DNA of 64,000 bases. Origin: a virus. Below, one piece after another: positions 1-64,000 of the stretch. The notes under the pieces are model-generated. The model was not told the origin of the DNA and searched no databases. It was given only the letters and a program-made list of their open reading frames with translations. Both the position numbers and the translations under genes were made by a program. The DNA lies in the IMG/VR virus record IMGVR_UViG_3300047557_001098, positions 39,030 to 103,029 of that record; one strand, 5' to 3'. How positions within the stretch are numbered: position 1 is the first letter of the stretch; each line of letters opens with the position of its first letter.

Positions 1-595
1 CAAACTTCTCTGGATGTTGACGTTCACCAAACACATTCATTGTATGTGTAATAAAAATAGGTAGCTTGTATGTGTTTTCATATGCTACACAAAATTCTTC
101 GGCAGCAGCTTTGGATGCAGAATAAGGATTGGTTGAGTTGTAACGATCACGTTCTGCATATGCAACACCATTAGGTGCAATGCCAAAAATCTCATCAGTT
201 GAAAAGTAAATCATTCTTTCAAGATTCTTTAGCTTACGTGCGAAATTTAAAACATTCACTGTGCCTACAGTGTTGTCCATCAAAAATTCCATAGGGTAAG
301 TAATTGATCTATCAACATGTGATGATGCAGCCAAATGAAGAATGATATTGACATCACCAATAAGATTTTGTGTAAGGTCTTGTATCTCAGACTTTAAATC
401 GTGCCAGACAATCTTAACTCTTTTACGAACATCAGGTGGGTATCTATGAACTACATCATGTAAACGATTTAAATTACCAGAATAATCTAATCGATCAAGT
501 GATACGATTGTCCAATCTGTTTTTTGTAAAAACAAATCAATGATATGATGGCCGATAAAACCAGCACCACCTGTAATAAGAACACGCTTTGACAT
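1..595 (-). CDS. dTDP-glucose 4,6-dehydratase-like SDR enzyme, C-terminus beyond window
   Basis: This is the N-terminal 198 residues of an extended short-chain dehydrogenase that acts on nucleotide sugars. Visible motifs are the NAD-binding GGAGFIG (residues 9-15), the catalytic STDE (132-135) and YSASK (Tyr158, Lys162). The Thr-Asp-Glu triad points to the 4,6-dehydratase branch (RmlB-like) rather than a plain epimerase. Full members are about 320-350 residues, so roughly 40% lies beyond base 1. The product would be a deoxysugar precursor, which fits the neighbouring oxygenase and glycan-like gene. The exact sugar substrate cannot be read from the fragment. Confidence 0.85.
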   Translation of the reverse strand, partial: MSKRVLITGGAGFIGHHIIDLFLQKTDWTIVSLDRLDYSGNLNRLHDVVHRYPPDVRKRVKIVWHDLKSEIQDLTQNLIGDVNIILHLAASSHVDRSITYPMEFLMDNTVGTVNVLNFARKLKNLERMIYFSTDEIFGIAPNGVAYAERDRYNSTNPYSASKAAAEEFCVAYENTYKLPIFITHTMNVFGERQHPEKF

Positions 596-609
596 TATAT
601 ACCTTTCAA

Positions 610-1401
610 TTATTTCTCTGAATGTTTTGTATTGTACACTGATGCTGATTGTGACACGGATGCTCTTTTCTTGATAAGTTCTTTTATCGACTCATCATTT
701 TTTTGTTCTTCTCTAGGAGCAAACAATGCACGACCACGCTCTTCAGTTATAGCAGGGGCAGCACAAAGATAATAGGCAGCTATAGACTTGCGAACAACTC
801 CTAATGGACATTCTATACTATTTGGAAGCCCATGCCAAGAGTTTTGTGTTGTATCAAAAACAATTGCCCTATTGAATTTGTTTTCTATTGTGTGAACTTT
901 TTGTAGAGGTTCCTTTTGTACTTCATCGTGTGACCAAAGTTCTAGTCCACCTTTCCATGCTGACTGCCAATCTTTGGTAAGATAAACAATAATATTAAGT
1001 TTGCGTTGAAGATTTAGTTTGGGATGAACATTATAGTCTAAGTGTATGTTATTATTGCCACCACGTGTATGCATGTGCCAACCACCGCCATTAAGGCCTG
1101 GGTCAGAAACTAAGTCATCTCTATCAACTAGATGAGATAGTCTCTCCACAAAATTACGTGAATTTAAAAAACTAAATGCTCTATATGTTGTTGGTGGAAA
1201 ACGATCCCAACGATTCATTGTTTTTTTAATTTCCAATGGGCTGTGGTGATCGTTCAACGAAGAGTCGTAGAAGTCTGGAAACTCTTCAGAAATTTTATCT
1301 GCTACTTCAGGTATAAAAAAATTGTCAATCACAACATGATTAAAAGGTATTGATGATTGAAAACTTTCTTTTATTTCATACCAATTCAACTCTCGTATCA
1401 T
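610..1401 (-). CDS. 2-oxoglutarate/Fe(II)-dependent oxygenase
   Basis: The protein has 263 residues and the double-stranded beta-helix signature of 2OG-Fe(II) oxygenases: HLD (His120, Asp122), a distal metal His189 in SWHGLP, and Arg204 in RKS to hold 2-oxoglutarate. Such enzymes hydroxylate proteins, sugars or small molecules, and they are common in aquatic T4-like phages with unknown targets. I chose the ATG at 1401 because it follows an AGGAAAAT ribosome site. An in-frame ATG at 1413 would add four residues and lengthen the overlap with the upstream gene. It lies between a sugar dehydratase and a possible glycan gene, so a sugar or virion-surface substrate is a guess. Confidence 0.8.
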   Translation of the reverse strand: MIRELNWYEIKESFQSSIPFNHVVIDNFFIPEVADKISEEFPDFYDSSLNDHHSPLEIKKTMNRWDRFPPTTYRAFSFLNSRNFVERLSHLVDRDDLVSDPGLNGGGWHMHTRGGNNNIHLDYNVHPKLNLQRKLNIIVYLTKDWQSAWKGGLELWSHDEVQKEPLQKVHTIENKFNRAIVFDTTQNSWHGLPNSIECPLGVVRKSIAAYYLCAAPAITEERGRALFAPREEQKNDESIKELIKKRASVSQSASVYNTKHSEK

Positions 1402-2164
1402 AATTTTCCTCATGATTTTTCAACATCATTTCATAATGTTCTTTTCTTTGGTTATACAAATCAAGATATAAAGAGTAGTTGCTACCAAATAATCGTTCGT
1501 AACTTTCGTTTTCAAATGGAAATTTTTTAATCTTTATATGTCTATTGCAAATACTGTGTATACTAAACAACCTCTCTATTACAAAACTAAAATTTGGAAG
1601 CATAGCGCCATTGTATAATCTTTTCTTTTCATACATAAATTCTTTGAGTTCTTCATCATTCTCAATCAAATTTAAACAATGATCTATAAAACTGATGTAG
1701 CTTTTCCAAAACTTTTTGTTTCCTACATGATAGTTGCATGTAGCAAAATCATCAGGATGATACAGTAGTTCTCTCAGATCAAAATTCAAACCCATTTTAG
1801 GTAGCAATTTGTTACCAAAATCTATCATTCCAGGATGCCATATGTCACCTTGAACCCATAGATTCATATGAGTTGAAGCAACATCTAAGAATGGATCAAG
1901 ATGATATACATCATAGCCTGGATTGGCTAGTATCCATTCTTTAAATTCCTTCATTTCAAGTTTAGTTTTATCGTACCATCTCCATGAGAGTAAACCCCAA
2001 TGATCATCTTCATTCTTTGCATGAATCTCATATAGATTTTTTACAAAAGGATATTCTCTTAGTTCTGGTGTTAAATTTGCTGTATTGTCGTAAGGAACAC
2101 AAACTGAATCCAAGTGTTTCATTTGTGCTTTTTCGTAATACGCTTGATATAAAAAAAGATTCAT
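1376..2164 (-). CDS. hypothetical protein, possibly glycan/LPS-biosynthesis related
   Basis: The protein has 262 residues and no signal peptide or membrane segment. It is rich in aromatic residues, with blocks such as LTPELREYPFVKNLYE near residue 31, WGLLSWRWYDKT near 56 and NPGYDVYHLDPF near 81. From memory these resemble uncharacterised proteins found beside glycosyltransferases in bacterial polysaccharide loci, but I cannot name a family. The start is coupled to the upstream stop as TGATG, and the 3' end overlaps the oxygenase gene. The sugar-nucleotide dehydratase two genes downstream supports a carbohydrate role, which remains inference. Confidence 0.5.
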   Translation of the reverse strand: MNLFLYQAYYEKAQMKHLDSVCVPYDNTANLTPELREYPFVKNLYEIHAKNEDDHWGLLSWRWYDKTKLEMKEFKEWILANPGYDVYHLDPFLDVASTHMNLWVQGDIWHPGMIDFGNKLLPKMGLNFDLRELLYHPDDFATCNYHVGNKKFWKSYISFIDHCLNLIENDEELKEFMYEKKRLYNGAMLPNFSFVIERLFSIHSICNRHIKIKKFPFENESYERLFGSNYSLYLDLYNQRKEHYEMMLKNHEENYDTRVELV

Positions 2165-2574
2165 CAGTGTAATTTTTTAGTGTTGGTGTCTTTTAAAAAT
2201 TCTATTAGCTGCTCAGGCAATTCGTTTACTTCTTCTTCCTCTTCTTGCTCGTCTAATAAACTGTCAAGTATTTTATCTGAGTCTGCCATCTCTTCTAATG
2301 TACGCTCAACAAGTTTATCATAGTATCTTATCATTGCTTCTTTTGGTTCAATAACTGTGACGATATCGGAAGAATATATTAGGGCAGAGTTTTCTTTGAT
2401 CAATTCAACTGGCAGCCATGGCATCATCATCATAACAGTTTGGCCTGTGGGCATACGACGAAACACTAAACGCATCGGATCATTGAGTTGTATCTGTTCT
2501 GAATCTTCCTGCTCAAACATAGAAGCCATAATATCTTCACCAGTCTGCATTCTTATAAGTTTTACGTTATGCAT
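2164..2574 (-). CDS. small conserved phage protein with possible Sm-like fold
   Basis: The protein has 136 residues. The N-terminal part (VKLIRMQTGEDIMASM, then LNDPMRLVFRRM and a run of four Met before PWLP) has alternating hydrophobic strands and the 'TGE..I' opening typical of small Sm/LSm-like beta barrels. The C-terminal 50 residues are highly acidic, with a run of five Glu, and probably disordered. Similar small proteins occur near recombination genes in aquatic T4-like phages. Its ATG overlaps the uvsW stop by 8 bases (ATGCATAA), so translation is probably coupled. The Sm-like assignment is inferred from pattern only, and no function is claimed. Confidence 0.55.
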   Translation of the reverse strand: MHNVKLIRMQTGEDIMASMFEQEDSEQIQLNDPMRLVFRRMPTGQTVMMMMPWLPVELIKENSALIYSSDIVTVIEPKEAMIRYYDKLVERTLEEMADSDKILDSLLDEQEEEEEVNELPEQLIEFLKDTNTKKLH

Positions 2575-4048
2575 TCTTGACCTCTATATTGTAGAATTTG
2601 TATTTAAACTTTTCGTCATCGTATATTTTAACACGTTCTTGCAAGTGTTGCAACGTATAGTTGACATGTTTACCTATACGGAAATCATCTGCTATGTCAT
2701 AAAGAACTGCTTCGGTTTTGTTATCACCAATTCGCAAACCTCTACCGATTGATTGTAGATTACGTACCCTAGACTTAGATGGTGATGCAAAGACAACATT
2801 GTGGAGATTACGAATGTTAATACCAGTGCTGAATGTACCATAAGAAGCAACAATAATCGCATCATTTTGCTTCTCTGTTATCTCACGAACTTGTTCACGG
2901 ACTTCAACATCTGTTCCACCATACACAAAAAAAACATGCCTATTACCAGCCTTTTCTTCAATGAGTTTGTGGAGATGTTTACCATGTTTTTCTACCAAAT
3001 TAAATAATATAAGTGAGTTGCCCTCTAATGACAACGCCAGATTACGAATGAATTCATTTCTTGCTTTACTACTGACTATGTAGTCTATCTCGGTTTGATA
3101 GTCCCAGCCTCTAGATAGTTTACATACTTCTTCTGAATATTTCAATACCAAACACTTGATACGAAAGTCTGCCAGTTGTTTGTTTTCAATCAGCTTGGCT
3201 GTGGTAGTAGATTGATATAACGGTCCAAACAAACCTTCCAATACCAGCTTATGTGTTTGTGTACCATCAATTGTACCTGTGCAACCTATTCTATACTTTG
3301 CATTCTTCAGACCAGTCATGATGGTAGTCAATGACTTTGCTTTGAACTGATGTGCTTCATCACCTAAAACAAAATCAAACTGCTCAAAGTATTCTGGTGG
3401 ATTTTTGTAGATAGATTGCCACGTGGTAATGGTTAGAAATTTATTTGTATGCTTGTCTTTTCCCGAATACTGTCGATGGGCATTGTTTGCGGCATCGTAG
3501 CCATATGATACAAAATCAGCATACATTTGCTCAACAAGAGAAGTTGTAGGAACAATTAGTAATCCTTTCTTATAACCTTTGTGTTGTAAGTATCTTAGTA
3601 TAAGATATTGTATTAAAGACTTGCCTGAGCCTGTGGGTGACAACAATAACATTCGCCTGTTTCGAACGGCAAATAAGAAGGCTTTGTATTGATATTCTCT
3701 AATGCCATCTGTTATAATGCTTTTGTCCAGATAAAGTTGCTGTAGAAACTCATTAGCCTCTATTGCTGAGAAACTCTCTGTGTTGTTTACTGGTGAATCA
3801 ACTTCAAGTTTATAACCCCGTTCTTCACAAAACTTTTCAATGTAAGGTACAAGACCATGATAGATTGTGTAAGATCGAAGATCAGCAAGTCTTATCTTAC
3901 CGTCCCAAAGTTTATTCTTGTACGCAGGCATGAACTGATAACCTGGTACGAAGAATGTAAAGTAGTCAGCAAGTTCTTGTGCAATACTTTTTTCACAATC
4001 AAACTTAATGAAGGCTTCATTTTGTTTGTAAAGAACAAGGTCAGTCAT
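2567..4048 (-). CDS. uvsW: UvsW-like RNA/DNA and DNA helicase
   Basis: The protein has 493 residues, close to T4 UvsW at 503. The N-terminal accessory domain (about 1-110) includes the conserved KNKLWDGKIRL block. The SF2 core has Walker A SPTGSGKS (137-144), a TTTW-type motif near 208, DEAH (230-233) and an arginine-finger motif QSIGRGLRIGD near 435. UvsW unwinds R-loops and branched DNA, supporting recombination-dependent replication and the shutdown of origin replication. It sits in one cluster with uvsY. Start and stop overlap the neighbours by 8 bases each (ATGACTGA, ATGCATAA). Confidence 0.95.
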   Translation of the reverse strand: MTDLVLYKQNEAFIKFDCEKSIAQELADYFTFFVPGYQFMPAYKNKLWDGKIRLADLRSYTIYHGLVPYIEKFCEERGYKLEVDSPVNNTESFSAIEANEFLQQLYLDKSIITDGIREYQYKAFLFAVRNRRMLLLSPTGSGKSLIQYLILRYLQHKGYKKGLLIVPTTSLVEQMYADFVSYGYDAANNAHRQYSGKDKHTNKFLTITTWQSIYKNPPEYFEQFDFVLGDEAHQFKAKSLTTIMTGLKNAKYRIGCTGTIDGTQTHKLVLEGLFGPLYQSTTTAKLIENKQLADFRIKCLVLKYSEEVCKLSRGWDYQTEIDYIVSSKARNEFIRNLALSLEGNSLILFNLVEKHGKHLHKLIEEKAGNRHVFFVYGGTDVEVREQVREITEKQNDAIIVASYGTFSTGINIRNLHNVVFASPSKSRVRNLQSIGRGLRIGDNKTEAVLYDIADDFRIGKHVNYTLQHLQERVKIYDDEKFKYKFYNIEVKNA

Positions 4049-4466
4049 TTACCACTTCTTCCCAAGTGCTGTCACCTTTCTTTCGAACAGCAACTATAAA
4101 TTCAAGATGATCTGGTGTACCAGAACTCCACTCATGAGGACCCAACATCATCATTTGATTTTTTTCTTTGTATTTGTTATTATAGATATAGTATACTCTT
4201 GTAAACAAAGGACTGAAAGTACACTCAGTAGAATGAACGATGTGTGTAACATCTAATCGACGCATTAAAGATTCGGCTTGTTCTTTAAGAACATTGACCT
4301 GTTCCATAATACGTTCATACTCTTGTTTAGCATGAAGCTTTGCAACGTTTAAACTTCTATCTTTTTCTTCTTTGACTGCAACAGGAGCAAAGACGGGTGC
4401 ACCAACTTCCATTGGATACTCTTTACTGTGATGCTCAATTAAATCTTTACTTGGATCGATTCTCAT
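4041..4466 (-). CDS. DUF2452-family protein between uvsY and uvsW
   Basis: The protein has 141 residues when started at 4466, where ATG overlaps the uvsY stop as TAATG. An upstream in-frame ATG at 4493 lies inside uvsY and is less likely. The order GAPVFAPV, a central helix with NVLKEQAESLMRRLDV, TFSPLFTRVYYIY, LGPHEWSS and finally TWEEV matches the DUF2452 pattern as I recall it from Bacteroidetes proteins. The function is unknown. Its invariant position between two recombination genes and its translational coupling to both suggest a role in DNA repair or replication. Confidence 0.7.
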   Translation of the reverse strand: MRIDPSKDLIEHHSKEYPMEVGAPVFAPVAVKEEKDRSLNVAKLHAKQEYERIMEQVNVLKEQAESLMRRLDVTHIVHSTECTFSPLFTRVYYIYNNKYKEKNQMMMLGPHEWSSGTPDHLEFIVAVRKKGDSTWEEVVND

Positions 4467-4900
4467 TAAACACCTTGTATAAATTTTTCCCAATCAATGA
4501 AGGAACGTAGTTCCCATGTTCTATTGTTTAACTCTTTTAATATTGCTTGACAAACTTCCACAACTTCATCGTGCAACATTTTACGTGCAAGATATTTGTT
4601 GATATCTTCATCTGATTCTAAGTATGTATTGATCTCTGATTTGAGAGTATAAGGAAATGGTTGCCACCCATATTTTGCTAGATCATCTTCATCTAATCTA
4701 CCTGTATAGTATTCCCATTTTAACTTACGCCATTTGTTGTATTGAAATTCTGCTTCACGTGCTAACATACGATGTGACGATAGAATATTCAAATATTTGG
4801 AATGTAATTTTGGAATGTCGATCAGTGCCTTACCTGGTTCGGTGCGGTCAATATTAGAATCGGCAGTCCACATCTGTAATACTTCATCAAGTTTGTTCAT
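4466..4900 (-). CDS. uvsY: UvsY-like recombination mediator
   Basis: The protein has 144 residues (T4 UvsY is 137). It is charged and helical, with the family's recognisable KWRKLKWEYYTGRL block (56-69), a YLESDEDINKYL segment and a C-terminal NNRTWELRSFIDWEKF. UvsY forms a hexamer that loads UvsX recombinase onto gp32-coated single-stranded DNA. It is the first gene of a coupled uvsY-DUF2452-uvsW run. The ATG follows a strong AGGAGG site and a probable extended -10 promoter in the 30-base gap, as expected for a gene expressed earlier than the late structural genes. Confidence 0.88.
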   Translation of the reverse strand: MNKLDEVLQMWTADSNIDRTEPGKALIDIPKLHSKYLNILSSHRMLAREAEFQYNKWRKLKWEYYTGRLDEDDLAKYGWQPFPYTLKSEINTYLESDEDINKYLARKMLHDEVVEVCQAILKELNNRTWELRSFIDWEKFIQGV

Positions 4901-4918
4901 ATTATACCTCCTATTAGG

Positions 4919-4927
4919 AGTATATCA
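4919..4927 (-). promoter_or_regulatory. uvsY: putative sigma70 extended -10 promoter for uvsY
   Basis: The minus strand reads TGATATACT, which matches TGnTATAAT at all but one base. It lies 19 bases before the uvsY ATG. No good -35 hexamer is visible, as is usual for extended -10 promoters. Between it and the ATG, CTCC and GGAG can pair around a 5-base loop and partly cover the AGGAGG ribosome site. Confidence 0.5.
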
Positions 4928-4930
4928 CAT

Positions 4931-5470
4931 TTAGAATAATTTTTCTACGTTGTAATAGGTAAACCTAAACGTAGCGTCTGCCGTAACAATTGTGTCTGGT
5001 GTGTCGGTTGAAGATACGACAAAACCAGATAGTGAGATTGGAAATAAATCTTTGAAATTAAATCGATAATATGGTTTATTTGATGCCGATAAAAGTGTTA
5101 CCGCAGCATCAGAATATTGAGGAGATTTTGAGAGAGTCGCTGAATTGAACTGAGATAATTTACTCAGATTTTGATACTCTTCATACTCGGTAGGGAATGT
5201 AAGAGCACGTAGCCAATCGTGTATTTCTAACCATGACAACATCTCAGCATCAACAATAAAGGTAATGTTAAGCACATCATAAATTGCCTTTTCACCTGGT
5301 GCATACAATTCAACAAATGGATTTTGTACCGGAATCTCAGAAGTAGAAATGCCAGGTAATGAAATGGTCTGACAAAAGTATTGTAGATTGGGCGCACGTG
5401 AAAAGTTCAGCGTGAACTTATTCGGCTGTAAACTATTTGGATTAATTGGATTTCTATTTAAGGCTGTCAT
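4931..5470 (-). CDS. gp19-like tail tube-fold structural protein (paralogue)
   Basis: The protein has 179 residues. It has the layout of T4 tail tube-fold proteins: an N-terminal strand (NKFTLNFSRAPNLQYFCQ), SLPGIS near residue 40, IVDAEMLSWLEIHDWL near 90, then KDLFPISLSG and a final TFRFTYYNVEKLF. It differs clearly from the main tube protein at 12093-12638. It could be an inner-tail, tube-cap or terminator component. The gene stands between gene 23 and uvsY, where some aquatic T4-like phages carry a gene 3-type tail completion gene. The ATG at 5470 is used because a longer frame starting with GTG at 5527 reads through a terminator and a late promoter. Confidence 0.7.
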   Translation of the reverse strand: MTALNRNPINPNSLQPNKFTLNFSRAPNLQYFCQTISLPGISTSEIPVQNPFVELYAPGEKAIYDVLNITFIVDAEMLSWLEIHDWLRALTFPTEYEEYQNLSKLSQFNSATLSKSPQYSDAAVTLLSASNKPYYRFNFKDLFPISLSGFVVSSTDTPDTIVTADATFRFTYYNVEKLF

Positions 5471-5475
5471 ATCTC

Positions 5476-5483
5476 TATTTATA
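5476..5483 (-). promoter_or_regulatory. late promoter TATAAATA (perfect)
   Basis: The minus strand carries an exact match to the T4 late -10 element TATAAATA, recognised by gp55-programmed polymerase. It lies just after the gene 23 terminator and only 5 bases before the ATG of the tube-fold gene. The transcript would have almost no leader, so either initiation is unusual or the start codon differs. Confidence 0.75.
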
Positions 5484-5488
5484 TACGT

Positions 5489-5517
5489 AAAAAAAGAGGC
5501 ACCCGAAGGTGCCTCTC
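5489..5517 (-). terminator. rho-independent terminator after gene 23
   Basis: A 9-bp GC-rich stem (AGAGGCACC pairing with GGTGCCTCT; TTCG tetraloop on the minus strand) is followed on the minus strand by seven T residues. It lies 28 bases past the gene 23 stop codon and directly before the next late promoter. Confidence 0.93.
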
Positions 5518-5545
5518 TAAATCCCACTCTACGGTGGTTATTTAA

Positions 5546-6889
5546 TTACATCAGGTTTGCAATACGGAAACCACGGTAGTAGTTGTTTGACTGAGATGTC
5601 AAAGCACCAAGACCTTGATCTGTACCTTCTGCAAATGGATTTGCTACTAGACCGTAACGAGTCTTGAAGCCGATCTTTGGCTGGAAAGTACCAGTGTCAA
5701 CTGCACGAACCATTTGTAGAGGAACGTATGGGCAGTAGAACATACCAGCATCGTATGCGTTTGTACCCTTGTAACCTACAACCGCAAACTCAGATGTTGA
5801 GCCTGTTGGGAAGTATGGATCGATGTAGACTTTGATACGACCGAAGATTGTACCAGCAAATGTATTACCTGTATCGTCAACTGTCAGTGATACTTGACCT
5901 GCAAGTGCTGAGTTGTAGTCAAGAATACCAGCCATTGCAAGAGCAGATGCTACGTCTGAAGAACAGATAACGATGTTACCTTTACCACGACGAGTTGTCT
6001 TAGCAATTTGGTTTGCTTCACGCTCAATCTGGAATGCCAGACCTTTAATCTTTTCAACCATCCAACGACCGTTTGAATCTGTGTCTAGGTTAAATGCACC
6101 TTTGGTTGTTGTACCTGCTTGGCAACCTGGCTTAGCAATCTTGTAGATTGTACGGATAACTTCACGGTTGATTTCAGCAAGAATTTCAGCGGACAGAATG
6201 TTAGCCAGTTCTGTTTCTGCGTCAAGACCATGAACTGCTTTCAAGTCTTGTGCAAGTTCCATTGAGTATTCTGCTTTCAGAGCACGTGTACGTGCTGTTA
6301 CAGTAACTTTCTCAATTGAGAATGCCATCTCTTGGAATGTGTTACCAGCAGCGCCATCACCTAGTGCTTCAGCAGAACCAGTTGACATTGCACCAGTAGG
6401 AGCAGCGTTACCTGTAAACAGATAATCTGTTGTGTTACCAGAAATGCTCATTGAAGAAGCAACGATGGCGCCGTTAGCACCAGAGAATGCTGTGTTAGCT
6501 TCGTTGTAGAATGCTTCTGTACCGCCTTGTGATGAGTATTTTGTACGCATCGCAAAAATCAGACCTGTAGGACCTGTCATTGGCTGAACGCCGCAAACGT
6601 CATACGCAATCAGATTAGGTAATGAACGACGAACTAAGCTGATTAGAATTGGGTCGAAACCAGCAACAGGACCAGCAGCAGCAGCACCGCCACCGAAACC
6701 ACCTGTACCAGCAAAGTTAGTTGGTGAACCTGTTTCTTGTAGAATACCAGATTCTTTGATCATTTCTTGAGCTTGATTCTCAAGAATAACTGCTGTTACC
6801 GCTTTACGGTATGGGTCAGCAATCTTAGGCATATCTGGATGATCCAGAACGCTTTCCCATTTGCTTTGTAGATTTTCAGACAAATACAT
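5546..6889 (-). CDS. 23: major capsid protein gp23
   Basis: The protein has 447 residues, the usual size in aquatic T4-like phages (T4 itself has 521). Hallmarks include SLVRRSLPNLIAYDVCGVQPMTGPTG split over residues 84-110, the AMRTKY stretch and a C-terminal KTRYGLVANPF. It forms the HK97-fold hexamer lattice of the prohead. The first 50 residues carry candidate gp21 cleavage sites of the (I/L)xE type: ILE 35-37, IKE 44-46 and LQE 50-52, with LQE just before a Gly/Ala-rich linker being the likeliest mature N-terminus. Its own promoter, a strong AGGAGA site and a strong terminator flank it. No gp24 vertex gene follows. Confidence 0.97.
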   Translation of the reverse strand: MYLSENLQSKWESVLDHPDMPKIADPYRKAVTAVILENQAQEMIKESGILQETGSPTNFAGTGGFGGGAAAAGPVAGFDPILISLVRRSLPNLIAYDVCGVQPMTGPTGLIFAMRTKYSSQGGTEAFYNEANTAFSGANGAIVASSMSISGNTTDYLFTGNAAPTGAMSTGSAEALGDGAAGNTFQEMAFSIEKVTVTARTRALKAEYSMELAQDLKAVHGLDAETELANILSAEILAEINREVIRTIYKIAKPGCQAGTTTKGAFNLDTDSNGRWMVEKIKGLAFQIEREANQIAKTTRRGKGNIVICSSDVASALAMAGILDYNSALAGQVSLTVDDTGNTFAGTIFGRIKVYIDPYFPTGSTSEFAVVGYKGTNAYDAGMFYCPYVPLQMVRAVDTGTFQPKIGFKTRYGLVANPFAEGTDQGLGALTSQSNNYYRGFRIANLM

Positions 6890-6910
6890 CTTTGTATCTC
6901 CTTTTGTTTT

Positions 6911-6918
6911 TATTTAAA
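6911..6918 (-). promoter_or_regulatory. 23: late promoter TTTAAATA for gene 23
   Basis: The minus strand reads TTTAAATA, one mismatch from the T4 late element. It includes the TAA stop of gene 22 and gives a leader of about 16 bases containing AAAAGGAGATA before the gene 23 ATG. The identical element sits in the same position relative to the upstream stop codon before gene 19. Confidence 0.6.
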
Positions 6919-8014
6919 TTCTTGTTTTAGAAATTGCTTGTACAACCGAAGCGACATATGGGTCAGCGGCAACTTTCTTTTCAGTGCCGTCATCTTCGAC
7001 TTCTTCATGAAGTTGTGCAGCATCGGCTTTCTTTACGCCAGATGGGAAGTAGTTCTCACGGATTGTCTCAAGTTTTTCAACGAATTCTTCCTCTGTGGAG
7101 AACTCTACACTCTCTGCAAGTGTTTTGATTTTTTCTACTTGAGTTGCTGTAAGACCTTCGCAAACTTCATTTACCAGTTGTACTTTAATAGCTTCAGTAA
7201 GTTGTTTCTTATACTGAATATTTGCTTCAATTTCTTCGTTCAGTTTAACTTCCAGTTCTTCGACCTTAGATGCAAGTTCATCTACCAGTTCGACTTTATC
7301 TTCTGGAACGTTGATGTAGTTTTCAGCAAACAGATTGCGTAGACCAGCAATAAAATCTTCTGTGATTTCTGAACGCAGACCGCTTTCGATTGCGATTTCA
7401 TTGTCGTCCATCCACTGCTCTACTACGTAGTTCAGGTAGTCATCTACCTTTTCTGTTAGTTCTGCTTTGATTTCTTCAACAGCTTCGGCTAACATACCAG
7501 CATATTCTGCTTCCATTTGTTCTTGAATTTGAGCAACACGGTCGAATACACGTGCTTCAAAAATTGTAGCAGCTTTTGCTTTGAAGTCCTCAGAAATGTT
7601 TGAATCGTCGGCAAACAATGAAGCAACATCTTCTTTCATTTGTGCTTTCATTTCTTCAATTGCTGACTCATCATCGAGCACCAATTCGCCTTCTTCATCT
7701 TCTGTTTCTTCAGGCATCATGTTTGTACCTGAACCATACTTCATGTTCTTGTCACCAAGTTGAACATCGCTTGATGCTGCTGAAGGCTTAGTCGTAGGTG
7801 CTGCTGCACTCTTAGCATTGCCTTTGCTTGATAACTTGTTAGAATCATCAGTAGGTTTGTTGTTCTGTGGTGTAGGACCGCCTAAATCTTCAGGTGTTCC
7901 AGGATTGCCTGGAGGTGTATTCTGAGTTAATTTAGGCATTGGCATACCAGGAGCAGATGACTTGCTTGATGCAAGAATTTCTGCTGCTGCTTCCATGAGT
8001 TTGTTTGTTGCCAT
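6914..8014 (-). CDS. 22: prohead core scaffolding protein gp22
   Basis: The protein has 366 residues. A Pro/Ser/Asn-rich, low-complexity N-terminal third (residues 20-110) is followed by a strongly acidic stretch (EETEDEEGELVLDDE) and a long helical, coiled-coil region (about 120-330). The family forms the internal core around which gp23 assembles and is then digested by gp21, and many (I/L)xE sites are visible. It is longer than T4 gp22 (269) because of the N-terminal extension. It lies between the protease and capsid genes, with a perfect late promoter and TAAGGAGA site upstream. Confidence 0.9.
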   Translation of the reverse strand: MATNKLMEAAAEILASSKSSAPGMPMPKLTQNTPPGNPGTPEDLGGPTPQNNKPTDDSNKLSSKGNAKSAAAPTTKPSAASSDVQLGDKNMKYGSGTNMMPEETEDEEGELVLDDESAIEEMKAQMKEDVASLFADDSNISEDFKAKAATIFEARVFDRVAQIQEQMEAEYAGMLAEAVEEIKAELTEKVDDYLNYVVEQWMDDNEIAIESGLRSEITEDFIAGLRNLFAENYINVPEDKVELVDELASKVEELEVKLNEEIEANIQYKKQLTEAIKVQLVNEVCEGLTATQVEKIKTLAESVEFSTEEEFVEKLETIRENYFPSGVKKADAAQLHEEVEDDGTEKKVAADPYVASVVQAISKTRI

Positions 8015-8036
8015 TGAATATCTCCTTATGATTTCT

Positions 8037-8044
8037 TATTTATA
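8037..8044 (-). promoter_or_regulatory. 22: late promoter TATAAATA (perfect) for gene 22
   Basis: The minus strand has an exact T4 late -10 element, 23 bases before the gene 22 ATG and just after the gene 21 stop. A TAAGGAGA ribosome site lies at 8021-8028. Confidence 0.85.
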
Positions 8045-8048
8045 AATT

Positions 8049-8699
8049 TTAAAGTTTTCGTAGGAAGTTTTCGAAAAGTTGTAATCCAACTGTTTCAATA
8101 TCTCTGCGTGATGCTTTGCGAATTTGTTGTTTAGCATAGCTAATATCAGATTCAACAAAGCGTCCTTCTACGAATAACCATTCTTTATTTTCCATGATAC
8201 CCTGGACAAAAGCGCCAGGAGCAGAAGGGTCAGCAACAATATCAGCAGCAGTTGCAAGGCGCAGGTCATCTTGTACCAGATTGTAACCTTCTTTTGTCAT
8301 AACGACAGAACCTAATGCACGTGAAGATACACCCAGATTAACGCCAGACTCAATTAGATTCTTAGCAATTAAGCCATATGGTGTTTCCATGATCAGTGCT
8401 TTACCAACAAATGTATTGCCGTTCTCTACCAAACTTGTAATCTTGTGTGACACACGTTCTAGATTTAGAGATGGTGTGTCTGGATGTCCCAGTTCTCCTA
8501 ACGCACGATTAGATTTGATATATTCATCTGTATATCGTTGTACTTCATTGCGGAGAGTATCCATTTTGTACATGCGGTTGTTGCGATTGACTGTATCGCC
8601 AACTAGAAATGTACCTTCAATGTATAAATGTTTCTTACCATCTTCTGTTTTTTCGGTAAGATATCTTACATTTTCAATATGTTCTTTAATGAGTTTCAT
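8049..8699 (-). CDS. 21: prohead core protease gp21
   Basis: The protein has 216 residues (T4 gp21 is 212). This herpesvirus/HK97-like serine protease digests the scaffold and trims gp23. The conserved blocks are YIEGTFLVGDTVNRNNR (26-42), GELGHPDTPSL (68-78) with His72, RVSHKI with His85, and GVSSRALG (123-130) with Ser125/126 as the nucleophile. I infer that the catalytic His is one of the two listed. It starts as TAATG on the stop of the upstream 120-residue gene. Substrate (I/L)xE sites are present in gp22 and gp23 of this window. Confidence 0.94.
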   Translation of the reverse strand: MKLIKEHIENVRYLTEKTEDGKKHLYIEGTFLVGDTVNRNNRMYKMDTLRNEVQRYTDEYIKSNRALGELGHPDTPSLNLERVSHKITSLVENGNTFVGKALIMETPYGLIAKNLIESGVNLGVSSRALGSVVMTKEGYNLVQDDLRLATAADIVADPSAPGAFVQGIMENKEWLFVEGRFVESDISYAKQQIRKASRRDIETVGLQLFENFLRKL

Positions 8700-9061
8700 T
8701 ATAGACTTACTCCTGTGTATGGATCAACATTGTACGTTGCAGTTTTTGATAATTCTAGAATAAGTGTTCCACCAGTCACAATTTCAATGACAATGCTTTG
8801 TGTATTATTATTTGCAAGCGTATGTCCATACTCATCAAAATCCATGCTACCACCGTTATGTAATGCTAACAATGGAATACTGTTTCTAACAATACGAATA
8901 TGCCCATTCGTTGACCATTTAAGATGGCGAATATCTGCTTCGGTAACAGTTTCGGTTGTTGCATTTGCTCTTAAATTATTAAGAGTAATCGTATATGTTC
9001 CAGCATCGACTGCTCGAACTATCGACGATCCTCTTAGGGTATTTGTAATTTCAAATGGCAT
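8699..9061 (-). CDS. conserved head-cluster protein of unknown function
   Basis: The protein has 120 residues and is predicted to be all beta: short hydrophobic strands, Thr/Asn-rich turns and no signal peptide. It begins MPFEITNTLRGSS and includes a segment around HLKWSTNGHIRIVRN near residue 48. It does not match a T4 head protein that I recognise. It lies one base from the 68-like gene and is coupled to gene 21 (TAATG), so it is probably made with the prohead and could be a decoration or minor capsid protein. That role is inference. Confidence 0.6.
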   Translation of the reverse strand: MPFEITNTLRGSSIVRAVDAGTYTITLNNLRANATTETVTEADIRHLKWSTNGHIRIVRNSIPLLALHNGGSMDFDEYGHTLANNNTQSIVIEIVTGGTLILELSKTATYNVDPYTGVSL

Positions 9062-9062
9062 T

Positions 9063-9524
9063 TTATTTTAGTCCCATAGATTTACGACGGCGCATTGACA
9101 TTTTTCTTTTTAACAATGTTCGTCTTAGTTTTGCTTTTCTTGTTGTTTTCCAAGAACGTTTTAATAAACGTGCTTTACGTAATCTTACTGTTGCTGGTAT
9201 ACGTTTAACTGTATTACCAGATATTCGATATCCTTTGATACCTGATTTGCGTACATTTTTTTGTACGATTATTCTACCTTTTTTATTGCGACGAATGCGA
9301 CGGCGTATCTTTGTAATGCGACCCATCTTAACAACATTAGGATTGCGTTTTTTAGCCGCCTCTTCTAGCACATCTTCATCGACTTCAATTTCTTCAAACA
9401 TTTCATCGACAACATAAGGCTTTGCTTCTTCTAATCTTACAGAAGCAATGTCATCTAAACGTGCAAAGATTAACTCTTTGGCTTCGTCTAACTTATTCTG
9501 TAGAATTAAGTCTACAAAATTCAT
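9063..9524 (-). CDS. 68: gp68-like prohead core protein
   Basis: The protein has 153 residues (T4 gp68 is 141) with two opposite halves. Residues 1-60 are acidic and helical (MNFVDLILQNKLDEAKELIF, then EEIEVDEDVLEE). Residues 65-153 are extremely basic, with runs such as RRRIRRNKKGR and MSMRRRKSMG. The second half could bind DNA or the acidic scaffold. Position between genes 67 and 21 fits gene 68. The start overlaps the upstream gene by 32 bases, more than the other junctions here. An (I/L)xE cleavage by gp21 between the halves would release a basic internal peptide, which is a guess. Confidence 0.75.
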   Translation of the reverse strand: MNFVDLILQNKLDEAKELIFARLDDIASVRLEEAKPYVVDEMFEEIEVDEDVLEEAAKKRNPNVVKMGRITKIRRRIRRNKKGRIIVQKNVRKSGIKGYRISGNTVKRIPATVRLRKARLLKRSWKTTRKAKLRRTLLKRKMSMRRRKSMGLK

Positions 9525-10161
9525 TTAGTTTTCCAAAAGTGATTACAGATTCAGTTAGTTCTTGCCAAAAAACTTCTTTACTTTCTTCATCTAACTTACT
9601 GTAAATGTTTATAATTTGTTGTTTTGTTTCTTCACTTAAAGACAATCTGTTACCATCATTTAATAATAGTTCTTCTGTTTGCAAAAACTCTTGCACATAT
9701 TGTTCCGCTTGAACAACTGGATCAACAGCAGGACCATACGGTAAACTAAACACACGTTTTAATTTATCACTCCAATACATTGCAATACGTGTGCCATCTG
9801 GATATAATCTAACCGCTTTACGTTTGATTACTAATACAGCAGGTGGGTCTGGTAGCAATGGGTAAGCACTACCCACACTGTCCATTTTCGCTTCGGTTAA
9901 TTCTTCACGCACTGCTTGTCTTGCTTTACCATAAATCTGTTTACTTGAAACTAAATCTACCATGCGATTGAAAAGATTGCGAAGAATCTCACGGTCAGCA
10001 TTGTTAAATACTGGCTTCTCTTCTCCCATCTTGTCTAAGATTTTATGAATACGTGCCAACTGTGCTTTGTTTGCAAGACCCGCACGTACAAGAGCGTCAA
10101 ACTTTGAATAGTCCGACTTCTCTTCTTCTACGATAGATTTGAATTCTAGTAACGATTTCAT
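9493..10161 (-). CDS. conserved T4-like head-region protein, function unknown
   Basis: The protein has 222 residues, mostly helical and charged. Recognisable stretches are YSKFDALVRAGLANKAQL (18-35), ARIHKILDKMGEEKPVF and a central PLLPDPPAVLVIKRKAVRLYPDG with mixed strands (about 101-123). Related proteins sit between gene 67 and gene 68/21 in aquatic T4-like phages, from memory, without known function. It overlaps gene 67 as ATGA, so the two are translated together. It may be a core or vertex-associated component. No enzyme motif is visible. Confidence 0.6.
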   Translation of the reverse strand: MKSLLEFKSIVEEEKSDYSKFDALVRAGLANKAQLARIHKILDKMGEEKPVFNNADREILRNLFNRMVDLVSSKQIYGKARQAVREELTEAKMDSVGSAYPLLPDPPAVLVIKRKAVRLYPDGTRIAMYWSDKLKRVFSLPYGPAVDPVVQAEQYVQEFLQTEELLLNDGNRLSLSEETKQQIINIYSKLDEESKEVFWQELTESVITFGKLNEFCRLNSTE

Positions 10162-10364
10162 TCTTCAGTTACTTCTTCGGCCTCTTGATTGTCTGTGTTT
10201 TCTTCAGACTCTTGCTCTTTCCCGCCAAAAAGAGTTGAAGCGATTTCTTGTTTGCGACCTTGGAGCGCATCGAACGCTTTCGCTGATAAAACATTTTCTA
10301 TACCTTCTTTGGCTGCGGCACTATCACCAGCAGCAATATTGTTAATAACGTCTTGAATATCCAT
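10158..10364 (-). CDS. 67: gp67-like prohead core protein
   Basis: The protein has 68 residues, with a helical first half (MDIQDVINNIAAGDSAAAKE, then SAKAFDALQGRKQEIASTLFGG) and a very acidic tail of Glu, Asn and Asp. Size (T4 gp67 is 80), charge and position directly after the portal gene match gene 67, an internal scaffold protein that is cut to small peptides and influences head shape. It has its own late promoter inside the end of gene 20 and a GAGAGG ribosome site. Confidence 0.8.
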   Translation of the reverse strand: MDIQDVINNIAAGDSAAAKEGIENVLSAKAFDALQGRKQEIASTLFGGKEQESEENTDNQEAEEVTEE

Positions 10365-10375
10365 AATAACCTCTC

Positions 10376-12046
10376 TTATCTGCGTCTATTATTTATGCTG
10401 ACCACTGACTTGTTTACCTCATCGTCAAGTTGAGGTGTCAGTGACTCAGGTTGTTCAGCATTCTCTACCGTGTTATCTTCTGGCTCTGCTTGTGGTGCAG
10501 CACCCTGTGGTGGTCCACCCAATACTGGTCCTTGCATGTCATCAGGTAAAGTATCCTTTTCTTTTTGAATCTCTTCTTGCATCGCTTCAATCTCTTCATC
10601 AGTCATCATGAGAATTTTGTTCATGACATAATTATTAGAGAAGTAACGACCGACAAATGGATCAACCATACCAACCATTTGTAATCTGTTTTGTAGTAAC
10701 TCTGCTTCACGCAATTCGGTAAAGTTGTTGTCTTTACGGAAGTCGTAGTAAATGTTTTCTTTGAACTCATCCCACTCTTCACGTGTACAGATGCCCTTGA
10801 GTGTCAATTGAATTCTCAATGCATCATCAAACACTTGTGAAAACTTATTACGCAAACGAATGACAAACTTGGCAAACTTCAGTTCATCACGTGTAACTTC
10901 TTGTGAACGACCAAGCCCTGCAAGTCCACCTTCTTGTGACTCAAGGCGTGAATAAGGTACATTTAGAGACTGAAGCAATTTCTTTTGGAAATACTTTACA
11001 TCCTCTAGTTCACCAAGATTTTGTCCGGCTGGTAGAGTTGTAATCTCTGTACCTTTCCCTCCTTCACGGCGGGGTAACCAGAAATCTTCCAGCATAGACA
11101 TGTGCTTACGCTCGTCACGAATCTCACCTGTGTTGGCATCGTAAACGAGTTTATTACGGTACTTAATCATGATATCACGCAGATATTGTTCTGCTTTACC
11201 ACGTGGTAAATTACCTACATCAATGTAAAATATGCGGCGTTCTGGCGCACGTGAAATACGATAGATAACAATCGCATCTTCAATCATTCTAAGTTGATTG
11301 AGAGGTTTGATTGCTTTATGTAGATATGAAATAACAAATGTATTCTTGGCATCCATCAGACCAGAGTTCACATTAATAATTGAATCTGGTGCAATGCGGA
11401 GTCCTTGTCCTACATTTGCGGTAAATGTTTGTGTTGTTGTACCACGGTCATTATAAACGTAGTATTCAGCAACCGACACAATGATCATTGCACCCGTTTT
11501 CGGGTCACGATCTTTTTTAATCTCACGTACTTTACGAATCTTACGTGGATCAATGTATCTAAGTTCTTGAATACCAAGATTAGGTTGTTTGTCATTTACT
11601 ACCACATGATAGAACATACGACCATCAATGTACCAACGCTTGAACAAATCGTCAGCCAAATTATTAAAGTTCAACATTCTTTGAACGTTGTTGAACTCTT
11701 CAATAATTTTTTTCTTGATTGACTCTGGTTGTTTTAGATTATCAAGAACGATGTCAACAACTCTGCCTTGATCGTCGTGTGTGATGGCCTCATTGACAAT
11801 CTCATCAATTGCCATCTGACATTCTGGATGATTGGACATCTCACGATACCTTGTGATAAGTTCAATCTCATTACGAACTGAGCCTTCTAAGTCAACATAG
11901 GTACCGTAGTAAGCATTCTGTGTGACTGTAACTGCACCATCATCCAATTGTGCAGCAGAAGGCAGTGTAAAGGATGCCTGTTCGGGCTTCTCAGCCTTAA
12001 CGACATCCCTTCCACCAAATGTGAAACCAAATAGTTTAATTGCCAT
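10376..12046 (-). CDS. 20: portal vertex protein gp20
   Basis: The protein has 556 residues (T4 gp20 is 524). Family blocks visible are RNEIELITRYREMSNHPE (58-75), AIDEIVNEAI, the YIDPRKIRKVREIKK wing, SAG-type stem residues around SYLHKAIKPLNQLRMIEDA and GLAGLGRSQEVTRDE. The dodecameric portal nucleates the prohead, docks the gp17 motor and later joins gp13/gp14. The last 80 residues are Pro/Glu/Gln-rich and probably flexible. The AGGATGAT ribosome site has no late promoter beside it, so it is transcribed by read-through of the gene 19 terminator or from further upstream. Confidence 0.96.
   Translation of the reverse strand: MAIKLFGFTFGGRDVVKAEKPEQASFTLPSAAQLDDGAVTVTQNAYYGTYVDLEGSVRNEIELITRYREMSNHPECQMAIDEIVNEAITHDDQGRVVDIVLDNLKQPESIKKKIIEEFNNVQRMLNFNNLADDLFKRWYIDGRMFYHVVVNDKQPNLGIQELRYIDPRKIRKVREIKKDRDPKTGAMIIVSVAEYYVYNDRGTTTQTFTANVGQGLRIAPDSIINVNSGLMDAKNTFVISYLHKAIKPLNQLRMIEDAIVIYRISRAPERRIFYIDVGNLPRGKAEQYLRDIMIKYRNKLVYDANTGEIRDERKHMSMLEDFWLPRREGGKGTEITTLPAGQNLGELEDVKYFQKKLLQSLNVPYSRLESQEGGLAGLGRSQEVTRDELKFAKFVIRLRNKFSQVFDDALRIQLTLKGICTREEWDEFKENIYYDFRKDNNFTELREAELLQNRLQMVGMVDPFVGRYFSNNYVMNKILMMTDEEIEAMQEEIQKEKDTLPDDMQGPVLGGPPQGAAPQAEPEDNTVENAEQPESLTPQLDDEVNKSVVSINNRRR
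10390..10397 (-). promoter_or_regulatory. 67: late promoter CATAAATA for gene 67
   Basis: The minus strand reads CATAAATA, one mismatch from the late consensus. It lies within the last codons of gene 20 and gives a leader of about 20 bases before the gene 67 ATG. Confidence 0.6.
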
Positions 12047-12060
12047 TAAATATCATCCTA

Positions 12061-12092
12061 AATTAAAAAGTAAGGGTAAAACACCCTTACTC
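12061..12092 (-). terminator. rho-independent terminator after gene 19
   Basis: On the minus strand a 9-bp stem (AGTAAGGGT pairing with ACCCTTACT; 5-base loop) directly follows the gene 19 stop and runs into TTTTTAATTT. It should reduce transcription of the portal gene relative to the abundant tube protein. Confidence 0.88.
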
Positions 12093-12638
12093 TTAGATCA
12101 CACCATCTGCAACTGCTTCCCACCACTGGTAGGTCAGAGTTACAGAAAACTCTTCAATCGTATCATTTGAACCCCAATCAACATCAATTGGAGTGATGTC
12201 AGTTGGGAATAGGCCAACAAATTTATATTTCTTGATTGGGTTACCAGATTTACCAAACTGTGTAACCTCACCATTTTGAGTATATCCTAGAGGTGTAGTT
12301 GCCAATGGATTACGTACATTCAAATTATGACTGTTGATACCATTCATCCAACGCTCGAATGCATTACGTACTACGAAATCTTCGTCGTTGATAATTGTTA
12401 CTGTCCAGTCAGCAAATGTACGATTACCTACAAACTTTAATTCACGACCAAAGTATTGAACTGGCACAACGCCCAGAGTTGCCCCTGGAAGTTGTGCTGT
12501 CTTACACATGAACGTCATTTTTGTTTGTGCGTTTCCTGGTATTGAGAACGCAGGAAACGGCATTGATACCTCAAATAGATTTGGGCGGGCACCGTCACCT
12601 TGTAATTGTGAACGGAATTGATTTACGTTAAATGCCAT
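12093..12638 (-). CDS. 19: tail tube protein gp19
   Basis: The protein has 181 residues (T4 gp19 is 163). It has the family layout: ARPNLFEVSMPFPAF near residue 17, CKTAQLPGATLGVVPVQYFGR (45-65), WTVTIINDEDFVVRNAFERW and a closing FSVTLTYQWWE. Hexamers stack to form the DNA conduit inside the sheath. The gene has its own promoter and an AGGAGAA site and ends in a strong terminator, consistent with high expression. It is the principal tube gene; the 4931-5470 and 63496 genes are diverged tube-fold relatives. Confidence 0.93.
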   Translation of the reverse strand: MAFNVNQFRSQLQGDGARPNLFEVSMPFPAFSIPGNAQTKMTFMCKTAQLPGATLGVVPVQYFGRELKFVGNRTFADWTVTIINDEDFVVRNAFERWMNGINSHNLNVRNPLATTPLGYTQNGEVTQFGKSGNPIKKYKFVGLFPTDITPIDVDWGSNDTIEEFSVTLTYQWWEAVADGVI

Positions 12639-12660
12639 TTAATTTTCTCCTGTTTCTCTT

Positions 12661-12668
12661 TATTTAAA
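12661..12668 (-). promoter_or_regulatory. 19: late promoter TTTAAATA for gene 19
   Basis: TTTAAATA on the minus strand contains the gene 18 TAA stop, has one mismatch from the late consensus, and is followed by AGGAGAA and the gene 19 ATG. Confidence 0.6.
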
Positions 12669-14352
12669 CTGCGCCCACGACCTCATTGAAACTTACACCT
12701 GTACGTACTGCAACAAAGTTAAGTTGAATGAAGTTGATAGAACGAGCAGGTTTAATGTAAATGTCACCAACAAATTCATTACGGTCAATAATTTCTGCTG
12801 TGTTGTTTGTTTCATCGCAGACTACACGGAAGTCAGTGATACCACGACGACCTTGAACATCACGCAGGAATGGTTCTACTAATGCAACAAACTGAGCACG
12901 TGTAAACTGATCATTGAATTCGAACAGTGAGAAACGAGCAGCACGTGCAATTGCTTTTTCAAGTGTAATGAACAAACGACGAACGTTGATACGATCAAAT
13001 GCACTTGGTTTTGCTAACAGAGTTTTGTCTCCAAAAAGAACTGTGCCTTCACCTGGGAACGATACAACAGGGTTAACACCTTTTGTATAAAGAGTATCAC
13101 GTTCTGCCTTAGTAGGATTCCATGCCAGCTTGATTACGTTTTTAATTTGACCACGATTCATACCACCTGGTGAGAACCAAGGATCATTTTGTGTATCGGT
13201 GCGTACACACAAACCAGCAATATCACCGTTCAGAGGAACCCAACGATATACGTCTTTGTATTTGTCATACTGATATTTGTAACCAGAATCCATTACGGCA
13301 TATGATGACTTCGTAATTGTGTCACTGAAATTTGAAATCGATGATGCTTCGTTTCCTGCATTGTCTACGCAGTTTGATTTTTCTGGTGAAAGAAAAACAA
13401 CACAATCTTTACGAGTTTCAGCAATGTTACTGATCACATAGTCGGCAACAGTTTCATTACCAGTTCCAGTTACACAAAGTGAAATGTCAACTGCTTCTGT
13501 ATTTTTGAATAAATCCCAACCAGATGTAATCTGTGATGAACCCACGATACCATCTGAACCAGAACCAAACGAATAAACAACGTTCGCTGTGGTTATTTTA
13601 AATGCTGTAGCATTTGCAGTTGAACCCCATGCTGTACCAGAACTTAGGTTTGCTGTTGCTGGATGTGCAACCCACCATACATACTTTGATTTTTTATTGA
13701 TAACATCTTTATAGTAATTTGAGTTACCAGTATCATCTTTTGCATCGGATGCTTTTGAAACAAATGCATATTTTTCTAACACTGTACCTGCTGTGCCTGA
13801 CCACAAACCATCTTCGTCAACAACAACAATGTGAACTTCGTCATTTGCACCACCTTTATTTGAAACATATGTTGATGTTCCAGTGTTTGCAGTGAATTGT
13901 GTACGATATGGCCATGTACCAAACGTTCCAAGATCGGCCACAGAAATTTTTAGAGAGTTACCTAAAGCGCCAGGCCAACGAGCAACCCATCCACCCCATG
14001 CGCCATCTGTATAACCGGTATGATTATCGTAATAGTCATCTTCATTTTTGATAACCAAGCCAGTTCCGTTTGCTGAAGAGTTTATGCCTGTGCTTGGTAC
14101 GGCACGAACGACTTTAATATTGTTGCCATATGCTAGGAAGTTCGCAGCAGAGAACCAATATTCATAATTATTTTCGTCTGGTTTGCCGAATGTGTCCACA
14201 AGTCGAACTTCATCGGAAATAGTTGTTACAACACCACATGGTCCCCAATTAAAAGGTCCTACGAAAGCGCCAGTAGAAGTGGCAACTGAAGGAATAACTG
14301 TAGTCAGATCGATCTCTGATACATTCACTCCAGGTGATAATTGAAATGCCAT
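12664..14352 (-). CDS. 18: contractile tail sheath protein gp18
   Basis: The protein has 562 residues (T4 gp18 is 659). The start AFQLSPGVNVSEIDLTT and VGPFNWGPCG (32-41) are typical of sheath proteins. The conserved C-terminal core includes RINVRRLFITLEKAIARAARF, FNDQFTRAQF, FLRDVQGRRGI and a final INFIQLNFVAVRTG. The middle (about 130-330) is a variable surface domain. Rings of gp18 surround the tube and contract to drive DNA delivery. A good AAAAGGAGAAA site precedes the ATG in a 55-base gap. Confidence 0.96.
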   Translation of the reverse strand: MAFQLSPGVNVSEIDLTTVIPSVATSTGAFVGPFNWGPCGVVTTISDEVRLVDTFGKPDENNYEYWFSAANFLAYGNNIKVVRAVPSTGINSSANGTGLVIKNEDDYYDNHTGYTDGAWGGWVARWPGALGNSLKISVADLGTFGTWPYRTQFTANTGTSTYVSNKGGANDEVHIVVVDEDGLWSGTAGTVLEKYAFVSKASDAKDDTGNSNYYKDVINKKSKYVWWVAHPATANLSSGTAWGSTANATAFKITTANVVYSFGSGSDGIVGSSQITSGWDLFKNTEAVDISLCVTGTGNETVADYVISNIAETRKDCVVFLSPEKSNCVDNAGNEASSISNFSDTITKSSYAVMDSGYKYQYDKYKDVYRWVPLNGDIAGLCVRTDTQNDPWFSPGGMNRGQIKNVIKLAWNPTKAERDTLYTKGVNPVVSFPGEGTVLFGDKTLLAKPSAFDRINVRRLFITLEKAIARAARFSLFEFNDQFTRAQFVALVEPFLRDVQGRRGITDFRVVCDETNNTAEIIDRNEFVGDIYIKPARSINFIQLNFVAVRTGVSFNEVVGAV

Positions 14353-14396
14353 TGGATTTCTCCTTTTATTGTTGGGTCAATTTTCTTTTTATTGTC

Positions 14397-14404
14397 TATT
14401 TAGT
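14397..14404 (-). promoter_or_regulatory. 18: possible degenerate late promoter ACTAAATA for gene 18
   Basis: The minus strand carries ACTAAATA, two mismatches from TATAAATA, in the 55-base gap upstream of gene 18. The same octamer recurs in the only other long minus-strand gaps, before the genes at 23814 and 30216, which makes a variant element plausible. Confidence 0.4.
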
Positions 14405-14407
14405 TTT

Positions 14408-16039
14408 TTACAAACTTGATGATAAATAGCCCGCTGGCGGCTCCCACATATCTCCATCTTCCACCTCAACTTCCCTACGCAATCCATCTTCAATAAAGCC
14501 AAATGGTAGCATATTTTCTTCACCCAACATCTGTTGTTCTTCTAACATAATTTTACGAATATCAATTCTTGTCTCATCTTTGAAGAAAGTCTGTGCTGTC
14601 AGCCATGCGTAGAGCACCAGACCCATGACGATATCATCATTATTGCCTTCTTCGGCAGCATAAGTGTCTTTAGTTCTGACAAAAGTATTCAGTTCGGCAA
14701 TGGTATTAAAGTCACGAATAATTAATTTGTCGTTTTCTACCAACGTTTTTAGGTTGGCACAACCAATTTTCTTGACAGATTTGGTTGTCTTTACACCAAA
14801 AGCCACCGAGCGTTTGAAACCAGCAGAGATACTCTGACCTTTGATATGATGATGTTCCAACTTATAGATGTTCTCATACTCTAAATCATAGTGTAAAATG
14901 TCTACCACTTGCTGACCAACGTTGTTAGTTTCAATAAGCACATAGGCTTGATTATATCGATTGGCTAAAGAGTATATTACTGTTGGTAAAAATAACAAAG
15001 GTAGCTTATTATTACGATAAACAGCAACTTGTTTATAAGGTGCTTCAGTAGCATCAACCACATTAATGGTATGATAATCCAAAGCAACACCTTCGGCACA
15101 GTCTACTGTGGCAATATAGATACGCCCTGGGCGTGCATCTTCATAGATAAAGAGGTGACCATCATCTTCAATTCGCATTGGATCATTGAATGCAAGTGAA
15201 CGCAATTTAGAACCTGAGATGAGCGTTGCGGCTGAGCCAATAAACTCAGTCTCAAACTCTTGACGAAACTGCTCTTCGGAGGTATTTCGTATTGTCTCTT
15301 CTTTCCATGTTTGATCACGACCCGGTACTTGTGACCAGTGAACTTCAAGCGTCTTGTAAAGAGAACGATTTTCAATAGCATCCATCCACATTTTATAGAA
15401 TAGATTCAAGCCATTTGGTGTAGAAACAATAATAACTTTTGTTGTTTTACCTGATGAGATAACGGGGTAAGTAGAAGTAAAAAAGTCTACTGCCATGTTA
15501 TGTGGCACGAATGCAAACTCATCAAGAAAGATTAGATTGTACGTGCCACCTCGAACTCCAGAATTTGATGTTGCATATGCATAAATTTTAGAACCATTTT
15601 CCAATTCAATTGAACGTTTGTTCCAATTAATAATACCTTGTTGAAGCCAATGTGGAAGATATTCATATGCCTTTTGAATCTTTGCTAGAATATCTTGTGC
15701 AAGTTGAAGTTTGTTTGCAAGAATACCGATCACAAACTCTTCATTGAACAATGCACACCATAACATGTAACCGACAGTAGTGGTTGTCTTACCAACCTGT
15801 CGTGGCATTTTTGCAATGCAGAAACGATTTTCGTGAAACGTTTTGACCATATCTTCTTGAAAGCCCCACATTTCAAACGGGACTAGTCCACGGTCAACGT
15901 TGACAATCTTTACGTAATTGCGAATAAAGTATACCGGATCTTCGGCACACTTTGCAAATTCTTTTACTTGATCTTCTGTGAGGGATAATTCAACACCAAC
16001 TCTTTTTAGTCTTGCATTACCAAGATATCCGTCATCCAT
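14408..16039 (-). CDS. 17: terminase large subunit gp17
   Basis: The protein has 543 residues (T4 gp17 is 610). The N-terminal packaging ATPase has Walker A MPRQVGKT (78-85), Walker B LIFLDE (169-174) and the coupling motif STPNG (206-210). The C-terminal RNase H-like nuclease has VDCAEG (312-317) with Asp313, Asp321 and a late DD pair near 479. The enzyme cuts concatemeric DNA and pumps it through gp20. It lacks the long N-terminal extension of T4 gp17. The upstream neighbour is the Dps-like gene rather than gene 16 itself, with only a 3-base gap. Confidence 0.97.
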   Translation of the reverse strand: MDDGYLGNARLKRVGVELSLTEDQVKEFAKCAEDPVYFIRNYVKIVNVDRGLVPFEMWGFQEDMVKTFHENRFCIAKMPRQVGKTTTTVGYMLWCALFNEEFVIGILANKLQLAQDILAKIQKAYEYLPHWLQQGIINWNKRSIELENGSKIYAYATSNSGVRGGTYNLIFLDEFAFVPHNMAVDFFTSTYPVISSGKTTKVIIVSTPNGLNLFYKMWMDAIENRSLYKTLEVHWSQVPGRDQTWKEETIRNTSEEQFRQEFETEFIGSAATLISGSKLRSLAFNDPMRIEDDGHLFIYEDARPGRIYIATVDCAEGVALDYHTINVVDATEAPYKQVAVYRNNKLPLLFLPTVIYSLANRYNQAYVLIETNNVGQQVVDILHYDLEYENIYKLEHHHIKGQSISAGFKRSVAFGVKTTKSVKKIGCANLKTLVENDKLIIRDFNTIAELNTFVRTKDTYAAEEGNNDDIVMGLVLYAWLTAQTFFKDETRIDIRKIMLEEQQMLGEENMLPFGFIEDGLRREVEVEDGDMWEPPAGYLSSSL

Positions 16040-16042
16040 ATT

Positions 16043-16477
16043 TTATTTTGTAAAACTCTTTAGCATCCAGCCATGCTTTTGATGTGCATCAAGAATGTCT
16101 TGTAAAAAGTTACCAACAGCAGGTTCATCTGCTGCATCTGCAATTGCAATACCTGCACGTAATTCCATAATGTATTTGTCGTTATCTTGAGCAAGTTCGG
16201 ACATCATAACAAGAGGTGACGGTATAGCAACGATGTCTTGTACTTTAGAAAGTTCCATCATTCGTGCAAGTGTTGTCGGTGCATAAGAACCTAATGCACG
16301 AATATGTTCGGCAATAGAATCTGTTTGATCGAACACAGAATCATAGAAGTCGCCTAAGAATCCGTGATATTGTGCAAAGTCTGGTCCTTCCACATTCCAG
16401 TGAAAAGTATGTGCCTTGAAATACAAACCGAAGTTTGTTCCCAAAATCACTTTCATTTGTTCGATTAATTGTTCCAT
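16043..16477 (-). CDS. dps: Dps-like ferritin-family protein
   Basis: The protein has 144 residues and is all helical. The Dps inter-subunit ferroxidase signature is intact and correctly spaced: His26 in FHWNVEG, His38, Asp53 and Glu57 in TDSIAEH, followed by IRALG. Dps proteins form 12-subunit shells that oxidise and store iron with peroxide, and many bind DNA. The length is slightly below the usual 150-170, and there is no Lys-rich N-terminal tail, so DNA binding by that route is unlikely. It lies between the two terminase genes, with 3- and 4-base gaps. Protection of host or packaged DNA from oxidative damage is the plausible role. Confidence 0.88.
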   Translation of the reverse strand: MEQLIEQMKVILGTNFGLYFKAHTFHWNVEGPDFAQYHGFLGDFYDSVFDQTDSIAEHIRALGSYAPTTLARMMELSKVQDIVAIPSPLVMMSELAQDNDKYIMELRAGIAIADAADEPAVGNFLQDILDAHQKHGWMLKSFTK

Positions 16478-16481
16478 AGTC

Positions 16482-16883
16482 TTATTTATTTGATTTAATC
16501 ATTTTTAAAAGTTCGGTTGTGGAGCCAACAAACACTGCTTTATCTATGTTGACTCCTTTTGTGGATTCAGATTGGGGTGCAAGCTCTCTTTTTCTTTTCT
16601 GAAGTTCCAACAAATCTTTATTCATCTCAGCCAAATTCTTCATCATTGTGGCTAAGACTTCATATGCTCTTGGTGATTCCGATTGATTAGCAACAGATGC
16701 TAATTCACCTAATGCTTTGTTACCATTGTTGATTAACTCACGCATATTGGTACGTGCAAACTCAGCATCAGCATCAATCTGATTTACGTTATTATCAATA
16801 ACAACAGGCAAAGTTTCTACAGTTTGTTCCTGTATAGGTTCAACGTCAAAGATTTCAGACAAATTTTTATTTAATTTTTTCAT
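16482..16883 (-). CDS. 16: terminase small subunit gp16
   Basis: The protein has 133 residues (T4 gp16 is 164). It has a disordered acidic start, a central helical pair (about 40-95, including ARTNMRELINNGNKAL and YEVLATMMKNLAEMNKDLLE) and a conserved C-terminal AVFVGSTTELLKMIK. The family forms ring oligomers that regulate gp17 and help recognise DNA for packaging. It overlaps gene 15 by four bases (ATGA). It is separated from gene 17 by the Dps-like gene, which is an unusual insertion relative to T4. Confidence 0.88.
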   Translation of the reverse strand: MKKLNKNLSEIFDVEPIQEQTVETLPVVIDNNVNQIDADAEFARTNMRELINNGNKALGELASVANQSESPRAYEVLATMMKNLAEMNKDLLELQKRKRELAPQSESTKGVNIDKAVFVGSTTELLKMIKSNK

Positions 16884-17881
16884 GATAATGTATCAGGCCA
16901 CTCTTTAATTGTTTCAATGTAGCCATAGTTAGTGTTTGGTAATGCTGTATTTGGCGTAGGCTCGGTAATAACGGCAGTAGCGTTGACAGAGTTGATGTCA
17001 AGAGTTGCAACGTTATAAGAAGCCCCTGAGTAATCGCCTGTAAGTGTGTAACCTTTTTCGATATATTTGTTGCCACCAGTAACAACAAGTGTACCGGTTG
17101 CTGTGTTACTAAAGTATTCTACAGTACCAATAAACCCATTTGCAGTATCACGAACTGTTTCACCTGTCGTAAATACGTTATTACCATTTGCATAATCAAC
17201 GTAAATTTTTTGTAGTTCTTTAGATGTGAGGTCAATATTAAGATTAGTATTGGCTTGATTAATAATCTTGCCAGACTTAACAGGTGGCCAGATGAAACTC
17301 TTGGCTGTAAAATTTAAATCCCACAAAATAATTCTTGTTGTACCATCAGACATACCACCTTCATACTCAACTGTAGACGCAACAGAATTAAGTATGATAG
17401 GCACAGTGTATTTTTGACCCATCGACGGAATAAAATCTACGACCACACTAAAATCTGGTGTGAAAAATGGTAGAATCTGTTCTAATATCTGTGTGCCATC
17501 TTCTGTATTACGTACATAGATTGACAAACTAAACTCAAAGTTATAAGGTACAGGAAGAAACTGTGTTGCTATCCCGGTGTTTGTTCCTGATGCAAAATTT
17601 TGTAAAGTAGAAATTTGTTTTCGGCTCACATCATATTCAAGACTGTCAAGATTGAATGACATTCTTGGTATCACAGAGTTGACTGACTTGATAAGATTAG
17701 GATCAGATGTAATCTGTGTCAGATATCTTTCTTTCGGGCCATATGAAAGAGGTACTTTTAATTTTTCTTTTGGCACACCAGATTGTGTATAACGAACAAT
17801 CTCAAGATCATTAAACAATGTACCAAACACCACAACCATTTTACGAATCGTGCGATGATAAAACTGAGCATTACCTAACAT
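16880..17881 (-). CDS. 15: proximal tail sheath stabiliser / tail completion protein gp15
   Basis: The protein has 333 residues (T4 gp15 is 272). The first 220 residues carry the family blocks: FYHRTIRKMVVVFGTLFND (7-25), KVPLSYGPKERYL, IPRMSFNLDSLEYD and WDLNFTAKSFIWPPV. Gp15 caps the tail and joins it to the neck. The last 110 residues (after about 220) are Thr/Asn/Gly-rich and absent from T4, and look like an added beta domain with a DFTGASYN-type insert. The start overlaps the gene 14 stop by one base. Confidence 0.9.
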   Translation of the reverse strand: MLGNAQFYHRTIRKMVVVFGTLFNDLEIVRYTQSGVPKEKLKVPLSYGPKERYLTQITSDPNLIKSVNSVIPRMSFNLDSLEYDVSRKQISTLQNFASGTNTGIATQFLPVPYNFEFSLSIYVRNTEDGTQILEQILPFFTPDFSVVVDFIPSMGQKYTVPIILNSVASTVEYEGGMSDGTTRIILWDLNFTAKSFIWPPVKSGKIINQANTNLNIDLTSKELQKIYVDYANGNNVFTTGETVRDTANGFIGTVEYFSNTATGTLVVTGGNKYIEKGYTLTGDYSGASYNVATLDINSVNATAVITEPTPNTALPNTNYGYIETIKEWPDTLS

Positions 17882-18783
17882 TACGGTTCTCCAAACGGAT
17901 TGACTTCCGTAAAGTCAATGATGCCATCACTTGCTGCTTCGATACGTGCGTTGTCAATGATATCTTCAAATGCATTGTTTTGTGTTGGTGCATCGGTTGC
18001 AAGTGTCACTGTCCATTGTGCCGAACTTGTGTTGCCTTTTACATTAGCCGACGCAGTAAAATCGCCTTGCATACGATACACATCGATGTATGCGTTTGGT
18101 TCAAAATCATATACTAATGCTTGTGCTGTTGCGGTAGATAATGATGAACCTTGATAAACAATTTCATCATTTACAAACTTACCTGAACCTGAACCTAACG
18201 AAATACGTAGTTTTGGATAGTAATTACGAATGTTATTGTCAATATCTTTTACACCAGTTTCAATAATTTCATTTGAAAAATAAAACTGTTTCATTTTTAA
18301 AGCATAAACATAAACATTACCGCCACGACCACGGCCTAATGTATAAAACATTGCTTGATCGTTTTCATTTTCAACACTTGTAATTTCAAAAAAACTAGTA
18401 GTCATTGGTATATAAACCAAATCACCTTCACGTGGTCGTGTATAACCATTAACTGTATATCTAAATCTTAGTCTTGAAATTAACATGGTTACTTCATCAC
18501 GAATTTCTAAACCAAATTTAGATATAAAGTCTTGCTCACCATCAAAGCCAGTTACATTTTCCAAATACATTTCAATAGCATGTGCGGTGCGATATTCTTT
18601 TAATGTATCTTCACCAAACAAATAATCTACTTGATCACGTGTTGTACGTGGCAAATAATATACATCAAGACCATAAATCTTGAGTGCTTCAATTACCAAA
18701 TCTTCAACAAGCAGTTGCTCCGGTGTTACAGGAGCATCTGCAAGTCTTGTTGGAAAATTATTAAAATAAAAATTAGTTGCCAT
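17881..18783 (-). CDS. 14: neck protein gp14
   Basis: The protein has 300 residues (T4 gp14 is 256). The N-terminal half is conserved: NFYFNNFPTR (4-13), LLVEDLVIEALKIYGLDVYYLPR (24-46), AIEMYLENVTGFDGEQDFISKFGLEI and EGDLVYIPMTTSFFEI. It forms the neck with gp13 below the portal and retains DNA after packaging. The C-terminal part (200-300) contains SGSGKFVNDEIVYQG and other short strands, and is longer than in T4. Gene 14 follows gene 13 with a one-base overlap. Confidence 0.92.
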   Translation of the reverse strand: MATNFYFNNFPTRLADAPVTPEQLLVEDLVIEALKIYGLDVYYLPRTTRDQVDYLFGEDTLKEYRTAHAIEMYLENVTGFDGEQDFISKFGLEIRDEVTMLISRLRFRYTVNGYTRPREGDLVYIPMTTSFFEITSVENENDQAMFYTLGRGRGGNVYVYALKMKQFYFSNEIIETGVKDIDNNIRNYYPKLRISLGSGSGKFVNDEIVYQGSSLSTATAQALVYDFEPNAYIDVYRMQGDFTASANVKGNTSSAQWTVTLATDAPTQNNAFEDIIDNARIEAASDGIIDFTEVNPFGEP

Positions 18784-19733
18784 TAGCCAGTAAAGATTTC
18801 AGACGGCAGTGAACCCATCATGTAAATCTGTTCTTCCATTTCTTTGATTTCTTCGGATGCTTCATCATAAATCTTTTGACCGTTGAGTGTAACACCACCT
18901 GGCATTTGAATACCTTCAAACTTTTTAAGATTGTTACCCCACTGCTGTTTGATTTTTGCAGTTGCTAACTGTTTTAGAAAACGGTCGTTCCACACATCAG
19001 TTGTGCCTTCAATTTGAATTGCTGAGTTATTATGTGTCAGTGTTGGTGGACCGATCAATACCAGACTTGTTGGTGACACAATGTTACCGACTTGCTTTGA
19101 TTCTGTACCAATGGTAATAAAATCATAAGGGACAATCTCTTGATCAAACTTAGTGCCATAACCTGTGATTGTATTTGATGCTGGTGTGCCTGATACTGTG
19201 CCAGTTAGTGTAACTGTTTCTGGACGAACTGTGCGATAACACTCAATAATAACCCAATCACCAGGTTCTACATCCCTTGTCCAATCAATATCAAGAAACA
19301 CTTTGTTCTGATGACGATTGAATCTGAACTGTGGTGTGCCAGAGAATAACAGATTCAATGTACGTAAATGCTGCATTGTGATTTCGTATGACACATACGA
19401 TACCGATGTGAAGTCATAGAGATCGTGTAGACGCAATTGATAACGCAAGTCAAACATATTGATTGATGCGTTTGACTGGTCAAATGAAAAAATGCCTGTG
19501 ACAAATTGTACCGCATCAGGACAGTAAATCCACTGACGATCAATATCTGCTTGAGTGATTTGATGTTTCATGAACAGTTTTTCTGTTCCATCATAGTGAT
19601 AATCACGCCAAAAGTTTAGCGCATCATCAATGCGATCATCAACTTGGTCATCATCAACGTTGATTTCAATTACTGGCCAGCCAAGTCGGCGTAGGCAGTA
19701 ATCTTTGAATTGTTGTCTTGTGTTTATTGACAT
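18783..19733 (-). CDS. 13: neck protein gp13
   Basis: The protein has 316 residues (T4 gp13 is 309). It opens with TRQQFKDYCLRRLGWPVIEINVDDDQVDDRIDDAL (split across residues 5-39), the conserved gp13 start, followed by FWRDYHYDGTEK. Later blocks are DWVIIECYRTVRPE near 163 and TAKIKQQWGNNLKKF near 269, with a Thr/Ser-rich insertion (175-240) between them. With gp14 it closes the head. It heads the neck-tail-packaging run, which reads 13 to 19 in transcription order. Confidence 0.94.
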   Translation of the reverse strand: MSINTRQQFKDYCLRRLGWPVIEINVDDDQVDDRIDDALNFWRDYHYDGTEKLFMKHQITQADIDRQWIYCPDAVQFVTGIFSFDQSNASINMFDLRYQLRLHDLYDFTSVSYVSYEITMQHLRTLNLLFSGTPQFRFNRHQNKVFLDIDWTRDVEPGDWVIIECYRTVRPETVTLTGTVSGTPASNTITGYGTKFDQEIVPYDFITIGTESKQVGNIVSPTSLVLIGPPTLTHNNSAIQIEGTTDVWNDRFLKQLATAKIKQQWGNNLKKFEGIQMPGGVTLNGQKIYDEASEEIKEMEEQIYMMGSLPSEIFTG

Positions 19734-19735
19734 GG

Positions 19736-20086
19736 TTACATTCCACCAAATAAGAAAGCATCATCAAAAATATCAGGAGGAGAAACAATATTGTTTCCAC
19801 TGATTGCGTTGTTTGCTATCAGATTGCCAGTGATTTGATTTGTCGCAATTAAGTTACCAGTGATTTGATTTACCGCAATTAAATTACCGGTGATTTGATT
19901 TTGTGCAATTTGATTGCCAGTGATTTGATTTGTTGCGATTAAATTACCAGTGATTGTGCTTGCCACAATATTGTTTCCACGAATAGCGTTAGAAACAATA
20001 TTGTTACCAGAAACGGCATTTTGAGCAATCAGATTGCCTGTAATATTTGTTGGTTCTATTAAAGACGAACGAACTTTCTGTATCAT
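19736..20086 (-). CDS. short repeat fibre protein with ITGN(L/Q)IA repeats
   Basis: The protein has 116 residues, almost all of it a 10-residue repeat of the form xxITGNLIAx (about nine copies, from residue 14), ending in PPDIFDDAFLFGGM. Asn, Gly and Ile recur every five residues, which suggests a beta-solenoid or trimeric beta-helix fibre. The repeat and the C-terminal tip are shared with the 35043-35687 protein. It lacks an N-terminal attachment domain and follows gene 13 by two bases. The likely role is a short tail or neck fibre, or a spare recombining tip; this is inferred. Confidence 0.65.
   Translation of the reverse strand: MIQKVRSSLIEPTNITGNLIAQNAVSGNNIVSNAIRGNNIVASTITGNLIATNQITGNQIAQNQITGNLIAVNQITGNLIATNQITGNLIANNAISGNNIVSPPDIFDDAFLFGGM
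19785..19825. repeat. 41-bp identical repeat, copy 1 (partner 35092-35132)
   Basis: This stretch is identical to 35092-35132. It encodes part of the ITGN/ISGN repeat and forms the start of a longer 30-bp periodic region (to about 19960) that is nearly identical between the two fibre genes. The adjoining C-terminal codons encode the same residues but differ at synonymous positions. Confidence 0.85.
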
Positions 20087-20727
20087 TATCCCACACCATA
20101 AGATGACTGTGTTTGTAATATTATATAAGAATTGGTTGCAAGTTTCATTGTAACAAAAGAATAAACATCTATGACTTCTCTAGAAATACTGGTCGAAGTT
20201 GGTTTGGTGTTTGAACCATATCTTATATTTGCTGTTTGAAAATTACCATCAACAGAAACGTTTGCAACTTGCTGAGTAACATTCTGTGTGATCATAAAAA
20301 CTGTTGACACAGATTGTCCAGGATTCAAAAGTCTATCTAATGTATAATTTGTATTACCACGAAGATTAAAAGTTAAAGCTCCCGTAGGATATTGCGTCAA
20401 ATAGTATACTGAAGATTCTAAAACATCGATGTTAATGTTACCACTTAATTGACCTGGAATAATTTTAGCTTGCTCAATTAATCTAGTTAAAGGCGCAATT
20501 TTAGAAGAAATTATTCCTGAGTCTGCTATTGCCAAACCGGAAATTGAATTTGGTAAAAAATTTACATTGACCGCAATATTTAATGTATTTGAAGCGGGAT
20601 TAAACGACAGATTACGATTGACGTACTCTGCCGCTGTTCTTCCTGATATTGCAGGCTGCAAACTGATATAGTGTTGTGTGACATCACTGACAGTTTGCAG
20701 TATTGGTAATGTAGTAACAGTTTGCAT
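20086..20727 (-). CDS. virion/fibre structural protein
   Basis: The protein has 213 residues and is predicted to be mostly beta, Ser/Thr/Asn-rich, without Cys or membrane segments. The first half (LPNSISGLAIADSGIISSK, near 55-73) resembles the repeat-fibre neighbours. The second half (TQYPTGALTFNLRGN near 110, FVTMKLATNSYIILQTQSSYGVG at the end) looks like a compact beta-sandwich. It ends in Gly, as several fibre proteins here do. It lies between the short repeat fibre and a 1028-residue structural protein, touching both genes. I cannot name a family. Confidence 0.6.
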   Translation of the reverse strand: MQTVTTLPILQTVSDVTQHYISLQPAISGRTAAEYVNRNLSFNPASNTLNIAVNVNFLPNSISGLAIADSGIISSKIAPLTRLIEQAKIIPGQLSGNINIDVLESSVYYLTQYPTGALTFNLRGNTNYTLDRLLNPGQSVSTVFMITQNVTQQVANVSVDGNFQTANIRYGSNTKPTSTSISREVIDVYSFVTMKLATNSYIILQTQSSYGVG

Positions 20728-23700
20728 TTATGCTTGTGCTTCTGTCCATGATAGTCGTGAGAACACTGATGCTGCCGCAGTACCAACATTACGTGCAACA
20801 ATTGTCACAATATCAGGACCGTCTGGATAAAATCCACTTCGTGGATCATTAGTACCTCCACCAAGAATACTATTACCAAGATCACGAACCAGAGGTAGAT
20901 CCATGGATGTTGTAGTCAAGTTAGTCGAACCACCAGCGGAGTTGGTGAAGAAGCCGTAAATAACTTCACCACCTTCAATTCTTGTGTTTACAGCATGATT
21001 GACGTACTGAGCAAGACTTGAACCGCCAACGTTTTGCCAAACTGGTGCAGCATTTGCTGTAGAACCATTTAGAACAACTTCAATCAAGAAAGTACCACCT
21101 GATAACAAATCAAGTTGTCGAAGAACCATTTGCATACGATTGACAACTTCACGATCACCTAAAGCGGAACCAGGAACACCGTTATTCACTGAAGGTGAAA
21201 CACGGAAACTCTGTAGTGCCATACGTTGACCAGCAGGCACAGATAACCCACCTCTCATACCTTGAGTAAACACAAATGATTTATCGTCATCATAACGACC
21301 ATCCATAATAACTGAAGTGCCCCAATGTGCAATACGTGGTGCATATCCAGGCGCATGTAACTCAGCGTATGTTGGTGAAGTAGCACTATATGTAAACGTT
21401 TGTGCAACATTACCCATAGGAATAAATGTTACAACTCCTGTTCCAGAGATACCAGGTGCTTGAGAAAGTTGTACTGAAACGTTTGGATTAATACTAACAA
21501 CTTGAGCAACTTGTGGAATGTTTGCGCTTTGTACAAACATACCAATTTGAATTCCTGTTGTTGCCTGTCCAGAAACCAAATTCAATGTTGAATTTGATGT
21601 TGACATGATACAGTTAATATTATTACCTTGTTGTCCACGAATAAGATTATTAAATGTCCAACCTGTAGGTGAATTGTTAGTTACACCGTTGTAGTTTACA
21701 AACTCACTTAAACCTGCGCCATTTGTGAGCCACAGCGTTCCAACAGTAGGAAATGCTGAAGCATTAGCCACATTGATTGAAGTGTCTCCAGATTGAATCG
21801 TCGCTTGAACTTTTGTTTTAGGTGCAAATGTATTTGTTTCATAGCGGCCTGGTAAGTTACCAGAACGCATGTACGCTTCATAGTTTACATTATTGTTTAC
21901 CATCTTATGACAATAAACAATATTACCATCTGTTGCTCTGAAGCCCCAACGAACGAAACCTGCACCATACCAAGAGTAATCTAGGTAGAACATCTGCATC
22001 TTACGAAGATCAAGATTAAATCCTGAAGGACCTGTGCCATCACAACGATCTAAATTCCATTGAGACTGTGGAATCTTGAAGTCAATTGTTTTGGCAGCAA
22101 CAGCTTGTAGAATTTGTGTGTTACCTCTATATGCTGGTGAAACATGCAGTCTGGTATCAGAGTTAATTTCAATAACACGATATGACATACCTTTGATTAC
22201 AATGTAATCACCAACATCAAGTTCAGAAGAGAACTTGGTTGTTACACCATTCACAGAAACACCATCAATTTGTGTATTGGCAGTGTTGGCGCTGATGAAT
22301 CCTGATAATTGTCTTGTTGAAGAACGACGAACTGCATATAGTTGTTGTCCATCATACTCAAAGAAAATACCATTTTGATCATCAAACATGCCAACACGAT
22401 TAGATGCACCATACCAGTTATTAACTGACAAGAAATACAAACCAGTTGCTGGAGTTGCAGAAGGTGTACTGTTAGCAACATAACGAAGAGTGTATGGGTC
22501 TAAAACTTCTAAGACATTAAACGTTCCGTTATATGCAGTTTCATTACAACCGGTAATTGTAATTGATGTGTTTGTATCTACAAAGTGGGGTTCCTTTGTT
22601 TTTAATGTTACAACCGCACCAGAACTTGTCACACTATCCAAACGAATTGAAGGCTTCATCAAAGTGCCAGTTGACATTTGAATACCCTTACCAGATTGAT
22701 AACGGAAGTAACGGCGTGTCTGACGAATCAATTGATTGTTATGTCCTTCTGCTGCGGTGCTAAACTCAACACCACCATCATAAGCACGATGAATTACAGT
22801 TGAACGACCTGAAGAGAATAGATTAGCAAAACCACCAGAACCAATACCAGATGAACTTACTGGTGCTACATTAGCATCGATACGAAACTCTGTATTAGAA
22901 TAAACGCCAGTTACAGTAAATGCTCCATTAGGCGCACCTGATGTTGCTGCTGTTGTACCCTGAAGAATGATCTCATTACCAATTGAGATACCATGTGGTT
23001 GAGTTGTTCTTACGATACCATTTGCAAATGCACCAGTAAAATTAATATTTGATAAAGCAATATTTGAACGTGTAAAGATAGAACCATTAGCAACTTGTGT
23101 TACTCCCGGAATGTTAATATTCAAACCAGCAGTTACGCCTAGTGTTGCTTGATATCTTTGTTTTGTTGTGTATCTAAATGCAGTTGTACCAAAAACAGCA
23201 TCAACAACATATGTACCGTCAGCGGGACCCCATGCACTATCAGTCACAAAAATAGGAGTGTTTACAGCTGGTGGGTTTGCAGTATATACTGTAACAAAAC
23301 TTGAGTTAGAGTTTACAGTAATTGATGTTACATTGATTGGACCACCAATAGAAACGTCAGAGTTTGCCGCTACGTTCGCATAAGCAAAGGCTCTGTTATT
23401 TACTAAAGATAACGTTTCCCATTTTGTGGCTTGAGTTGAATATTCAAAGTCGGTATCAATCATCGACTGTGGCTGAGACACACGGAATTTATTTACCGGA
23501 TCAGTATAGAGTTCATCAGGCTCAAACTTTTCGGCGTATTCATCAATCACAACTTGAAGTTTGTCGGTAGATGACATTGCTGCTGTATTATATTGCAATA
23601 CAATTGTGGTTGTCGCCGAACCGCTTGTTGCGTTTTGTGATACCGAATGAGAAGTTAATTTCAGATTTGGGTCTGAAAAATTGTAAATTACCTGATTCGT

Positions 23701-23814
23701 AGTGACGTTTGTAATCAGAACAAAACGTTCACGTTGAATCACCTCATTAAACACAATCGTTCTTGACGAAGGTGTGAACGAATAATATGTGTCTACGATT
23801 ACTTTTCTAGCCAT
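20728..23814 (-). CDS. large virion structural protein (tail/baseplate-associated)
   Basis: The protein has 1028 residues, rich in Asn, Thr, Val and Gly and predicted all beta. Recognisable regions are an N-terminal SFTPSSRTIVFNEVIQRERFVLITN (near 12-36), YNFSDPNLKLTS, repeated 'PHGISIGNEI', 'PHFVDTNTSITITG' barrel-like modules (about 270-430) and a C-terminal LRQLDLLSGGTFLIEVVLNG (near 888). Counterparts in aquatic T4-like phages are annotated as virion structural proteins and detected in particles. It may replace T4 gp10/gp11-type peripheral baseplate parts, which is inferred from position at the head of the fibre region. Confidence 0.72.
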   Translation of the reverse strand: MARKVIVDTYYSFTPSSRTIVFNEVIQRERFVLITNVTTNQVIYNFSDPNLKLTSHSVSQNATSGSATTTIVLQYNTAAMSSTDKLQVVIDEYAEKFEPDELYTDPVNKFRVSQPQSMIDTDFEYSTQATKWETLSLVNNRAFAYANVAANSDVSIGGPINVTSITVNSNSSFVTVYTANPPAVNTPIFVTDSAWGPADGTYVVDAVFGTTAFRYTTKQRYQATLGVTAGLNINIPGVTQVANGSIFTRSNIALSNINFTGAFANGIVRTTQPHGISIGNEIILQGTTAATSGAPNGAFTVTGVYSNTEFRIDANVAPVSSSGIGSGGFANLFSSGRSTVIHRAYDGGVEFSTAAEGHNNQLIRQTRRYFRYQSGKGIQMSTGTLMKPSIRLDSVTSSGAVVTLKTKEPHFVDTNTSITITGCNETAYNGTFNVLEVLDPYTLRYVANSTPSATPATGLYFLSVNNWYGASNRVGMFDDQNGIFFEYDGQQLYAVRRSSTRQLSGFISANTANTQIDGVSVNGVTTKFSSELDVGDYIVIKGMSYRVIEINSDTRLHVSPAYRGNTQILQAVAAKTIDFKIPQSQWNLDRCDGTGPSGFNLDLRKMQMFYLDYSWYGAGFVRWGFRATDGNIVYCHKMVNNNVNYEAYMRSGNLPGRYETNTFAPKTKVQATIQSGDTSINVANASAFPTVGTLWLTNGAGLSEFVNYNGVTNNSPTGWTFNNLIRGQQGNNINCIMSTSNSTLNLVSGQATTGIQIGMFVQSANIPQVAQVVSINPNVSVQLSQAPGISGTGVVTFIPMGNVAQTFTYSATSPTYAELHAPGYAPRIAHWGTSVIMDGRYDDDKSFVFTQGMRGGLSVPAGQRMALQSFRVSPSVNNGVPGSALGDREVVNRMQMVLRQLDLLSGGTFLIEVVLNGSTANAAPVWQNVGGSSLAQYVNHAVNTRIEGGEVIYGFFTNSAGGSTNLTTTSMDLPLVRDLGNSILGGGTNDPRSGFYPDGPDIVTIVARNVGTAAASVFSRLSWTEAQA

Positions 23815-23862
23815 TTTGACTCCAAAATATGGGAAAGGTGTTTATTTTTTTAAAATCTCTAC

Positions 23863-23870
23863 TATTTAGT
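23863..23870 (-). promoter_or_regulatory. possible degenerate late promoter ACTAAATA
   Basis: The minus strand reads TTACTAAATAGTA in the 58-base gap before the 1028-residue gene, the same octamer as before gene 18 and the gene at 30216. A TTGGAG ribosome site lies just before the ATG at 23814. Confidence 0.35.
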
Positions 23871-23872
23871 AA

Positions 23873-24295
23873 TTAGTAACCCAAGAAGATATCGGTTGCT
23901 TTGAATGGATAAATCTTGGTATTTTGTGCTGGTGTCCCAGGCACAAGTCGAATCATAACATCAGAACCCGCTGGAGGCGGATCGGCAAAAAGAACACGAC
24001 CATCATCATTTAATGTGTATCCTTTTGCTGAGTTTTTAACGTGACTCATCCAAAGAACTTCTTGCGTATTTGCAAAAGCGGACTGTAAAAGACCATTAAT
24101 TGATATAATTAAATTCCAAGGACTTGATACAGAAACATTCGATGTGTTATATGTTAAAGGAAAGATAGTCGTCACACCATCGGTGATATAAGAAATATCA
24201 TCGAAGTCATATGCATAGCCACCAAAATTAGTGGAGAAGCTGTTTACCGTAATAGAACTGTTGGCTATTCTACCACTTGTAATTTTCTGTGTCAT
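23873..24295 (-). CDS. small virion structural protein with phage-fibre beta motif
   Basis: The protein has 140 residues. A start resembling SGRIANSSITVNSF is followed by a beta domain with TDGVTTIFPLTYN (near 38), SPWNLIISINGLLQS and LFADPPPAGSDVMIRLV. This 'NGLLQ...PPAG' arrangement recurs in the 1780-residue fibre and in the 32018 and 35043 proteins, and is a common phage fibre/baseplate module. It ends IFLGY. A TTGGAGG site precedes the ATG. It probably attaches to or caps one of the adjacent fibres. Confidence 0.62.
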   Translation of the reverse strand: MTQKITSGRIANSSITVNSFSTNFGGYAYDFDDISYITDGVTTIFPLTYNTSNVSVSSPWNLIISINGLLQSAFANTQEVLWMSHVKNSAKGYTLNDDGRVLFADPPPAGSDVMIRLVPGTPAQNTKIYPFKATDIFLGY

Positions 24296-24298
24296 GAA

Positions 24299-27200
24299 TT
24301 AGCCTCCAAATACAATCGACATTGCAATTGCCTTTCCTGTTGTTGCTGCTGTATTTGCTTTATTGAATGCCGAATTGGCATATGAGCCGGCCGAATTTGC
24401 TGCTGCAAATGATGTATTAATTGAACTTCTAACACCAGGAGCCAATGCATCAAATGTCACTGTGTTCGGCAATACCGCATATGGATTCACTGCCGTATAG
24501 AAAGTTGCAACACGAACCAACTCACCGTTTAGTGGTGTGTCATCCAATGTAACTGTGTTAGCAGAAGTATCAACCGTGTACATTGAAATTGGTTGCACAA
24601 TGCCATCAATTGTTACAGTTAAGGCTTCACGTGAAATTGGATAGAACGGTAAAGCAAACGTGCTAACATTTCCATTTGCAGTAGTTTCATACACCGATAC
24701 AGTAACGTTTGGATTTGGTAAAAGAACTACATTTTCCAAACATGTAACTCTAACAATTTCACCCGCTGGTGGGATGCCATCAAATGAAATTGATGAATTA
24801 CCTGGTTGTATTGAATAATCAACACCATCGGTTTGTATAACACCGCCAATTGAAACAACTAAAGCAGCATTCGAACCAGCAGGAGTAAACCCTAATGCAA
24901 ACGTTGGCGTAGTGCCATTTGATGTTGTTGTAAATGTTTTCAGTGAAACATTTGCTGGATTTGCATTTGCAGTAAACTGTCTTGTGCCATCCGCAAATTG
25001 AATGTACGCATTTGTTGTAACATTAGCTGCTTGTAGATTCGCATTAATTACAACATTTGCAGTAATTGTTCCACCATTGTTTGCATCTAATGAATTATTC
25101 GCACGAATGAATGCGGCATTAGCTTGAATGTAAGATGCGTTCGCATGATCAAATGCAGCATTAGCAGTGTTAAATGCCGGTTGCACTTGCGGGAATACAT
25201 TGTTAGCAGAATTAAACGCAGCATTGGCATGTACAAAAGCACTGTTGGCATAACTACCAGTAGCATTCTGTGATTCATATGACGAATTGGCATGTATAAA
25301 CGCAGCATTGGCATACAATGCCGAAGAGTTTGCGGTGTAGCTAGGTGTGTTAGCCTGTAAGAATGCAGCATTGGCATAAACACTTGCAGAGTTTGCAGTG
25401 TAGCTAGGTGTGTTTGCCTGCAAGAATGCAGCATTGGCATGATCAAACGAAGAATTTGAATGAGCAAACGCTAAATTGGCCGTATTGAATGCTGGCTGAA
25501 CTTGTGGGAATACATTGTTAGCCGAAATAAATGCTGCGTTGGCGTGTGCAAATGCAGAGTTAGCATAACTGCCAGTTGCATTCTGAGATTCATATGATGA
25601 ATTTGCATGTGTGAATGCAGCATTTGAGTGTGCAAATGCTAAGTTAGCCGTATTGAACGCTGGCTGAACCTGTGGAAATACATTGTTAGCCGAAATAAAT
25701 GCTGCATTGGCATGATCAAATCCAGCATTTGCATGAGCAAAAGAAGAATTTGTAAGACCAAAAATAATATTTGTTCTTGGTAATAGATCAATACCTTTTG
25801 CTAAAACATATGTTGAGTTTAGATTTGCATTCAGAGTATCAATTGTGAACGATGCATCATTAATATCAATATTATTGTTTGTGCCAATCTCAGGTGTATA
25901 TCCTTTGAATAGATACCACTCTTTTGTTACAGAGTCACGAATCAGACCTGAGTGTGCGTTTGTACCATCATTATAATGTGCAGCAAAACCAATATCAGTT
26001 AAATCGGAGAAATAATTTCCTTCGGCTAAAATAATGACAGAATCATTTGAAACTAAAGTACCAGCATTAACACTGAATGTCTGTCCAGCTACAAACACAT
26101 TACCAACAAACAGATTTTTAGTGATTGTTAAATCACCAGTAATTGTGCCACCATTGTTTGCGTCTACAGAATTATTTGCACGATTATATGCTGCATTGGA
26201 ATGTGCAAATGCTAAATTGGCGGTGTTGAATGCTGGCTGAACTTGTGGGAATACATTATTAGCAGCAGCAAATGAGGCGTTAGCATGATCAAATGCTGCA
26301 TTGGCTTGAATATATGAAGCATTAGATGTATTGTATAATACTTTAATTACATTTGCAGAAGTAAGATTTGCAAATGTTAAGTTACCAGCACCATCAGTTC
26401 TGATGTAATCATCATTAGTTCCACCAGTAATGTGAACATTGACAACTGGTCCTAAGAAAACATTTTTTGAAAGACTTATATCTACATTTGCACGAATATT
26501 AATAGTGTTGCTTGAGCCAATGATACGCATCTGCTCATTTTCAATATTCATACCACCTGCTGCAAATACTACATCATTCTGTGGTAAGAATGTACCAACT
26601 ACAAGATCACCACCACCAGTTGAGGTGTTGCCGTGTGTATACAAGTAACCATCATTTGGTCCAACTAATGTAAAGTCAGGATCGGCATGTTGACTACTGC
26701 CGATGCCCATGTCAATGTAAGTATCATTTTCGTTACCATTATCAGCAGTAGCAACATAGTCACCGGATGCATCAGGTCCAGTATTGATATTCTGAATGTT
26801 TATCTGTGAGTAACCATCATAATTTGCAGATGCTTGGAAAACTGTTTGTGGCTGATAATCATAACCAGTTGGAATACCTGCGTACAGTGCGTTGTGACCA
26901 TTCGATGCGTAGCCAAAGAATTGACCACTATTACCAGTAACTAATACCGATGTGACATTACCTACGAATGTAACATTACCTAGAACAGTAAGATTACTTT
27001 GAACTGTTACATTACCAGAAATCGTTCCACCAGTAGAATTAAACTTGGTGTTTGAATTATCAAATGCCGCCTGTGCTAATGTTGTTCCAGTATTGGCTTG
27101 ATTATATCCAGCATTTGAATGATCAAATGCTGCATTGGCATGAACAAAAGCACTATTGGCGTGTATAAATCCAGCATTGGCATGTAGAAATGCTGAGTTT

Positions 27201-29641
27201 GCGTAAGTGCCTGTTGCATTTTGTGATTGATATGCAGAATTGGCATGATCAAATGATGCATTAGTTTTTATAAATGCGGCATTGGCATGTATAAACGCTG
27301 CGTTGGCATATACACCTGTCGTATTTTGACTTTGATATGCTGCATTAGCATGATCAAACGCCGCATTGGATTGAATAAACGAACCATTGGCATATAATGC
27401 TGCCGAATTAGCAGTGTAACTAGGTGTGTTTGCTTGCAAGAATGCGGCATTGGCGTAAGTACCTGTTGCATTCTGAGATTCATATGATGAATTTGCATGA
27501 ATAAATGCTGCGTTGGCGTGTACATATCCCGTGTTTGCATAACTGCCAGTTGCATTTTGACTTTGATATGCGGCATTGGCGTGAACAAATGCAGCGTTTG
27601 AATGTACAAATCCAGAGTTGGCGTGTCTAAATGCTGCATTTGTTAAATCAAAAATGATATTTGTTCTTGGTAGAATATCTACATTTTTGATTAAAATATA
27701 AGTTGATTTTAAATTGGCACTGAGTGTATCAACTTCAAAAGAAGAATCATTAATGTTGATATTATTATTTGTACCAATTTCAGGTGTGTAATTCTTAAAT
27801 AAGAACCACTCTCTTGTTGTTGAATCTCTGAGTAATCCAGTTTTTGCATTGGTTGAACCATCATTATAATGACCGGCAAAACCAATATCTTTTATATCAG
27901 AATAATAATTACCATCTGCTAAAATAATAACAGAGTCATTTGATGTTAATGTTCCTGCATTAACGGTGAATGCATTACCAGAAACATAAACATTTCCAGT
28001 GACAGTAAGGTTCTGTGTGATCGTCAAACTACCTGTTATCACACCACCATTGTTTGCATCTAGCGCATTGTTTGCACGAACAAAAGCTGCGTTGGCGTAT
28101 GTGCCTGTTGTATTTTGACTTTGATATGCCGCATTGGCGTGTACATAAGATGCATTCGCATGATTATACGCACCAGTCCACAAAGCAACAGCATCGTTAG
28201 CTTGAATAAATGCAGCATTGGCATAAGAAGCAGCAGAGTTTGCAGTGTAACTTGGTGTGTTTGCTTGTAAAAACGCAGCATTAGCTTGAATAAACGAACC
28301 GTTAGCGTAAACACTTGCAGAGTTCGATGTATAGCTTGGCGTATTAGCCTGTAAAAATGCAGCGTTGGCATATGATGCAGCCGAGTTTGCAACTGCAAAT
28401 GCCGCATTGGCATAAGAAGCAGCGGAGTTTGATGTATAGCTAGGTGTGTTAGCTTTTAAAAATGCAGCATTGGCATACGATGCCGCAGAGTTTGCCACAT
28501 GACTCGGCGTGTTCGCCTGCAAGAAAGCAGAATTGGCATAAGAAGCAGCCGAATTAGATGTATAACTTGGTGTATTGGCTTTTAAGAATGCAGCATTGAC
28601 ATGAATAAATGAAGCATTTGCTGCAATAAATGCAGCATTGGCATAAGAAGCAGCAGAGTTTGCTACATGACTTGGTGTGTTTGCCTGTACATAAGCAGCA
28701 TTAGCATGAGCAAAGGCAGCGTTAGCTTGTATAAATGCGCCATTGGCATATGTTGATGCTGCGTTTGAAGTATAACTTGGTGTATTGGCTCTTAAAAAAG
28801 CAGAGTTAGCATAAGAGCCTGCTGAGTTTGCCGCAGCAAAAGCTGAATTAGCATACGATGCAGCAGAATTAGATGCATAGCTAGGTGTATTGGCCTGTAA
28901 GAATGCGGCATTGGCATGTGCGAACGCTAAATTTACTTGAACAAAATTTGTATTTGCCTGAATAAATGCAGCATTGGCATAAGAGCCTGCTGAGTTTGCA
29001 GCATAACTTGGTGTATTGGCCTTTAAGAAAGCGGCGTTGGCATGTGCAAATGTTACATTAACTTGACTGAATGCTGCATTAGCTTGTACGAATGCACCAT
29101 TAGCATATGTTGATCCAGACTCTCCACCCAAACTATCATAGTTTGTTCCATCGTTTGTGAAAGTCCATTTATTATCAACTTCATTCCAAAGTATATAAAC
29201 ATTTGCCTGAGCACCACGATCAATTTCAATACCTGCATTCATCGTCGGTGTATTCGACTGACCAATTGAAGCATTCAGCGAAATAATATTATCGCCAATT
29301 AATACGATGGGTACATTAGCGCCGATTGTTCCACCAACAATATTCAAGTTACCTTGAACAGTTAGATCGCCTGCTATCGTACCACCGCCATTTGCATTAA
29401 AAGAATTATTCGCACGAATATATGCAGCATTGGCATGATCGTATGCCAAGTTTAGCGTTGCATATGAAGATATTAAACGAGTATGATCATCATAACCACC
29501 AATAGCAATAGCGCCATCGCCCGTAGGATTTCCAATGAATAATGTATTGCTACTATATGAATAAGCAGGTTCACCAACATTTAATGAAGGCGGTGTATTA
29601 GTGGCTAGAGAATGTTTTAATTGTAGGGAAATATTTGCCAT
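24299..29641 (-). CDS. giant heptad-repeat tail fibre protein
   Basis: The protein has 1780 residues. Most of it is a seven-residue repeat of the type AAFLQAN / TPSYTAN / SAASYAN, with Phe or Ala three and four residues apart as in coiled coils. Three non-repeat domains interrupt it: an N-terminal attachment region with an EIDRG...LWNE...WTF block (about 130-165) and two copies of a 120-residue domain containing DSVIILA and YTPEIGTNNNI. The C-terminal third has two 'FALGF..PPAGE' modules and ends KAIAMSIVFGG. It should form a long trimeric tail fibre that contacts the host. Confidence 0.82.
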   Translation of the reverse strand: MANISLQLKHSLATNTPPSLNVGEPAYSYSSNTLFIGNPTGDGAIAIGGYDDHTRLISSYATLNLAYDHANAAYIRANNSFNANGGGTIAGDLTVQGNLNIVGGTIGANVPIVLIGDNIISLNASIGQSNTPTMNAGIEIDRGAQANVYILWNEVDNKWTFTNDGTNYDSLGGESGSTYANGAFVQANAAFSQVNVTFAHANAAFLKANTPSYAANSAGSYANAAFIQANTNFVQVNLAFAHANAAFLQANTPSYASNSAASYANSAFAAANSAGSYANSAFLRANTPSYTSNAASTYANGAFIQANAAFAHANAAYVQANTPSHVANSAASYANAAFIAANASFIHVNAAFLKANTPSYTSNSAASYANSAFLQANTPSHVANSAASYANAAFLKANTPSYTSNSAASYANAAFAVANSAASYANAAFLQANTPSYTSNSASVYANGSFIQANAAFLQANTPSYTANSAASYANAAFIQANDAVALWTGAYNHANASYVHANAAYQSQNTTGTYANAAFVRANNALDANNGGVITGSLTITQNLTVTGNVYVSGNAFTVNAGTLTSNDSVIILADGNYYSDIKDIGFAGHYNDGSTNAKTGLLRDSTTREWFLFKNYTPEIGTNNNININDSSFEVDTLSANLKSTYILIKNVDILPRTNIIFDLTNAAFRHANSGFVHSNAAFVHANAAYQSQNATGSYANTGYVHANAAFIHANSSYESQNATGTYANAAFLQANTPSYTANSAALYANGSFIQSNAAFDHANAAYQSQNTTGVYANAAFIHANAAFIKTNASFDHANSAYQSQNATGTYANSAFLHANAGFIHANSAFVHANAAFDHSNAGYNQANTGTTLAQAAFDNSNTKFNSTGGTISGNVTVQSNLTVLGNVTFVGNVTSVLVTGNSGQFFGYASNGHNALYAGIPTGYDYQPQTVFQASANYDGYSQINIQNINTGPDASGDYVATADNGNENDTYIDMGIGSSQHADPDFTLVGPNDGYLYTHGNTSTGGGDLVVGTFLPQNDVVFAAGGMNIENEQMRIIGSSNTINIRANVDISLSKNVFLGPVVNVHITGGTNDDYIRTDGAGNLTFANLTSANVIKVLYNTSNASYIQANAAFDHANASFAAANNVFPQVQPAFNTANLAFAHSNAAYNRANNSVDANNGGTITGDLTITKNLFVGNVFVAGQTFSVNAGTLVSNDSVIILAEGNYFSDLTDIGFAAHYNDGTNAHSGLIRDSVTKEWYLFKGYTPEIGTNNNIDINDASFTIDTLNANLNSTYVLAKGIDLLPRTNIIFGLTNSSFAHANAGFDHANAAFISANNVFPQVQPAFNTANLAFAHSNAAFTHANSSYESQNATGSYANSAFAHANAAFISANNVFPQVQPAFNTANLAFAHSNSSFDHANAAFLQANTPSYTANSASVYANAAFLQANTPSYTANSSALYANAAFIHANSSYESQNATGSYANSAFVHANAAFNSANNVFPQVQPAFNTANAAFDHANASYIQANAAFIRANNSLDANNGGTITANVVINANLQAANVTTNAYIQFADGTRQFTANANPANVSLKTFTTTSNGTTPTFALGFTPAGSNAALVVSIGGVIQTDGVDYSIQPGNSSISFDGIPPAGEIVRVTCLENVVLLPNPNVTVSVYETTANGNVSTFALPFYPISREALTVTIDGIVQPISMYTVDTSANTVTLDDTPLNGELVRVATFYTAVNPYAVLPNTVTFDALAPGVRSSINTSFAAANSAGSYANSAFNKANTAATTGKAIAMSIVFGG
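25110..29110 (-). repeat. 21-bp periodic repeat tracts encoding xxFxxAN heptads
   Basis: Imperfect 21-bp units occupy about 25110-25740, 26180-26330, 27050-27640 and 28070-29110. They encode the seven-residue fibre repeat. Related tracts occur in the genes at 36046 and 45119. Confidence 0.8.
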
Positions 29642-29649
29642 TTTAAATC

Positions 29650-29877
29650 TTAAAAGGTTCCGCCACTAAGTGTCGTATTTGCAAGAGAAAGTGTAGCAAT
29701 ATTCATCTCAAAACGATTATTTGCAGAGTTAAAAACTAAAGAATAACCATCTTGTACACCTTCTGTAGAAATGTTATTAATATCTGATAAAGAAATGTTT
29801 GGTTGAGGTCTATAATTTGACGATACAACCGTAGTTCTATTCGGTTGAAAAACCGTAACTTTACCTAATTCTGGCAT
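29650..29877 (-). CDS. small virion protein, possible fibre attachment peptide
   Basis: The protein has 75 residues. It begins MPELGKVTVFQPNRTTVV, then SLSDINNISTEGVQDGYSL near 30, and ends LANTTLSGGTF. The 'ISTEGVQDGYSLVFNSANNRFE' type of segment occurs at the N-termini of many aquatic-phage fibres, where it joins the fibre to the particle. Here it stands alone, 8 bases from the 1780-residue fibre, so it could be a separate adaptor for it. The function is inferred. Confidence 0.6.
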   Translation of the reverse strand: MPELGKVTVFQPNRTTVVSSNYRPQPNISLSDINNISTEGVQDGYSLVFNSANNRFEMNIATLSLANTTLSGGTF

Positions 29878-29880
29878 AAC

Positions 29881-30216
29881 TTACCTCGTAACGGATGGTA
29901 ATACAACTGCCGTGCCTTCTACTACACGTGTTTTTGAATTATCAGTAGAGTTCGTAATAATCAAATCGTACACATAACGACCTGGTGTTAATGCCGATGT
30001 ATTAGCTGCCGTCATGGACATAGTGATTTGTCCATTTGCATTGCCAGTGATTGTTGCTGTTAGTGTATTTGCCGATGAAGAATAATATGATTTACGTAAT
30101 TGAGCCGATGCAGAATATGTTGTAAGATTTACAGCATCACCTTGTGAATCTGATACGGTAATCGTTGATGTGAGGTTTGCACCTTGTTCGATAGTAAGTT
30201 CTACATAAGCAGCCAA
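29881..30216 (-). CDS. small beta-sandwich virion protein (BppU-like N-terminal fold), TTG start
   Basis: The protein has 111 residues. It starts at TTG: the sequence AAGGAGACAATC then TTG gives a strong ribosome site at the right distance, and no ATG fits. The pattern YVELTIEQGANLTSTITVSD, NLTTYSASAQLRKSYYSS, a middle ITGNANGQITMSMTAANTS and PGRYVYDLIITNS is a recurrent small beta-sandwich in aquatic phage virions, similar to the N-terminal domain of BppU-type baseplate proteins. It follows a terminator and a possible late promoter. Confidence 0.68.
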   Translation of the reverse strand: MAAYVELTIEQGANLTSTITVSDSQGDAVNLTTYSASAQLRKSYYSSSANTLTATITGNANGQITMSMTAANTSALTPGRYVYDLIITNSTDNSKTRVVEGTAVVLPSVTR

Positions 30217-30236
30217 GATTGTCTCCTTCTAATCGT

Positions 30237-30244
30237 GTATTTAG
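30237..30244 (-). promoter_or_regulatory. possible degenerate late promoter ACTAAATA
   Basis: ACTAAATA on the minus strand lies between the strong terminator at 30264-30288 and the gene starting at 30216. Something must restart transcription here, and this is the only late-like element in the gap. Confidence 0.45.
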
Positions 30245-30263
30245 TCAATCGTGAATGCCTAAT

Positions 30264-30288
30264 AAAAAACCCCACCGAAGTGGGGTTT
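30264..30288 (-). terminator. rho-independent terminator after the 129-residue gene
   Basis: On the minus strand a 9-bp stem (AAACCCCAC pairing with GTGGGGTTT; TTCG tetraloop) ends in a run of T. It starts 17 bases past the stop codon at 30305. The two-sided A/T tracts might let it act weakly on the other strand as well. Confidence 0.92.
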
Positions 30289-30304
30289 GTTTATTGATGA
30301 TGCT

Positions 30305-30694
30305 TTATAGTCCTGTTGTTTCTGATAAATCCCAAGACGTTGTTTCTTCATTCCAAATATAATTTTTAGGAGGCTCACCTTGACCTGCATCTGAAGGCAA
30401 TGGCACAGGTGCTTCCCAATTTGCTTCTGTGTTATTTAACACCCATGAAGCATATGGTTTAGGAGGAACAAATGCATCAAGTTCTGCGTTGTATGAGTAT
30501 CCAATTCCTGCATAACGCTTTCTCATATTATGATTGTATGATGTTTGTTTCCAATTACCACCAAACAATCTTTGGCAGAAAGCAATGCCTAACTCCTCAC
30601 TTTCTTGACCGTTAGCGTCAAGTAATTCATTGTTGGACACAACAATGACTTGAGTTACTACATTATTTTCATCAAGTTGTGCAAAATGTGCCAT
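30305..30694 (-). CDS. conserved small aquatic-phage virion protein
   Basis: The protein has 129 residues and a distinctive order: MAHFAQLDENNVVTQVIVV, GIAFCQRLFGG (near 56), WKQTSYNHNMRKRYAGIGY (67-85), DAFVPPKPYASW and a final WNEETTSWDL. Proteins with this architecture are frequent in T4-like and other phages of aquatic bacteria, usually near fibre genes, and have no assigned function. It has its own perfect late promoter and a strong terminator, so it forms a one-gene unit, which suggests high expression. It is probably a virion or fibre-tip component. Confidence 0.7.
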   Translation of the reverse strand: MAHFAQLDENNVVTQVIVVSNNELLDANGQESEELGIAFCQRLFGGNWKQTSYNHNMRKRYAGIGYSYNAELDAFVPPKPYASWVLNNTEANWEAPVPLPSDAGQGEPPKNYIWNEETTSWDLSETTGL

Positions 30695-30727
30695 CTAAAA
30701 ACTCCCTTTGTGTTAAAAATTACTATG

Positions 30728-30735
30728 TATTTATA
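30728..30735 (-). promoter_or_regulatory. late promoter TATAAATA (perfect)
   Basis: An exact late -10 element on the minus strand lies 34 bases before the ATG of the 129-residue gene. An AAAGGGAG ribosome site lies between. Confidence 0.85.
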
Positions 30736-30737
30736 CA

Positions 30738-31661
30738 TCAGAAAACTAAAGAACCCGAAGCGGTAAAAGTGTAAACTCTGTAGTCTCCAGACAACGTAAT
30801 TGAAGGTTGCCCATTTGAATTCGCTGTGCCTGTTTTATATGCACGATTGTGTCTCATCACAACGATTCCAGAACCACCTTGACTTCCATATGCTCCAGCA
30901 CCACCTCCAGTATTAATAGAACCCGTAAATCCAGGTTTGCCGCCACCACCATTTGAACCGGGGTTTACAAAAGTGGGACCGGGTCCTCCTCCAGCACCAC
31001 CTCCAGCATAATATACGTTTGCTCCACTAATTGTATAAGCTAAGCCTATGCCACCACCAGCGCCAAGTGGAAAAGTTACTGGTCCACTTTGTCCTACTGC
31101 TCCCGCTCCACCACCTCCACCACCGTTTCCTGACAGATATTTTCCATTACCACCATTATTTCCTTGCCCAGGTGTTCCCGCACCACCTCCTCCATCGCTT
31201 CCGAACTCTCCGCCGCCACCACCAGAACCTCCTGGACCTCCTTCACGACCGGCTGGACTACTTACGCCGCCATACCCACCACCAGTTGCAGTAAGTAAAG
31301 TGCCACTGATATTCACACTTGAAGCCGAACCTTGTCCAACACCAGTACCCCCTGTACCTCCAGCACCAATTTGAACGACAACAGTAGTGTTACCAGTAAG
31401 AGGTCTTGCAGTATCATTAGCAACTTTTGGTATTTCTGCGCCATAATACAACAATCCACCCGCTCCAGCACCACCCATACCACTGGCTCCACCACCACCA
31501 GCAACTATTATTATTTCTAAGTCGGGCGGAATGCGGGAACCCGTCCAAAGACCTCCTTCGGAGAATGCTTGAATATCACTTAAAGAAAAAAATCCATTTG
31601 ATCTTGTTGCAGTAGAACCATTATATTTTCCCAAGATTCCACCATTAAAACGACGAAACAT
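30738..31661 (-). CDS. glycine-rich adhesin-like fibre protein
   Basis: The protein has 307 residues. An N-terminal 60 residues (MFRRFNGGILGKYNGSTAT, then FSLSDIQAFSEGGLW) precede a glycine-rich domain (about 50-275) with runs such as GGGGASGMGGAGAGG and GGSGGGGGEFGSDGGGG. It closes with GSGIVVMRH and YRVYTFTASGSLVF. Alternating glycine-rich segments and conserved loops recall the polyglycine-helix sandwich of gp38-type adhesins, which recognise host receptors. The same domain is duplicated in the 32977-34677 protein. It is likely a distal receptor-binding subunit. Confidence 0.68.
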   Translation of the reverse strand: MFRRFNGGILGKYNGSTATRSNGFFSLSDIQAFSEGGLWTGSRIPPDLEIIIVAGGGGASGMGGAGAGGLLYYGAEIPKVANDTARPLTGNTTVVVQIGAGGTGGTGVGQGSASSVNISGTLLTATGGGYGGVSSPAGREGGPGGSGGGGGEFGSDGGGGAGTPGQGNNGGNGKYLSGNGGGGGGAGAVGQSGPVTFPLGAGGGIGLAYTISGANVYYAGGGAGGGPGPTFVNPGSNGGGGKPGFTGSINTGGGAGAYGSQGGSGIVVMRHNRAYKTGTANSNGQPSITLSGDYRVYTFTASGSLVF

Positions 31662-32014
31662 TAACTTATCTCCTCGTAGCTACAAACACTTTGAGCAGTA
31701 GCATTTACACTAGACTGTAGATGTATACTATCACCTTCTTCCAAATATATTGATTTACTAATGATTTCAATAGTTGCTCCATACGGAACAGTCATATTTC
31801 GTGCAATAGAGTAATTGGCCGATGCACGAACAAAGTTTACGTTGATTAATATGCTATTAGCGGAGTCTATATTTGAAACCATTAAAGCATTTACTTTGAA
31901 AACTTTATTACTACCACTGGCATTACCCACAATAGGAGAACCTCCACTGGATACATTCGATACGTTACTTTTACCTCTAATATCTGTTACACTAACAATG
32001 TTTGGCGCTGCCAT
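31661..32014 (-). CDS. small beta virion protein in fibre region
   Basis: The protein has 117 residues and is predicted to be a beta sandwich, with NKVFKVNALMVSNIDSANSILINVNF (split, 36-61), PYGATIEIISKSIYLEEGDSI and a C-terminal CSYEEIS. Its plan (strand pair, 'NVxF', 'PxGA', 'LEEGDxI') matches the 35687-36022 and 34689-35027 proteins despite low identity, so the three look like paralogues. The start overlaps the adhesin stop by one base, with the ribosome site in the coding end of the neighbour. The function is unknown. Confidence 0.62.
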   Translation of the reverse strand: MAAPNIVSVTDIRGKSNVSNVSSGGSPIVGNASGSNKVFKVNALMVSNIDSANSILINVNFVRASANYSIARNMTVPYGATIEIISKSIYLEEGDSIHLQSSVNATAQSVCSYEEIS

Positions 32015-32017
32015 TTA

Positions 32018-32500
32018 TTAACCTCCGAATATGATCGAACTTATAATGCCCGAACTGAAAATTTTTGTGTTTGCTTCTGACGAAAAATTATTCGATGAAA
32101 TAGAATTTAATGCGACTAAGTTACCGGTGATTGTACCCGCTACAATATTGTTACCACGTATACTATTAATTGTCATCAAATTACCGGTGATCGCTCCTTC
32201 TGCGATTTTAATCGTAGTTACAGACCTATCAGAGGGAACCTGAGTGGCCATATAACCATTGCCCAAATGAAGCACAGAAATATTATTTGTGCCAGATGCT
32301 GGAGCCGAAGTAAAATTCAGATTTAAACCATCGGTAGTATAATCAATACCTGGTTTTTGATAACTTCCAGAAATAAAAACAGCAATCGATTCATTTGAAA
32401 AAGGAGCACGTGTTAAAACAAAAGTAGTTTGTGAGCCTGTGCCACTAAAAATATCAGAAAGAAATCTAACCGATGTGACTGTATTACCGATGTATGCCAT
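32018..32500 (-). CDS. short tail fibre protein, MAYIGNT family
   Basis: The protein has 160 residues. The N-terminal module MAYIGNTVTSVRF, FSGTGSQTTFVLTRAP, PGIDYTTDGLNL and 'FTSAPASGTNNISVLHLG' is the attachment-type domain seen in many phage fibres and is shared with the 35043 protein. It is followed by ITGN/IRGN-type decapeptide repeats (about 100-135) and ends SGIISSIIFGG. The likely form is a trimeric short fibre. A GGAGG site precedes the next gene downstream. Confidence 0.68.
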   Translation of the reverse strand: MAYIGNTVTSVRFLSDIFSGTGSQTTFVLTRAPFSNESIAVFISGSYQKPGIDYTTDGLNLNFTSAPASGTNNISVLHLGNGYMATQVPSDRSVTTIKIAEGAITGNLMTINSIRGNNIVAGTITGNLVALNSISSNNFSSEANTKIFSSGIISSIIFGG

Positions 32501-32511
32501 CTATTTTCCTA

Positions 32512-32931
32512 TTATTCGTGTGTCGGTCTTACTGGTGGATCGCCTTCTGGTCTTGGAAACTCATCATTAACTTCTTTAATTAGTTTATAAAAATTAGTCT
32601 CTTTACCTGGTATAGCACCAGAATCAATACCTTCCCATAAACTATTAATTAAAACTACAATATCAGGATAGTGTGTAGCACGATCAATAAAGTGTTGCCA
32701 ATAGTCAACAAACTTATTCTGATATTCTAGTTCTGCAAAAATTTCATCTTTCGTTGGGGGCTTTGAATCTGTCTCATCTTCCCAACGAGTGAAAACGAAA
32801 TGCCCACCAGAAGCAGACATGTCATAACGAGCGTGTGGTCTGAGTGCTTTAATTGCAGTGTCAATACCACATACAAGTTTGTTGTTATTGCCTACCAAAT
32901 ACTGTGCATAGCTAATATCTTCGTTATTCAT
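32512..32931 (-). CDS. XkdW-like / possible fibre assembly protein
   Basis: The protein has 139 residues, hydrophilic, with mixed helix and strand. The block AIKALRPHARYDMSASGGHFVFTRWED (split at 27-53), then PTKDEIFAELEYQ, resembles small XkdW-type proteins found next to tail fibre genes, where a short beta domain is followed by 'PT..EI..E'. The last 60 residues are an extra helical part with DYWQHFIDRATHYPD. It stands between fibre genes and has its own perfect late promoter. A chaperone or attachment role is inferred from position. Confidence 0.55.
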   Translation of the reverse strand: MNNEDISYAQYLVGNNNKLVCGIDTAIKALRPHARYDMSASGGHFVFTRWEDETDSKPPTKDEIFAELEYQNKFVDYWQHFIDRATHYPDIVVLINSLWEGIDSGAIPGKETNFYKLIKEVNDEFPRPEGDPPVRPTHE

Positions 32932-32952
32932 TCAATCACCTTTAAATAAAAA

Positions 32953-32960
32953 TATTTATA
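32953..32960 (-). promoter_or_regulatory. late promoter TATAAATA (perfect)
   Basis: An exact late element on the minus strand lies 22 bases before the ATG at 32931, with an AAAGGTGAT ribosome site between. It separates the large glycine-rich fibre from the genes that follow it. Confidence 0.85.
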
Positions 32961-32976
32961 CTACAACAATTCACCT

Positions 32977-34677
32977 CTAAGGTATATCATAAGTTATAAT
33001 TACAATCCCCGATCCGCCAGAACCCGCAGCAGGATCACCTCCACCAGCACCACCACCTCTGTTTGCAGTGCCACTTGCTCCGGGTGTGCCGGAAAGAAAT
33101 CCGCCGTTACCACCACCGAATTGTGGATGAGCAACACCGAAATTAGCAGGGTGACTTGGTGTAACTAATCCACCACCGCCACCAGCATAACCAACATTAG
33201 CACCAGAGATTGATGAGAATATTCCTATTCCACCATTACCACCAAAAGCGGTACCAGGCGTACTGGCGGCCAATCCAACGCTACCTGCACCACCTCCGCC
33301 ACCAGAGCCCGTACCCGCTGGACTGAAGAAATTACCAGCGCCGCCATTATTTCCTTCTGATGGCGTGTAACCACCAGCGTTTCCGGAACCACCAGCTCTA
33401 GGACCACCAAACCCATCACAAGCGCCACCGCCACCAGAACCTCCAGGTTGTCCGGCATTACCTGGCGCATTAAATCCACCTCTACCACCACCAGTTGCCC
33501 AAGTTCCACCAGTTCCGGAAGGGGTGATGAAAAATCCACTATTTGAGCCAGAAGAGGAAGCACCACCACCTCCACCCACAGCAATAGAATATGATGTTCC
33601 TGGTGTTACAGGTAATCCTACTCCAGTTCTAAAACCACCAGCTCCACCAGCACCACTTCCTGCCCCTCCTCCACCAGCAACAATTAAATAGTCAATTGAT
33701 GTCACACCAGTAGGAACTGTAAACGTAGATGCTGACGTATATACAACCCTTTGAGTAATTTCATAACGTAGGATAACCACACCAGAACCGCCAGAAGATA
33801 GTGCCGTTGCTCCAGTGTCGCCACCACCACCACCACCACCTTTATTTGCAGGTGGAGTGCTTGCAGCAACAGGTAAAGTTGGATGTGATATAGCGCCATT
33901 TGCGCCACCATAATCTGTTTGACCATTTCCACCATAACCACCAACACCTAAAGTGGGTGCCCATGTATATCCACCCCCACCACCAGCATAACCTACATTT
34001 GAGCCTGTTATAGAAGAATATATTCCAATGCCACCATTACCTGCCCAAGGCACTGCTGGTCTCATTCCATTAAATCCTGTGCCACCAGCACCACCGCCAC
34101 CGCCACCGCCTACGTTTGTACCACCCGGATAGCCCCCACCATTTCCACCATTGTTTCCTTCAGATGGTGAATATCCCCCTTGATTGCCGGCTCCACCTCC
34201 ATATGGACCGCCATAACCACTAAAGGCACCACCTCCACCAGATCCACCAGCACCACCCGCACCACCGGGAGCGTTAGCGCCACCTTCTCCACCACCAGTT
34301 GCCCAAGTTCCACCGGCTCCAGAAGATGTAATAAAGAATCCACTGTTTGTTCCTTTTGTAGCCCCACCTCCACCGCCACCAACAGAAATAGTGTATTGTG
34401 TTCCTGGTGTTACAGAAAGGCCGGTAGCAGTTCTAAATCCTCCAGCTCCTCCACCACCATAATTACCGCCACCGCCACCAGCAATAATTACATATTGAAT
34501 TACTAAAACACCAGAAGGAGCAGTCCAATTACTTGAGGAATTAAAAATAGAAACAACGGCATTCGCTCTGCCTCCAACACGTGGTACAGACATTCTACTT
34601 AAAGAAAGTAAAACTCTGATAGAGTGTGCCGCTTTCTTAGTAGAAAGAGGATTTATTTGAAGTCTACGTTGACTCAT
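32977..34677 (-). CDS. large glycine-rich adhesin-like protein with duplicated domain
   Basis: The protein has 566 residues. After a Ser/Arg-rich start with VLLSLSRMSVPRVGGRA it holds two tandem copies of a glycine-rich domain of roughly 230-260 residues (about 50-310 and 315-566). Each copy begins 'I(Q/D)Y(V/L)I(V/I)AGGGG', continues with 'GGFRT..GL.VTPGT.Y.I.VGGGGG' and ends with 'GSGVVILRYEI' or 'GSGIVIITYDI'. The same domain forms most of the 30738-31661 protein. By analogy with gp38-type adhesins the glycine runs may stack as polyglycine helices. A receptor-binding role is likely but unproven. Confidence 0.68.
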   Translation of the reverse strand: MSQRRLQINPLSTKKAAHSIRVLLSLSRMSVPRVGGRANAVVSIFNSSSNWTAPSGVLVIQYVIIAGGGGGNYGGGGAGGFRTATGLSVTPGTQYTISVGGGGGGATKGTNSGFFITSSGAGGTWATGGGEGGANAPGGAGGAGGSGGGGAFSGYGGPYGGGAGNQGGYSPSEGNNGGNGGGYPGGTNVGGGGGGGAGGTGFNGMRPAVPWAGNGGIGIYSSITGSNVGYAGGGGGYTWAPTLGVGGYGGNGQTDYGGANGAISHPTLPVAASTPPANKGGGGGGGDTGATALSSGGSGVVILRYEITQRVVYTSASTFTVPTGVTSIDYLIVAGGGGAGSGAGGAGGFRTGVGLPVTPGTSYSIAVGGGGGASSSGSNSGFFITPSGTGGTWATGGGRGGFNAPGNAGQPGGSGGGGACDGFGGPRAGGSGNAGGYTPSEGNNGGAGNFFSPAGTGSGGGGGAGSVGLAASTPGTAFGGNGGIGIFSSISGANVGYAGGGGGLVTPSHPANFGVAHPQFGGGNGGFLSGTPGASGTANRGGGAGGGDPAAGSGGSGIVIITYDIP

Positions 34678-34688
34678 TCAAAATACCA

Positions 34689-35027
34689 TTAATAAATTTC
34701 TGTACCAAATGCAGAAAAAGCAAGTAATGAACTGTTAGCATTAACTGATACGATTGATCCAGCATTTAATGTTACACCCAATGTTAATGTAACTGTATCA
34801 CGACCTGGTACATTAACACCATATGCAATATAACTAGCATTTGAAACAGCAGCACTTGATGTGTTCACTGAGATTCTAAACGCCCCACCATTTGCAGCAG
34901 CTTCATCTAAGTTGGCAATTGTGATTGATGACAAAATTGCAGAATTTAACGCCGGCACAGTGTAAAGTGTAGTCAACACGTTTGCTGATGGATTTCTTTG
35001 TCCTAAGATTGTATAATTTCTTGCCAT
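34689..35027 (-). CDS. small beta virion protein in fibre region
   Basis: The protein has 112 residues: MARNYTILGQRNPSANVLT, TLYTVPALNSAILSSITIANL (split, 20-40), a 'FRISVNTSSAAVSN' strand and a closing SLLAFSAFGTEIY. It matches the plan of the 31661 and 35687 proteins: an N-terminal strand pair, central 'G.....V.LT.G..L.AG....V', then a final strand. Such modules usually form small trimeric or collar proteins on fibres. It is separated from its neighbours by 11-15 bases. No precise role can be assigned. Confidence 0.6.
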   Translation of the reverse strand: MARNYTILGQRNPSANVLTTLYTVPALNSAILSSITIANLDEAAANGGAFRISVNTSSAAVSNASYIAYGVNVPGRDTVTLTLGVTLNAGSIVSVNANSSLLAFSAFGTEIY

Positions 35028-35042
35028 TTAATTTTTCCTTTT

Positions 35043-35687
35043 TTACATTCCGCCAAATAGAAAAGCGTCATCGAAGATGTCTGGTGGTGATACAATATTG
35101 TTTCCACTGATTGCGTTGTTTGCTATCAGATTACCAGTGATTTGATTTACCGCAATTAAGTTACCGGTGATTTGATTTTGTGCAATTTGATTGCCAGTGA
35201 TTTGATTTACCGCAATTAAGTTACCGGTGATTTGATTTTGTGCAATTTGATTGCCAGTGATTTGATTTGCTGCAATTAAGTTACCAGTGATTTGATTTAC
35301 ACCTATTTTATTTGCTTTGATAACAAAATTGGCCAATTTAGTTTCTGTTACCGCACCTGTGGCTAAAGCAGTTTCAGTTACAGAGCCGGGTAATAATTGT
35401 CCAGCATTAATGTTATTGTACGTGATAATACCAGAAGCTAGATGTGTAACTGTAATATTGTCAGCATAATCCGCTGAAGGTGCTTCAGTGAAGGTTAGTA
35501 ATCCATTTGTAACACTAAAAGAATAAGATGGCGTTTGAACAATACCATTCACAACAACGACAACAACGTTTGCATCACTTATATTTCTAGCCAGCGTAAA
35601 TTGTGTGCAGGCTCCAGTGCCAGAAAATTTTTCCGTTAGTAGAACAAAATTGCCAGGTAAATCTGGAGTGTTGCCGATGTATGCCAT
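35043..35687 (-). CDS. tail fibre protein: MAYIGNT head plus ITGN repeats
   Basis: The protein has 214 residues. An N-terminal attachment module (MAYIGNTPDLPGNFVLL, FSGTGACTQFTLAR, VVVVNGIVQTPSYSF) is followed by 'LLPGSVTETALATGAVTET' and then about eight ITGN(L/Q)IA decapeptides (130-200). The last 14 residues, PPDIFDDAFLFGGM, are identical to those of the 19736-20086 protein. It appears to be a complete version of that fibre, with head, shaft and tip, probably trimeric. Confidence 0.72.
   Translation of the reverse strand: MAYIGNTPDLPGNFVLLTEKFSGTGACTQFTLARNISDANVVVVVVNGIVQTPSYSFSVTNGLLTFTEAPSADYADNITVTHLASGIITYNNINAGQLLPGSVTETALATGAVTETKLANFVIKANKIGVNQITGNLIAANQITGNQIAQNQITGNLIAVNQITGNQIAQNQITGNLIAVNQITGNLIANNAISGNNIVSPPDIFDDAFLFGGM
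35092..35132. repeat. 41-bp identical repeat, copy 2 (partner 19785-19825)
   Basis: This stretch is identical to 19785-19825, 15 kb away and in the same orientation. Internally 35130-35300 is itself made of 30-bp units, including two nearly perfect 60-bp copies. Confidence 0.85.
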
Positions 35688-36022
35688 TAGGTAATCTCCA
35701 GAACTGACACGATAACGTCAGCAGAAGAAGCAACGGAAGTGTTCACTTCAATCTTGTCGCCAGCTTCCAATACTAGTTTTTGATCTCCGCCAATAGGAAC
35801 TAAAGCACCACCAGGTGCAATCGTTGCATCTCTGATTAGATATACGTTCGGAGCAGCGGCGCCTGCACAAGTCAAAAATACATTTGCCGATATTGGAGTA
35901 GAAATAAGATTTGAAATTGTCATGCCGATGACAGTAGCCTGCACACCAGCGGCAGCAGCGTAAGCATTTTGTGCTGTTCCACCCACCGCTTTCAAAACGT
36001 TATTTTTAAAGTTATTAGCCAT
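35687..36022 (-). CDS. small beta virion protein in fibre region
   Basis: The protein has 111 residues: NNFKNNVLKAVGG, then AYAAAAGVQATVIGMTISNL (20-39), SANVFLTCAG, a 'PGGALVPIGGDQKLVLEAGD' segment and a final SSADVIVSVLEIT. It is a predicted beta sandwich and a likely paralogue of the 31661 and 34689 proteins. Similar proteins are common in aquatic T4-like virions. It has a near-consensus late promoter upstream (GATAAATA) and an AGAGGAT ribosome site, and overlaps the next gene by one base. Confidence 0.62.
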   Translation of the reverse strand: MANNFKNNVLKAVGGTAQNAYAAAAGVQATVIGMTISNLISTPISANVFLTCAGAAAPNVYLIRDATIAPGGALVPIGGDQKLVLEAGDKIEVNTSVASSADVIVSVLEIT

Positions 36023-36042
36023 TAAATCCTCTGTTTTTTATT

Positions 36043-36050
36043 TATTTATC
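36043..36050 (-). promoter_or_regulatory. late promoter GATAAATA
   Basis: The minus strand reads GATAAATA, one mismatch from the late consensus. It contains the TAA stop of the 301-residue fibre gene and lies 21 bases before the ATG at 36022. Confidence 0.55.
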
Positions 36051-36951
36051 CCAGTGCTATTGAAAACGCCACGGACTGATCTTGTGCCACATTCGCCGCC
36101 ACAAAGGCTCCATTGGCATACAAAGCAGCGGAGTTAGCAGTGTGACTAGGTGTATTGGCTTGCAGGAATGCACCATTGGCATACAAAGCAGCGGAGTTAG
36201 CAGTAAAACTGGGTGTGTTAGCCTGCAAGAATGCAGCATTGGCATGTATGAATCCTGCGTTTGCATGAATGAAGGATGCATTAGCATGAATGAACCCTGC
36301 GTTTGCATGTCTGTGTGCAGAGTTTCCATGAATGAAAGCACCGTTGGCATACAATCCAGCACCAATCGCAATGGTACGCACCTCTGTAATGTAAGCATAA
36401 ATTGCTGTGTTTGGTGCACCAGTGAACGAAGTTGATAAAACTAAATGCGTTGCAGAGATGGCATTTGTAAAAGCAGAGTTACCAAAGACAGATAAACTGT
36501 TCGTGATATTTGCAGAACCATTGACTTGCAGATCATCAAAGCCAATAGAATCTAAAGTTACATTTCCACTGATAGTCAAATTACCATATATGAAAGCATC
36601 ACCGCCAACCGAAAGATTTGAAGTAACGTTTGCACTTGCAATGTTTTGTACAATGTTTGCATATGTTACTGTCAGATTTTGACCAAACGTTATGCTACCA
36701 TTGCCACTAATATTACCACTGGATAGTGAGATATTAGAGATGTTTGCAGTGTTCGCTTGAAGAACATTAATGTTAGCAAGAGTTCGAACGTTAAATGAAG
36801 CGTTTGCACCCTGAACCCAAATTGCAGTGTTGGCAATAAATGGTTGTCCGTTTATACCATCAGTCAAGCTATTTGCGGTAGTAACCAACAAGCTAGTGGT
36901 TGTCACCCACTCTTGAAATGTGTTTCCTGTTGATAGTTGATTAATTGCCAT
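36046..36951 (-). CDS. tail fibre protein with N-terminal attachment domain and heptad repeats
   Basis: The protein has 301 residues. The start MAINQLSTGNTFQEWVTTT and LTDG (residue 31) is a frequent fibre or adaptor N-terminus in aquatic T4-like phages. A central beta region holds NISGNGSITFGQNLTV (80-95) and GNLTISGNVTL. Residues 205-285 are xxFxxAN heptads like those of the 1780-residue fibre. It ends DQSVAFSIALG, close to that fibre's AIAMSIVFGG. It may be a shorter fibre or a proximal segment of the long one. Confidence 0.7.
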   Translation of the reverse strand: MAINQLSTGNTFQEWVTTTSLLVTTANSLTDGINGQPFIANTAIWVQGANASFNVRTLANINVLQANTANISNISLSSGNISGNGSITFGQNLTVTYANIVQNIASANVTSNLSVGGDAFIYGNLTISGNVTLDSIGFDDLQVNGSANITNSLSVFGNSAFTNAISATHLVLSTSFTGAPNTAIYAYITEVRTIAIGAGLYANGAFIHGNSAHRHANAGFIHANASFIHANAGFIHANAAFLQANTPSFTANSAALYANGAFLQANTPSHTANSAALYANGAFVAANVAQDQSVAFSIALG

Positions 36952-37180
36952 TTGAGTTTCTCATTTGTACTAGTTCTTGAAGAAGATTTTTTATTTGACC
37001 AATATCTTCTTCTAATTTATTTACTTTGTTTTCCAATGCCTGTCTCTCCTGCAATTTTCGCATGTCAAGTTCTCGGTCGGCATAATATTGTTCAAACTCC
37101 GCTTTGTTTGTATTTAATATAGCACCACTGTTTATATCACGATACAAATGATCACGATCTTGTATCTTCACGTATCCCAT
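36941..37180 (-). CDS. small coiled-coil protein of the tail-fibre region
   Basis: The protein has 79 residues. A short N-terminal segment (GYVKIQDRDHLYRDINSGAI) is followed by a strong coiled coil (about 35-75, with QALENKVNKLEEDIGQIKNLL). Proteins with the same start and helix occur next to the DUF4815 gene in aquatic T4-like phages, as far as I recall. The gene overlaps the 36951 start by 11 bases. It could be a small trimerising linker or chaperone. The function is unknown. Confidence 0.65.
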   Translation of the reverse strand: MGYVKIQDRDHLYRDINSGAILNTNKAEFEQYYADRELDMRKLQERQALENKVNKLEEDIGQIKNLLQELVQMRNSNGN

Positions 37181-37189
37181 ATGTTTACC

Positions 37190-40100
37190 TTATGTGTTAG
37201 TTTGAGAAACCGCAACAGCAGATGGTAAAGCAACTACACGTAAGTTAGAAATTTTAGGAACATTTGTTTTATTTGATCCAGACATAACAACTTTAATTTG
37301 GAATATAATAAAGTCTTTATATGTTGCTCCACTCGAAGCACCTACGTAAGAAACTTGCTGTGCAGGAATCCCAGAACCATACTGACCAGGTGCAAATGAT
37401 AGTTCATTGAAATCATTTTTATTACCAGAAACAAATGAAAGATCATTAAGCTGAGTCATTAATTGATATGAATTATCATCAAAACGACTAGGATCAGATG
37501 CGGATAACAGTTTATAGTATACATAAATTCCAGAGCCTGGTGGTTTATATGCATCCATATAAACACGAATATCACCAGCATCAAAACCAGAAGCCAATTG
37601 AATTAACTTACTTATGTAACGAACTTCTCCGTTACCACCACTTGCTTGATCTTCACCATTGTAAAGAACGGTAGCGCCAGTTCCTCCACCACCAGATAAA
37701 GTAACAGTTGGTGATGTCAGATATCCTGTTCCCTGGTTAGTTAAAGTAATTGCAGTTACTTCTCCACCACTTACTGTAGCTACAGCGGAAGCACCTGTAC
37801 CACCACCAACACTCTGATTTGTTATAGTTACGGTTGGTGCTGATGTGTATCCAGAACCACGGTTTGTAATAATGAAACCTGTATTCTGTAAAGGCATTTC
37901 ATTAATTTTATTTTCAACAGTAATCACTCCTATTCTTTGCATGTCAATCATTGGTGATATGTCAGGATTTGAAGTTTGGAATGTTGCTTTTAACTGGAAT
38001 GTTGAATTGCCAGTTTCCTTATTCAAAATTCTTCTTCCATATTGATCATCACACTCATAATTGGTATTTGGAGGAATACGAATAATTTCATGTTGACCTC
38101 CAGTTTCCATTTCCGAAATAAAATCATACTGTATTGAAGTGTTAGGCATTACAGCGTCGGTTGTTTGTAGATACAGCAGATCAAACACAGTATTTGCACT
38201 GTATTGTGATAAGTCAACTTCAAAGAATCCATATCCAAAATTATTTGAATATACACGCTTCTGAATTGTAAACATAATATCATTGTATTGATCAGCAGTC
38301 CATGTCGAACCATTCTGTGATAAGAATAATGATCCTGTATATGGTTGATCTGAAATCAAAACACTGGTTGCCAAGTCAGTATCATTGATACCTGCTATGA
38401 AACATTCATAACCATTACTATTTGACAGTAAAACAAAAGAATGTTCGCCAGGTAATAATAGAATTGGAACATCAAACTTAAATTCAGTATACTTGGTTGG
38501 GTCCGTAATATCAGGTATTGTAGAAAGTTTAACCTGATCTGGAGTTAAAGTTTTTTCTGCATATGGATATACTGTAGTCGCAGATGGATAACCATTGATA
38601 ACAGGTCTTAGCTGACAAGTTACAGGAATAGTTCTATCTTTTGTTTTGAAACAAACACGAACAGAATCAATCACAACACCCTGAGGATACTGATTAATGT
38701 TAATCAAGAATGTTTGTGCAAGTGGGTCATAATATCCAACAACAACATCATTTTGAACCGTTTCTGCTGTCGTAATGATAGTGTCGGTTCTACTTACAGA
38801 CCAACTTTCGTAAGCGGGTTCTCTAACCACTGTTGGTGTAAAGACTGTAACTGAAGTTTCTTGTTTCTGTAAGACAATACCAGATGCATAGAACATACAG
38901 TCGCCGTTTGTACGAGAGTTTTCAATGTTACCAAACTCATCATCAATTAGACGGAATAGTTTTTCTCCCGTTCTAAAGGTGTCAGCCGGACAAATAAACA
39001 CGGCAGCCGTAGCACCTTCTTCAGTTGTTTCAACTAAACCAATAGAATACGTTGAAGTTGAGTCGGGAATTATATTCCAAGTTCCTTGAATGGTTATGGT
39101 ACGAGTTGTACTATCATAAGCGGTAATAGTTGCTTGCTGTTCTTTACCTGTTCCCGCAATGATGTAAAGTGTTTGGCCCACATAATCGTTGGTGCCCCCA
39201 CTACCTTCAGCCTGTGCGCCGCCTGCATGATAGTTTAAAACAACAGTTGATGCTGTAGCAGATAAAACTCTACCTGTTGTATGATACCAATTGCTTGCGT
39301 GATAGGTTTTACCTGTTATATTACCTCGTACCCAAATACCATTTGTACATTGATCCCATGAACCAAAAGATGCAACGGGGCTCATACTAACAATGAAGCC
39401 ATTTTTGGCGGAAGTCAAACAAATGCCACCACTTCCAATAACTGTATCCGATGAATTGAATGATGTGGCCGAACTTGCTTTATAAATCGTTATGGCTTCA
39501 GCGTTGCTGATTGCAGTTTGAAACTGTAAATCACTTTGATCAAATTCGATTCTATTAATTCTACCAAGATATTTGTTTACTTTTACATTATCAAAGAATG
39601 CATTTAGTGATGTAAATGGTTTGAATTTTGTACCAACAACAAGAATATTTTTTTCTCTCATAAAGTGTACAACAGTTAAATCTGTCATACGATCACCTAA
39701 CGACTTTGTTAGTTGTTGAGGAACAATTCTAGATGTAACACCAGTACGTTGAGCACTAATAGTTTGTTCTCTTGTTTCTGACACGGCCACGGTTGAAGTA
39801 ACATCACCAATTACTGCTCTGGCACCGCCGGTGGCGCCGACTCTACCTTGAAGATTGGGGTCATTTGCAACGGCTCTTGTGGATAATGGAGCCAATCCTT
39901 CAAGCACTTGTGAATCCAATGTAACTGATTGCCAATCTGTTTGCCAAGCATTCCATCTAGTGCTTTCAATTGATGACCAAGCATCACGTGCAGCGTCACC
40001 ACCAGAAAGATCAATATTCTGTGCTTCTATACGATCTTCTGATTTCCAAATATCAGAGTTTGGATCAAGTCTAACTGTACCAAAATAATTAACCACATTA

Positions 40101-43100
40101 AATGGATTAATGTTCATCGTTTTTGATGCTTTATTTTGAGAAACAAATGTTGTTTCTGTTGAACCTAGCATCATTAATGGACCATTTAATTCAACATTCT
40201 GATTGTAAATAGCATTATCGCCATTTTGAATAATTTTGGTTGCCGCTATATTATAAGAACCACGACATGTTTGTGTTAGAATATCAATTGCTGCATTAAA
40301 ATCTGGAGCAGTGATTAAAGCTGCCGCACGGTCAACAAAAGAATCTACAAAAACTCCATTTTTGGGTCTTGATCTCCCCACTTGATCACGAATAGTAATG
40401 TCTGATTTATTCAGCGCAGCAATTTCTGCAATATTCAAAGATGTATACAATTCCAGATTTGTGATTCTCTTATCAAGCAAACCAACATCTTTCATGGTAT
40501 AACGTCTATTACTGAAAGTTTGAATGCCTGTTGAAGAAGGATATGTCAAATATGGAAGATATCTTAAAACATAAAGAGTCATTGCCTGTTCTGGCTGCTC
40601 AGGAACAGTTGGTTTTAGAGATGGGACTCCTTGTATAACTTTTAGTTGTCTATTTCTATTCAGAATAACACGATCAATACGTGGTAAGTAATATGCATAA
40701 TCGGTAATAATTTCTTGTCCCGGTTCAGAAATAATATTACCATAAGAAGCATCAACATCTAAAACAAAATTATTTGCTGTTGATGTGTTTACAGCATCTT
40801 TACGAACAGGTCTAAAATCCAAAAAGTCATTTAATCTATATTGATTACCATCTTGGCTAGTGAAGGTTGGAATTAAACCATAATCCAAACCTTGACCACC
40901 AGTTCTATAATCACCTAAACGTGTATAAGAATCAACATTAAAGAAACCGGATCCAGTTGATTTGAATCTTTCGTATCGAACAACTAAAGGACCTTTTGGT
41001 GGATTTTGTCCAGGTTTGAGTATAATTCCACCCCAATCATAGTAAGAGTCTTTTTGTCCTGTTGATAGAATATATCTGTCAGTAACGTTTGCAGATGAAC
41101 CTGTAGCTTTATCAAGAGCATCATAAGTTGCTGTAGAAACTGAAGTTCCATTAAAATCAAAAACAGCATTGATAGCATAAACATCGGCAACATACAAAGA
41201 GGTAACCAAACCAGGTTTCTTTTGTATTAAATTGGTATCATTAATAATTGTTTGTCCATCAAGCGGAGCCACATAAACATTATTATTACCTGAACTAAAA
41301 ATACTATTAGTTCTACTACCAGAACTAGCGGGGTCAACTAAAAGAGTATTTGCTCGAATAAAGACTTTGCTCTTAGAAGTTGGATTTGAAACTGAAACAG
41401 TTGCAAAAACATTTGCAACCATTGAACTTCCAGCACCAGTTATCTGAATTGTTTTTGCAATCGCATCAATTGTTTGAACTTGTGCTGGAACTGTTTGACC
41501 TCTTGCATAGTTTGAACCAGTAGAGGTCGTAACAATAACTTGATAATATTTTTGTTTATCTGTTTGAGATGATACTTGAACTAATGATTCTCCCGAACCT
41601 AATGACAATGGTGCTGATACATCATTTGTAAATGTTACACCAGTAAACAGTTTTTTGTACGCAAAAGAAAAGTCTGCAATCGAATTGTCGGCGACGTTAA
41701 TTTGTCCAACTTTAATTAATAAAGGCTCATTTAACTCATCAGTAATTCTTACTGGTTGAAATCCAGCATCAGTTACACCATCAAAAGTTGGGAAACCAAT
41801 CGATTCATTTTTAGAAATTGGGTGAACGTTAGCATATGATACTAGTGTAGTTCCTGCTGTAGCACTACGCACAACAAGAGATTCCATATCTCTTTTGGAT
41901 GTATCGATAATAAAACAATCAGTAGTTGTAATAGCTGAACTAAAAGAAGGAACGACAGTTGCAGTTCTTGTTGAACCATCATAAGCAGTAATCGTTCTGG
42001 TGCTATTGTCGGAAGTAAGATTTCTTGGTCGACCTTTGACCATTCGAATCTTCATGCCTTTGTAGACATCACTGTTGGCAGAAAATCCTGTTGGAAATAT
42101 AACAGTCGATACTGTGCCGCCAGTTGCATTTGTTCCATATCCACTATTTGAACCAATTGGAGTGGTATTAATATCGGTTACAGTAACTCTATAAACGTAA
42201 TTGTTTGGTTCGTCTGTGTTTGCACTAGCAACGAAAAAGTTCTGTAGTTTAACTTTACAGTTACCAATAACAGTATTATTATAAACAGCCAAGTTACTTC
42301 CTGCACCTATACCGATCATGTTGATAATTTGTCCGGTATTGAGCGCCGAAAGTTCTACGTTAGCAAATTGATTTGTACCAAAGTTATTGAACATTCCATT
42401 TGCATAGATGTAATAACCATAATCGGTTGTAATTCTTTGATTAAAAATTACATCAGTTGTTCTTGGTTTTGGAATTTCTAGAATTGTTGATGACTCTCTT
42501 CCAAACTCATAACCTCGGATATATGCTTTTCCTGGTCCAAGAATTACGTTAGCATATGCTCCTGAACCATTAGCACTATCTTCAAGTGCGATAGAAAAGT
42601 CTTTGATAATATAGTCACCAGATTCATCATATGTACGACGAGCAAGTTCATCAATCAAAGGACCGTAAATAGGAGTTTCACGATTAACGATTGGAACACC
42701 ATCAACAGTTTGATTTAATTCAATGAACTTAGTTAAATCTGTGCTATCTAATGGACGAGTATCTAAATGTAAAGAAACTCTATAACGGTCTGCGCCTGGC
42801 GCTTGAAAATTAGACGAACCTTGAGCAGGGTCTAATAAAGAAGTATCCTCAGTATAATCAATGATTTCTTCTGAAACCACAAAACCAACTCTTGAATTAC
42901 CCTGACGAGAATATTTGTCAATTGCAACGGTCTGTGGTTGTGATTTGACAAAGAGGCCATCATAATAAAATACACCCGCTCCAATTGAAAATGCCATTGT
43001 GTTGCCCAAAGCATTTGCGCTTGCAAGATTGGCATAATAAGATACGTTACCATCAGGCCCAGCATCAGTATAAATGGTTTCATTTGGCTGAAAGTCAGCA

Positions 43101-43492
43101 CCATACAATTGTTTAATGATAAAGGTAATTGGCTCGTTTGCACTTTCGACTGCATTGTAAGATTTTAAAATAAGAGCACGTTTTGTATTCGATGTGTTGT
43201 AAATTACTTTTTCATTGAAAGTATTTGCAGAAATATCAACGCCTTTGAATGTTGAAGCAATATTCAGGTAGTTACAATTTTGAATTGTAATTTGCCCACC
43301 AGTGACTTTTGAGCCAGTTACAAAAATATGATCACCAAATTTTTTAATCTGATCCTGTATTATAGTTTGTAGCTGTGTCAGTTCACGGGCTTGAACCGCA
43401 GTTCCTGGTTTGAATAGGATACGATTGAAATTCTTATCCTCGTCAAAATCATCGTAGTAAGGATTGACATTAAAATTTGTAGTAAGCGCCAT
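37190..43492 (-). CDS. giant DUF4815 virion protein (baseplate/tail fibre)
   Basis: The protein has 2100 residues. The N-terminal [19 protein letters not shown], then [28 protein letters not shown] (split, 22-49), is the DUF4815 signature. The long middle consists of beta modules with an [12 protein letters not shown] region near 1505. Residues about 1890-1965 hold two '[12 protein letters not shown]' type repeats, as in gp6. The C-terminus ends in a beta domain with [15 protein letters not shown]. Such proteins are abundant virion components of aquatic T4-like phages and probably replace T4 peripheral baseplate or fibre parts. Position next to gene 8 supports a baseplate location. Confidence 0.78.
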
Positions 43493-43502
43493 CTATTAAC
43501 CT

Positions 43503-45107
43503 TTAAAATCTAACAATAAGTTTTATATGTTCGGCTTGACCATCCGCACGTGTAATGGCCACCGTATTTTCAGTATACAATACATCTCCACTATAAGGCT
43601 CGAATTCAGGATTACCTACGCCGACAACCAATCGACTTGTACCTGAATTGAAACCATTTAAAGGAACACCAGTTCTAAATGTACCAATTACATTTGTGAG
43701 TTTTACTTCGTTGGAAGATTGAGATATCAAATACCCATACGCCGTTGCGTTATTTGCTGTACCCTGATAAACGTATTCATCCAATGAATAAAAAGGACCT
43801 GCAACGATTGTAATTGCTGTCGTTTGATCAACAACAGAGTTGGCATTAGCTGACGTTACTCTATCCTGTTCACCGTATTTATGGGGATTTACAAGCAGTC
43901 CATATTGTCTAAACGTAGTGTTTGATGATATTTTTCCGTTTTCTGTAGAATCGATTTCACCAATTCTTAGAGAAATCATCACACTATTTGCCGCAAGTTC
44001 TTTGGCTGGATTATACCCATGACCATATTTGGGGTCAAATATTGGTCTGAGAGACACACCCGAATTGGCTCCTGTTCCATATACAAAAACATTAGCCCTA
44101 GAAAATTGAGTTCCAATAGTTGAGATAGTTACTTTTTCTAAGTTGCCAGCAGCATTAATAGTAGGCGTAGCAACAACTCTGGTGCCATCACCTTCAATGT
44201 AAATTCTTGTTGTCAGTGACAATTGATTAGCCGTTGTATATGGACTAGGAATACCTCCACCAGCAGCAATTGTATCAGATGAAATGTAGAATCTGTTGTT
44301 TTGTTTTTCGTAATTTGTGATGTAAGTTTCTGGTGCTATACCAGTACCCGTAACAAACATATTAGCTGAAACGTTATCTAATATTTGCGTTGTTGGATTT
44401 AATATTGTAATTAAATTTGTAGATGCATTGAAAGAAACAACATTAATGTTAGCTTCGACAAAATTGCTGCCTGAATTGCTAACATAAATTGTTGTTAATT
44501 CACCATCAATAACTCCCAAATTACGATTTGTTGTGTAATCTAATAAATCTGCTGATGCTGGAACAGGTATCCACTGATCAGTTAAGAACTTATTAGACGG
44601 TGAAACTTTGTACATGTACTTCCAAAGATAACCATCTGAAGTTTTGATGTTACCATTTGAAGATGTGTAGTCACCTCTAGGTTCTACTGTAGATTTAACA
44701 GCAGAATTTGTTGTACCGTTGCGCCCATTCGACAAACACTTATAAACGTTTCGTTCGGAAGTGTAGACGTAAAATGGTTTAACATTTATTGAAGCATCAG
44801 GTTCAATAAGTTGATCTAAATTCACCTTGTCATCATATTGTTTATAGACGGTATTTGCGGTCCAATTTACTCTCGGTATAACAAGTTCAACGTCAGTTCC
44901 CGTCACTTTTTTTGCTGCCATCATATTATCCCAAATGCTTTTCTCATCATAGACGGTATCAGCAATTGTAGGAGGAGTATTTTCTACAGGATAACTTAAA
45001 TGATTACCAATGTAAACATACCCAATTTCTGGAGCAGGCTCGTAAAAAGATTCTTTAAATTGAACGGCGGTTATATACGCCAAATGTTTAGTTGTAACTG
45101 AAGGCAT
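43503..45107 (-). CDS. 8: baseplate wedge protein gp8
   Basis: The protein has 534 residues (T4 gp8 is 334). The N-terminal MPSVTTKHLAYITAVQFKES, YVYIGNHLSYP (28-38), YDEKSIWDNMMAAKKV and later FYVYTSERNVYKCLSNG, SDGYLWKYMYKVSPS are typical of gp8 of aquatic T4-like phages. Gp8 dimers brace the wedge between gp6 and gp7/gp10. The extra 200 residues lie in the middle and C-terminal parts (about 210-430) as beta insertions. Position between DUF4815 and the gp7-like gene fits a wedge component. Confidence 0.82.
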   Translation of the reverse strand: MPSVTTKHLAYITAVQFKESFYEPAPEIGYVYIGNHLSYPVENTPPTIADTVYDEKSIWDNMMAAKKVTGTDVELVIPRVNWTANTVYKQYDDKVNLDQLIEPDASINVKPFYVYTSERNVYKCLSNGRNGTTNSAVKSTVEPRGDYTSSNGNIKTSDGYLWKYMYKVSPSNKFLTDQWIPVPASADLLDYTTNRNLGVIDGELTTIYVSNSGSNFVEANINVVSFNASTNLITILNPTTQILDNVSANMFVTGTGIAPETYITNYEKQNNRFYISSDTIAAGGGIPSPYTTANQLSLTTRIYIEGDGTRVVATPTINAAGNLEKVTISTIGTQFSRANVFVYGTGANSGVSLRPIFDPKYGHGYNPAKELAANSVMISLRIGEIDSTENGKISSNTTFRQYGLLVNPHKYGEQDRVTSANANSVVDQTTAITIVAGPFYSLDEYVYQGTANNATAYGYLISQSSNEVKLTNVIGTFRTGVPLNGFNSGTSRLVVGVGNPEFEPYSGDVLYTENTVAITRADGQAEHIKLIVRF

Positions 45108-45118
45108 AATTTTTTACT

Positions 45119-47068
45119 TTAAGAATAAATTCCTGTTTCATCATTAGGTAATTTAGTTACTTTCATATAGCTTCCAATTCTTGGTGTCATGAAACCACCG
45201 TTTGTATTTGCTTGCAAATAACAGTTGGCTGATGTAGTAGAATTAGTTATAACTAATGCTTTAATGTGAAAATAGTTTGTTGATCCGTCGCCTGCTACTG
45301 GAGTAAATAACCAGACAGGATCGGATGTAGCACTCAATACAGCAGCAGAGTTTGCAGGTCCTGGATGCTCAATATCTTGTCCTAATTCTGCACGACCACC
45401 AAGATAGAAAGCATTTACTAATTGTGGGTTTGCACCAAAACGAATAGCAAAGCCAACTGTTGCGGTTGTTTGTTTTGAGAAAAATGCATTCCATTCAATT
45501 TCATAAACACTATTAGCACTTAATAATATACCTTTACTGTTACCTAAAAATGGCAAAGCCTCTGTGCTAATTGGAGTTGCAGCGTTTGCAGTCATGTAAC
45601 GATACTGAACTACAGGAACAAATCCTCTGCCTTGTGTGTTATCTACTGTTCCATATAAACTGTTTTCATAAAATTCAATCGTGCCATTTGCGGAAGATGT
45701 GCCAGCAGAATCAATTTCCGAATTACTTAAACCAAGTAAATCAACATACACATTTCCTTTGACACCAACACCACCGATAACATTAACAGTACCAGAAGAG
45801 TTTGAAGTTGATGGTAGGCCTGTTACGCCATGACTTCTTACGTTGAATATTTCTACTGAACTATTTGAAACTGCTAAATTCGCAGTAATTACTCCGCCGT
45901 TGTTTGCGTCTATTGAATTATTAGCACGTAAGAAAGCACTATTTGCATAACTGCCTGATGCATTCTGAGATTCGTATGATGAATTGGCATGAGTAAATCC
46001 TGAGTTAGCATGTATGAATGCGGCATTTGCATGTACAAACGCAGAATTCGCATAACTACCAGTTGCATTTTGACTTTCATATGATGAATTAGCGTGTACA
46101 AATCCACTATTGGCGTGTACAAATGCAGAGTTGGCATAACTACCAGATGCATTTTGAGATTCATACGCTGAATTGGCATGTATAAAAGCACTGTTTGCGT
46201 AAGACGAAGCCGATGTGCTTCCTAAGAAATCGTAATTTGTTCCATCTTCAGTGAAAGTCCATTTGTTGCTAGACTCATTCCAAAGAACATAAACGTTAGC
46301 TTCACTGCCTCTATCAATTTCAATACCAGCGTCAGTTACAGGGGTGCCGGATTGGCTTATGGCTGCATTTAGAGTAAGTATATTGTCAGCAACTAAAACA
46401 GTTTGAGTGTTGACATAAGTTGTCACTCCACTTACTGTTAAGTTACCTGTAATCGTAACATCACCAGTAACTTGACCACCAACATTTGCATCTAACGAAT
46501 TGTTAGCACGAATAAATGCAGCATTGGCTTGTATGAATGCACCATTGGCATATAAAGATGCGGAGTTTGATGTGTAGCTAGGAGTGTTGGCTTGTAAAAA
46601 TGCTGAGTTTGCATATGAACCTGCTGATGTTGCTTTTGCATCAGCAGTATTTGCAGCACCAAATCCAGAGTTAGCATAAGAACCGGCAGAATTTGCTCCA
46701 GTAAAAGCAGAGTTGGTGTAACTTGCCGTAGCATTTTGTGCATTAAAAGAAGAATTTGCATGAATGAACGATGCATTGGCATGAACAAACCCACTGTTTG
46801 CATAACTGGCTGAAGCATTTTGATATGTAAAAGATGAATTCGCATGTACATATGCCGCATTTGCATGAACATATGCAGCGTTTGCATTAGCCAGAGCAGC
46901 ATTTGCAGCATTTACAGAAATATCAATAAGGCTATCTAAAACCCTAATTGACATTTTTTTCGAAACTGGTGATCCCGTACTAACATCAGTCACCAAAATA
47001 AATGTATTTTCTGTGTTTGAACTCGGTGTCGTTAATTCCGTTAGTTCAGAAACTTTAATTCTTGACAT
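45119..47068 (-). CDS. tail fibre protein with heptad repeats and C-terminal beta domain
   Basis: The protein has 649 residues. An N-terminal MSRIKVSELTELTTPSSNTENT is a common fibre-attachment start. Heptad repeats of xxFxxAN type fill about 60-210 and 300-380. Between them lies GDVTITGNLTVSG and an EIDRG..ANVYVLWNE..WTF block shared with the 1780-residue fibre. The C-terminal 200 residues (from about 445) are a globular beta domain with YEIEWNAFFSKQTTATVGF, found as the tip of other aquatic phage fibres. It probably forms a second long fibre. Confidence 0.75.
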   Translation of the reverse strand: MSRIKVSELTELTTPSSNTENTFILVTDVSTGSPVSKKMSIRVLDSLIDISVNAANAALANANAAYVHANAAYVHANSSFTYQNASASYANSGFVHANASFIHANSSFNAQNATASYTNSAFTGANSAGSYANSGFGAANTADAKATSAGSYANSAFLQANTPSYTSNSASLYANGAFIQANAAFIRANNSLDANVGGQVTGDVTITGNLTVSGVTTYVNTQTVLVADNILTLNAAISQSGTPVTDAGIEIDRGSEANVYVLWNESSNKWTFTEDGTNYDFLGSTSASSYANSAFIHANSAYESQNASGSYANSAFVHANSGFVHANSSYESQNATGSYANSAFVHANAAFIHANSGFTHANSSYESQNASGSYANSAFLRANNSIDANNGGVITANLAVSNSSVEIFNVRSHGVTGLPSTSNSSGTVNVIGGVGVKGNVYVDLLGLSNSEIDSAGTSSANGTIEFYENSLYGTVDNTQGRGFVPVVQYRYMTANAATPISTEALPFLGNSKGILLSANSVYEIEWNAFFSKQTTATVGFAIRFGANPQLVNAFYLGGRAELGQDIEHPGPANSAAVLSATSDPVWLFTPVAGDGSTNYFHIKALVITNSTTSANCYLQANTNGGFMTPRIGSYMKVTKLPNDETGIYS

Positions 47069-47079
47069 TTTTAATCCTA

Positions 47080-50000
47080 TTATCCTAATGGCTGAATAGT
47101 TTCAGTCGTTAAAATATCTCCTGTTTCGGTTGTAATCTCATCAAATCCTTCGGTAATTAATCCAGAAGTAGTTTGAACAATTGTTGCTGGCGCAAGATTA
47201 GTCGTATTACGGAACATACCTGTATTAGCTATAAATGTTGGCGGTATGATGTAAGACGTATTTGTCTGCATCGTTGGCTGCCAATAGTAACTGCCATTAC
47301 TTGTAATATTAAATCTGCGTATTACTCCATTACCTATCTCCGACGCTACAACTGTCAATACAACATTCATGTCATTGTTTGTTGTGGCATCAAATACAGC
47401 ATTGTTTTCATAATATCTCAAGTTAGCAGCATTTGCAGTAATTGTATTTCCATACATAGAGCCATTTGCATATACAGTTACATTTTTAACTGTGCCATTT
47501 GGATATACAAAAATACGTGCATTTGCAGCTTGAATCATACCATTTGCTGGTCCCAAATATCTTCCAGCAATGTCAGGATTCGTCGCAAAGTTAATCCAAC
47601 TATTTACTGCTCTTGGGTTTGGTACATTTGCTGCCGTTAAAACAAATACCGCATTTACATAAGACTGAGAGACTAATGGTTGATTGTTCTGATAATGTAC
47701 CAGTCTTGAAATTACAGGACCAGATGAATAAGAACCATTAGCATATATTGTTACATTCTCGACTCTATTTTTGTCGTTCACAAAGACACGTGCATTTGCT
47801 TGACTTGTATTGGCTCCACCAAATACAATCCAACTATTAACTGCAACAGCATCAGCGTTTGCTGAAATCGAGAATACATTTAGGTGAGGTCTAAAGGCTA
47901 TACTATCAACACCAATTCCATAATCACCCCACACTTCAAACGTTGCTTGTGCGCTCGTATTTGTTTCATAAAAACCACAATTAATAACTGCAATTGTCTG
48001 TGAATTTGCGACACCAGCAACAGTGATTACAGCATTCGTAATGGCATTACTGTTTGCAGTAAACGAAATATTCGCACTATTTCCAACGTTTGCCGACGTT
48101 GTAATTACAAGATTTGCCAAGTTTGTTGTGTTGGCATTGTAACCTAATGTAAATCTTGCGCCAGTATTTCCAGTAATAATTACTCCAGCGGGCGTCACAT
48201 ACTGCATAAACACATTAGGTGTTTGTCGAATACCATTGGCCGCATGATGAAGAACTGGACCCATCGTAACGGTAAATGCTGCATTGGTATATGAGTAAGT
48301 GGCAATGTTAAATCCATTTGAACCATTAGCAGATGAAGCATTAAAATATTTCAAATTCATGTAGACATTTGATATTGATGCCGCACCATTCACATAAATG
48401 CCATTTGAAGATACTACAACGTTTACGATGTAGTTCTTATCATTTACATATACACGTGCATTTGCTACGTTTAGAGTTGCTGCTCCCAGATTGTCTGGTG
48501 TTCCAGTGAACACAATCCAACTATTAACTGCAACCGCACCAGCATTGAAAGACACACTTTCAACACCTGGATATAAAGAAACATTCGCAATGTTTGAATA
48601 CAATCCAATTCTATTTATCACCGTTCTGATGATTCTTCCTGGGATTGGATCCGTAGAAGGTGTGGCTTCAATGTAAACATTTGCCTCAGTGTTTGCTCCG
48701 CCACCCACAATTTTCAGATAACCATTCGAGTAATTGTTACCACCAAAATCAGGAAGTAAAGGTAAAACTTGAGTTATTGAATTTGGTATTGAGTTAGAAG
48801 CAACCGATGCTGATAATCCAGAAACATTTCGATATAAACCCACATCATTGATTGTAATACTTCTAATCGAACCATTACTTGGAAAAACTTCAATTGAAGC
48901 ATTTGCACTTCGAATTGGATTTCCTCCAGAGAATACTACAAATCCATTTGTGTGAGCCACACCATTATATGTTCTAATAGTTCCTGTAGGATTACCTACG
49001 TTTGCTGCCACGGAACTGATTGATTTTGGTTGTGTGTTTACAATTGCACGTAAAGGTCCATTTGTTGTTGGGATGTGATATGTCAACAGAGAGAACACTG
49101 CGTTCGTATAAGATGAACCTGCAATTGAAGCAGTATTTTCAAAATATGTTAAGTCTGTATAAACGTTTGCAATTGTTGGTTTGGATTGATATAAACCATT
49201 TGCATACATCGTAACATTTACAACATGTCCTGTCGTATTTACAAAGATACGTGCGTTTGCTGCGTTACTACTTACGCCCGAGAACGTAATCCAACTGTTG
49301 ACGGCAATAGCACCAGCATTAGCTTCGATGCCAGAAATTCTTGCAGTATTATCGTAAAGACCAGGATCAACAATTGTCAATCTACGAATAGAACCATTTG
49401 CTGGCCAGACTTCAACTCTCACATCCGCTGGACGATTTGTTAATCTTGATGTGTTAATTGTAAACACAGCATTCGTAAATGAATATGCTCCAATTGGGAA
49501 ACCATTTGAACCGTTTGAAGATGTTGAATTGAAATACTTTAGACCAGTATATACGTTGGCATTTGCACCTATTGTTGGCGCTTCAAAATATGTGCCATTG
49601 GCAATCATAGTTACATTTACGATATAGTTCTTATCGTTGACGTATACACGTGCATTTGCCACAGCAATGTTTGATGTCGTATAACGTGGATCATCAATTG
49701 TTGTATAGAAATTAATCCAGCTATTAACGCCGACCGCATCTGTGTTTACGGAAACCGAATCTACAATATAATCATTGAATAAAACTATACCATTCGAATG
49801 ACCTTGACCTTCATTCTTTGTGTAATCGATCTGATAAAGCACGTTTGGTGTTGTAATTGTAAAGACAGCATTTGTATATGTGCCAAATGCAATTGTGTTG
49901 CCATTTGAGCCATTAGATGATGCTGCATCAAAATATCTTAATTGTGTATAAACGTTCGACAGTGACGGTCCAATTTCATATGCACCATTTGCAATCACAG

Positions 50001-53000
50001 TAACATTTTCAATATATCCCTCAGTATTAACATATACACGTGCGTTTGCAACATTACTACCAGAACCACCAAAGGTAATCCAACTATTAACAGCAACAGC
50101 ATCACTATTAGCCGTGACGGCTATAACGCCGGAGTCAGGAACAACTCTTGGTGGATCATTGGCGTCTGTGTAAACACCATTGGCATAAATGACAACACTA
50201 TCAACGAAACCAGCACTATTAACCGAAGCAAATGCATTTGCCGAATTACTATTTGCACCCGCAAATCTTAGGTAACCATTTACACTAACACCAGCAACAT
50301 TAGCAGCAAGTCGAAGAACACCAACTTCACTTCTTACGTTTGCTTGATAGATCACTAGGTTTTGATTTGTATTTGGGAAAATAAGAGATGCATTCCCATC
50401 ATACAAACCACTATCAATTACATTGATAGTTCTAATTCCACCATTAGAACGTAGTCTGGTTGTAGACAATGTGAATATTGCGTTTACTTGATTATTAGAT
50501 GTTGTCGTCATCACATCATTATTTTCATAATATCTCAAGTTTGCTGATGTAATTGCAATATTCGAACCTAATCCTATATTAACTGGCAAACCAGAATATA
50601 ATCCTCTATCATAAACTTGTACTCTTATAACATGTCCTGTTGTATTAACAAAGACACGTGCATTCAATGAATTTACAGTCGAGTCGTAAGTGCCATCTAA
50701 AACAATCCAACTATTAACAGCAATCGCTGAAGCGTTGTTTGAAATGGCATTGATTTGAACTTTGTCTGGGAAAACTTCGATTTGTGCGTTTGCCGCTCTG
50801 AAAGAATCTCCACCCAATATAATTAATGTACCATTGCTATATCCTTGACCAGGATTTACAACTGTAAATGTATTAGAGTAGTAAACGTAATGTGGGTCAA
50901 AAGAAGGTATGATTCTTGGTTTGTTTGAATACAAACCACCTTCAGTTAATGTAACTCTCTTTAATGAACCTGTCTTTGCTACAACTAAAGAAAACTCGGC
51001 ATTTGTGTAAGACGAACCTGCTATTGTTGCTGTATTTTCATAATAGGTCAGACTTGTATAAACGTTTCCAATTGTTGGAACATTTGACAGAGTTGAATAA
51101 TGTCCTGTGTTTGCAACAACAACATTTATAATTGCTCCGGTAGAATTAACATATACACGTGCATTTGCAACATAACCAATCGTATTTCCACTGAAGGTTA
51201 TCCAACTATTGACCGCTTTTGCTCCAGCGTTTGCTGTAACAGTTAAAACTCCTGTTTCACCTGCTAACCAAGTTTCCGCATTTGCGATTGCTCTAATTCC
51301 TTCATCAGCATCTAGGAATTCTAAAATACCGTTTGAATATCCTGAACCAGCATTTTCAATGGTCAATGATGTTAGTCTACCACCACCTCCACTGAACACA
51401 ATGAATCCATTAGACATACCATTTCCAGTAGGAGTATTGTATGGTCCTGTCCAAGAAATATTATCAACGTTTCCACTGGTAATTAATCTTGTGTTACTGA
51501 TAATGGCATTGATTGTTCTCTGTTCACCGTTGACTGCAATCTGTGAGCCGACTTGTAATATGCCAGAAGATACAGCAATGTTAAACTTAGTATTCACACC
51601 AGTTACAGCAATACTTCCGTTGCCCGTGTTGACTCTTCCTGATATTGTTAAGAATTGATCATCTTGTCTGTGATCCATTCTTGTAACAACAATATCATCT
51701 CTTTCTACAACAGCAGACTTTGTATAATCTGAGTAACGTGCAAAACCTACTGGATGTAGAAGTTCTTTTAAAATCTTTTTATATTTGTAGAATTCAACTC
51801 TTGAAGAAAGTAGATAAGAATAATCTACGTAGTAATCACTACCTTGAATCTTTCTTTCGATGGATGATACGATAGAATCTGAAGATGTCCAACGACCAGT
51901 ACCTGTTGTGAACGATTGTTCAATTTCGGCTCCTGCTAAACCACCAGTACCCGTTGTACTCACGATGTTTGCTGTAGGTACAAACTGATATCCTGCGCCA
52001 GGATCAATAAGTTTAATACTTAAAATAGCACCAGCGGTTCCAAATCCAGCACCAGAAAGAGTTTCACCATCAGAAGCAATTGAGTAAACTTCAATGTTTG
52101 CACCCGACCCTGCACTGTTGCTTGTTACATTTAATGATGGAAAATTACCCGGCATGTATCCATAACCACCTCTAGGGTAACGATTGTAAATGCCTAGTTT
52201 TTTCTTTGTGTGTAGATAGGTAAATCCTGGAGGTTCAACTGAAAATATCTGATCACTGGTAATAGTATCAACTATTCTTGACTCACCATTGATATCAACA
52301 ATATCACCCTTTTTTAGTTGTGAAAGAAATCTTGTTCTTACTTCACCACTAGCTGGTAAGTAATCTTCTTGAACTTGTGTTGAACCAACTGATGTGACTT
52401 TTACGTTGCCATCAATTCTTGTGTTGGCAACATCTACCCTTGTAATTCCTCCAGTTATGCTAACATTGCCAACAACCGCCGCTGCACCATAAGCAAATTT
52501 TGCTTGAGGATATAATTCTAAGTTAGGAATTGGATCAAATACAATTTCATCACCAACAGCATATCCCGAACCACCATCGTTAATTTTAAATTTCGCAATT
52601 GAACCAAAAGTTTTTGCTGTTCTGTCGGTTGAATAATATCCACCTTCAACATTAATTTCTGGTGTTGCCGTCAATGGTGCCGATGTCAAAAGAACTTTGA
52701 CGTTTGTAATCGGACCCATTGGTATAGCTTCGGTCAATAAAGCATCAATAATTCTTGCATCAAGTGATGCGTTTGCGTTTGCAGCAAAGCCATAAGTCGC
52801 ATTGCTAATTATAGTGTTTGCTGCAAATGACGTACCATTAAAACTCTTAATAACGTCTGTAGAAATATACCAAACGTTTGCGGCATTTTTACCAGATAAG
52901 TCGATACCATCAACAGCACCTTCTAGATAAAAACTAGAGCCATTACCCGTAATGTATAAAGGAGCAGCATTTGTAAATGTAGCACCACCATCACCAATAA

Positions 53001-54021
53001 GAATACTTTCAATAAGGCCTTCGTAAACTGTTTCAACCTCACCGATGGCATTTCTAAGTGGATCACCACTTACAAGTGTTACTCTATCTCCAACTTTATA
53101 GTCTTGTCCAGCAGAAACTACGTTTAATTTTCTAACCACAGAAAAAGTGGTAACTCTTGTTTCAATCAAAACATTGTTTGAATTGAATAGAGGTATAGAA
53201 ACAACTTCACCATTAAAGAATCTTCTTTGTAACGATTTAGCATTAATTAATAGTTCAATTGGCAAACCTAAATTGAACGTATCCGAAATAGACTTTAAAT
53301 TCGAATCTTCAATAATAGCACTAGCGCCAGAACTTAAACCAGTGACTTTTCTGTTTACAAATAGTTTATAATCAAAATTCTCATAAAAAACTTTTACATT
53401 TGAACCGTTAGATGGAGCGTTGAAAAAAATTAATTTTAGATTTTCTTTTTGAATGAAATAGTCTACGCCATGATTTAAAATAACATCATTAACATACACA
53501 GAAATCTCATCTGGATTTACTTGTTGAGTAAGATCAAATGTTTTTTGTGTACCATCTGCGTCATAGTAAGAATAGACTGATGTATTAATATTAAGCTTAT
53601 TATCTACCGTCCACTTACTTGCAGAAGGTTTAATAACATTATTTTTTGGTAAAATAACGTCTACATCTTCACCAAAAAGTAAATGAAAAATAAGTTTGAA
53701 TGAATTCTCGGAGCCTTTTGACTTATATAAATTTACCAGTTGTTTGAATAACAGTTCTTTATCACACTGAACTTCGTATGGTATAAGTGCGGCAAACGTG
53801 CTATAAAAGCCCGCTTCAAACTCATCCAAAGACTCATCAACATCTTTTGCCGTTTTTAATTTTTTTGCAAAGGTAACCAGATCATTCTTTTCGACACCTT
53901 GTTTCTCTTCCAAAAATTCATAATAAGCTTTTAAAAACTTAATGAATTGGGGAAACTCTTCCCTAACGAATTCGGGAACCTGTTGCTCTACAAGAATGGA
54001 TGTTTTTAAATCAGTTGTCAT
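47080..54021 (-). CDS. 7: gp7-like giant baseplate wedge protein with nine-fold repeat expansion
   Basis: The protein has 2313 residues (T4 gp7 is 1032). The N-terminal 115 residues are helical and conserved: VPEFVREEFPQFIKFLKAYYEFLE, DVDESLDEFEAGFY, LIPYEVQCDKELLFKQLVNLYKSKGS. This region resembles the tail/baseplate proteins that sit next to gene 6 in aquatic T4-like phages. Residues from about 850 on carry nine degenerate copies of a beta module with an AVNSWI.F.G motif, ANARVYVN and a YxNAVF strand. The gp7 identity rests on position before gene 6 and size. It could instead be a gp7/gp10 replacement. Confidence 0.65.
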   Translation of the reverse strand: MTTDLKTSILVEQQVPEFVREEFPQFIKFLKAYYEFLEEKQGVEKNDLVTFAKKLKTAKDVDESLDEFEAGFYSTFAALIPYEVQCDKELLFKQLVNLYKSKGSENSFKLIFHLLFGEDVDVILPKNNVIKPSASKWTVDNKLNINTSVYSYYDADGTQKTFDLTQQVNPDEISVYVNDVILNHGVDYFIQKENLKLIFFNAPSNGSNVKVFYENFDYKLFVNRKVTGLSSGASAIIEDSNLKSISDTFNLGLPIELLINAKSLQRRFFNGEVVSIPLFNSNNVLIETRVTTFSVVRKLNVVSAGQDYKVGDRVTLVSGDPLRNAIGEVETVYEGLIESILIGDGGATFTNAAPLYITGNGSSFYLEGAVDGIDLSGKNAANVWYISTDVIKSFNGTSFAANTIISNATYGFAANANASLDARIIDALLTEAIPMGPITNVKVLLTSAPLTATPEINVEGGYYSTDRTAKTFGSIAKFKINDGGSGYAVGDEIVFDPIPNLELYPQAKFAYGAAAVVGNVSITGGITRVDVANTRIDGNVKVTSVGSTQVQEDYLPASGEVRTRFLSQLKKGDIVDINGESRIVDTITSDQIFSVEPPGFTYLHTKKKLGIYNRYPRGGYGYMPGNFPSLNVTSNSAGSGANIEVYSIASDGETLSGAGFGTAGAILSIKLIDPGAGYQFVPTANIVSTTGTGGLAGAEIEQSFTTGTGRWTSSDSIVSSIERKIQGSDYYVDYSYLLSSRVEFYKYKKILKELLHPVGFARYSDYTKSAVVERDDIVVTRMDHRQDDQFLTISGRVNTGNGSIAVTGVNTKFNIAVSSGILQVGSQIAVNGEQRTINAIISNTRLITSGNVDNISWTGPYNTPTGNGMSNGFIVFSGGGGRLTSLTIENAGSGYSNGILEFLDADEGIRAIANAETWLAGETGVLTVTANAGAKAVNSWITFSGNTIGYVANARVYVNSTGAIINVVVANTGHYSTLSNVPTIGNVYTSLTYYENTATIAGSSYTNAEFSLVVAKTGSLKRVTLTEGGLYSNKPRIIPSFDPHYVYYSNTFTVVNPGQGYSNGTLIILGGDSFRAANAQIEVFPDKVQINAISNNASAIAVNSWIVLDGTYDSTVNSLNARVFVNTTGHVIRVQVYDRGLYSGLPVNIGLGSNIAITSANLRYYENNDVMTTTSNNQVNAIFTLSTTRLRSNGGIRTINVIDSGLYDGNASLIFPNTNQNLVIYQANVRSEVGVLRLAANVAGVSVNGYLRFAGANSNSANAFASVNSAGFVDSVVIYANGVYTDANDPPRVVPDSGVIAVTANSDAVAVNSWITFGGSGSNVANARVYVNTEGYIENVTVIANGAYEIGPSLSNVYTQLRYFDAASSNGSNGNTIAFGTYTNAVFTITTPNVLYQIDYTKNEGQGHSNGIVLFNDYIVDSVSVNTDAVGVNSWINFYTTIDDPRYTTSNIAVANARVYVNDKNYIVNVTMIANGTYFEAPTIGANANVYTGLKYFNSTSSNGSNGFPIGAYSFTNAVFTINTSRLTNRPADVRVEVWPANGSIRRLTIVDPGLYDNTARISGIEANAGAIAVNSWITFSGVSSNAANARIFVNTTGHVVNVTMYANGLYQSKPTIANVYTDLTYFENTASIAGSSYTNAVFSLLTYHIPTTNGPLRAIVNTQPKSISSVAANVGNPTGTIRTYNGVAHTNGFVVFSGGNPIRSANASIEVFPSNGSIRSITINDVGLYRNVSGLSASVASNSIPNSITQVLPLLPDFGGNNYSNGYLKIVGGGANTEANVYIEATPSTDPIPGRIIRTVINRIGLYSNIANVSLYPGVESVSFNAGAVAVNSWIVFTGTPDNLGAATLNVANARVYVNDKNYIVNVVVSSNGIYVNGAASISNVYMNLKYFNASSANGSNGFNIATYSYTNAAFTVTMGPVLHHAANGIRQTPNVFMQYVTPAGVIITGNTGARFTLGYNANTTNLANLVITTSANVGNSANISFTANSNAITNAVITVAGVANSQTIAVINCGFYETNTSAQATFEVWGDYGIGVDSIAFRPHLNVFSISANADAVAVNSWIVFGGANTSQANARVFVNDKNRVENVTIYANGSYSSGPVISRLVHYQNNQPLVSQSYVNAVFVLTAANVPNPRAVNSWINFATNPDIAGRYLGPANGMIQAANARIFVYPNGTVKNVTVYANGSMYGNTITANAANLRYYENNAVFDATTNNDMNVVLTVVASEIGNGVIRRFNITSNGSYYWQPTMQTNTSYIIPPTFIANTGMFRNTTNLAPATIVQTTSGLITEGFDEITTETGDILTTETIQPLG
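47480..51250 (-). repeat. nine degenerate repeats in the gp7-like gene
   Basis: Nine modules of roughly 100-190 residues share the AVNSWI / ANARVYVN / NAVF signature. One copy has VSVNGYLRFAG in place of AVNSWITFGG. Divergence at DNA level is moderate, and unit lengths differ. Confidence 0.78.
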
Positions 54022-56075
54022 TCTGCTTCTAATGTTGTGCTAATTGAACTTGGATCAAATTCATCAATCGTCATGATGACATTTTTTGCTGTATCTACAA
54101 TACCTTTATTTAATTCAATCGAAAGACGAATTAAATCATCATCAGAGATGACTCTTTTAATTAAAATATTCGATATATTAATGACACCGGCATCATAGTC
54201 AATCGTACCTGCGTTTTCATCAACAATTTGTCTTTGTGATCTAGAATCGTAGTAAACTGTGCGAATAGTTCCAACTCTACCATCAATCACCACAGCACCC
54301 TCTCCACCAAAACCACCACCCCCACTAATTGTTACCGTGGCTCTTGTGTAATCAATTCCCCTATTTGTGATATCAATTGCTGCAATACTTCCATTAACAA
54401 TTCTTGCCACAGCAGTTGCACCTTCTCCATCACCATTAATAGTCACTGTTGGCGCAGTTGTATACTGTTGGCCAGGGTTAATAACTTCAATTGCAGTGAT
54501 TCCAGAGAATGATTGAGGTACTTCATCAAACTGAACCTCTCTTTCAACACCAGAAGAATCATCAACAGCAAAGAATGTTGAAGTCATTTTGTTACCAATT
54601 GTACCTCTTTTCAAAGGAACGTTAAAGCTAATTGTATAAGGAACAGAAGCAGTTAGATCGGGTTCAAATCTTTTTTGAACTCGAACTGTAACTTTAGAAC
54701 CTAAAATTGCAACTCTATCAACGGAATCAATAGCATCCTGTACTCTTGATGCAACAAACTTACCAGAAAATTTATCTAAGTATGTGCTCTTATAATTTAA
54801 AATTGCATTTCTAATTGATGTTTTTAATTGCTCTTCAGTTTGTGTAGTTTTCTTGGCATCATAACTAACTTCATTGGTCAATAGTAAATAAACAAATTCT
54901 GGATCACGAATTATAGTTTGAACAGCAACAACCGCTTTAGGTTTAATAACCTCATCAATAATTCTTTGTTTTTCCGTATCGGTTAAGTAATAATTTTGTT
55001 TTGGTTTTAGTGCAACGTAAACTGTACCAAATGTTGGAGGTGTCTCATCTTCTCCACCCCACACAGAAACAGAGTCTACCGATGGATATGTTTTCTGAAT
55101 ATATGTTTCATAATCTTTAAATGTTACCAAACGATTTTGCGTTGTGAATTGCAAAGGAGCAGTAAATTTAATACTGTCAACAGATTCTCTTTCCGAACCA
55201 CCAGTCGCTTCAGACACAGGATCAATTATGAAATCTGTTTGAGAATTGCCTAATGAATCAACCAATGAATCGGTAGCAACAAAATTGTTCGCTTTATTTG
55301 CCAACGAACCATTCGTGATCAAGTATGAAATTGTAACTACTGAACCATCAGCAATAGATTTTCCAATAGCATCATTTCCAAAATAGATATCATATGTCTG
55401 TGCTTTACCTTCTTGTAAATAAAAGACAGGAGAATACACTTCTGTCTCAGAAGCATCCGTTGCCAAAGAAAACACTTCTACAGAAGTATTACCTTGAGAT
55501 GGTTGGACAGTAACAGAAATCGTCGAAGTATCAATTCCAGAATCTGGAATTTTGAATATTTGTTTTGGGTTAGTCGCCTGATTGTGAACATACGTATACG
55601 TGACCAACTGGCCTTCGTAAATTGGCAGATCAATAAAACTAAAATCAGTATTAGCTTTTGTTATAACTTTTTCAGCCAAAGTCACAAAACTATAACTCAC
55701 TCCATCAATTTCATTGGAAATAAATTTGAACCCTTTAGGTATTGTCAGTGTTGCTGCTGTGCTTGTACTTGTGTTTACTGTAAAGTTAATTTTTGCGCTT
55801 GGCGCTTTACGTGAGTAAGGCACGTACCCTAAAGTTTTGGCATGTGAAACAACCGAATCACGTAACAGAGCGGTATCCATGAATGCTTCATTGGCAATCA
55901 TGTTCAAGTAATATGCTTGATAATGAGTATTGTAAGCAAGAATATCTAAAAGAATATTCAGGCCAGAACCTTCAAAATCATAGTCGGTAAACTCCGACTG
56001 TTGATTAAGAAACGTCTTTAAATTTTCCTTGATAGTATCAAAATCAAGGTCAGTTACCGTTAAACGATCTGCCAT
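54018..56075 (-). CDS. 6: baseplate wedge protein gp6
   Basis: The protein has 685 residues (T4 gp6 is 660). The start is diagnostic: LTVTDLDFDTIKENLKTFLNQQSEFTDYDFEGSGLNILLDILAYNTHYQAYYLNM (read as shorter blocks over residues 5-59), then NEAFMDTALLRDSVVSHAKTLGYVP. Later blocks are SVSVWGGEDETPPTFGTVYVALKP (near 337) and a C-terminal insertion of 'YTTAPTVTI.GDGEGATA' and 'GGGGFGGEGA' modules (about 540-600). Gp6 dimers form the inner baseplate ring. The gene overlaps the gp7-like gene as ATGA. Confidence 0.94.
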   Translation of the reverse strand: MADRLTVTDLDFDTIKENLKTFLNQQSEFTDYDFEGSGLNILLDILAYNTHYQAYYLNMIANEAFMDTALLRDSVVSHAKTLGYVPYSRKAPSAKINFTVNTSTSTAATLTIPKGFKFISNEIDGVSYSFVTLAEKVITKANTDFSFIDLPIYEGQLVTYTYVHNQATNPKQIFKIPDSGIDTSTISVTVQPSQGNTSVEVFSLATDASETEVYSPVFYLQEGKAQTYDIYFGNDAIGKSIADGSVVTISYLITNGSLANKANNFVATDSLVDSLGNSQTDFIIDPVSEATGGSERESVDSIKFTAPLQFTTQNRLVTFKDYETYIQKTYPSVDSVSVWGGEDETPPTFGTVYVALKPKQNYYLTDTEKQRIIDEVIKPKAVVAVQTIIRDPEFVYLLLTNEVSYDAKKTTQTEEQLKTSIRNAILNYKSTYLDKFSGKFVASRVQDAIDSVDRVAILGSKVTVRVQKRFEPDLTASVPYTISFNVPLKRGTIGNKMTSTFFAVDDSSGVEREVQFDEVPQSFSGITAIEVINPGQQYTTAPTVTINGDGEGATAVARIVNGSIAAIDITNRGIDYTRATVTISGGGGFGGEGAVVIDGRVGTIRTVYYDSRSQRQIVDENAGTIDYDAGVINISNILIKRVISDDDLIRLSIELNKGIVDTAKNVIMTIDEFDPSSISTTLEAE

Positions 56076-56077
56076 TT

Positions 56078-56500
56078 TTATCTAATTCTCTCTAAGAAAA
56101 AGTCAATAGTAATTGGGTTTGGATTATTAATAATAAAAAAGGTCATCGATACATTATAACGATTATCATCAGGATAAGCAGTTACAGAAACATTTGTTAT
56201 TTCAACTCTTGGTTCATAGTTCAAAATTGTTTCTTGTATTGCTCTTTCTATTTGCGCTGAAATAATAGGGTCTACATTTTCAAATAATAGACTTCTTAAA
56301 CCACTTCCTATCTGCGGTCTAAATGGGCGTTCAAAAAAGTTAGTAGATATTAAGTTTTTTACTGAGTTGATTACAGCATACTCGTTGAGATGCTTAGACA
56401 CATCCTTCTTAACAGGATGCACAGTAAAAGATAAGTCTAAATCTCTGTACGATCTTTCAGACTTGATTCTAGGATTATTTGATACTATTGTGGTAGTCAT
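56078..56500 (-). CDS. 25: baseplate wedge / sheath initiator gp25
   Basis: The protein has 140 residues (T4 gp25 is 132). Visible are YRDLDLSFTVHPVKKDVS (18-35), a helix AVINSVKNLISTNFFERPF, GSGLRSLLFEN and the invariant EPR motif (96-98) in NYEPRVEI. The family fold is lysozyme-like without catalytic activity. The EPR core binds the gp6/gp53 wedge and starts sheath polymerisation. It lies between gene 6 and the PAAR tip gene, as in many contractile systems. Confidence 0.95.
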   Translation of the reverse strand: MTTTIVSNNPRIKSERSYRDLDLSFTVHPVKKDVSKHLNEYAVINSVKNLISTNFFERPFRPQIGSGLRSLLFENVDPIISAQIERAIQETILNYEPRVEITNVSVTAYPDDNRYNVSMTFFIINNPNPITIDFFLERIR

Positions 56501-56511
56501 GTTTTATTTAT

Positions 56512-56802
56512 TCAGCCTGCAAAAACATTTGGTGAACCAGCAGCAACAGCAGTACATCCCCCAATACCATCACCAACACGACCAGCACCTCTACCATTAA
56601 CTCTTACGGTACTTGAGCCAGATGAAATTGCCGCAGAATGAACAAAACATGGGTCATCTCCAGGAATCAAATGTGGCGTATTAATATGACCTTGGCAACT
56701 CCAAGGTATACCATTCACTAAAACATTCGTTGAGCCTTGGGCTCTTGATGGTGTTGAACAATGCGTAATATCCATATCTCCAATTCTACATGCTGCTGGC
56801 AT
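56512..56802 (-). CDS. 5.4: PAAR-motif spike tip protein (gp5.4-like)
   Basis: The protein has 96 residues (T4 gp5.4 is 97). It opens MPAACRIGDMDITHCS. His14, Cys15, His42/His44 and the loop with PCFVHS provide candidate metal ligands. Proline-Gly-rich beta hairpins and a final GGCTAVAAGSPNVF complete the PAAR cone, which sharpens the gp5 spike and carries a metal ion. An AAGGAGA site precedes the ATG. It sits in the hub cluster between gene 25 and gp5. Confidence 0.93.
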   Translation of the reverse strand: MPAACRIGDMDITHCSTPSRAQGSTNVLVNGIPWSCQGHINTPHLIPGDDPCFVHSAAISSGSSTVRVNGRGAGRVGDGIGGCTAVAAGSPNVFAG

Positions 56803-56812
56803 AATTTTCTCC

Positions 56813-57763
56813 TTATTCGGCAGGTTCTACCCAACCTGCTGGGTCTGATGTATATGTTGGAGTCGCAGATGCACCATCTCCAACCGATAACCAATTCCCT
56901 GCATCATCCGTATGATAAACTTTTATTGTGCCTGCGGGAGGAGCAGAAGTAAAAGTTATATAATTACCACTTATTGTGTACATTGAAGGTGTTACAACCA
57001 AATTACTTCCAGCAAAATAAACTGCAACATTATACTCTGTTGTTCCCGTTTTATAGCTAGGTGTTCTGGACATTGGTCCAAAAGTTGTTAGTATTCCATC
57101 TGCCGTAAAAGTATCTAAAGCAAACTGATATTCAATTATCGTTCTTGATGGACTGCTTGGATTTTCTTCAGCATATATGTTATTCATCAAAGTGTTTAAC
57201 CGTGTAAAATACCTAGTAGGTATTAAGTGTACCTTTTGAGTAAACTCAGTTGTAACTCCCTGTGCAAGAAAAGTGAAAGTTACAGTTTTTTCTGCTGAGT
57301 CATCAGGATAAAATTTTACAATATTATTCCACCCTGTTGTTGAACTGTGTGAAGGTGCTTTTGCCGCAAGTAGTGCTGAATAACTATTGTACGTAGTCAC
57401 TGGAAAATCGCCAGTTGGTTTTGCTTCTGATTCATAAAAACTAGAGGCGTTTTCATCATAGTTGTTCGTGTTTATTACCTGATAGATATCTCTTGTAGCT
57501 AAATCATCTCCATATTTTCCAGACAAAGTATAAGTTGTTATATAAAACTGCAACAAACCCACAGATGTAAGAACACAACTTGTGTTTGACATTACAGCAC
57601 TAGTTATGACACCCTCTGTTGATAATCCTTTATCAACCTTAGCATTTACAAACGAAACATTAACAGGTTGTCCCCCATCAACCAAAGTTTTGGCATGTGA
57701 AAACGTCACAGTTTCTCCAGCAGGTATTACTCTAAATTGTGTACCATATGTTGATAAAGCCAT
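56813..57763 (-). CDS. virion protein of the hub region, function unknown
   Basis: The protein has 316 residues and is predicted to be beta with Thr/Ser-rich strands: MALSTYGTQFRVIPAGETVTFS near the start, a HDDLATRD-like loop around 85, an LNTLMNNIYAEENPS helix near 188, and a C-terminal fibre module (AVYFAGSNLVV, SGNYITFTSAPPAGTIKVYH) that recurs in other fibre proteins here. It is located between PAAR and gp5 genes, where T4 has none. It might be a hub-associated or tape-like accessory protein. No family assignment is possible. Confidence 0.58.
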   Translation of the reverse strand: MALSTYGTQFRVIPAGETVTFSHAKTLVDGGQPVNVSFVNAKVDKGLSTEGVITSAVMSNTSCVLTSVGLLQFYITTYTLSGKYGDDLATRDIYQVINTNNYDENASSFYESEAKPTGDFPVTTYNSYSALLAAKAPSHSSTTGWNNIVKFYPDDSAEKTVTFTFLAQGVTTEFTQKVHLIPTRYFTRLNTLMNNIYAEENPSSPSRTIIEYQFALDTFTADGILTTFGPMSRTPSYKTGTTEYNVAVYFAGSNLVVTPSMYTISGNYITFTSAPPAGTIKVYHTDDAGNWLSVGDGASATPTYTSDPAGWVEPAE

Positions 57764-57766
57764 TTA

Positions 57767-57964
57767 TTACAATGTTCCTCTTTTCATTAACTCTCGAAAT
57801 CTTGGCATCCAAGATTCTATCTCTTCATGATCTTCTTTTGTGTGTGGTGGCGGTGGCATATATGGATTAAACTTTATTACCGCATCAAATTTTTTTGGTA
57901 TATCTTCAAAACGAGTATACGTTTTCAATTCACCATCTTCTAAAATAATAAATTCATGTTTCAT
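57767..57964 (-). CDS. small hypothetical protein upstream of gp5
   Basis: The protein has 65 residues: HEFIILEDGELKTYTRFEDIPKKFDAVIKF (read in two blocks, 3-32), a Pro-rich NPYMPPPPHTKED and a helical WMPRFRELMKRGTL. Small proteins with 'F.YMPPPPHT..DH' occur in the hub regions of aquatic T4-like phages. It is 2-3 bases from both neighbours, so it is translated as part of the unit. The Pro-rich centre and terminal helix suggest a linker or assembly factor. The function is unknown. Confidence 0.62.
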   Translation of the reverse strand: MKHEFIILEDGELKTYTRFEDIPKKFDAVIKFNPYMPPPPHTKEDHEEIESWMPRFRELMKRGTL

Positions 57965-57966
57965 GT

Positions 57967-59064
57967 TTAGTTCAACCTAATTATTGATCCTTGTATAGTC
58001 ATAGTACCACCAGATTTAATTAACGCCGTTCCACTTGCTCTAAGGTCTAATGTTTGACAAGTAGCTTTTAATTGCTGTGTTACAGCCAACGTAGCATTCT
58101 TTTTAATCGTGCCATTGAGATTACCATCGACTGTGGCAGTTACATCACCCTTAACTGTGGCATCAACATTTTTACCAACAGTCATTTTAACATTCTTATC
58201 TACTTTAACATAAGCATTTTCTTTTACATAAACTTCGGCATCACCTTGAACCGTAACAAAACATTTGCCCATTATGTAAACACGGTCATTACCCATGACA
58301 ATTTCATAATTATCTTTTGTAATCTTTTCTACTTTATCACCCGCAGGAAACCATTCTTGAAATGAACCATTACGATGTGCAAGATGAATACGTTCTTTAC
58401 CGACAGTATCATCAAACTCCATAATGTGTCCAGATTCAGTTTCAGTAACATTATTGTATGGATATTTTGCTGCGTACTGTGTTGTTGGTTCAGTCCAAGC
58501 ACTAGTCTCCGCAACAGGAACAGATTTAACAACGTTATCTTTACGTTCTTGAATGAAAGTATTTTTTATAGACTCTTCATCGTTTCGAGCAATTCTTGAA
58601 GTTGTTGGTTCATCTAAATTAAAAGGATACAAAGATGCCTTATCTTGTTCGGTTATTTGTACACCAGAACCATTAGTTCTATATGATTTAGATTTTGGTG
58701 CTCTTGGCGCAGAAGAAAGTTCTGCGTCTGTTCTTGGATCAGAAAAAGCTTCTTGACGATTTGGTGCCTTCAGTGGTATACTTGGAAAACTACCAAGCAT
58801 CACAGGATACTGAGCGTTTTCACCATCAAGAAAAAAACCAAACATCATATCACCTTCATTTGGCGTATAGACATTCGCTGAGTTTACAGGAATGACAGGA
58901 ACAGCCCAAGGTAGATTTTTAGTAGGAAGTTCCATTTTATTTGTGGCGTGCCATCCTAGACAACGCACACGACAACGACCTAACTTTAATGGGTCTTGTC
59001 TATCTTCAACGATTCCAGTCCACCAGATGAAACCATCTTTACCAGCAAAATTTTTTTTATCCAT
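57967..59064 (-). CDS. 5: baseplate hub spike protein gp5 without lysozyme domain
   Basis: The protein has 365 residues (T4 gp5 is 575). Residues 10-110 form the OB-fold (FIWWTGIVEDRQDPLKLGR, WHATNKMELPTKNLPWAVPV, GDMMFGFFLDG). The middle has ESGHIMEFDDTVGKERI (near 205), as in VgrG. The C-terminal 130 residues are the triple beta-helix with V.V.GNV..TV-type repeats. The gp5 lysozyme module between OB-fold and helix is absent, so cell-wall cutting must come from elsewhere. It makes the central spike under the PAAR tip. Confidence 0.92.
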   Translation of the reverse strand: MDKKNFAGKDGFIWWTGIVEDRQDPLKLGRCRVRCLGWHATNKMELPTKNLPWAVPVIPVNSANVYTPNEGDMMFGFFLDGENAQYPVMLGSFPSIPLKAPNRQEAFSDPRTDAELSSAPRAPKSKSYRTNGSGVQITEQDKASLYPFNLDEPTTSRIARNDEESIKNTFIQERKDNVVKSVPVAETSAWTEPTTQYAAKYPYNNVTETESGHIMEFDDTVGKERIHLAHRNGSFQEWFPAGDKVEKITKDNYEIVMGNDRVYIMGKCFVTVQGDAEVYVKENAYVKVDKNVKMTVGKNVDATVKGDVTATVDGNLNGTIKKNATLAVTQQLKATCQTLDLRASGTALIKSGGTMTIQGSIIRLN

Positions 59065-60419
59065 TATATTGTATTGATTGGTTGATCATATTTTTGTAAA
59101 ACTTCTTTTTGTGTTTGTGTCGTTGCAAGCTTTCTATCATCATTTGTAGAATCTGTAGCGACTTCAATTATAGTAACATGACGGCGCAAACTCAAAATGT
59201 GTCGTGTTCCAATAATAATATATTTACCCCCCAAACTTCTGTCAAAATTCACATCACCATTTTTTAATTGCTCACCGAAACCTGGAGCAATTACATTTAC
59301 GTTGTATCCAGAAGAAAGTTGAAAATTACCAGGCATGACTATCTTCAATCTTCTTTCCATCAGTCTAGCTAATATGGCTCTTCTCTGTTGTGTAAACAAC
59401 TCTGTAGTTTCATTTTTTGAAATAGAAGTTGGGTCTCTCTTTTTTTGGTACTTGCTGTTCTTCTGATTTTTAGTGTTTACACTTAGAACCTGATTTGAAT
59501 TCCAATTAGTTTTGTTTGAAGTACCATCTCTATTAATTATCTCCGAACCTTGAGCGTTTTTATTACCATGCGCCATTGAATCATATGTCTTGTCGCCAGA
59601 TATTGGTTGTTCACCTAAAGTTCTAGTAATAGGATCAAATCCTATAAAAACTCCTGCATCAACACCACTCTTGATTCTTGATATTGAATCAAATTGTGAC
59701 ACAACTTCAAATCCTCTTGCTCTACTCAATTCAGAGAACGCTTGATTAGGTTCTAAATTTTTTGGTGAGAATGTAATGTCTAAGATGGATTCATTTGTCA
59801 ATAAACGTGATAATGAAGAAAAATTGTAACCCGCTCTATTTGAAAAAAACAAAAAGTCAGGAATTTCTTTGGGGTTTAATGCTCGTTTGGCACACCACTC
59901 TATTGCAGAAAACGGAGACAAATTGTTTACGTTTATATTACGAATGCCTGATGATTCTTCAATTCGACTAATTTTGTTTAGGTCTAACCCCAAACCCATT
60001 CTTTTATCTGTTAATATTTTTTCTACGAGTTTAGAATACTTACCATCAAATGACATTGAAACTTTTTTCTGCTCTGAATAAATGAGTTCATCATCCACAA
60101 AATGTATGATATAAGATTCACTGCTATTGTTTAAATTTTTACGATGTGAAATTGAATATATTCTAAATGCTTTTTTGTAAGTGGCAAGAGAATCTTCAGG
60201 AGATTTACAAATATAAAACTGTATAGCATCATTCTTTATATCAATTCTCTCAATAAGTTTTTTAGTATCAGTAACCAAAATCTCACCTGAAGATACAGGT
60301 AAGAATAGATTGTCATAAAGATGTATTTCTTCAACCATATTGTTCAGGGCAATTGGTCCACCCTTACTTTGTATGGCAACTTCTTTAATAAAAAATTGAG
60401 TCGATTCTGCTAAGTTCAT
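59064..60419 (-). CDS. 27: gp27-like baseplate hub protein
   Basis: The protein has 451 residues (T4 gp27 is 391). It begins with VAIQSKGGPIALNNMVEEIHLYDNLF (split, 14-39), SGEILVTDTKKLIERI and FRIYSISHRKNLNNSSESY, followed by FSAIEWCAKRALNP, the tube-like-domain pattern of the gp27/VgrG N-terminus. The last 100 residues hold RRLKIVMPGNFQLSSGYNVNV and GGKYIIIGTRH. The trimeric hub joins the spike to the tube. It overlaps gp5 by one base and gene 53 as ATGA. Identity is inferred from motifs and position. Confidence 0.8.
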   Translation of the reverse strand: MNLAESTQFFIKEVAIQSKGGPIALNNMVEEIHLYDNLFLPVSSGEILVTDTKKLIERIDIKNDAIQFYICKSPEDSLATYKKAFRIYSISHRKNLNNSSESYIIHFVDDELIYSEQKKVSMSFDGKYSKLVEKILTDKRMGLGLDLNKISRIEESSGIRNINVNNLSPFSAIEWCAKRALNPKEIPDFLFFSNRAGYNFSSLSRLLTNESILDITFSPKNLEPNQAFSELSRARGFEVVSQFDSISRIKSGVDAGVFIGFDPITRTLGEQPISGDKTYDSMAHGNKNAQGSEIINRDGTSNKTNWNSNQVLSVNTKNQKNSKYQKKRDPTSISKNETTELFTQQRRAILARLMERRLKIVMPGNFQLSSGYNVNVIAPGFGEQLKNGDVNFDRSLGGKYIIIGTRHILSLRRHVTIIEVATDSTNDDRKLATTQTQKEVLQKYDQPINTI

Positions 60420-61081
60420 GACGGATTCACTAATTGTCTAAATTCTTCCATTACGGCCGCAACGAACTGTGGCTTCAAGAGTTTTATAGACCTTTTATTT
60501 TCATTTTCTTGCATTTCATATTCATAGTAAGTTAGTTTTTCTTTTGTGATAGTTTCTCTTATTTTTTTACCATCACTTAACGTGTAAACTGTATTACCAG
60601 TAGATACATTTGCATATACATCTGCGGTAATTCTAATTTTCTCAGAAATAGTTCTGTTATCAGGACCCAAAACAGTAGAAGCCCTCGTTGTTATCTTGTA
60701 GTATGAATGCACATTATTTGGACTTTGTGCCCAAGTAATTCCAGATTGAACAGTTGTATTTGCCGCACCATTTGCCGAATATTTCTCATTCACGTATTTT
60801 ATAAAGTTAGAATAATTCAAAGGCCAATCATACTGTGGGTCAATGATGTTATTAAACATCAAAACAATCCAATGTTTTTCTGGATCATTATAATACTTTG
60901 TTGCTATTGATTCTGGTGTGTCAGAATCTTTGACATCATATCGATAGAAAGAGGCGGCGTTTTCTTCTAACGCAGACTGAAATTTAAAACGTGAAATGAT
61001 ATTTGTTACGGTATCAAGATTGGTACCTCTATCATCTAACGTATAAAACGTCAAAGGAAAGTTATTAAAATAATTTGCCAT
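60416..61081 (-). CDS. 53: baseplate wedge protein gp53 with LysM-like segment
   Basis: The protein has 221 residues (T4 gp53 is 196). The start MANYFNNFPLTFYTLDD and FKFQSALEENAASFYRY lead to a LysM-like part (about 45-90): DSDTPESIATKYYNDPEKHWIVLMFN, then DPQYDWPLNYSNFIKYVNEKY. The C-terminus has SIKLLKPQFVAAVMEEFRQL. Gp53 strengthens the joint between wedge and hub and triggers wedge association. The order 48-53-27-5 is compact, with gaps of 2 bases or less. Confidence 0.92.
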   Translation of the reverse strand: MANYFNNFPLTFYTLDDRGTNLDTVTNIISRFKFQSALEENAASFYRYDVKDSDTPESIATKYYNDPEKHWIVLMFNNIIDPQYDWPLNYSNFIKYVNEKYSANGAANTTVQSGITWAQSPNNVHSYYKITTRASTVLGPDNRTISEKIRITADVYANVSTGNTVYTLSDGKKIRETITKEKLTYYEYEMQENENKRSIKLLKPQFVAAVMEEFRQLVNPS

Positions 61082-61083
61082 TT

Positions 61084-62439
61084 TTAACTAATTTTATTTT
61101 GTCCAAAACCGAAACCACCAGTGCCACCAGCAGCGTACATTGCTTGAGAACGAATTGAATCTGTTTTGTATGGATTGCCAAGTTGTTGTGGACTGAAATC
61201 TTCTTTTGTAATGTAAGTTGTTTCTTGGAATGAAAGTGTCATTTGAATAGCAACAGGCATACCAGTTCTACCTAAAGCCGCACTATTTTCACCAACAGTT
61301 TCATAAGCAGAGAAACCACGTGGGGCAAAGTTGACTTGCACAGATTTTAAAACGCAAGTTGCAATTGGAGGTAAGTTTGGGTTTTGTCTGCCAGCATAAA
61401 AGAATTTTATATCAAATTCTGATGGGGGTATTAACAGGCCAGTTTGTGCTGTTAAGCCACCCATCAATTCTGGTGCTTGATGAAAACGAAAACGATCAAT
61501 TATTCTTTGTACTTCAAGTGCTTCTCTTTCACTTCTTGGATAGAACATAAATTCAAACTGAAATGAACGAAAGTCTGGTGCTGTATACATGAGTTCAATC
61601 ATTGGATTTGTTACACCACCAGTGGCAAAATAAGCACCCAAACGTGAAACTCCAGCACCAACGCCAGCCTTTTGTGCTAACTGTTGTGCTATCATTGAAC
61701 CCAAACCAGACTTGGCAGCAGCGTTCAAAATACCTTTAGTATCGCCTGCCTTTACAGCGGCAACTAGATTAGGAGCAGCAACCATTGCTTGCCCCAAAAG
61801 TTCTTCACCAGGCTTTATGTCTGTATAATTTGCAGTCGAATCAAAGTTCAACGTATCTGGCATATACAAAGCAATTGCTTCATTTGTTAATCTAGTTCTT
61901 ACTAAGAACTCGGCACCAGCAGCAGTTGATGCATTCTTGTCAGTAATTGCTTTGATTGAAGTTTCAATAGTTCCTCTTTCATCTCTTAGCTGACTTGATG
62001 CTTGAGGACCTTTTATAAAACTATCAATTACTCCAGATACTTTACCAGCAGTGCTACCACTTCCGAATTTTTGTATTACAGAAGAAGTGCCTTTTGAAAC
62101 TAAGTTGGTTAGTTTTTCATTGATCGTGTCAGCAAAAGTTTGTTTGCCCGCACCAACACCACCACCTAAAAATTGTGTCGATCTATTCAGAGCATCGTAT
62201 ATTGCTTTTTCTTCTTCTTTTGCAAAAGTTCTTCCACCTCTTGTTTCGGAACCATACGATGTATTTTTTTGTTCTCTTACAAAGAAAACCATGTAGTGGC
62301 CTTTGTCAGGACTACCAATGTCAAGAGGATATTTGAGTGTAGTTTTTTCGAATGGTGAGCCTTCTAGAGCAGCAAGCGGTCCAAATGCTCTAGGATCAAT
62401 TTGATTAAATTTGATGTCTGTTAGACCGAAGAATGCCAT
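61084..62439 (-). CDS. 48: baseplate tail tube cap protein gp48
   Basis: The protein has 451 residues (T4 gp48 is 364). A tube-like fold is visible at the C-terminal half: FQFEFMFYPRSEREALEVQRIIDRFRFHQAPE (split, near 295-326), IPPSEFDIKFFYAGR, LPPIATCVLKSVQVNFAP and MPVAIQMTLSFQETTYITKED. The N-terminal 130 residues include KGHYMVFFVREQKN and Gly-rich loops. Gp48 starts the tail tube on the hub together with gp54. It is the first gene of the minus-strand baseplate unit with a CATAAATA late element and AGGAAA site upstream. Confidence 0.9.
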   Translation of the reverse strand: MAFFGLTDIKFNQIDPRAFGPLAALEGSPFEKTTLKYPLDIGSPDKGHYMVFFVREQKNTSYGSETRGGRTFAKEEEKAIYDALNRSTQFLGGGVGAGKQTFADTINEKLTNLVSKGTSSVIQKFGSGSTAGKVSGVIDSFIKGPQASSQLRDERGTIETSIKAITDKNASTAAGAEFLVRTRLTNEAIALYMPDTLNFDSTANYTDIKPGEELLGQAMVAAPNLVAAVKAGDTKGILNAAAKSGLGSMIAQQLAQKAGVGAGVSRLGAYFATGGVTNPMIELMYTAPDFRSFQFEFMFYPRSEREALEVQRIIDRFRFHQAPELMGGLTAQTGLLIPPSEFDIKFFYAGRQNPNLPPIATCVLKSVQVNFAPRGFSAYETVGENSAALGRTGMPVAIQMTLSFQETTYITKEDFSPQQLGNPYKTDSIRSQAMYAAGGTGGFGFGQNKIS

Positions 62440-62467
62440 GAGGTTTCCTGTTAGATTGACTAGATAG

Positions 62468-62475
62468 TATTTATG
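62468..62475 (-). promoter_or_regulatory. 48: late promoter CATAAATA for gene 48
   Basis: The minus strand reads CATAAATA at the divergence point, one mismatch from the late consensus. The C complements the G of the gene 4 ATG on the other strand. The leader to gene 48 is about 23 bases and contains AGGAAA. Confidence 0.6.
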
Positions 62476-62907
62476 TCAAATAAAGGAAGATTTAGACCGA
62501 AAAACCCGCAGAAATACAAGGGTGATGCAAATAACATCATCTATAGGTCTACGTGGGAAATAAAGGTAATGAATTATTTAGATGAGAATCCGAACGTCAT
62601 TTGGTGGGGTTCGGAAGAACTTCCTATACCTTATATCAGTCCAGTTGATAAAAAAAGACATCGATACTTTCCAGACTTTATTGCTAAGATGCGTAAAGCA
62701 GATGGTACGGTAATGACTTATATTATAGAAGTTAAACCAGAAAAACAAACTCAACCACCCACACAAAAACGTAAAACAAAATCGTTTCTACAAGAAGTAA
62801 TCACTTACGAAATTAATAAAGCCAAATGGTATGCTGCCGAAGAGTTCTGTAAAGATCATGGTTGGCAGTTTCAGATTTTAACTGAAAGACATCTAGGCAT
62901 CAGATAA
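62473..62907 (+). CDS. 4: head completion nuclease-like protein gp4
   Basis: The protein has 144 residues (T4 gp4/gp50 is 150). The start SNKGRFRPKNPQKYKGDANN and YRSTWEIKVMNYLDENP (24-40) are the family hallmark. A PD-(D/E)xK nuclease core is present: Glu29, Asp68 in FPDF, Glu86 and Lys88 in IIEVKPE, as in TnsA-like enzymes. Gp4 acts on the packaged head at tail joining. No ribosome site precedes the ATG, and the gene diverges from gene 48 with only 33 bases between. A leaderless or alternative start is possible. Confidence 0.88.
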   Translation: MSNKGRFRPKNPQKYKGDANNIIYRSTWEIKVMNYLDENPNVIWWGSEELPIPYISPVDKKRHRYFPDFIAKMRKADGTVMTYIIEVKPEKQTQPPTQKRKTKSFLQEVITYEINKAKWYAAEEFCKDHGWQFQILTERHLGIR

Positions 62908-62914
62908 ATATAAG

Positions 62915-63496
62915 ATGGCGAAACGACTCATCGATAGAATTAAGGAATCCCTTACTAAGTCAGGATATGCTCCACGTTCACGTGAAGCAAGAACGTGGCT
63001 AAAATCCAAAGTTCCGGCACTCAGACCCACAAAAGGGGAACTGATGCGTGACAGGGAACGATTAAAGAATCAGTCTATCATAGGTCGTATGTACTTTTAT
63101 TATTATGATCCAAAGACGAAAGATTCGTTGCCATATTACGACAGGTTCCCATTGGTTATTCCAATAGAACGATACTCAGACGGGTTTTTAGGGTTGAATC
63201 TACATTACATTCACCCAAAGCGACGAATCATTCTTCTAGACAAATTGAGTACCATTTTAACTGATCATCGTTATGATGAAGGTACTAGATTTAGAATCAG
63301 TTATGATTTTTTGAAACGAGCATCTAAAATTTATGAGGCTACACCATGTATCAAACGATACTTGTCAAGTCACGTGCAGTCTCGTTTTCTTGAGATTACA
63401 GCAGATGAATGGGATATTGCCGTCATGTTACCGGTAGAATCATTTGCAAAAGCAAGCGCCAGCAAAGTCTGGTCAGACTCAGAGGACAAATTTTAA
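62915..63496 (+). CDS. 2: DNA end protector-like protein gp2
   Basis: The protein has 193 residues (T4 gp2 is 274). The basic N-terminal helix (KRLIDRIKESLTKSGYAP, REARTWLKSKVPALR) is followed by the characteristic RMYFYYYDPKTKDSLPYYDRFPLVIP (split, 58-83), GFLGLNLHYIHPKRRIILLDKL and a C-terminal 'PCIKRYLSSHVQSRFLEI...EWDIAVMLP'. As I recall, T4 gp2 and its relatives, which bind packaged DNA ends and protect them from RecBCD, share this layout. The gene 4 then gene 2 order keeps the T4 neighbour pair. It ends as TAATG on the next gene. Confidence 0.68.
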   Translation: MAKRLIDRIKESLTKSGYAPRSREARTWLKSKVPALRPTKGELMRDRERLKNQSIIGRMYFYYYDPKTKDSLPYYDRFPLVIPIERYSDGFLGLNLHYIHPKRRIILLDKLSTILTDHRYDEGTRFRISYDFLKRASKIYEATPCIKRYLSSHVQSRFLEITADEWDIAVMLPVESFAKASASKVWSDSEDKF

Positions 63497-64000
63497 TGGC
63501 ATTTTCACCACAATCTTTTATATCAAATGTAAACGCAAAAGGCGGTTTAGCAAGACCATCAAGATATCAAGTGATTCTTCCTATTCCCGCTTATGTGGCT
63601 CAGTTTGTAAAGAACTCTTTGATAGAAAAAGTGCTTAATATACCAAATTCAATTATGTCGGATGTGACAGATGCAATCAATAATGCATTAGGCACAAACG
63701 AAGGTGACAATAAAGGATCAAATCCAACAATATCAAGATACTTGTCACTACAATGTGAGTCTGCTGAATTACCTGGAAAAAATTTAGTCACCGAAGATGT
63801 GAAAATTTATGGTCCTGTTTTTAAAGTTCCATATCAAGTACAGTACGCAGAAACAACGTTGACATTTATTTGTACAAACGATTTCTATGAGCGTAAGTTA
63901 TTTGAGCGTTGGTTAGAAGCTATCATGCCAACCGACACAAATAATTTACGTTACCCTAAAGGTGAAAATACAAAATACATGACTGAGATAACTGTCAAAC
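63496..64000 (+). CDS. 54: baseplate tail tube initiator gp54-like, C-terminus beyond window
   Basis: This is the first 168 residues of a tube-fold protein. It has MAFSPQSFISNVNAKGGLAR at the start, SRYQVILPIPAYV near 22, CESAELPGKNLVTEDVKIYGP (86-106) and FICTNDFYERKLFERWLEAIMPTDTNN (124-150, in blocks). The 'ELPGKN' turn and 'FY.R..FE.W...I' helix recall gp54 and gp19. T4 gp54 has 320 residues, so the end should follow soon after base 64000. The start overlaps the gp2-like stop as TAATG. A gp19-type tube subunit is the alternative, but gene 19 is already present elsewhere. Confidence 0.65.
   Translation, partial: MAFSPQSFISNVNAKGGLARPSRYQVILPIPAYVAQFVKNSLIEKVLNIPNSIMSDVTDAINNALGTNEGDNKGSNPTISRYLSLQCESAELPGKNLVTEDVKIYGPVFKVPYQVQYAETTLTFICTNDFYERKLFERWLEAIMPTDTNNLRYPKGENTKYMTEITVK

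Follow-up and report, generated by a model that had tools for sequence, protein, structure and literature searches.

Introduction

Mini-ferritins of the Dps type are known from bacteria, with solved structures such as Pseudomonas aeruginosa PA0962 (8ff9), Bacillus brevis Dps (1n1q) and Bacillus anthracis Dlp-1 (1ji5), and phages encode them as well. Dps genes of Lactobacillus phages of the Semele group (PMC6669764) and of the 'Gratiaviridae' gut phages (PMC8008677) are proposed to keep oxidative damage in check during infection; those of the Semele group lie near DNA-metabolism genes, and in both groups they are described as scattered accessory genes. The cultured phages S-SRM01, S-EIVl, Salmonella phage 7-11 and Aeromonas phage LAh_8 also encode Dps, with the gene beside a porin gene, sulfate adenylyltransferase, thymidylate synthase or other nucleotide genes, and in none of these four did we find the gene between the small (TerS) and large (TerL) terminase subunit genes. 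In the S-SRM01 entry (MW015081.1, 128216-132177) the TerL-matching protein is annotated as tail sheath and the next one as terminase large subunit, so that the two labels look swapped.

Here we consider a dps gene in a window of 64,000 nucleotides, the whole stretch of viral DNA that was analyzed, which comes from a 103 kb IMG/VR record. Unlike the Dps genes of the Lactobacillus and 'Gratiaviridae' phages, it occupies the slot between the two terminase genes. Its product resembles the bacterial proteins named above in its helical bundle, the helix between B and C, the spacing of its active site and its length, yet it is only about 29-33% identical to them, strongly acidic, tail-less and phage-encoded; it is 33% identical over its full length to the Dps of S-SRM01, which is a T4-like phage like the one studied here. 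A literature search, conducted mostly outside subscription journals, turned up no description of Dps lodged between terminase genes or fused with a prohead protease. Thus, while phage Dps itself is known, its fixed place in the terminase slot and its fusions to head proteins, described below, appear to be undescribed. These arrangements suggest a concrete link between iron or oxidative chemistry and virion assembly, through a dps gene in a head cluster and a Dps domain joined to head proteins, and they bear on the possibility that phage particles carry iron and on how they would do so.

A Dps mini-ferritin with an intact ferroxidase site

The open reading frame at 16043-16477 (minus strand, 144 amino acids) encodes a true Dps mini-ferritin. 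It matches the Pfam Ferritin family PF00210 (9.1e-22) and phrog_3636 (2.2e-31), and the AlphaFold model of the monomer (pLDDT 97.3) places helices at residues 2-28, 34-61, 70-76, 88-115 and 119-143, giving a four-helix bundle and, between B and C, the short helix typical of Dps. The best 50 PDB matches in Foldseek are all of the Dps type, with TM scores up to 0.96; the top-ranked (1n1q, 2d5k and 8ff9; Dps of Bacillus brevis, Staphylococcus and Pseudomonas) align at TM 0.93-0.95 with 28-33% identity. We also considered a 24-mer ferritin or bacterioferritin and rejected it, as the fifth C-terminal helix of those proteins is absent from the model, in which helix D ends the chain at residue 143, and the ligands form the Dps set rather than an intra-subunit di-iron site.

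The four ferroxidase ligands, encoded on the minus strand at 16400-16402 (His26), 16364-16366 (His38), 16319-16321 (Asp53) and 16307-16309 (Glu57), follow the family spacing H-x11-H-x14-D-x3-E, align with the quartet of solved Dps chains and do not vary across 41 aligned rows of diverse Dps with identities down to 31%. Of the 238 window-type loci fetched, 236 have the quartet intact and two break off ahead of His26; the 184 copies from other phages all have it too, ten of them with an additional residue in front of the Asp. Part of the region around His26 served as a search pattern, which biases loci found through Dps toward that residue, whereas copies found through TerL are free of this bias. 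The initial annotation, made from the sequence and its reading frames, had proposed a Dps-type gene with an intact ferroxidase signature, and the family match, the spacing and the alignment with solved structures bear this out. The bundle that it expected on folding is present, and homologues, far from being confined to this phage with decayed sites, are widespread with their sites intact.

The same annotation held that the lack of a basic N-terminal tail argues against classic DNA condensation, and here too the model agrees. Helix A begins at residue 2, leaving no tail, and the protein has a pI of 4.79 and a net charge of about -10 (pI 4.77-5.6 among relatives), so that classical tail-driven condensation is unlikely. 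A nucleoid-type Dps that condenses phage or host DNA would be suggested by the family name and by the phrog annotation, 'DNA binding protein', but it is at odds with the tail-less, acidic protein found here. Some tail-less Dps bind DNA through other surfaces, and we therefore regard this role as weakly founded and very improbable rather than impossible. The conserved N-terminus, MEQLIEQM, was also examined as a cleavage site or tag; this reading was set aside, since position 6 is not fully conserved and these residues begin helix A.

Position in a T4-like head and tail gene cluster

The gene is present in a single copy in the whole 103 kb record. Its upstream neighbor is a T4 gp16-like TerS gene (16482-16883, minus strand; PF11053, 1.1e-11; phrog_445, 8e-32) and its downstream neighbor a gp17-like TerL gene (14408-16039, minus strand; PF03237, 5.4e-30; PF17289, 1.3e-15). 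The gaps measure 4 nt on the TerS side and 3 nt on the TerL side, in agreement with the 3-4 bases first reported. The order along the minus strand is a gp13-like head-tail adaptor (18783-19733; phrog_211, 3.3e-42), a gp14-like neck protein (17881-18783; PF11649, 2.9e-30), a gp15-like tail sheath stabilizer (16880-17881; PF16724, 1.3e-62), TerS, dps, TerL, the tail sheath (12664-14352; phrog_23, 7e-132), the tail tube (12093-12638; phrog_45, 2.4e-61), a gp20-like portal (10376-12046; phrog_213, 6.6e-208) and the prohead genes, which include a head maturation protease. By TerL and portal, the closest cultured relatives, about 53-55% identical, are T4-like and come from Pelagibacter, Methylophilales and cyanobacteria.

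The T4-late-promoter-like motif TATAAATA is not enriched in the window, where its 4 occurrences fall below the 5.6 expected by chance, and a casual look around dps noticed no further iron or peroxide genes. Within the prohead region, an open reading frame of 153 amino acids (9063-9524, minus strand) that matches no family has a second half rich in arginine and lysine.

Conservation and selection

The order TerS-dps-TerL is kept in all 80 of the nearest Dps-bearing viral contigs wherever those genes are on the contig, with one extra reading frame between dps and TerL in two of them. Because scans with Dps as the query are circular with respect to its presence, the denominator was taken from scans with TerL. 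Among the nearest 80 TerL loci, 72 have TerS-dps-TerL, 4 have dps-TerL with TerS off the contig end or undetected, 3 are cut off and 1 lacks dps, so that, counted without dps as a query, 76 of the 77 readable loci carry the gene. The sole exception is L270, in which TerS and TerL overlap. A second TerL clade is more mixed: dps is found in 31 loci, TerS but no dps in 21, and in 22 neither gene was detected, the remaining 6 being cut off.

Presence of dps follows the TerL tree closely, changing 4 times compared with a mean of 24.9 for shuffled labels, and one of those 4 changes is contig L125, an in-frame Dps-TerL fusion that was wrongly labeled as lacking dps. In L125 (2669-4558) the first 109 residues of Dps run in frame into TerL. 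It occurs in a single contig, with the end of Dps lost in frame, and we treat it as an assembly error or an isolated deletion. L270 and L292, which lack dps inside dps clades, appear to have lost it separately, and such natural losses show that the gene is not essential everywhere.

Where dps is retained, it is under strong constraint. Between close relatives, dps has a median dN/dS of 0.061, compared with 0.047 for TerL and 0.093 for TerS, and gene order is conserved across more than 100 contigs. Taken together, the comparisons indicate that dps has a fixed place in the head gene cluster of a large uncultured T4-like clade and is under strong selection there. It is extremely unlikely that the window has merely caught a host gene in transit or in decay that does nothing for the phage. 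Such an event might be expected at an insertion hot spot, and the slot also takes a putative homing endonuclease, but the low dN/dS, the ligands intact in every copy that reaches them and the clade-wide presence all speak against decay, as do a GC content (38.6%) near that of the window (37.8%) and cellular relatives that are at most 42% identical.

The terminase slot as a probable cargo site

Tight spacing and conserved order could mean that Dps works together with the terminase, perhaps as a cofactor in packaging or as a DNA-handling subunit. However, dps does not occur wherever the TerS-TerL pair does: the slot is empty and the two genes abut in L270, L292, L334 and L338, and the pair lacks dps in other loci as well. 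In other phages the slot is filled with unrelated genes. Among T4-like relatives of the window phage, it holds a 2OG-Fe(II) oxygenase and a tryptophan halogenase in Pelagibacter phage HTVC008M and an F5/8 type C protein in Methylophilales phage Melnitz, in each case non-packaging content that differs from dps. Judged by eye, a thermonuclease (SNase)-like reading frame of 142 amino acids, near the length of dps, occupies the slot in L323 (1185-1613) and L327 (2569-2997), and the extra frame that follows dps and precedes TerL in L034 (5153-5725) and L044 (5439-6011) resembles a GIY-YIG endonuclease, putatively a homing endonuclease.

The terminase itself appears to have changed while dps stayed. 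In L057 and L058, TerL is 42% identical to that of the window, compared with 72-73% for Dps, 67% for the sheath and 80% for the tube, and dps carriers fall in both of the two deep clades of the TerL tree. This pattern is best read as replacement of TerL beside a retained dps, which argues against a physical partnership between the two proteins. Because relatives have empty slots, TerL has been exchanged and other genes occupy the same place, dps is read as cargo in the head operon and not as part of the packaging motor, and the TerS-TerL interval is, on this comparison, a cargo site or insertion hot spot. The acidity of Dps is a further point against a DNA-handling subunit, and we hold a terminase partnership to be highly unlikely. 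The position shows that dps travels with the head cluster and says nothing of Dps packaging DNA. Thus, of the proposal that this is a late packaging gene by virtue of its position, membership in the head and tail morphogenesis cluster stands, while the packaging role is not supported.

Two further features of terminase loci were noted in passing. In L117 (1646-4165) an inserted reading frame splits TerL, and the first residues of the downstream part resemble the end of an intein. In the T4-like contigs L329, L333, L337 and L347, gp15 abuts TerL and TerS was undetected, having moved, been lost or diverged.

Dps in the head modules of other phages

Elsewhere, Dps is joined to head proteins. In L537 (3457-4794), L540 (3480-4829) and L543 (3427-4827), PF00210 and the HK97-type prohead protease family PF04586 are found in one reading frame between the portal and major capsid genes, with the Dps quartet intact; in L537 the order by family match is TerL, portal, Dps-protease and capsid, and a TerS-sized frame precedes TerL. 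Independently of these contigs, BFVD entries from uncultured phages that bear the name prohead protease (A0A6J7WPK9, A0A6J7XDU5 and A0A6J7WIS1) also contain Dps domains. In another T4-like lineage (L184-L191 and L529-L532), Dps lies within a protein of 374-483 amino acids encoded between the portal and the gp21 protease. The model of one such fusion, of 440 amino acids (L184:2422-3744), has a pLDDT of 59.6 with flanks mostly below 50, and we claim no fold for the flanks. In a third setting, Dps is encoded immediately after a phrog_776 portal, and in some cases it has a C-terminal extension that matches DUF5824. Across 68 dereplicated phage Dps, the gene immediately upstream is a phrog_776 portal in 10, a portal of another family in 2 and a member of cytidyltransferase families in 11, although this survey depends on the chosen queries and its fractions are no estimate for all phages.

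A related case is that of the T4 internal proteins IPII and IPIII, non-essential proteins carried in the head, to which they are directed by a capsid-targeting sequence of roughly 10 amino acids (PMC9958956). That sequence is absent from the window Dps. In L126-L142, L167-L183 and L449-L528, Dps adjoins cytidyltransferase and other genes whose products begin with tag-like N-termini (MKSFLTYLKEE, MDFKEFITEA). These N-termini, found on many neighbors of Dps in the T4-like loci, resemble the T4 tag. The motif occurs in 49 of 1,031 reading frames of Dps-bearing phage loci compared with 0 of 659 bacterial frames, but the pattern is our own and was written after examples had been seen, so that it serves as a lead only; within the window it matches 0 of 55 frames, dps included.

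These observations bring in the chief rival to a free role for Dps in the infected cell, namely that Dps is a component of the procapsid or virion, a shell, possibly carrying iron, that is enclosed with the genome and either protects packaged DNA from oxidative damage or is delivered to the next host. The initial annotation had named packaging of the shell as one option, and the joining of Dps to head proteins in other phages supports it indirectly. By analogy, the fusions, the protease-linked domains and the portal neighbors would fit such a place better than a free cytoplasmic role, making it plausible for the fusion-bearing lineages and possible in the window clade. The window protein, however, is unfused and begins without a tag-like sequence, and window-type Dps form a clade of their own apart from the head-fused forms, so we consider a procapsid or virion place for it rather unlikely. 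Equally tentative is a broader version, in which mini-ferritin shells take part in head building in several phage lineages, the Dps domain reaching the procapsid fused to a prohead protease or a portal-gp21 protein in some and as a free protein made together with the terminase in the window clade, and virions carry an iron-oxidizing or iron-loaded compartment alongside their DNA.

Phylogeny and origin

The Dps tree places the window-type proteins in one clade (SH-aLRT 100) and the portal-gp21 fusions in another (100), and groups the S78 fusions with the forms encoded downstream of a portal (99). All of these phage Dps lie inside a phage group that is separate from the bacterial Dps in the sample, which comprise only matches to the window's patterns; with 144 columns, many forks are weak and the deep order is uncertain. 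The tree suggests that Dps may have entered head modules on separate occasions rather than once. A Bacteroidetes donor was considered, because the best match in the genome collections (L369, CAIWHI010000271.1; 48%) is filed under that group, and was rejected when its neighbors revealed a phage contig. Since the best match is of phage origin and true bacterial matches are at most 42% identical, we name no cellular donor. L369 is thus a Dps-carrying phage contig that has been binned as a Bacteroidetes genome.

A proposed role as a late ferroxidase

The account that we favor, and hold to be probable, is that an ancestor of this T4-like clade acquired Dps in the TerS-TerL slot, where strong purifying selection has since maintained it as cargo, and that it acts as a ferroxidase late in infection. 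The protein would be made late, together with the structural proteins, and would assemble into the usual shell of 12 subunits. The inter-subunit His/His/Asp/Glu site would then oxidize Fe(II), preferably with H2O2, and removal of these two Fenton reagents could benefit the phage at a time when unpackaged DNA accumulates. The shell may also hold released iron during assembly; its use as an iron store for tail tip or PAAR proteins, which the initial annotation had raised, is purely speculative. An antioxidant role of this kind would fit the one case among the 68 dereplicated phage Dps in which the upstream neighbor is an Fe/Mn superoxide dismutase (alignment A4).

Follow-up and report, generated by a model that had tools for sequence, protein, structure and literature searches.

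A gp7-like baseplate wedge protein of a T4-like phage with a C-terminal arm of diverged beta units that also occur in other virion proteins

Results

A gp7-like gene lies between gp6 and gp8

The window, by which we mean the whole 64,000-nucleotide stretch of viral DNA analysed, follows the gene order gp25-gp6-gp7-gp8, with a gp7-like gene situated between gp6 and gp8:

54018..56075, minus strand: gp6 homologue (phrog_219), with a GxGY module of its own
47080..54021, minus strand: gp7-like baseplate wedge protein with C-terminal repeat arm (ORF, 2313 aa; PF23786; phrog_17744)
43503..45107, minus strand: gp8 homologue (phrog_438/PF09215); both sites that hold an AVNSW unit in relatives are unoccupied
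37190..43492, minus strand: DUF4815/VrlC-like protein, 2100 aa; relatives carry one AVNSW unit

The gp6 and gp7-like genes overlap by 4 nt, equal to the overlap in T4. A fibre gene lies between the gp7-like gene and gp8 in the window. In relatives, the neighbouring protein of 598-622 aa was considered as a fibre and ruled out as such, since it proved to be gp8.

The PF23786 profile matched the 2313-aa protein in two stretches with 37.3 bits (curated cut-off 27), and phrog_17744 matched it with an E-value of 4.9e-39. By hhalign, its residues 11-126 aligned with residues 648-761 of T4 gp7 (94.8%, P 5.5e-8); phmmer gave an E-value of 0.021 against gp7 of PDB 9f4a, and T4 gp7 itself scored 17.2 bits against the core profile, compared to a null maximum of -3.8. 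T4 gp7 and its PF23786 relatives (phiM12, Cr30, BUCT-ZZ01, Mosig, Melnitz) share the helical blocks, the position after gp6 and the family profile with the window protein. However, the N-terminal ~640 residues of T4 gp7 are missing from it, and because the alignment begins at T4 residue 648 but at its own residue 11, we file the protein as gp7-like and not as T4 gp7. We conclude from these comparisons that the gene encodes a gp7-like protein, the predicted wedge subunit, in a T4-like phage. The initial annotation attributed a length of more than twice that of T4 gp7 to nine repeats; the ratio stands (2313 versus 1032 aa, 2.24x) but the cause does not, since only ~110 residues match T4 gp7 and the length is therefore not simply that of gp7 plus nine repeats. 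A plan of T4 gp7 plus repeats also has to be given up, as the phage has its own core of ~850 aa.

The core is shared with many relatives

This core is followed by a C-terminal arm of ~1430 aa:

53581..54012, minus strand: core blocks A and B, conserved and helical, residues 4-147 (hhalign, part of it corresponding to T4 gp7 648-761; helices in the AlphaFold2 model)
51892..53580, minus strand: middle beta region of the core, residues 148-710 (AlphaFold2 model; VIA-align)
51724..51834, minus strand: core block C, conserved, residues 730-766 (YYVDYSY...YKYKKILKELLHPVG; alignments of relatives)
47083..51384, minus strand: C-terminal arm, residues ~880-2313, missing from core-only relatives

The helical/beta core is common to hundreds of relatives, and block C was also recovered in distant phages. 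In the predicted model of the core, VIA-align matched residues 148-214 to a small beta domain of phage adaptors and tailspikes (Z up to 9.7) and residues 476-648 to a domain of T4 gp18 (Z 8.4); no gp7 chain was among the matches listed, an absence that is uninformative.

The arm contains nine diverged AVNSW units

The arm combines nine AVNSW units, together ~900 aa of the protein's 2313, with several G-x-G-Y modules of the GxGYSNG type, so that nine counts one module type and not all modules. The units, located with an HMM, are:

50962..51252, minus strand: unit 1, residues 924-1020
50419..50757, minus strand: unit 2, residues 1089-1201
50143..50322, minus strand: unit 3, degenerate or partial, residues 1234-1293 (25.0 bits)
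49819..50130, minus strand: unit 4, residues 1298-1401
49414..49767, minus strand: unit 5, residues 1419-1536 (modelled together with unit 6)
49042..49341, minus strand: unit 6, residues 1561-1660
48226..48567, minus strand: unit 7, residues 1819-1932 (C-terminal context TMGP, as in relatives)
47614..47880, minus strand: unit 8, residues 2048-2136
47308..47643, minus strand: unit 9, residues 2127-2238

The units are all-beta, 60-118 aa long, and diverged from one another. Their motif, [AVSG]V[NS][SG][WY][IL], occurs at residues 936, 1101, 1246, 1310, 1431, 1573, 1831, 2060 and 2138, that is, from ~51216 down to 47610 of the window. An HMM built from four of the nine units gave the other five scores of 35.5-85.5 bits, compared to at most 12.5 bits for 500 shuffled units and -0.8 for the protein's own core, which bears out the nine diverged repeats that the initial annotation had placed within 47480-51250. 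Eight of the nine are strong; the exception, at residue 1246, is degenerate. Tandem Repeats Finder reported no array in the gp7-like gene, all four of its rows falling in the neighbouring fibre gene, so for the window we confirm the earlier statement that the repeats do not form a recent tandem array; it agrees with a pairwise amino acid identity of 33-65% (median 46%) among the nine units and a motif spacing of 64-258 residues. Self-BLAST of the whole protein returned the full-length match only; piecewise comparison did reveal the repeats. Read by eye, unit 7 is the positional counterpart of units in three relatives (L003, L004 and L005).

The AVNSW unit lacks a matching family

The AlphaFold2 model of two adjacent units (5 and 6) was all-beta and of modest confidence (pLDDT 67.7, pTM 0.54). 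At this confidence, Foldseek found no match in the PDB at E<=0.001 and the best Z in VIA-align was 3.4. Among predicted viral structures Foldseek found one match at E<=0.001, M4SQ89_3; the other rows were mostly phage structural proteins, many from cyanophages, with low TM-scores, and these matches were set aside. When residues 1-1200 were modelled, nearly all of the arm part (842-1200) had a pLDDT below 50.

Searches of Pfam and PHROGs with the unit gave scattered weak matches, the best at 0.004 and 0.025, each in a single member, and none was obtained among PDB sequences at E<=10. A Reovirus_L2_6th match (E 0.0045) was dropped because its 17.7 bits lie below the cut-off of 27. tblastn of one unit against 50,697 phage records, a single query being weaker than a profile, gave no match at E<=0.01, and in 84,980 prokaryote genomes none of 29 pattern matches was confirmed. 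By these searches the unit is without a matching family in Pfam, PHROGs or PDB, and the name AVNSW was given to it as a module outside their sequence coverage. In the titles and abstracts of the literature searched, no description of the module or of giant gp7 proteins was found.

GxGY beta modules, found in marine T4-like phages and present in the gp6 and VrlC-like proteins of the window, resemble the AVNSW unit in strand pattern and in their GxY...P ending. hhalign of the two profiles reached 1.4%, giving no support for homology; intermediates among proteins of the small 'MSLWGN' type score with both. A 97% match of the G-module profile of the arm to unit alignment A2 was discarded as circular, since the seeds overlap AVNSW units. 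Ig-like domains, like the AVNSW unit, are promiscuous small beta domains appended to unrelated phage virion proteins; the unit had no Ig-like Pfam match.

Unit number varies within one clade

In a gp7 tree, from which rows were dropped when identical in sequence, when starting outside the locus or when scoring below 300 bits for the core, the arm is characteristic of a single clade (34 rows, of which 28 have an arm and six are truncated contigs; SH-aLRT 100). Core-only relatives, 59 rows of 792-886 aa, have no AVNSW units. Within the arm clade the gp7 proteins form a series of 0, 1, 2, 3, 4, 5, 6 and 9 units. The initial annotation had named a constant unit number in homologues as evidence against its reading; the number instead ranges from 0 to 9 within this single clade, and a gp7-like wedge protein with a repeat arm is supported. 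Two relatives with cores 81.6% identical, L004 and L005, carry six and two units respectively, and their alignment gaps are clean and of unit length, which suggests recent gain or loss of units.

Across 15 pairs, omega of the arm was 0.029-0.505, several dS values being near saturation, and exceeded that of the core in 12 of the 14 comparable pairs. There was no sign of positive selection on the arm in the pairs measured, and the arm was only mildly faster than the core. The unit framework was conserved across 73 distinct AVNSW units. Judged by substitution rates, the arm is under purifying selection.

AVNSW units are inserted in several virion proteins

The unit is not confined to gp7, since discrete copies are inserted in several other virion proteins. 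Besides the copies in the gp7 core, gp8 accommodates them at two sites, and further ones lie in the VrlC-like protein and the small MSLWGN protein, the latter encoded elsewhere in the genome (G002 position 103174). Unoccupied sites were present in relatives for gp7, gp8 and MSLWGN. The gp7 core site is filled in L011 and unoccupied in L005 (83% identical). Site A of gp8 is filled in L004, L005 and L111 and unoccupied in the window and in L108, and site B is filled in L108. For the VrlC-like insertion there was no clean filled/unoccupied pair, and the window aligns poorly there. We surveyed 80 MSLWGN loci and left out 12 unparsed by the motif rule; of the 68 parsed, 16 have no insert, 20 have a unit above 35 bits, 22 score 15-35 bits and 10 (including L227) are long but without a unit. 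Furthermore, once gp7 orthologues are set aside, the unit at residue 1048 of L005 gp7 is most similar to the one carried by L005 gp8 (78.7%). At the level of sequence, these data identify the AVNSW unit as a mobile domain, inserted singly into several virion proteins and duplicated inside gp7.

Discussion

The reading we favour, to which we give about an even chance, is that the arm is an accreted display element that points outward at the baseplate rim, is retuned through its units and makes reversible contact with the cell surface or its glycans. The helical core would hold the gp7-like protein in the wedge beside gp6, and the C-terminal arm, which grew by accreting diverged all-beta modules, would extend from the rim as small beta domains strung one after another, with six arms per virion if the stoichiometry is as in T4. 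Adding, losing or diverging units would retune the contact, and insertion of a unit may provide a putative quick change in what the tail tip touches. The arm thus conceived probably contacts the host; the extra fibre, sheath-like skirt or adhesive arm suggested in the initial annotation would be putative forms of it. Against this reading, Pfam scans of the arm detected no receptor- or sugar-binding family, no confident PDB fold match emerged, and the arm evolves only mildly faster than the core with no sign of positive selection. The series of unit numbers, together with the single insertions and their matching unoccupied sites, constitutes a natural record of arm growth on an inner structural protein.

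Since units are also present in gp8, the VrlC-like protein and the small protein, a structural role fits as well. The arm could be architectural, its units packing on gp8, on a VrlC-like second layer and on fibres to yield a larger or double-layered baseplate with no host binding, which we consider unlikely. Units in gp7 itself as well as in gp8 and the VrlC-like protein agree with such packing, as does a constraint on the arm close to that of the core; in the literature, gp6 of T4 is described as resting on a platform made up of gp7 and gp8 (PMC3004832), and VrlC is discussed as an indicator of double-layered baseplates (PMC7029224, PMC6630229). However, a fixed contact lattice should not easily tolerate 0-9 units between relatives, and one carrier of the unit is the small protein encoded elsewhere in the genome.

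More doubtful still is the reading that the unit is selfish or neutral, recombination having carried it into permissive loops and termini of large virion genes, where its presence is merely tolerated. Several unrelated insertion sites in several proteins, unoccupied in relatives, would be in keeping with it, as would the variable copy number and the similarity that suggests gp7-gp8 exchange, but dN/dS was well below 1 in all measured arm pairs and the framework is conserved over 73 distinct units. That the long ORF is an artefact of misassembly or a chimeric contig is barely credible: the sequence does derive from a virus contig, but a 172-kb record carries the identical 2313-aa ORF, and the orthologues that other contigs encode (1343-1872 aa) are intact and have low dN/dS.

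The display arm that we favour resembles the BACON arrays of crAss-like phages in that both are diverged tandem domains on a tail-associated protein. In that work, the BACON repeats are ascribed to duplication and horizontal transfer of single domains and proposed to serve host binding (PMC6949934). The AVNSW arm consists of another domain on another carrier, a wedge protein, and Pfam scans of the whole protein and of 20 unit sequences gave no BACON match at E<=1.

In a wider proposal that we put forward tentatively, marine T4-like phages would have kept gp7 as the main hypervariable scaffold of the baseplate, accepting mobile beta modules at three points, with the wedge doubling as a multi-domain receptor-contact arm. 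AVNSW would be a new mobile domain family, confined to phages, whose members pass between gp7, gp8, the VrlC-like protein and a small virion protein. Of the three expansion points, two would separate core blocks (A from B and B from C) and the third would follow block C. According to PMC7029224, pelagimyophages and cyanomyophages lack T4 gp7. Bearing on this statement, Mosig, S-CAM1, ACG-2014d, S-H34 and S-CRM01 have at the gp7 position a gene that encodes the core blocks in order, split by large insertions. If the proposal is true, many giant marine-phage 'structural proteins' that now lack annotation become gp7, and a host-contact role of the wedge becomes testable.

A huge protein at the gp7 locus is not unique to this phage, as cyanophages also have them, at 1454-6817 aa (S-CAM1, 3032 aa; ACG-2014d, 6817 aa; S-H34, 1942 aa; S-CRM01, 1454 aa). 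The relatives in T4, phiM12, Cr30, BUCT-ZZ01, Mosig and Melnitz, in contrast, are 607-1032 aa long, and the profile detects no AVNSW unit in them with confidence. The AVNSW profile likewise found no units in the cyanophage giants. These lie after gp6 and, where shown, before gp8, and have core blocks B and C in order together with GxGY modules. They have grown mostly between the core blocks, whereas the window protein has grown after the core. The S-CRM01 product is annotated as 'baseplate wedge initiator, gp7-like', and the expansions of S-CAM1 and S-H34 contain YHYH domains.

A gp7-like wedge protein with nine AVNSW units

The window comes from a 103-kb virus record, and the genes in it include:

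47080-54021, minus strand: gp7-like wedge protein with repeat arm, a single ORF of 2313 aa
45119-47068, minus strand: fibre-like protein of HANAAF/YANSAF repeats, between gp7 and gp8

A 100% identical copy of the gp7-like protein is also encoded on a 172-kb record (L002; L-numbers denote IMG/VR or named-phage loci recovered in our scans). Upstream on the same strand are gp25-, gp6-, gp5- and gp53-like genes; downstream come the fibre gene with its HANAAF repeats, the gene for a gp8 homologue and one for a DUF4815 (VrlC-like) protein of 2100 aa. As in T4, there is a 4-nt overlap between gp6 and gp7; T4 has no fibre gene between gp7 and gp8. The fibre-like gene contains a true DNA-level tandem repeat (period 84 and 21). 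Also on the minus strand, a 316-aa ORF of the baseplate operon (56813-57763), between the gp5-like gene and a PAAR-like protein, had no match in PHROGs, and the sole PHROGs match of a 1780-aa ORF (24299-29641) was a weak one to phrog_19280 (E 1.3e-6), a family also weakly matched by the fibre protein.

The 2313-aa protein exceeded the cut-off for PF23786 and matched phrog_17744, 'baseplate wedge subunit'. Its conserved wedge core comprises residues 4-147 (blocks A and B) and ~730-766 (block C) and matched T4 gp7 residues 648-761 in profile comparison, whereas the first ~640 residues of T4 gp7 have no counterpart in it. AlphaFold2 predicted helices at the N-terminus, a confident beta region (140-710) and an arm at low confidence. 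Among small domains of the beta region, residues 148-214 are similar to domains of phage adaptors or tailspikes (Z up to 9.7), and residues 476-648 to a T4 sheath-protein domain (Z 8.4); such similarities reflect small shared folds that carry little information on function.

The initial annotation had described nine repeats differing in length and sequence, and both points were borne out. Nine AVNSW-type motifs are present, and a profile built on four units recovered the remaining five at 35.5-85.5 bits, compared to at most 12.5 bits for 500 shuffled units. The units are 60-118 aa long, 33-65% identical to each other and spaced 64-258 residues apart, with the approximate consensus V.SITANAGA.GVNS[WF]I.F.GG...ANARIYVNT.GYIVNV.V.ANG.Y...P......TNAVFTIT; a highly length-variable loop separates conserved segments two and three, and one unit (residue 1246) is degenerate. 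Because the arm also holds modules of the GxG[YH]SNG type, it is a mixed chain, not nine identical beads. A two-unit model was all-beta at pLDDT 67.7, too uncertain to separate beads from a continuous fold, and gave no confident match to PDB folds. Beta domains on tail proteins, in tandem or inserted, are already known, but the AVNSW unit is missing from the libraries searched, and its carrier protein is unusual.

The arm was acquired later than the core

Scanning IMG/VR with the core yielded 529 relatives, the best 80 of which were combined with loci from other scans into a tree of 97 distinct proteins (quick method, SH-aLRT support only). All 59 complete core-only proteins were 792-886 aa long and had zero units. 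All 28 arm-bearing proteins fell within one group of 34 rows (support 100); 23 of the 28 were complete, at 1343-2313 aa, with the window protein the longest of the whole set, and the remaining six rows were contigs ending before or within the arm. Core-only L042 was placed adjacent to this group with weak support. Unit number was not constant among homologues: arm-group proteins had 0, 1, 2, 3, 4, 5, 6 or 9 units above 25 bits, and two phages with 81.6% identical cores differed by four units, the gaps being clean and of unit length. Thus, these distributions and gaps indicate that the arm was acquired later than the core, and that gain and loss of units is ongoing.

dN/dS was 0.029-0.505 for the arm (15 arm-bearing pairs) and 0.033-0.356 for the core (14 pairs), and was higher in the arm in 12 of the 14 pairs with both values defined; several dS values approached or exceeded 1, and few differences underlie the highest values for the arm. 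By these estimates purifying selection maintains the arm, which evolves slightly faster than the core does, with no sign of positive selection on the arm in the 15 pairwise comparisons.

AVNSW units occupy sites outside the arm

A unit-profile scan recovered 37 loci, and outside gp7 arms single AVNSW units were found at four other kinds of place. Within the gp7 core, L011 has a unit at ~residue 404 that is absent from the 83% identical L005, and L125 and L135 have one at ~residue 470. In gp8, site A is filled in L004, L005 and L111 and unoccupied in the window and L108, which is itself filled at a distinct site B. L004 and L005 each have one unit in their VrlC-like protein, for which alignment gave no clean unoccupied counterpart. 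Finally, in an 'MSLWGN' protein of 182-220 aa (MSLWGN...HAGWV...GGRAGRV...ETLVAMGSMTGD; loci L149-L228) the unit sits at a single insertion point, exactly between HAGWV.R..GT and GGR.GRV..ETLVAMGSM. Among 68 relatives parsed out of 80 loci, 16 had no insert (113-118 aa) and 20 had a unit above 35 bits; in some, the insertion point holds sequence intermediate between the AVNSW and GxGY types. The window phage's own copy (L193, on the same larger contig as L002) has a divergent insert, to which the unit profile gives 18.6 bits and the GxGY profile 9.8. Judged by these filled and unoccupied sites, the AVNSW unit is mobile. In L005, the unit at position 1048 of gp7 and the one in gp8 of the same genome share 78.7% identity, suggestive of exchange between the two genes within one genome. 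One GxGY beta module each is also present in gp6 (54252-54533, minus strand) and in the VrlC-like protein (37640-37930, minus strand) of the window, with 46% mutual identity.

What the sequences show is a gp7-like core, an accreted arm, a mobile unit and purifying selection. We propose that the core would be positioned in the wedge against gp6, and that the arm would extend from the rim of the baseplate, its small beta domains forming a chain in which domain number and loops may be retuned, most likely for host-surface contact. In T4, gp7 is monomeric, with six copies, and its domains touch gp9 and gp10 (PMC3004832); by analogy a peripheral position of the arm is plausible. The main alternative is that the arm is architectural and packs with gp8 and the VrlC-like layer.

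Cyanophage gp7 is probably split by large insertions

The initial annotation regarded fusion of a wedge function with an adhesive arm as an unusual plan; its observation was confirmed and its interpretation supported in part, the gp7-like core with an accreted repeat arm standing, and giant size proved not to be unique. Four named cyanophages likewise have a giant gene directly following gp6, encoding 3032 aa in S-CAM1, 6817 aa in ACG-2014d and 1942 aa in S-H34, and in S-CRM01 it encodes 1454 aa and is annotated gp7-like; the gp7-locus protein is 874 aa in Pelagibacter phage Mosig and 896 aa in Methylophilales phage Melnitz. The core profile recovered blocks B (14.8-80.9 bits) and C (24.3-42.2 bits) in order in all six, compared to at most -3.8 (B) and -0.6 (C) for 204 shuffled or reversed sequences; 66 other long ORFs from ten named loci gave no block B match and a top block C score of -0.2. 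Block A was weak in S-H34 and S-CRM01 (-1.3 and -1.2 bits). In S-CAM1 the three blocks span residues 3-46, 177-241 and 2018-2083, and in ACG-2014d, where the search covered residues up to 4723, they span 6-45, 672-753 and 3547-3644. Recovery of the blocks in order around insertions points to one wedge protein whose expansion points differ by lineage: YHYH and GxGY modules were added in cyanophages and AVNSW units, at other points, in the window lineage.

A pelagimyophage study (PMC7029224) describes both pelagimyophages and cyanomyophages as lacking T4 Gp7, with VrlC in its place. In contrast, our block matches suggest that gp7 is present in cyanophages and in Mosig, but split by large insertions. 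To a specialist, this probable split gp7 and the mobile unit with its filled and unoccupied sites would be of greater interest than the nine-fold count. The ~6817-aa gp7-locus gene of ACG-2014d (KJ019120.1, 45303-65756) is annotated merely as 'structural protein'.
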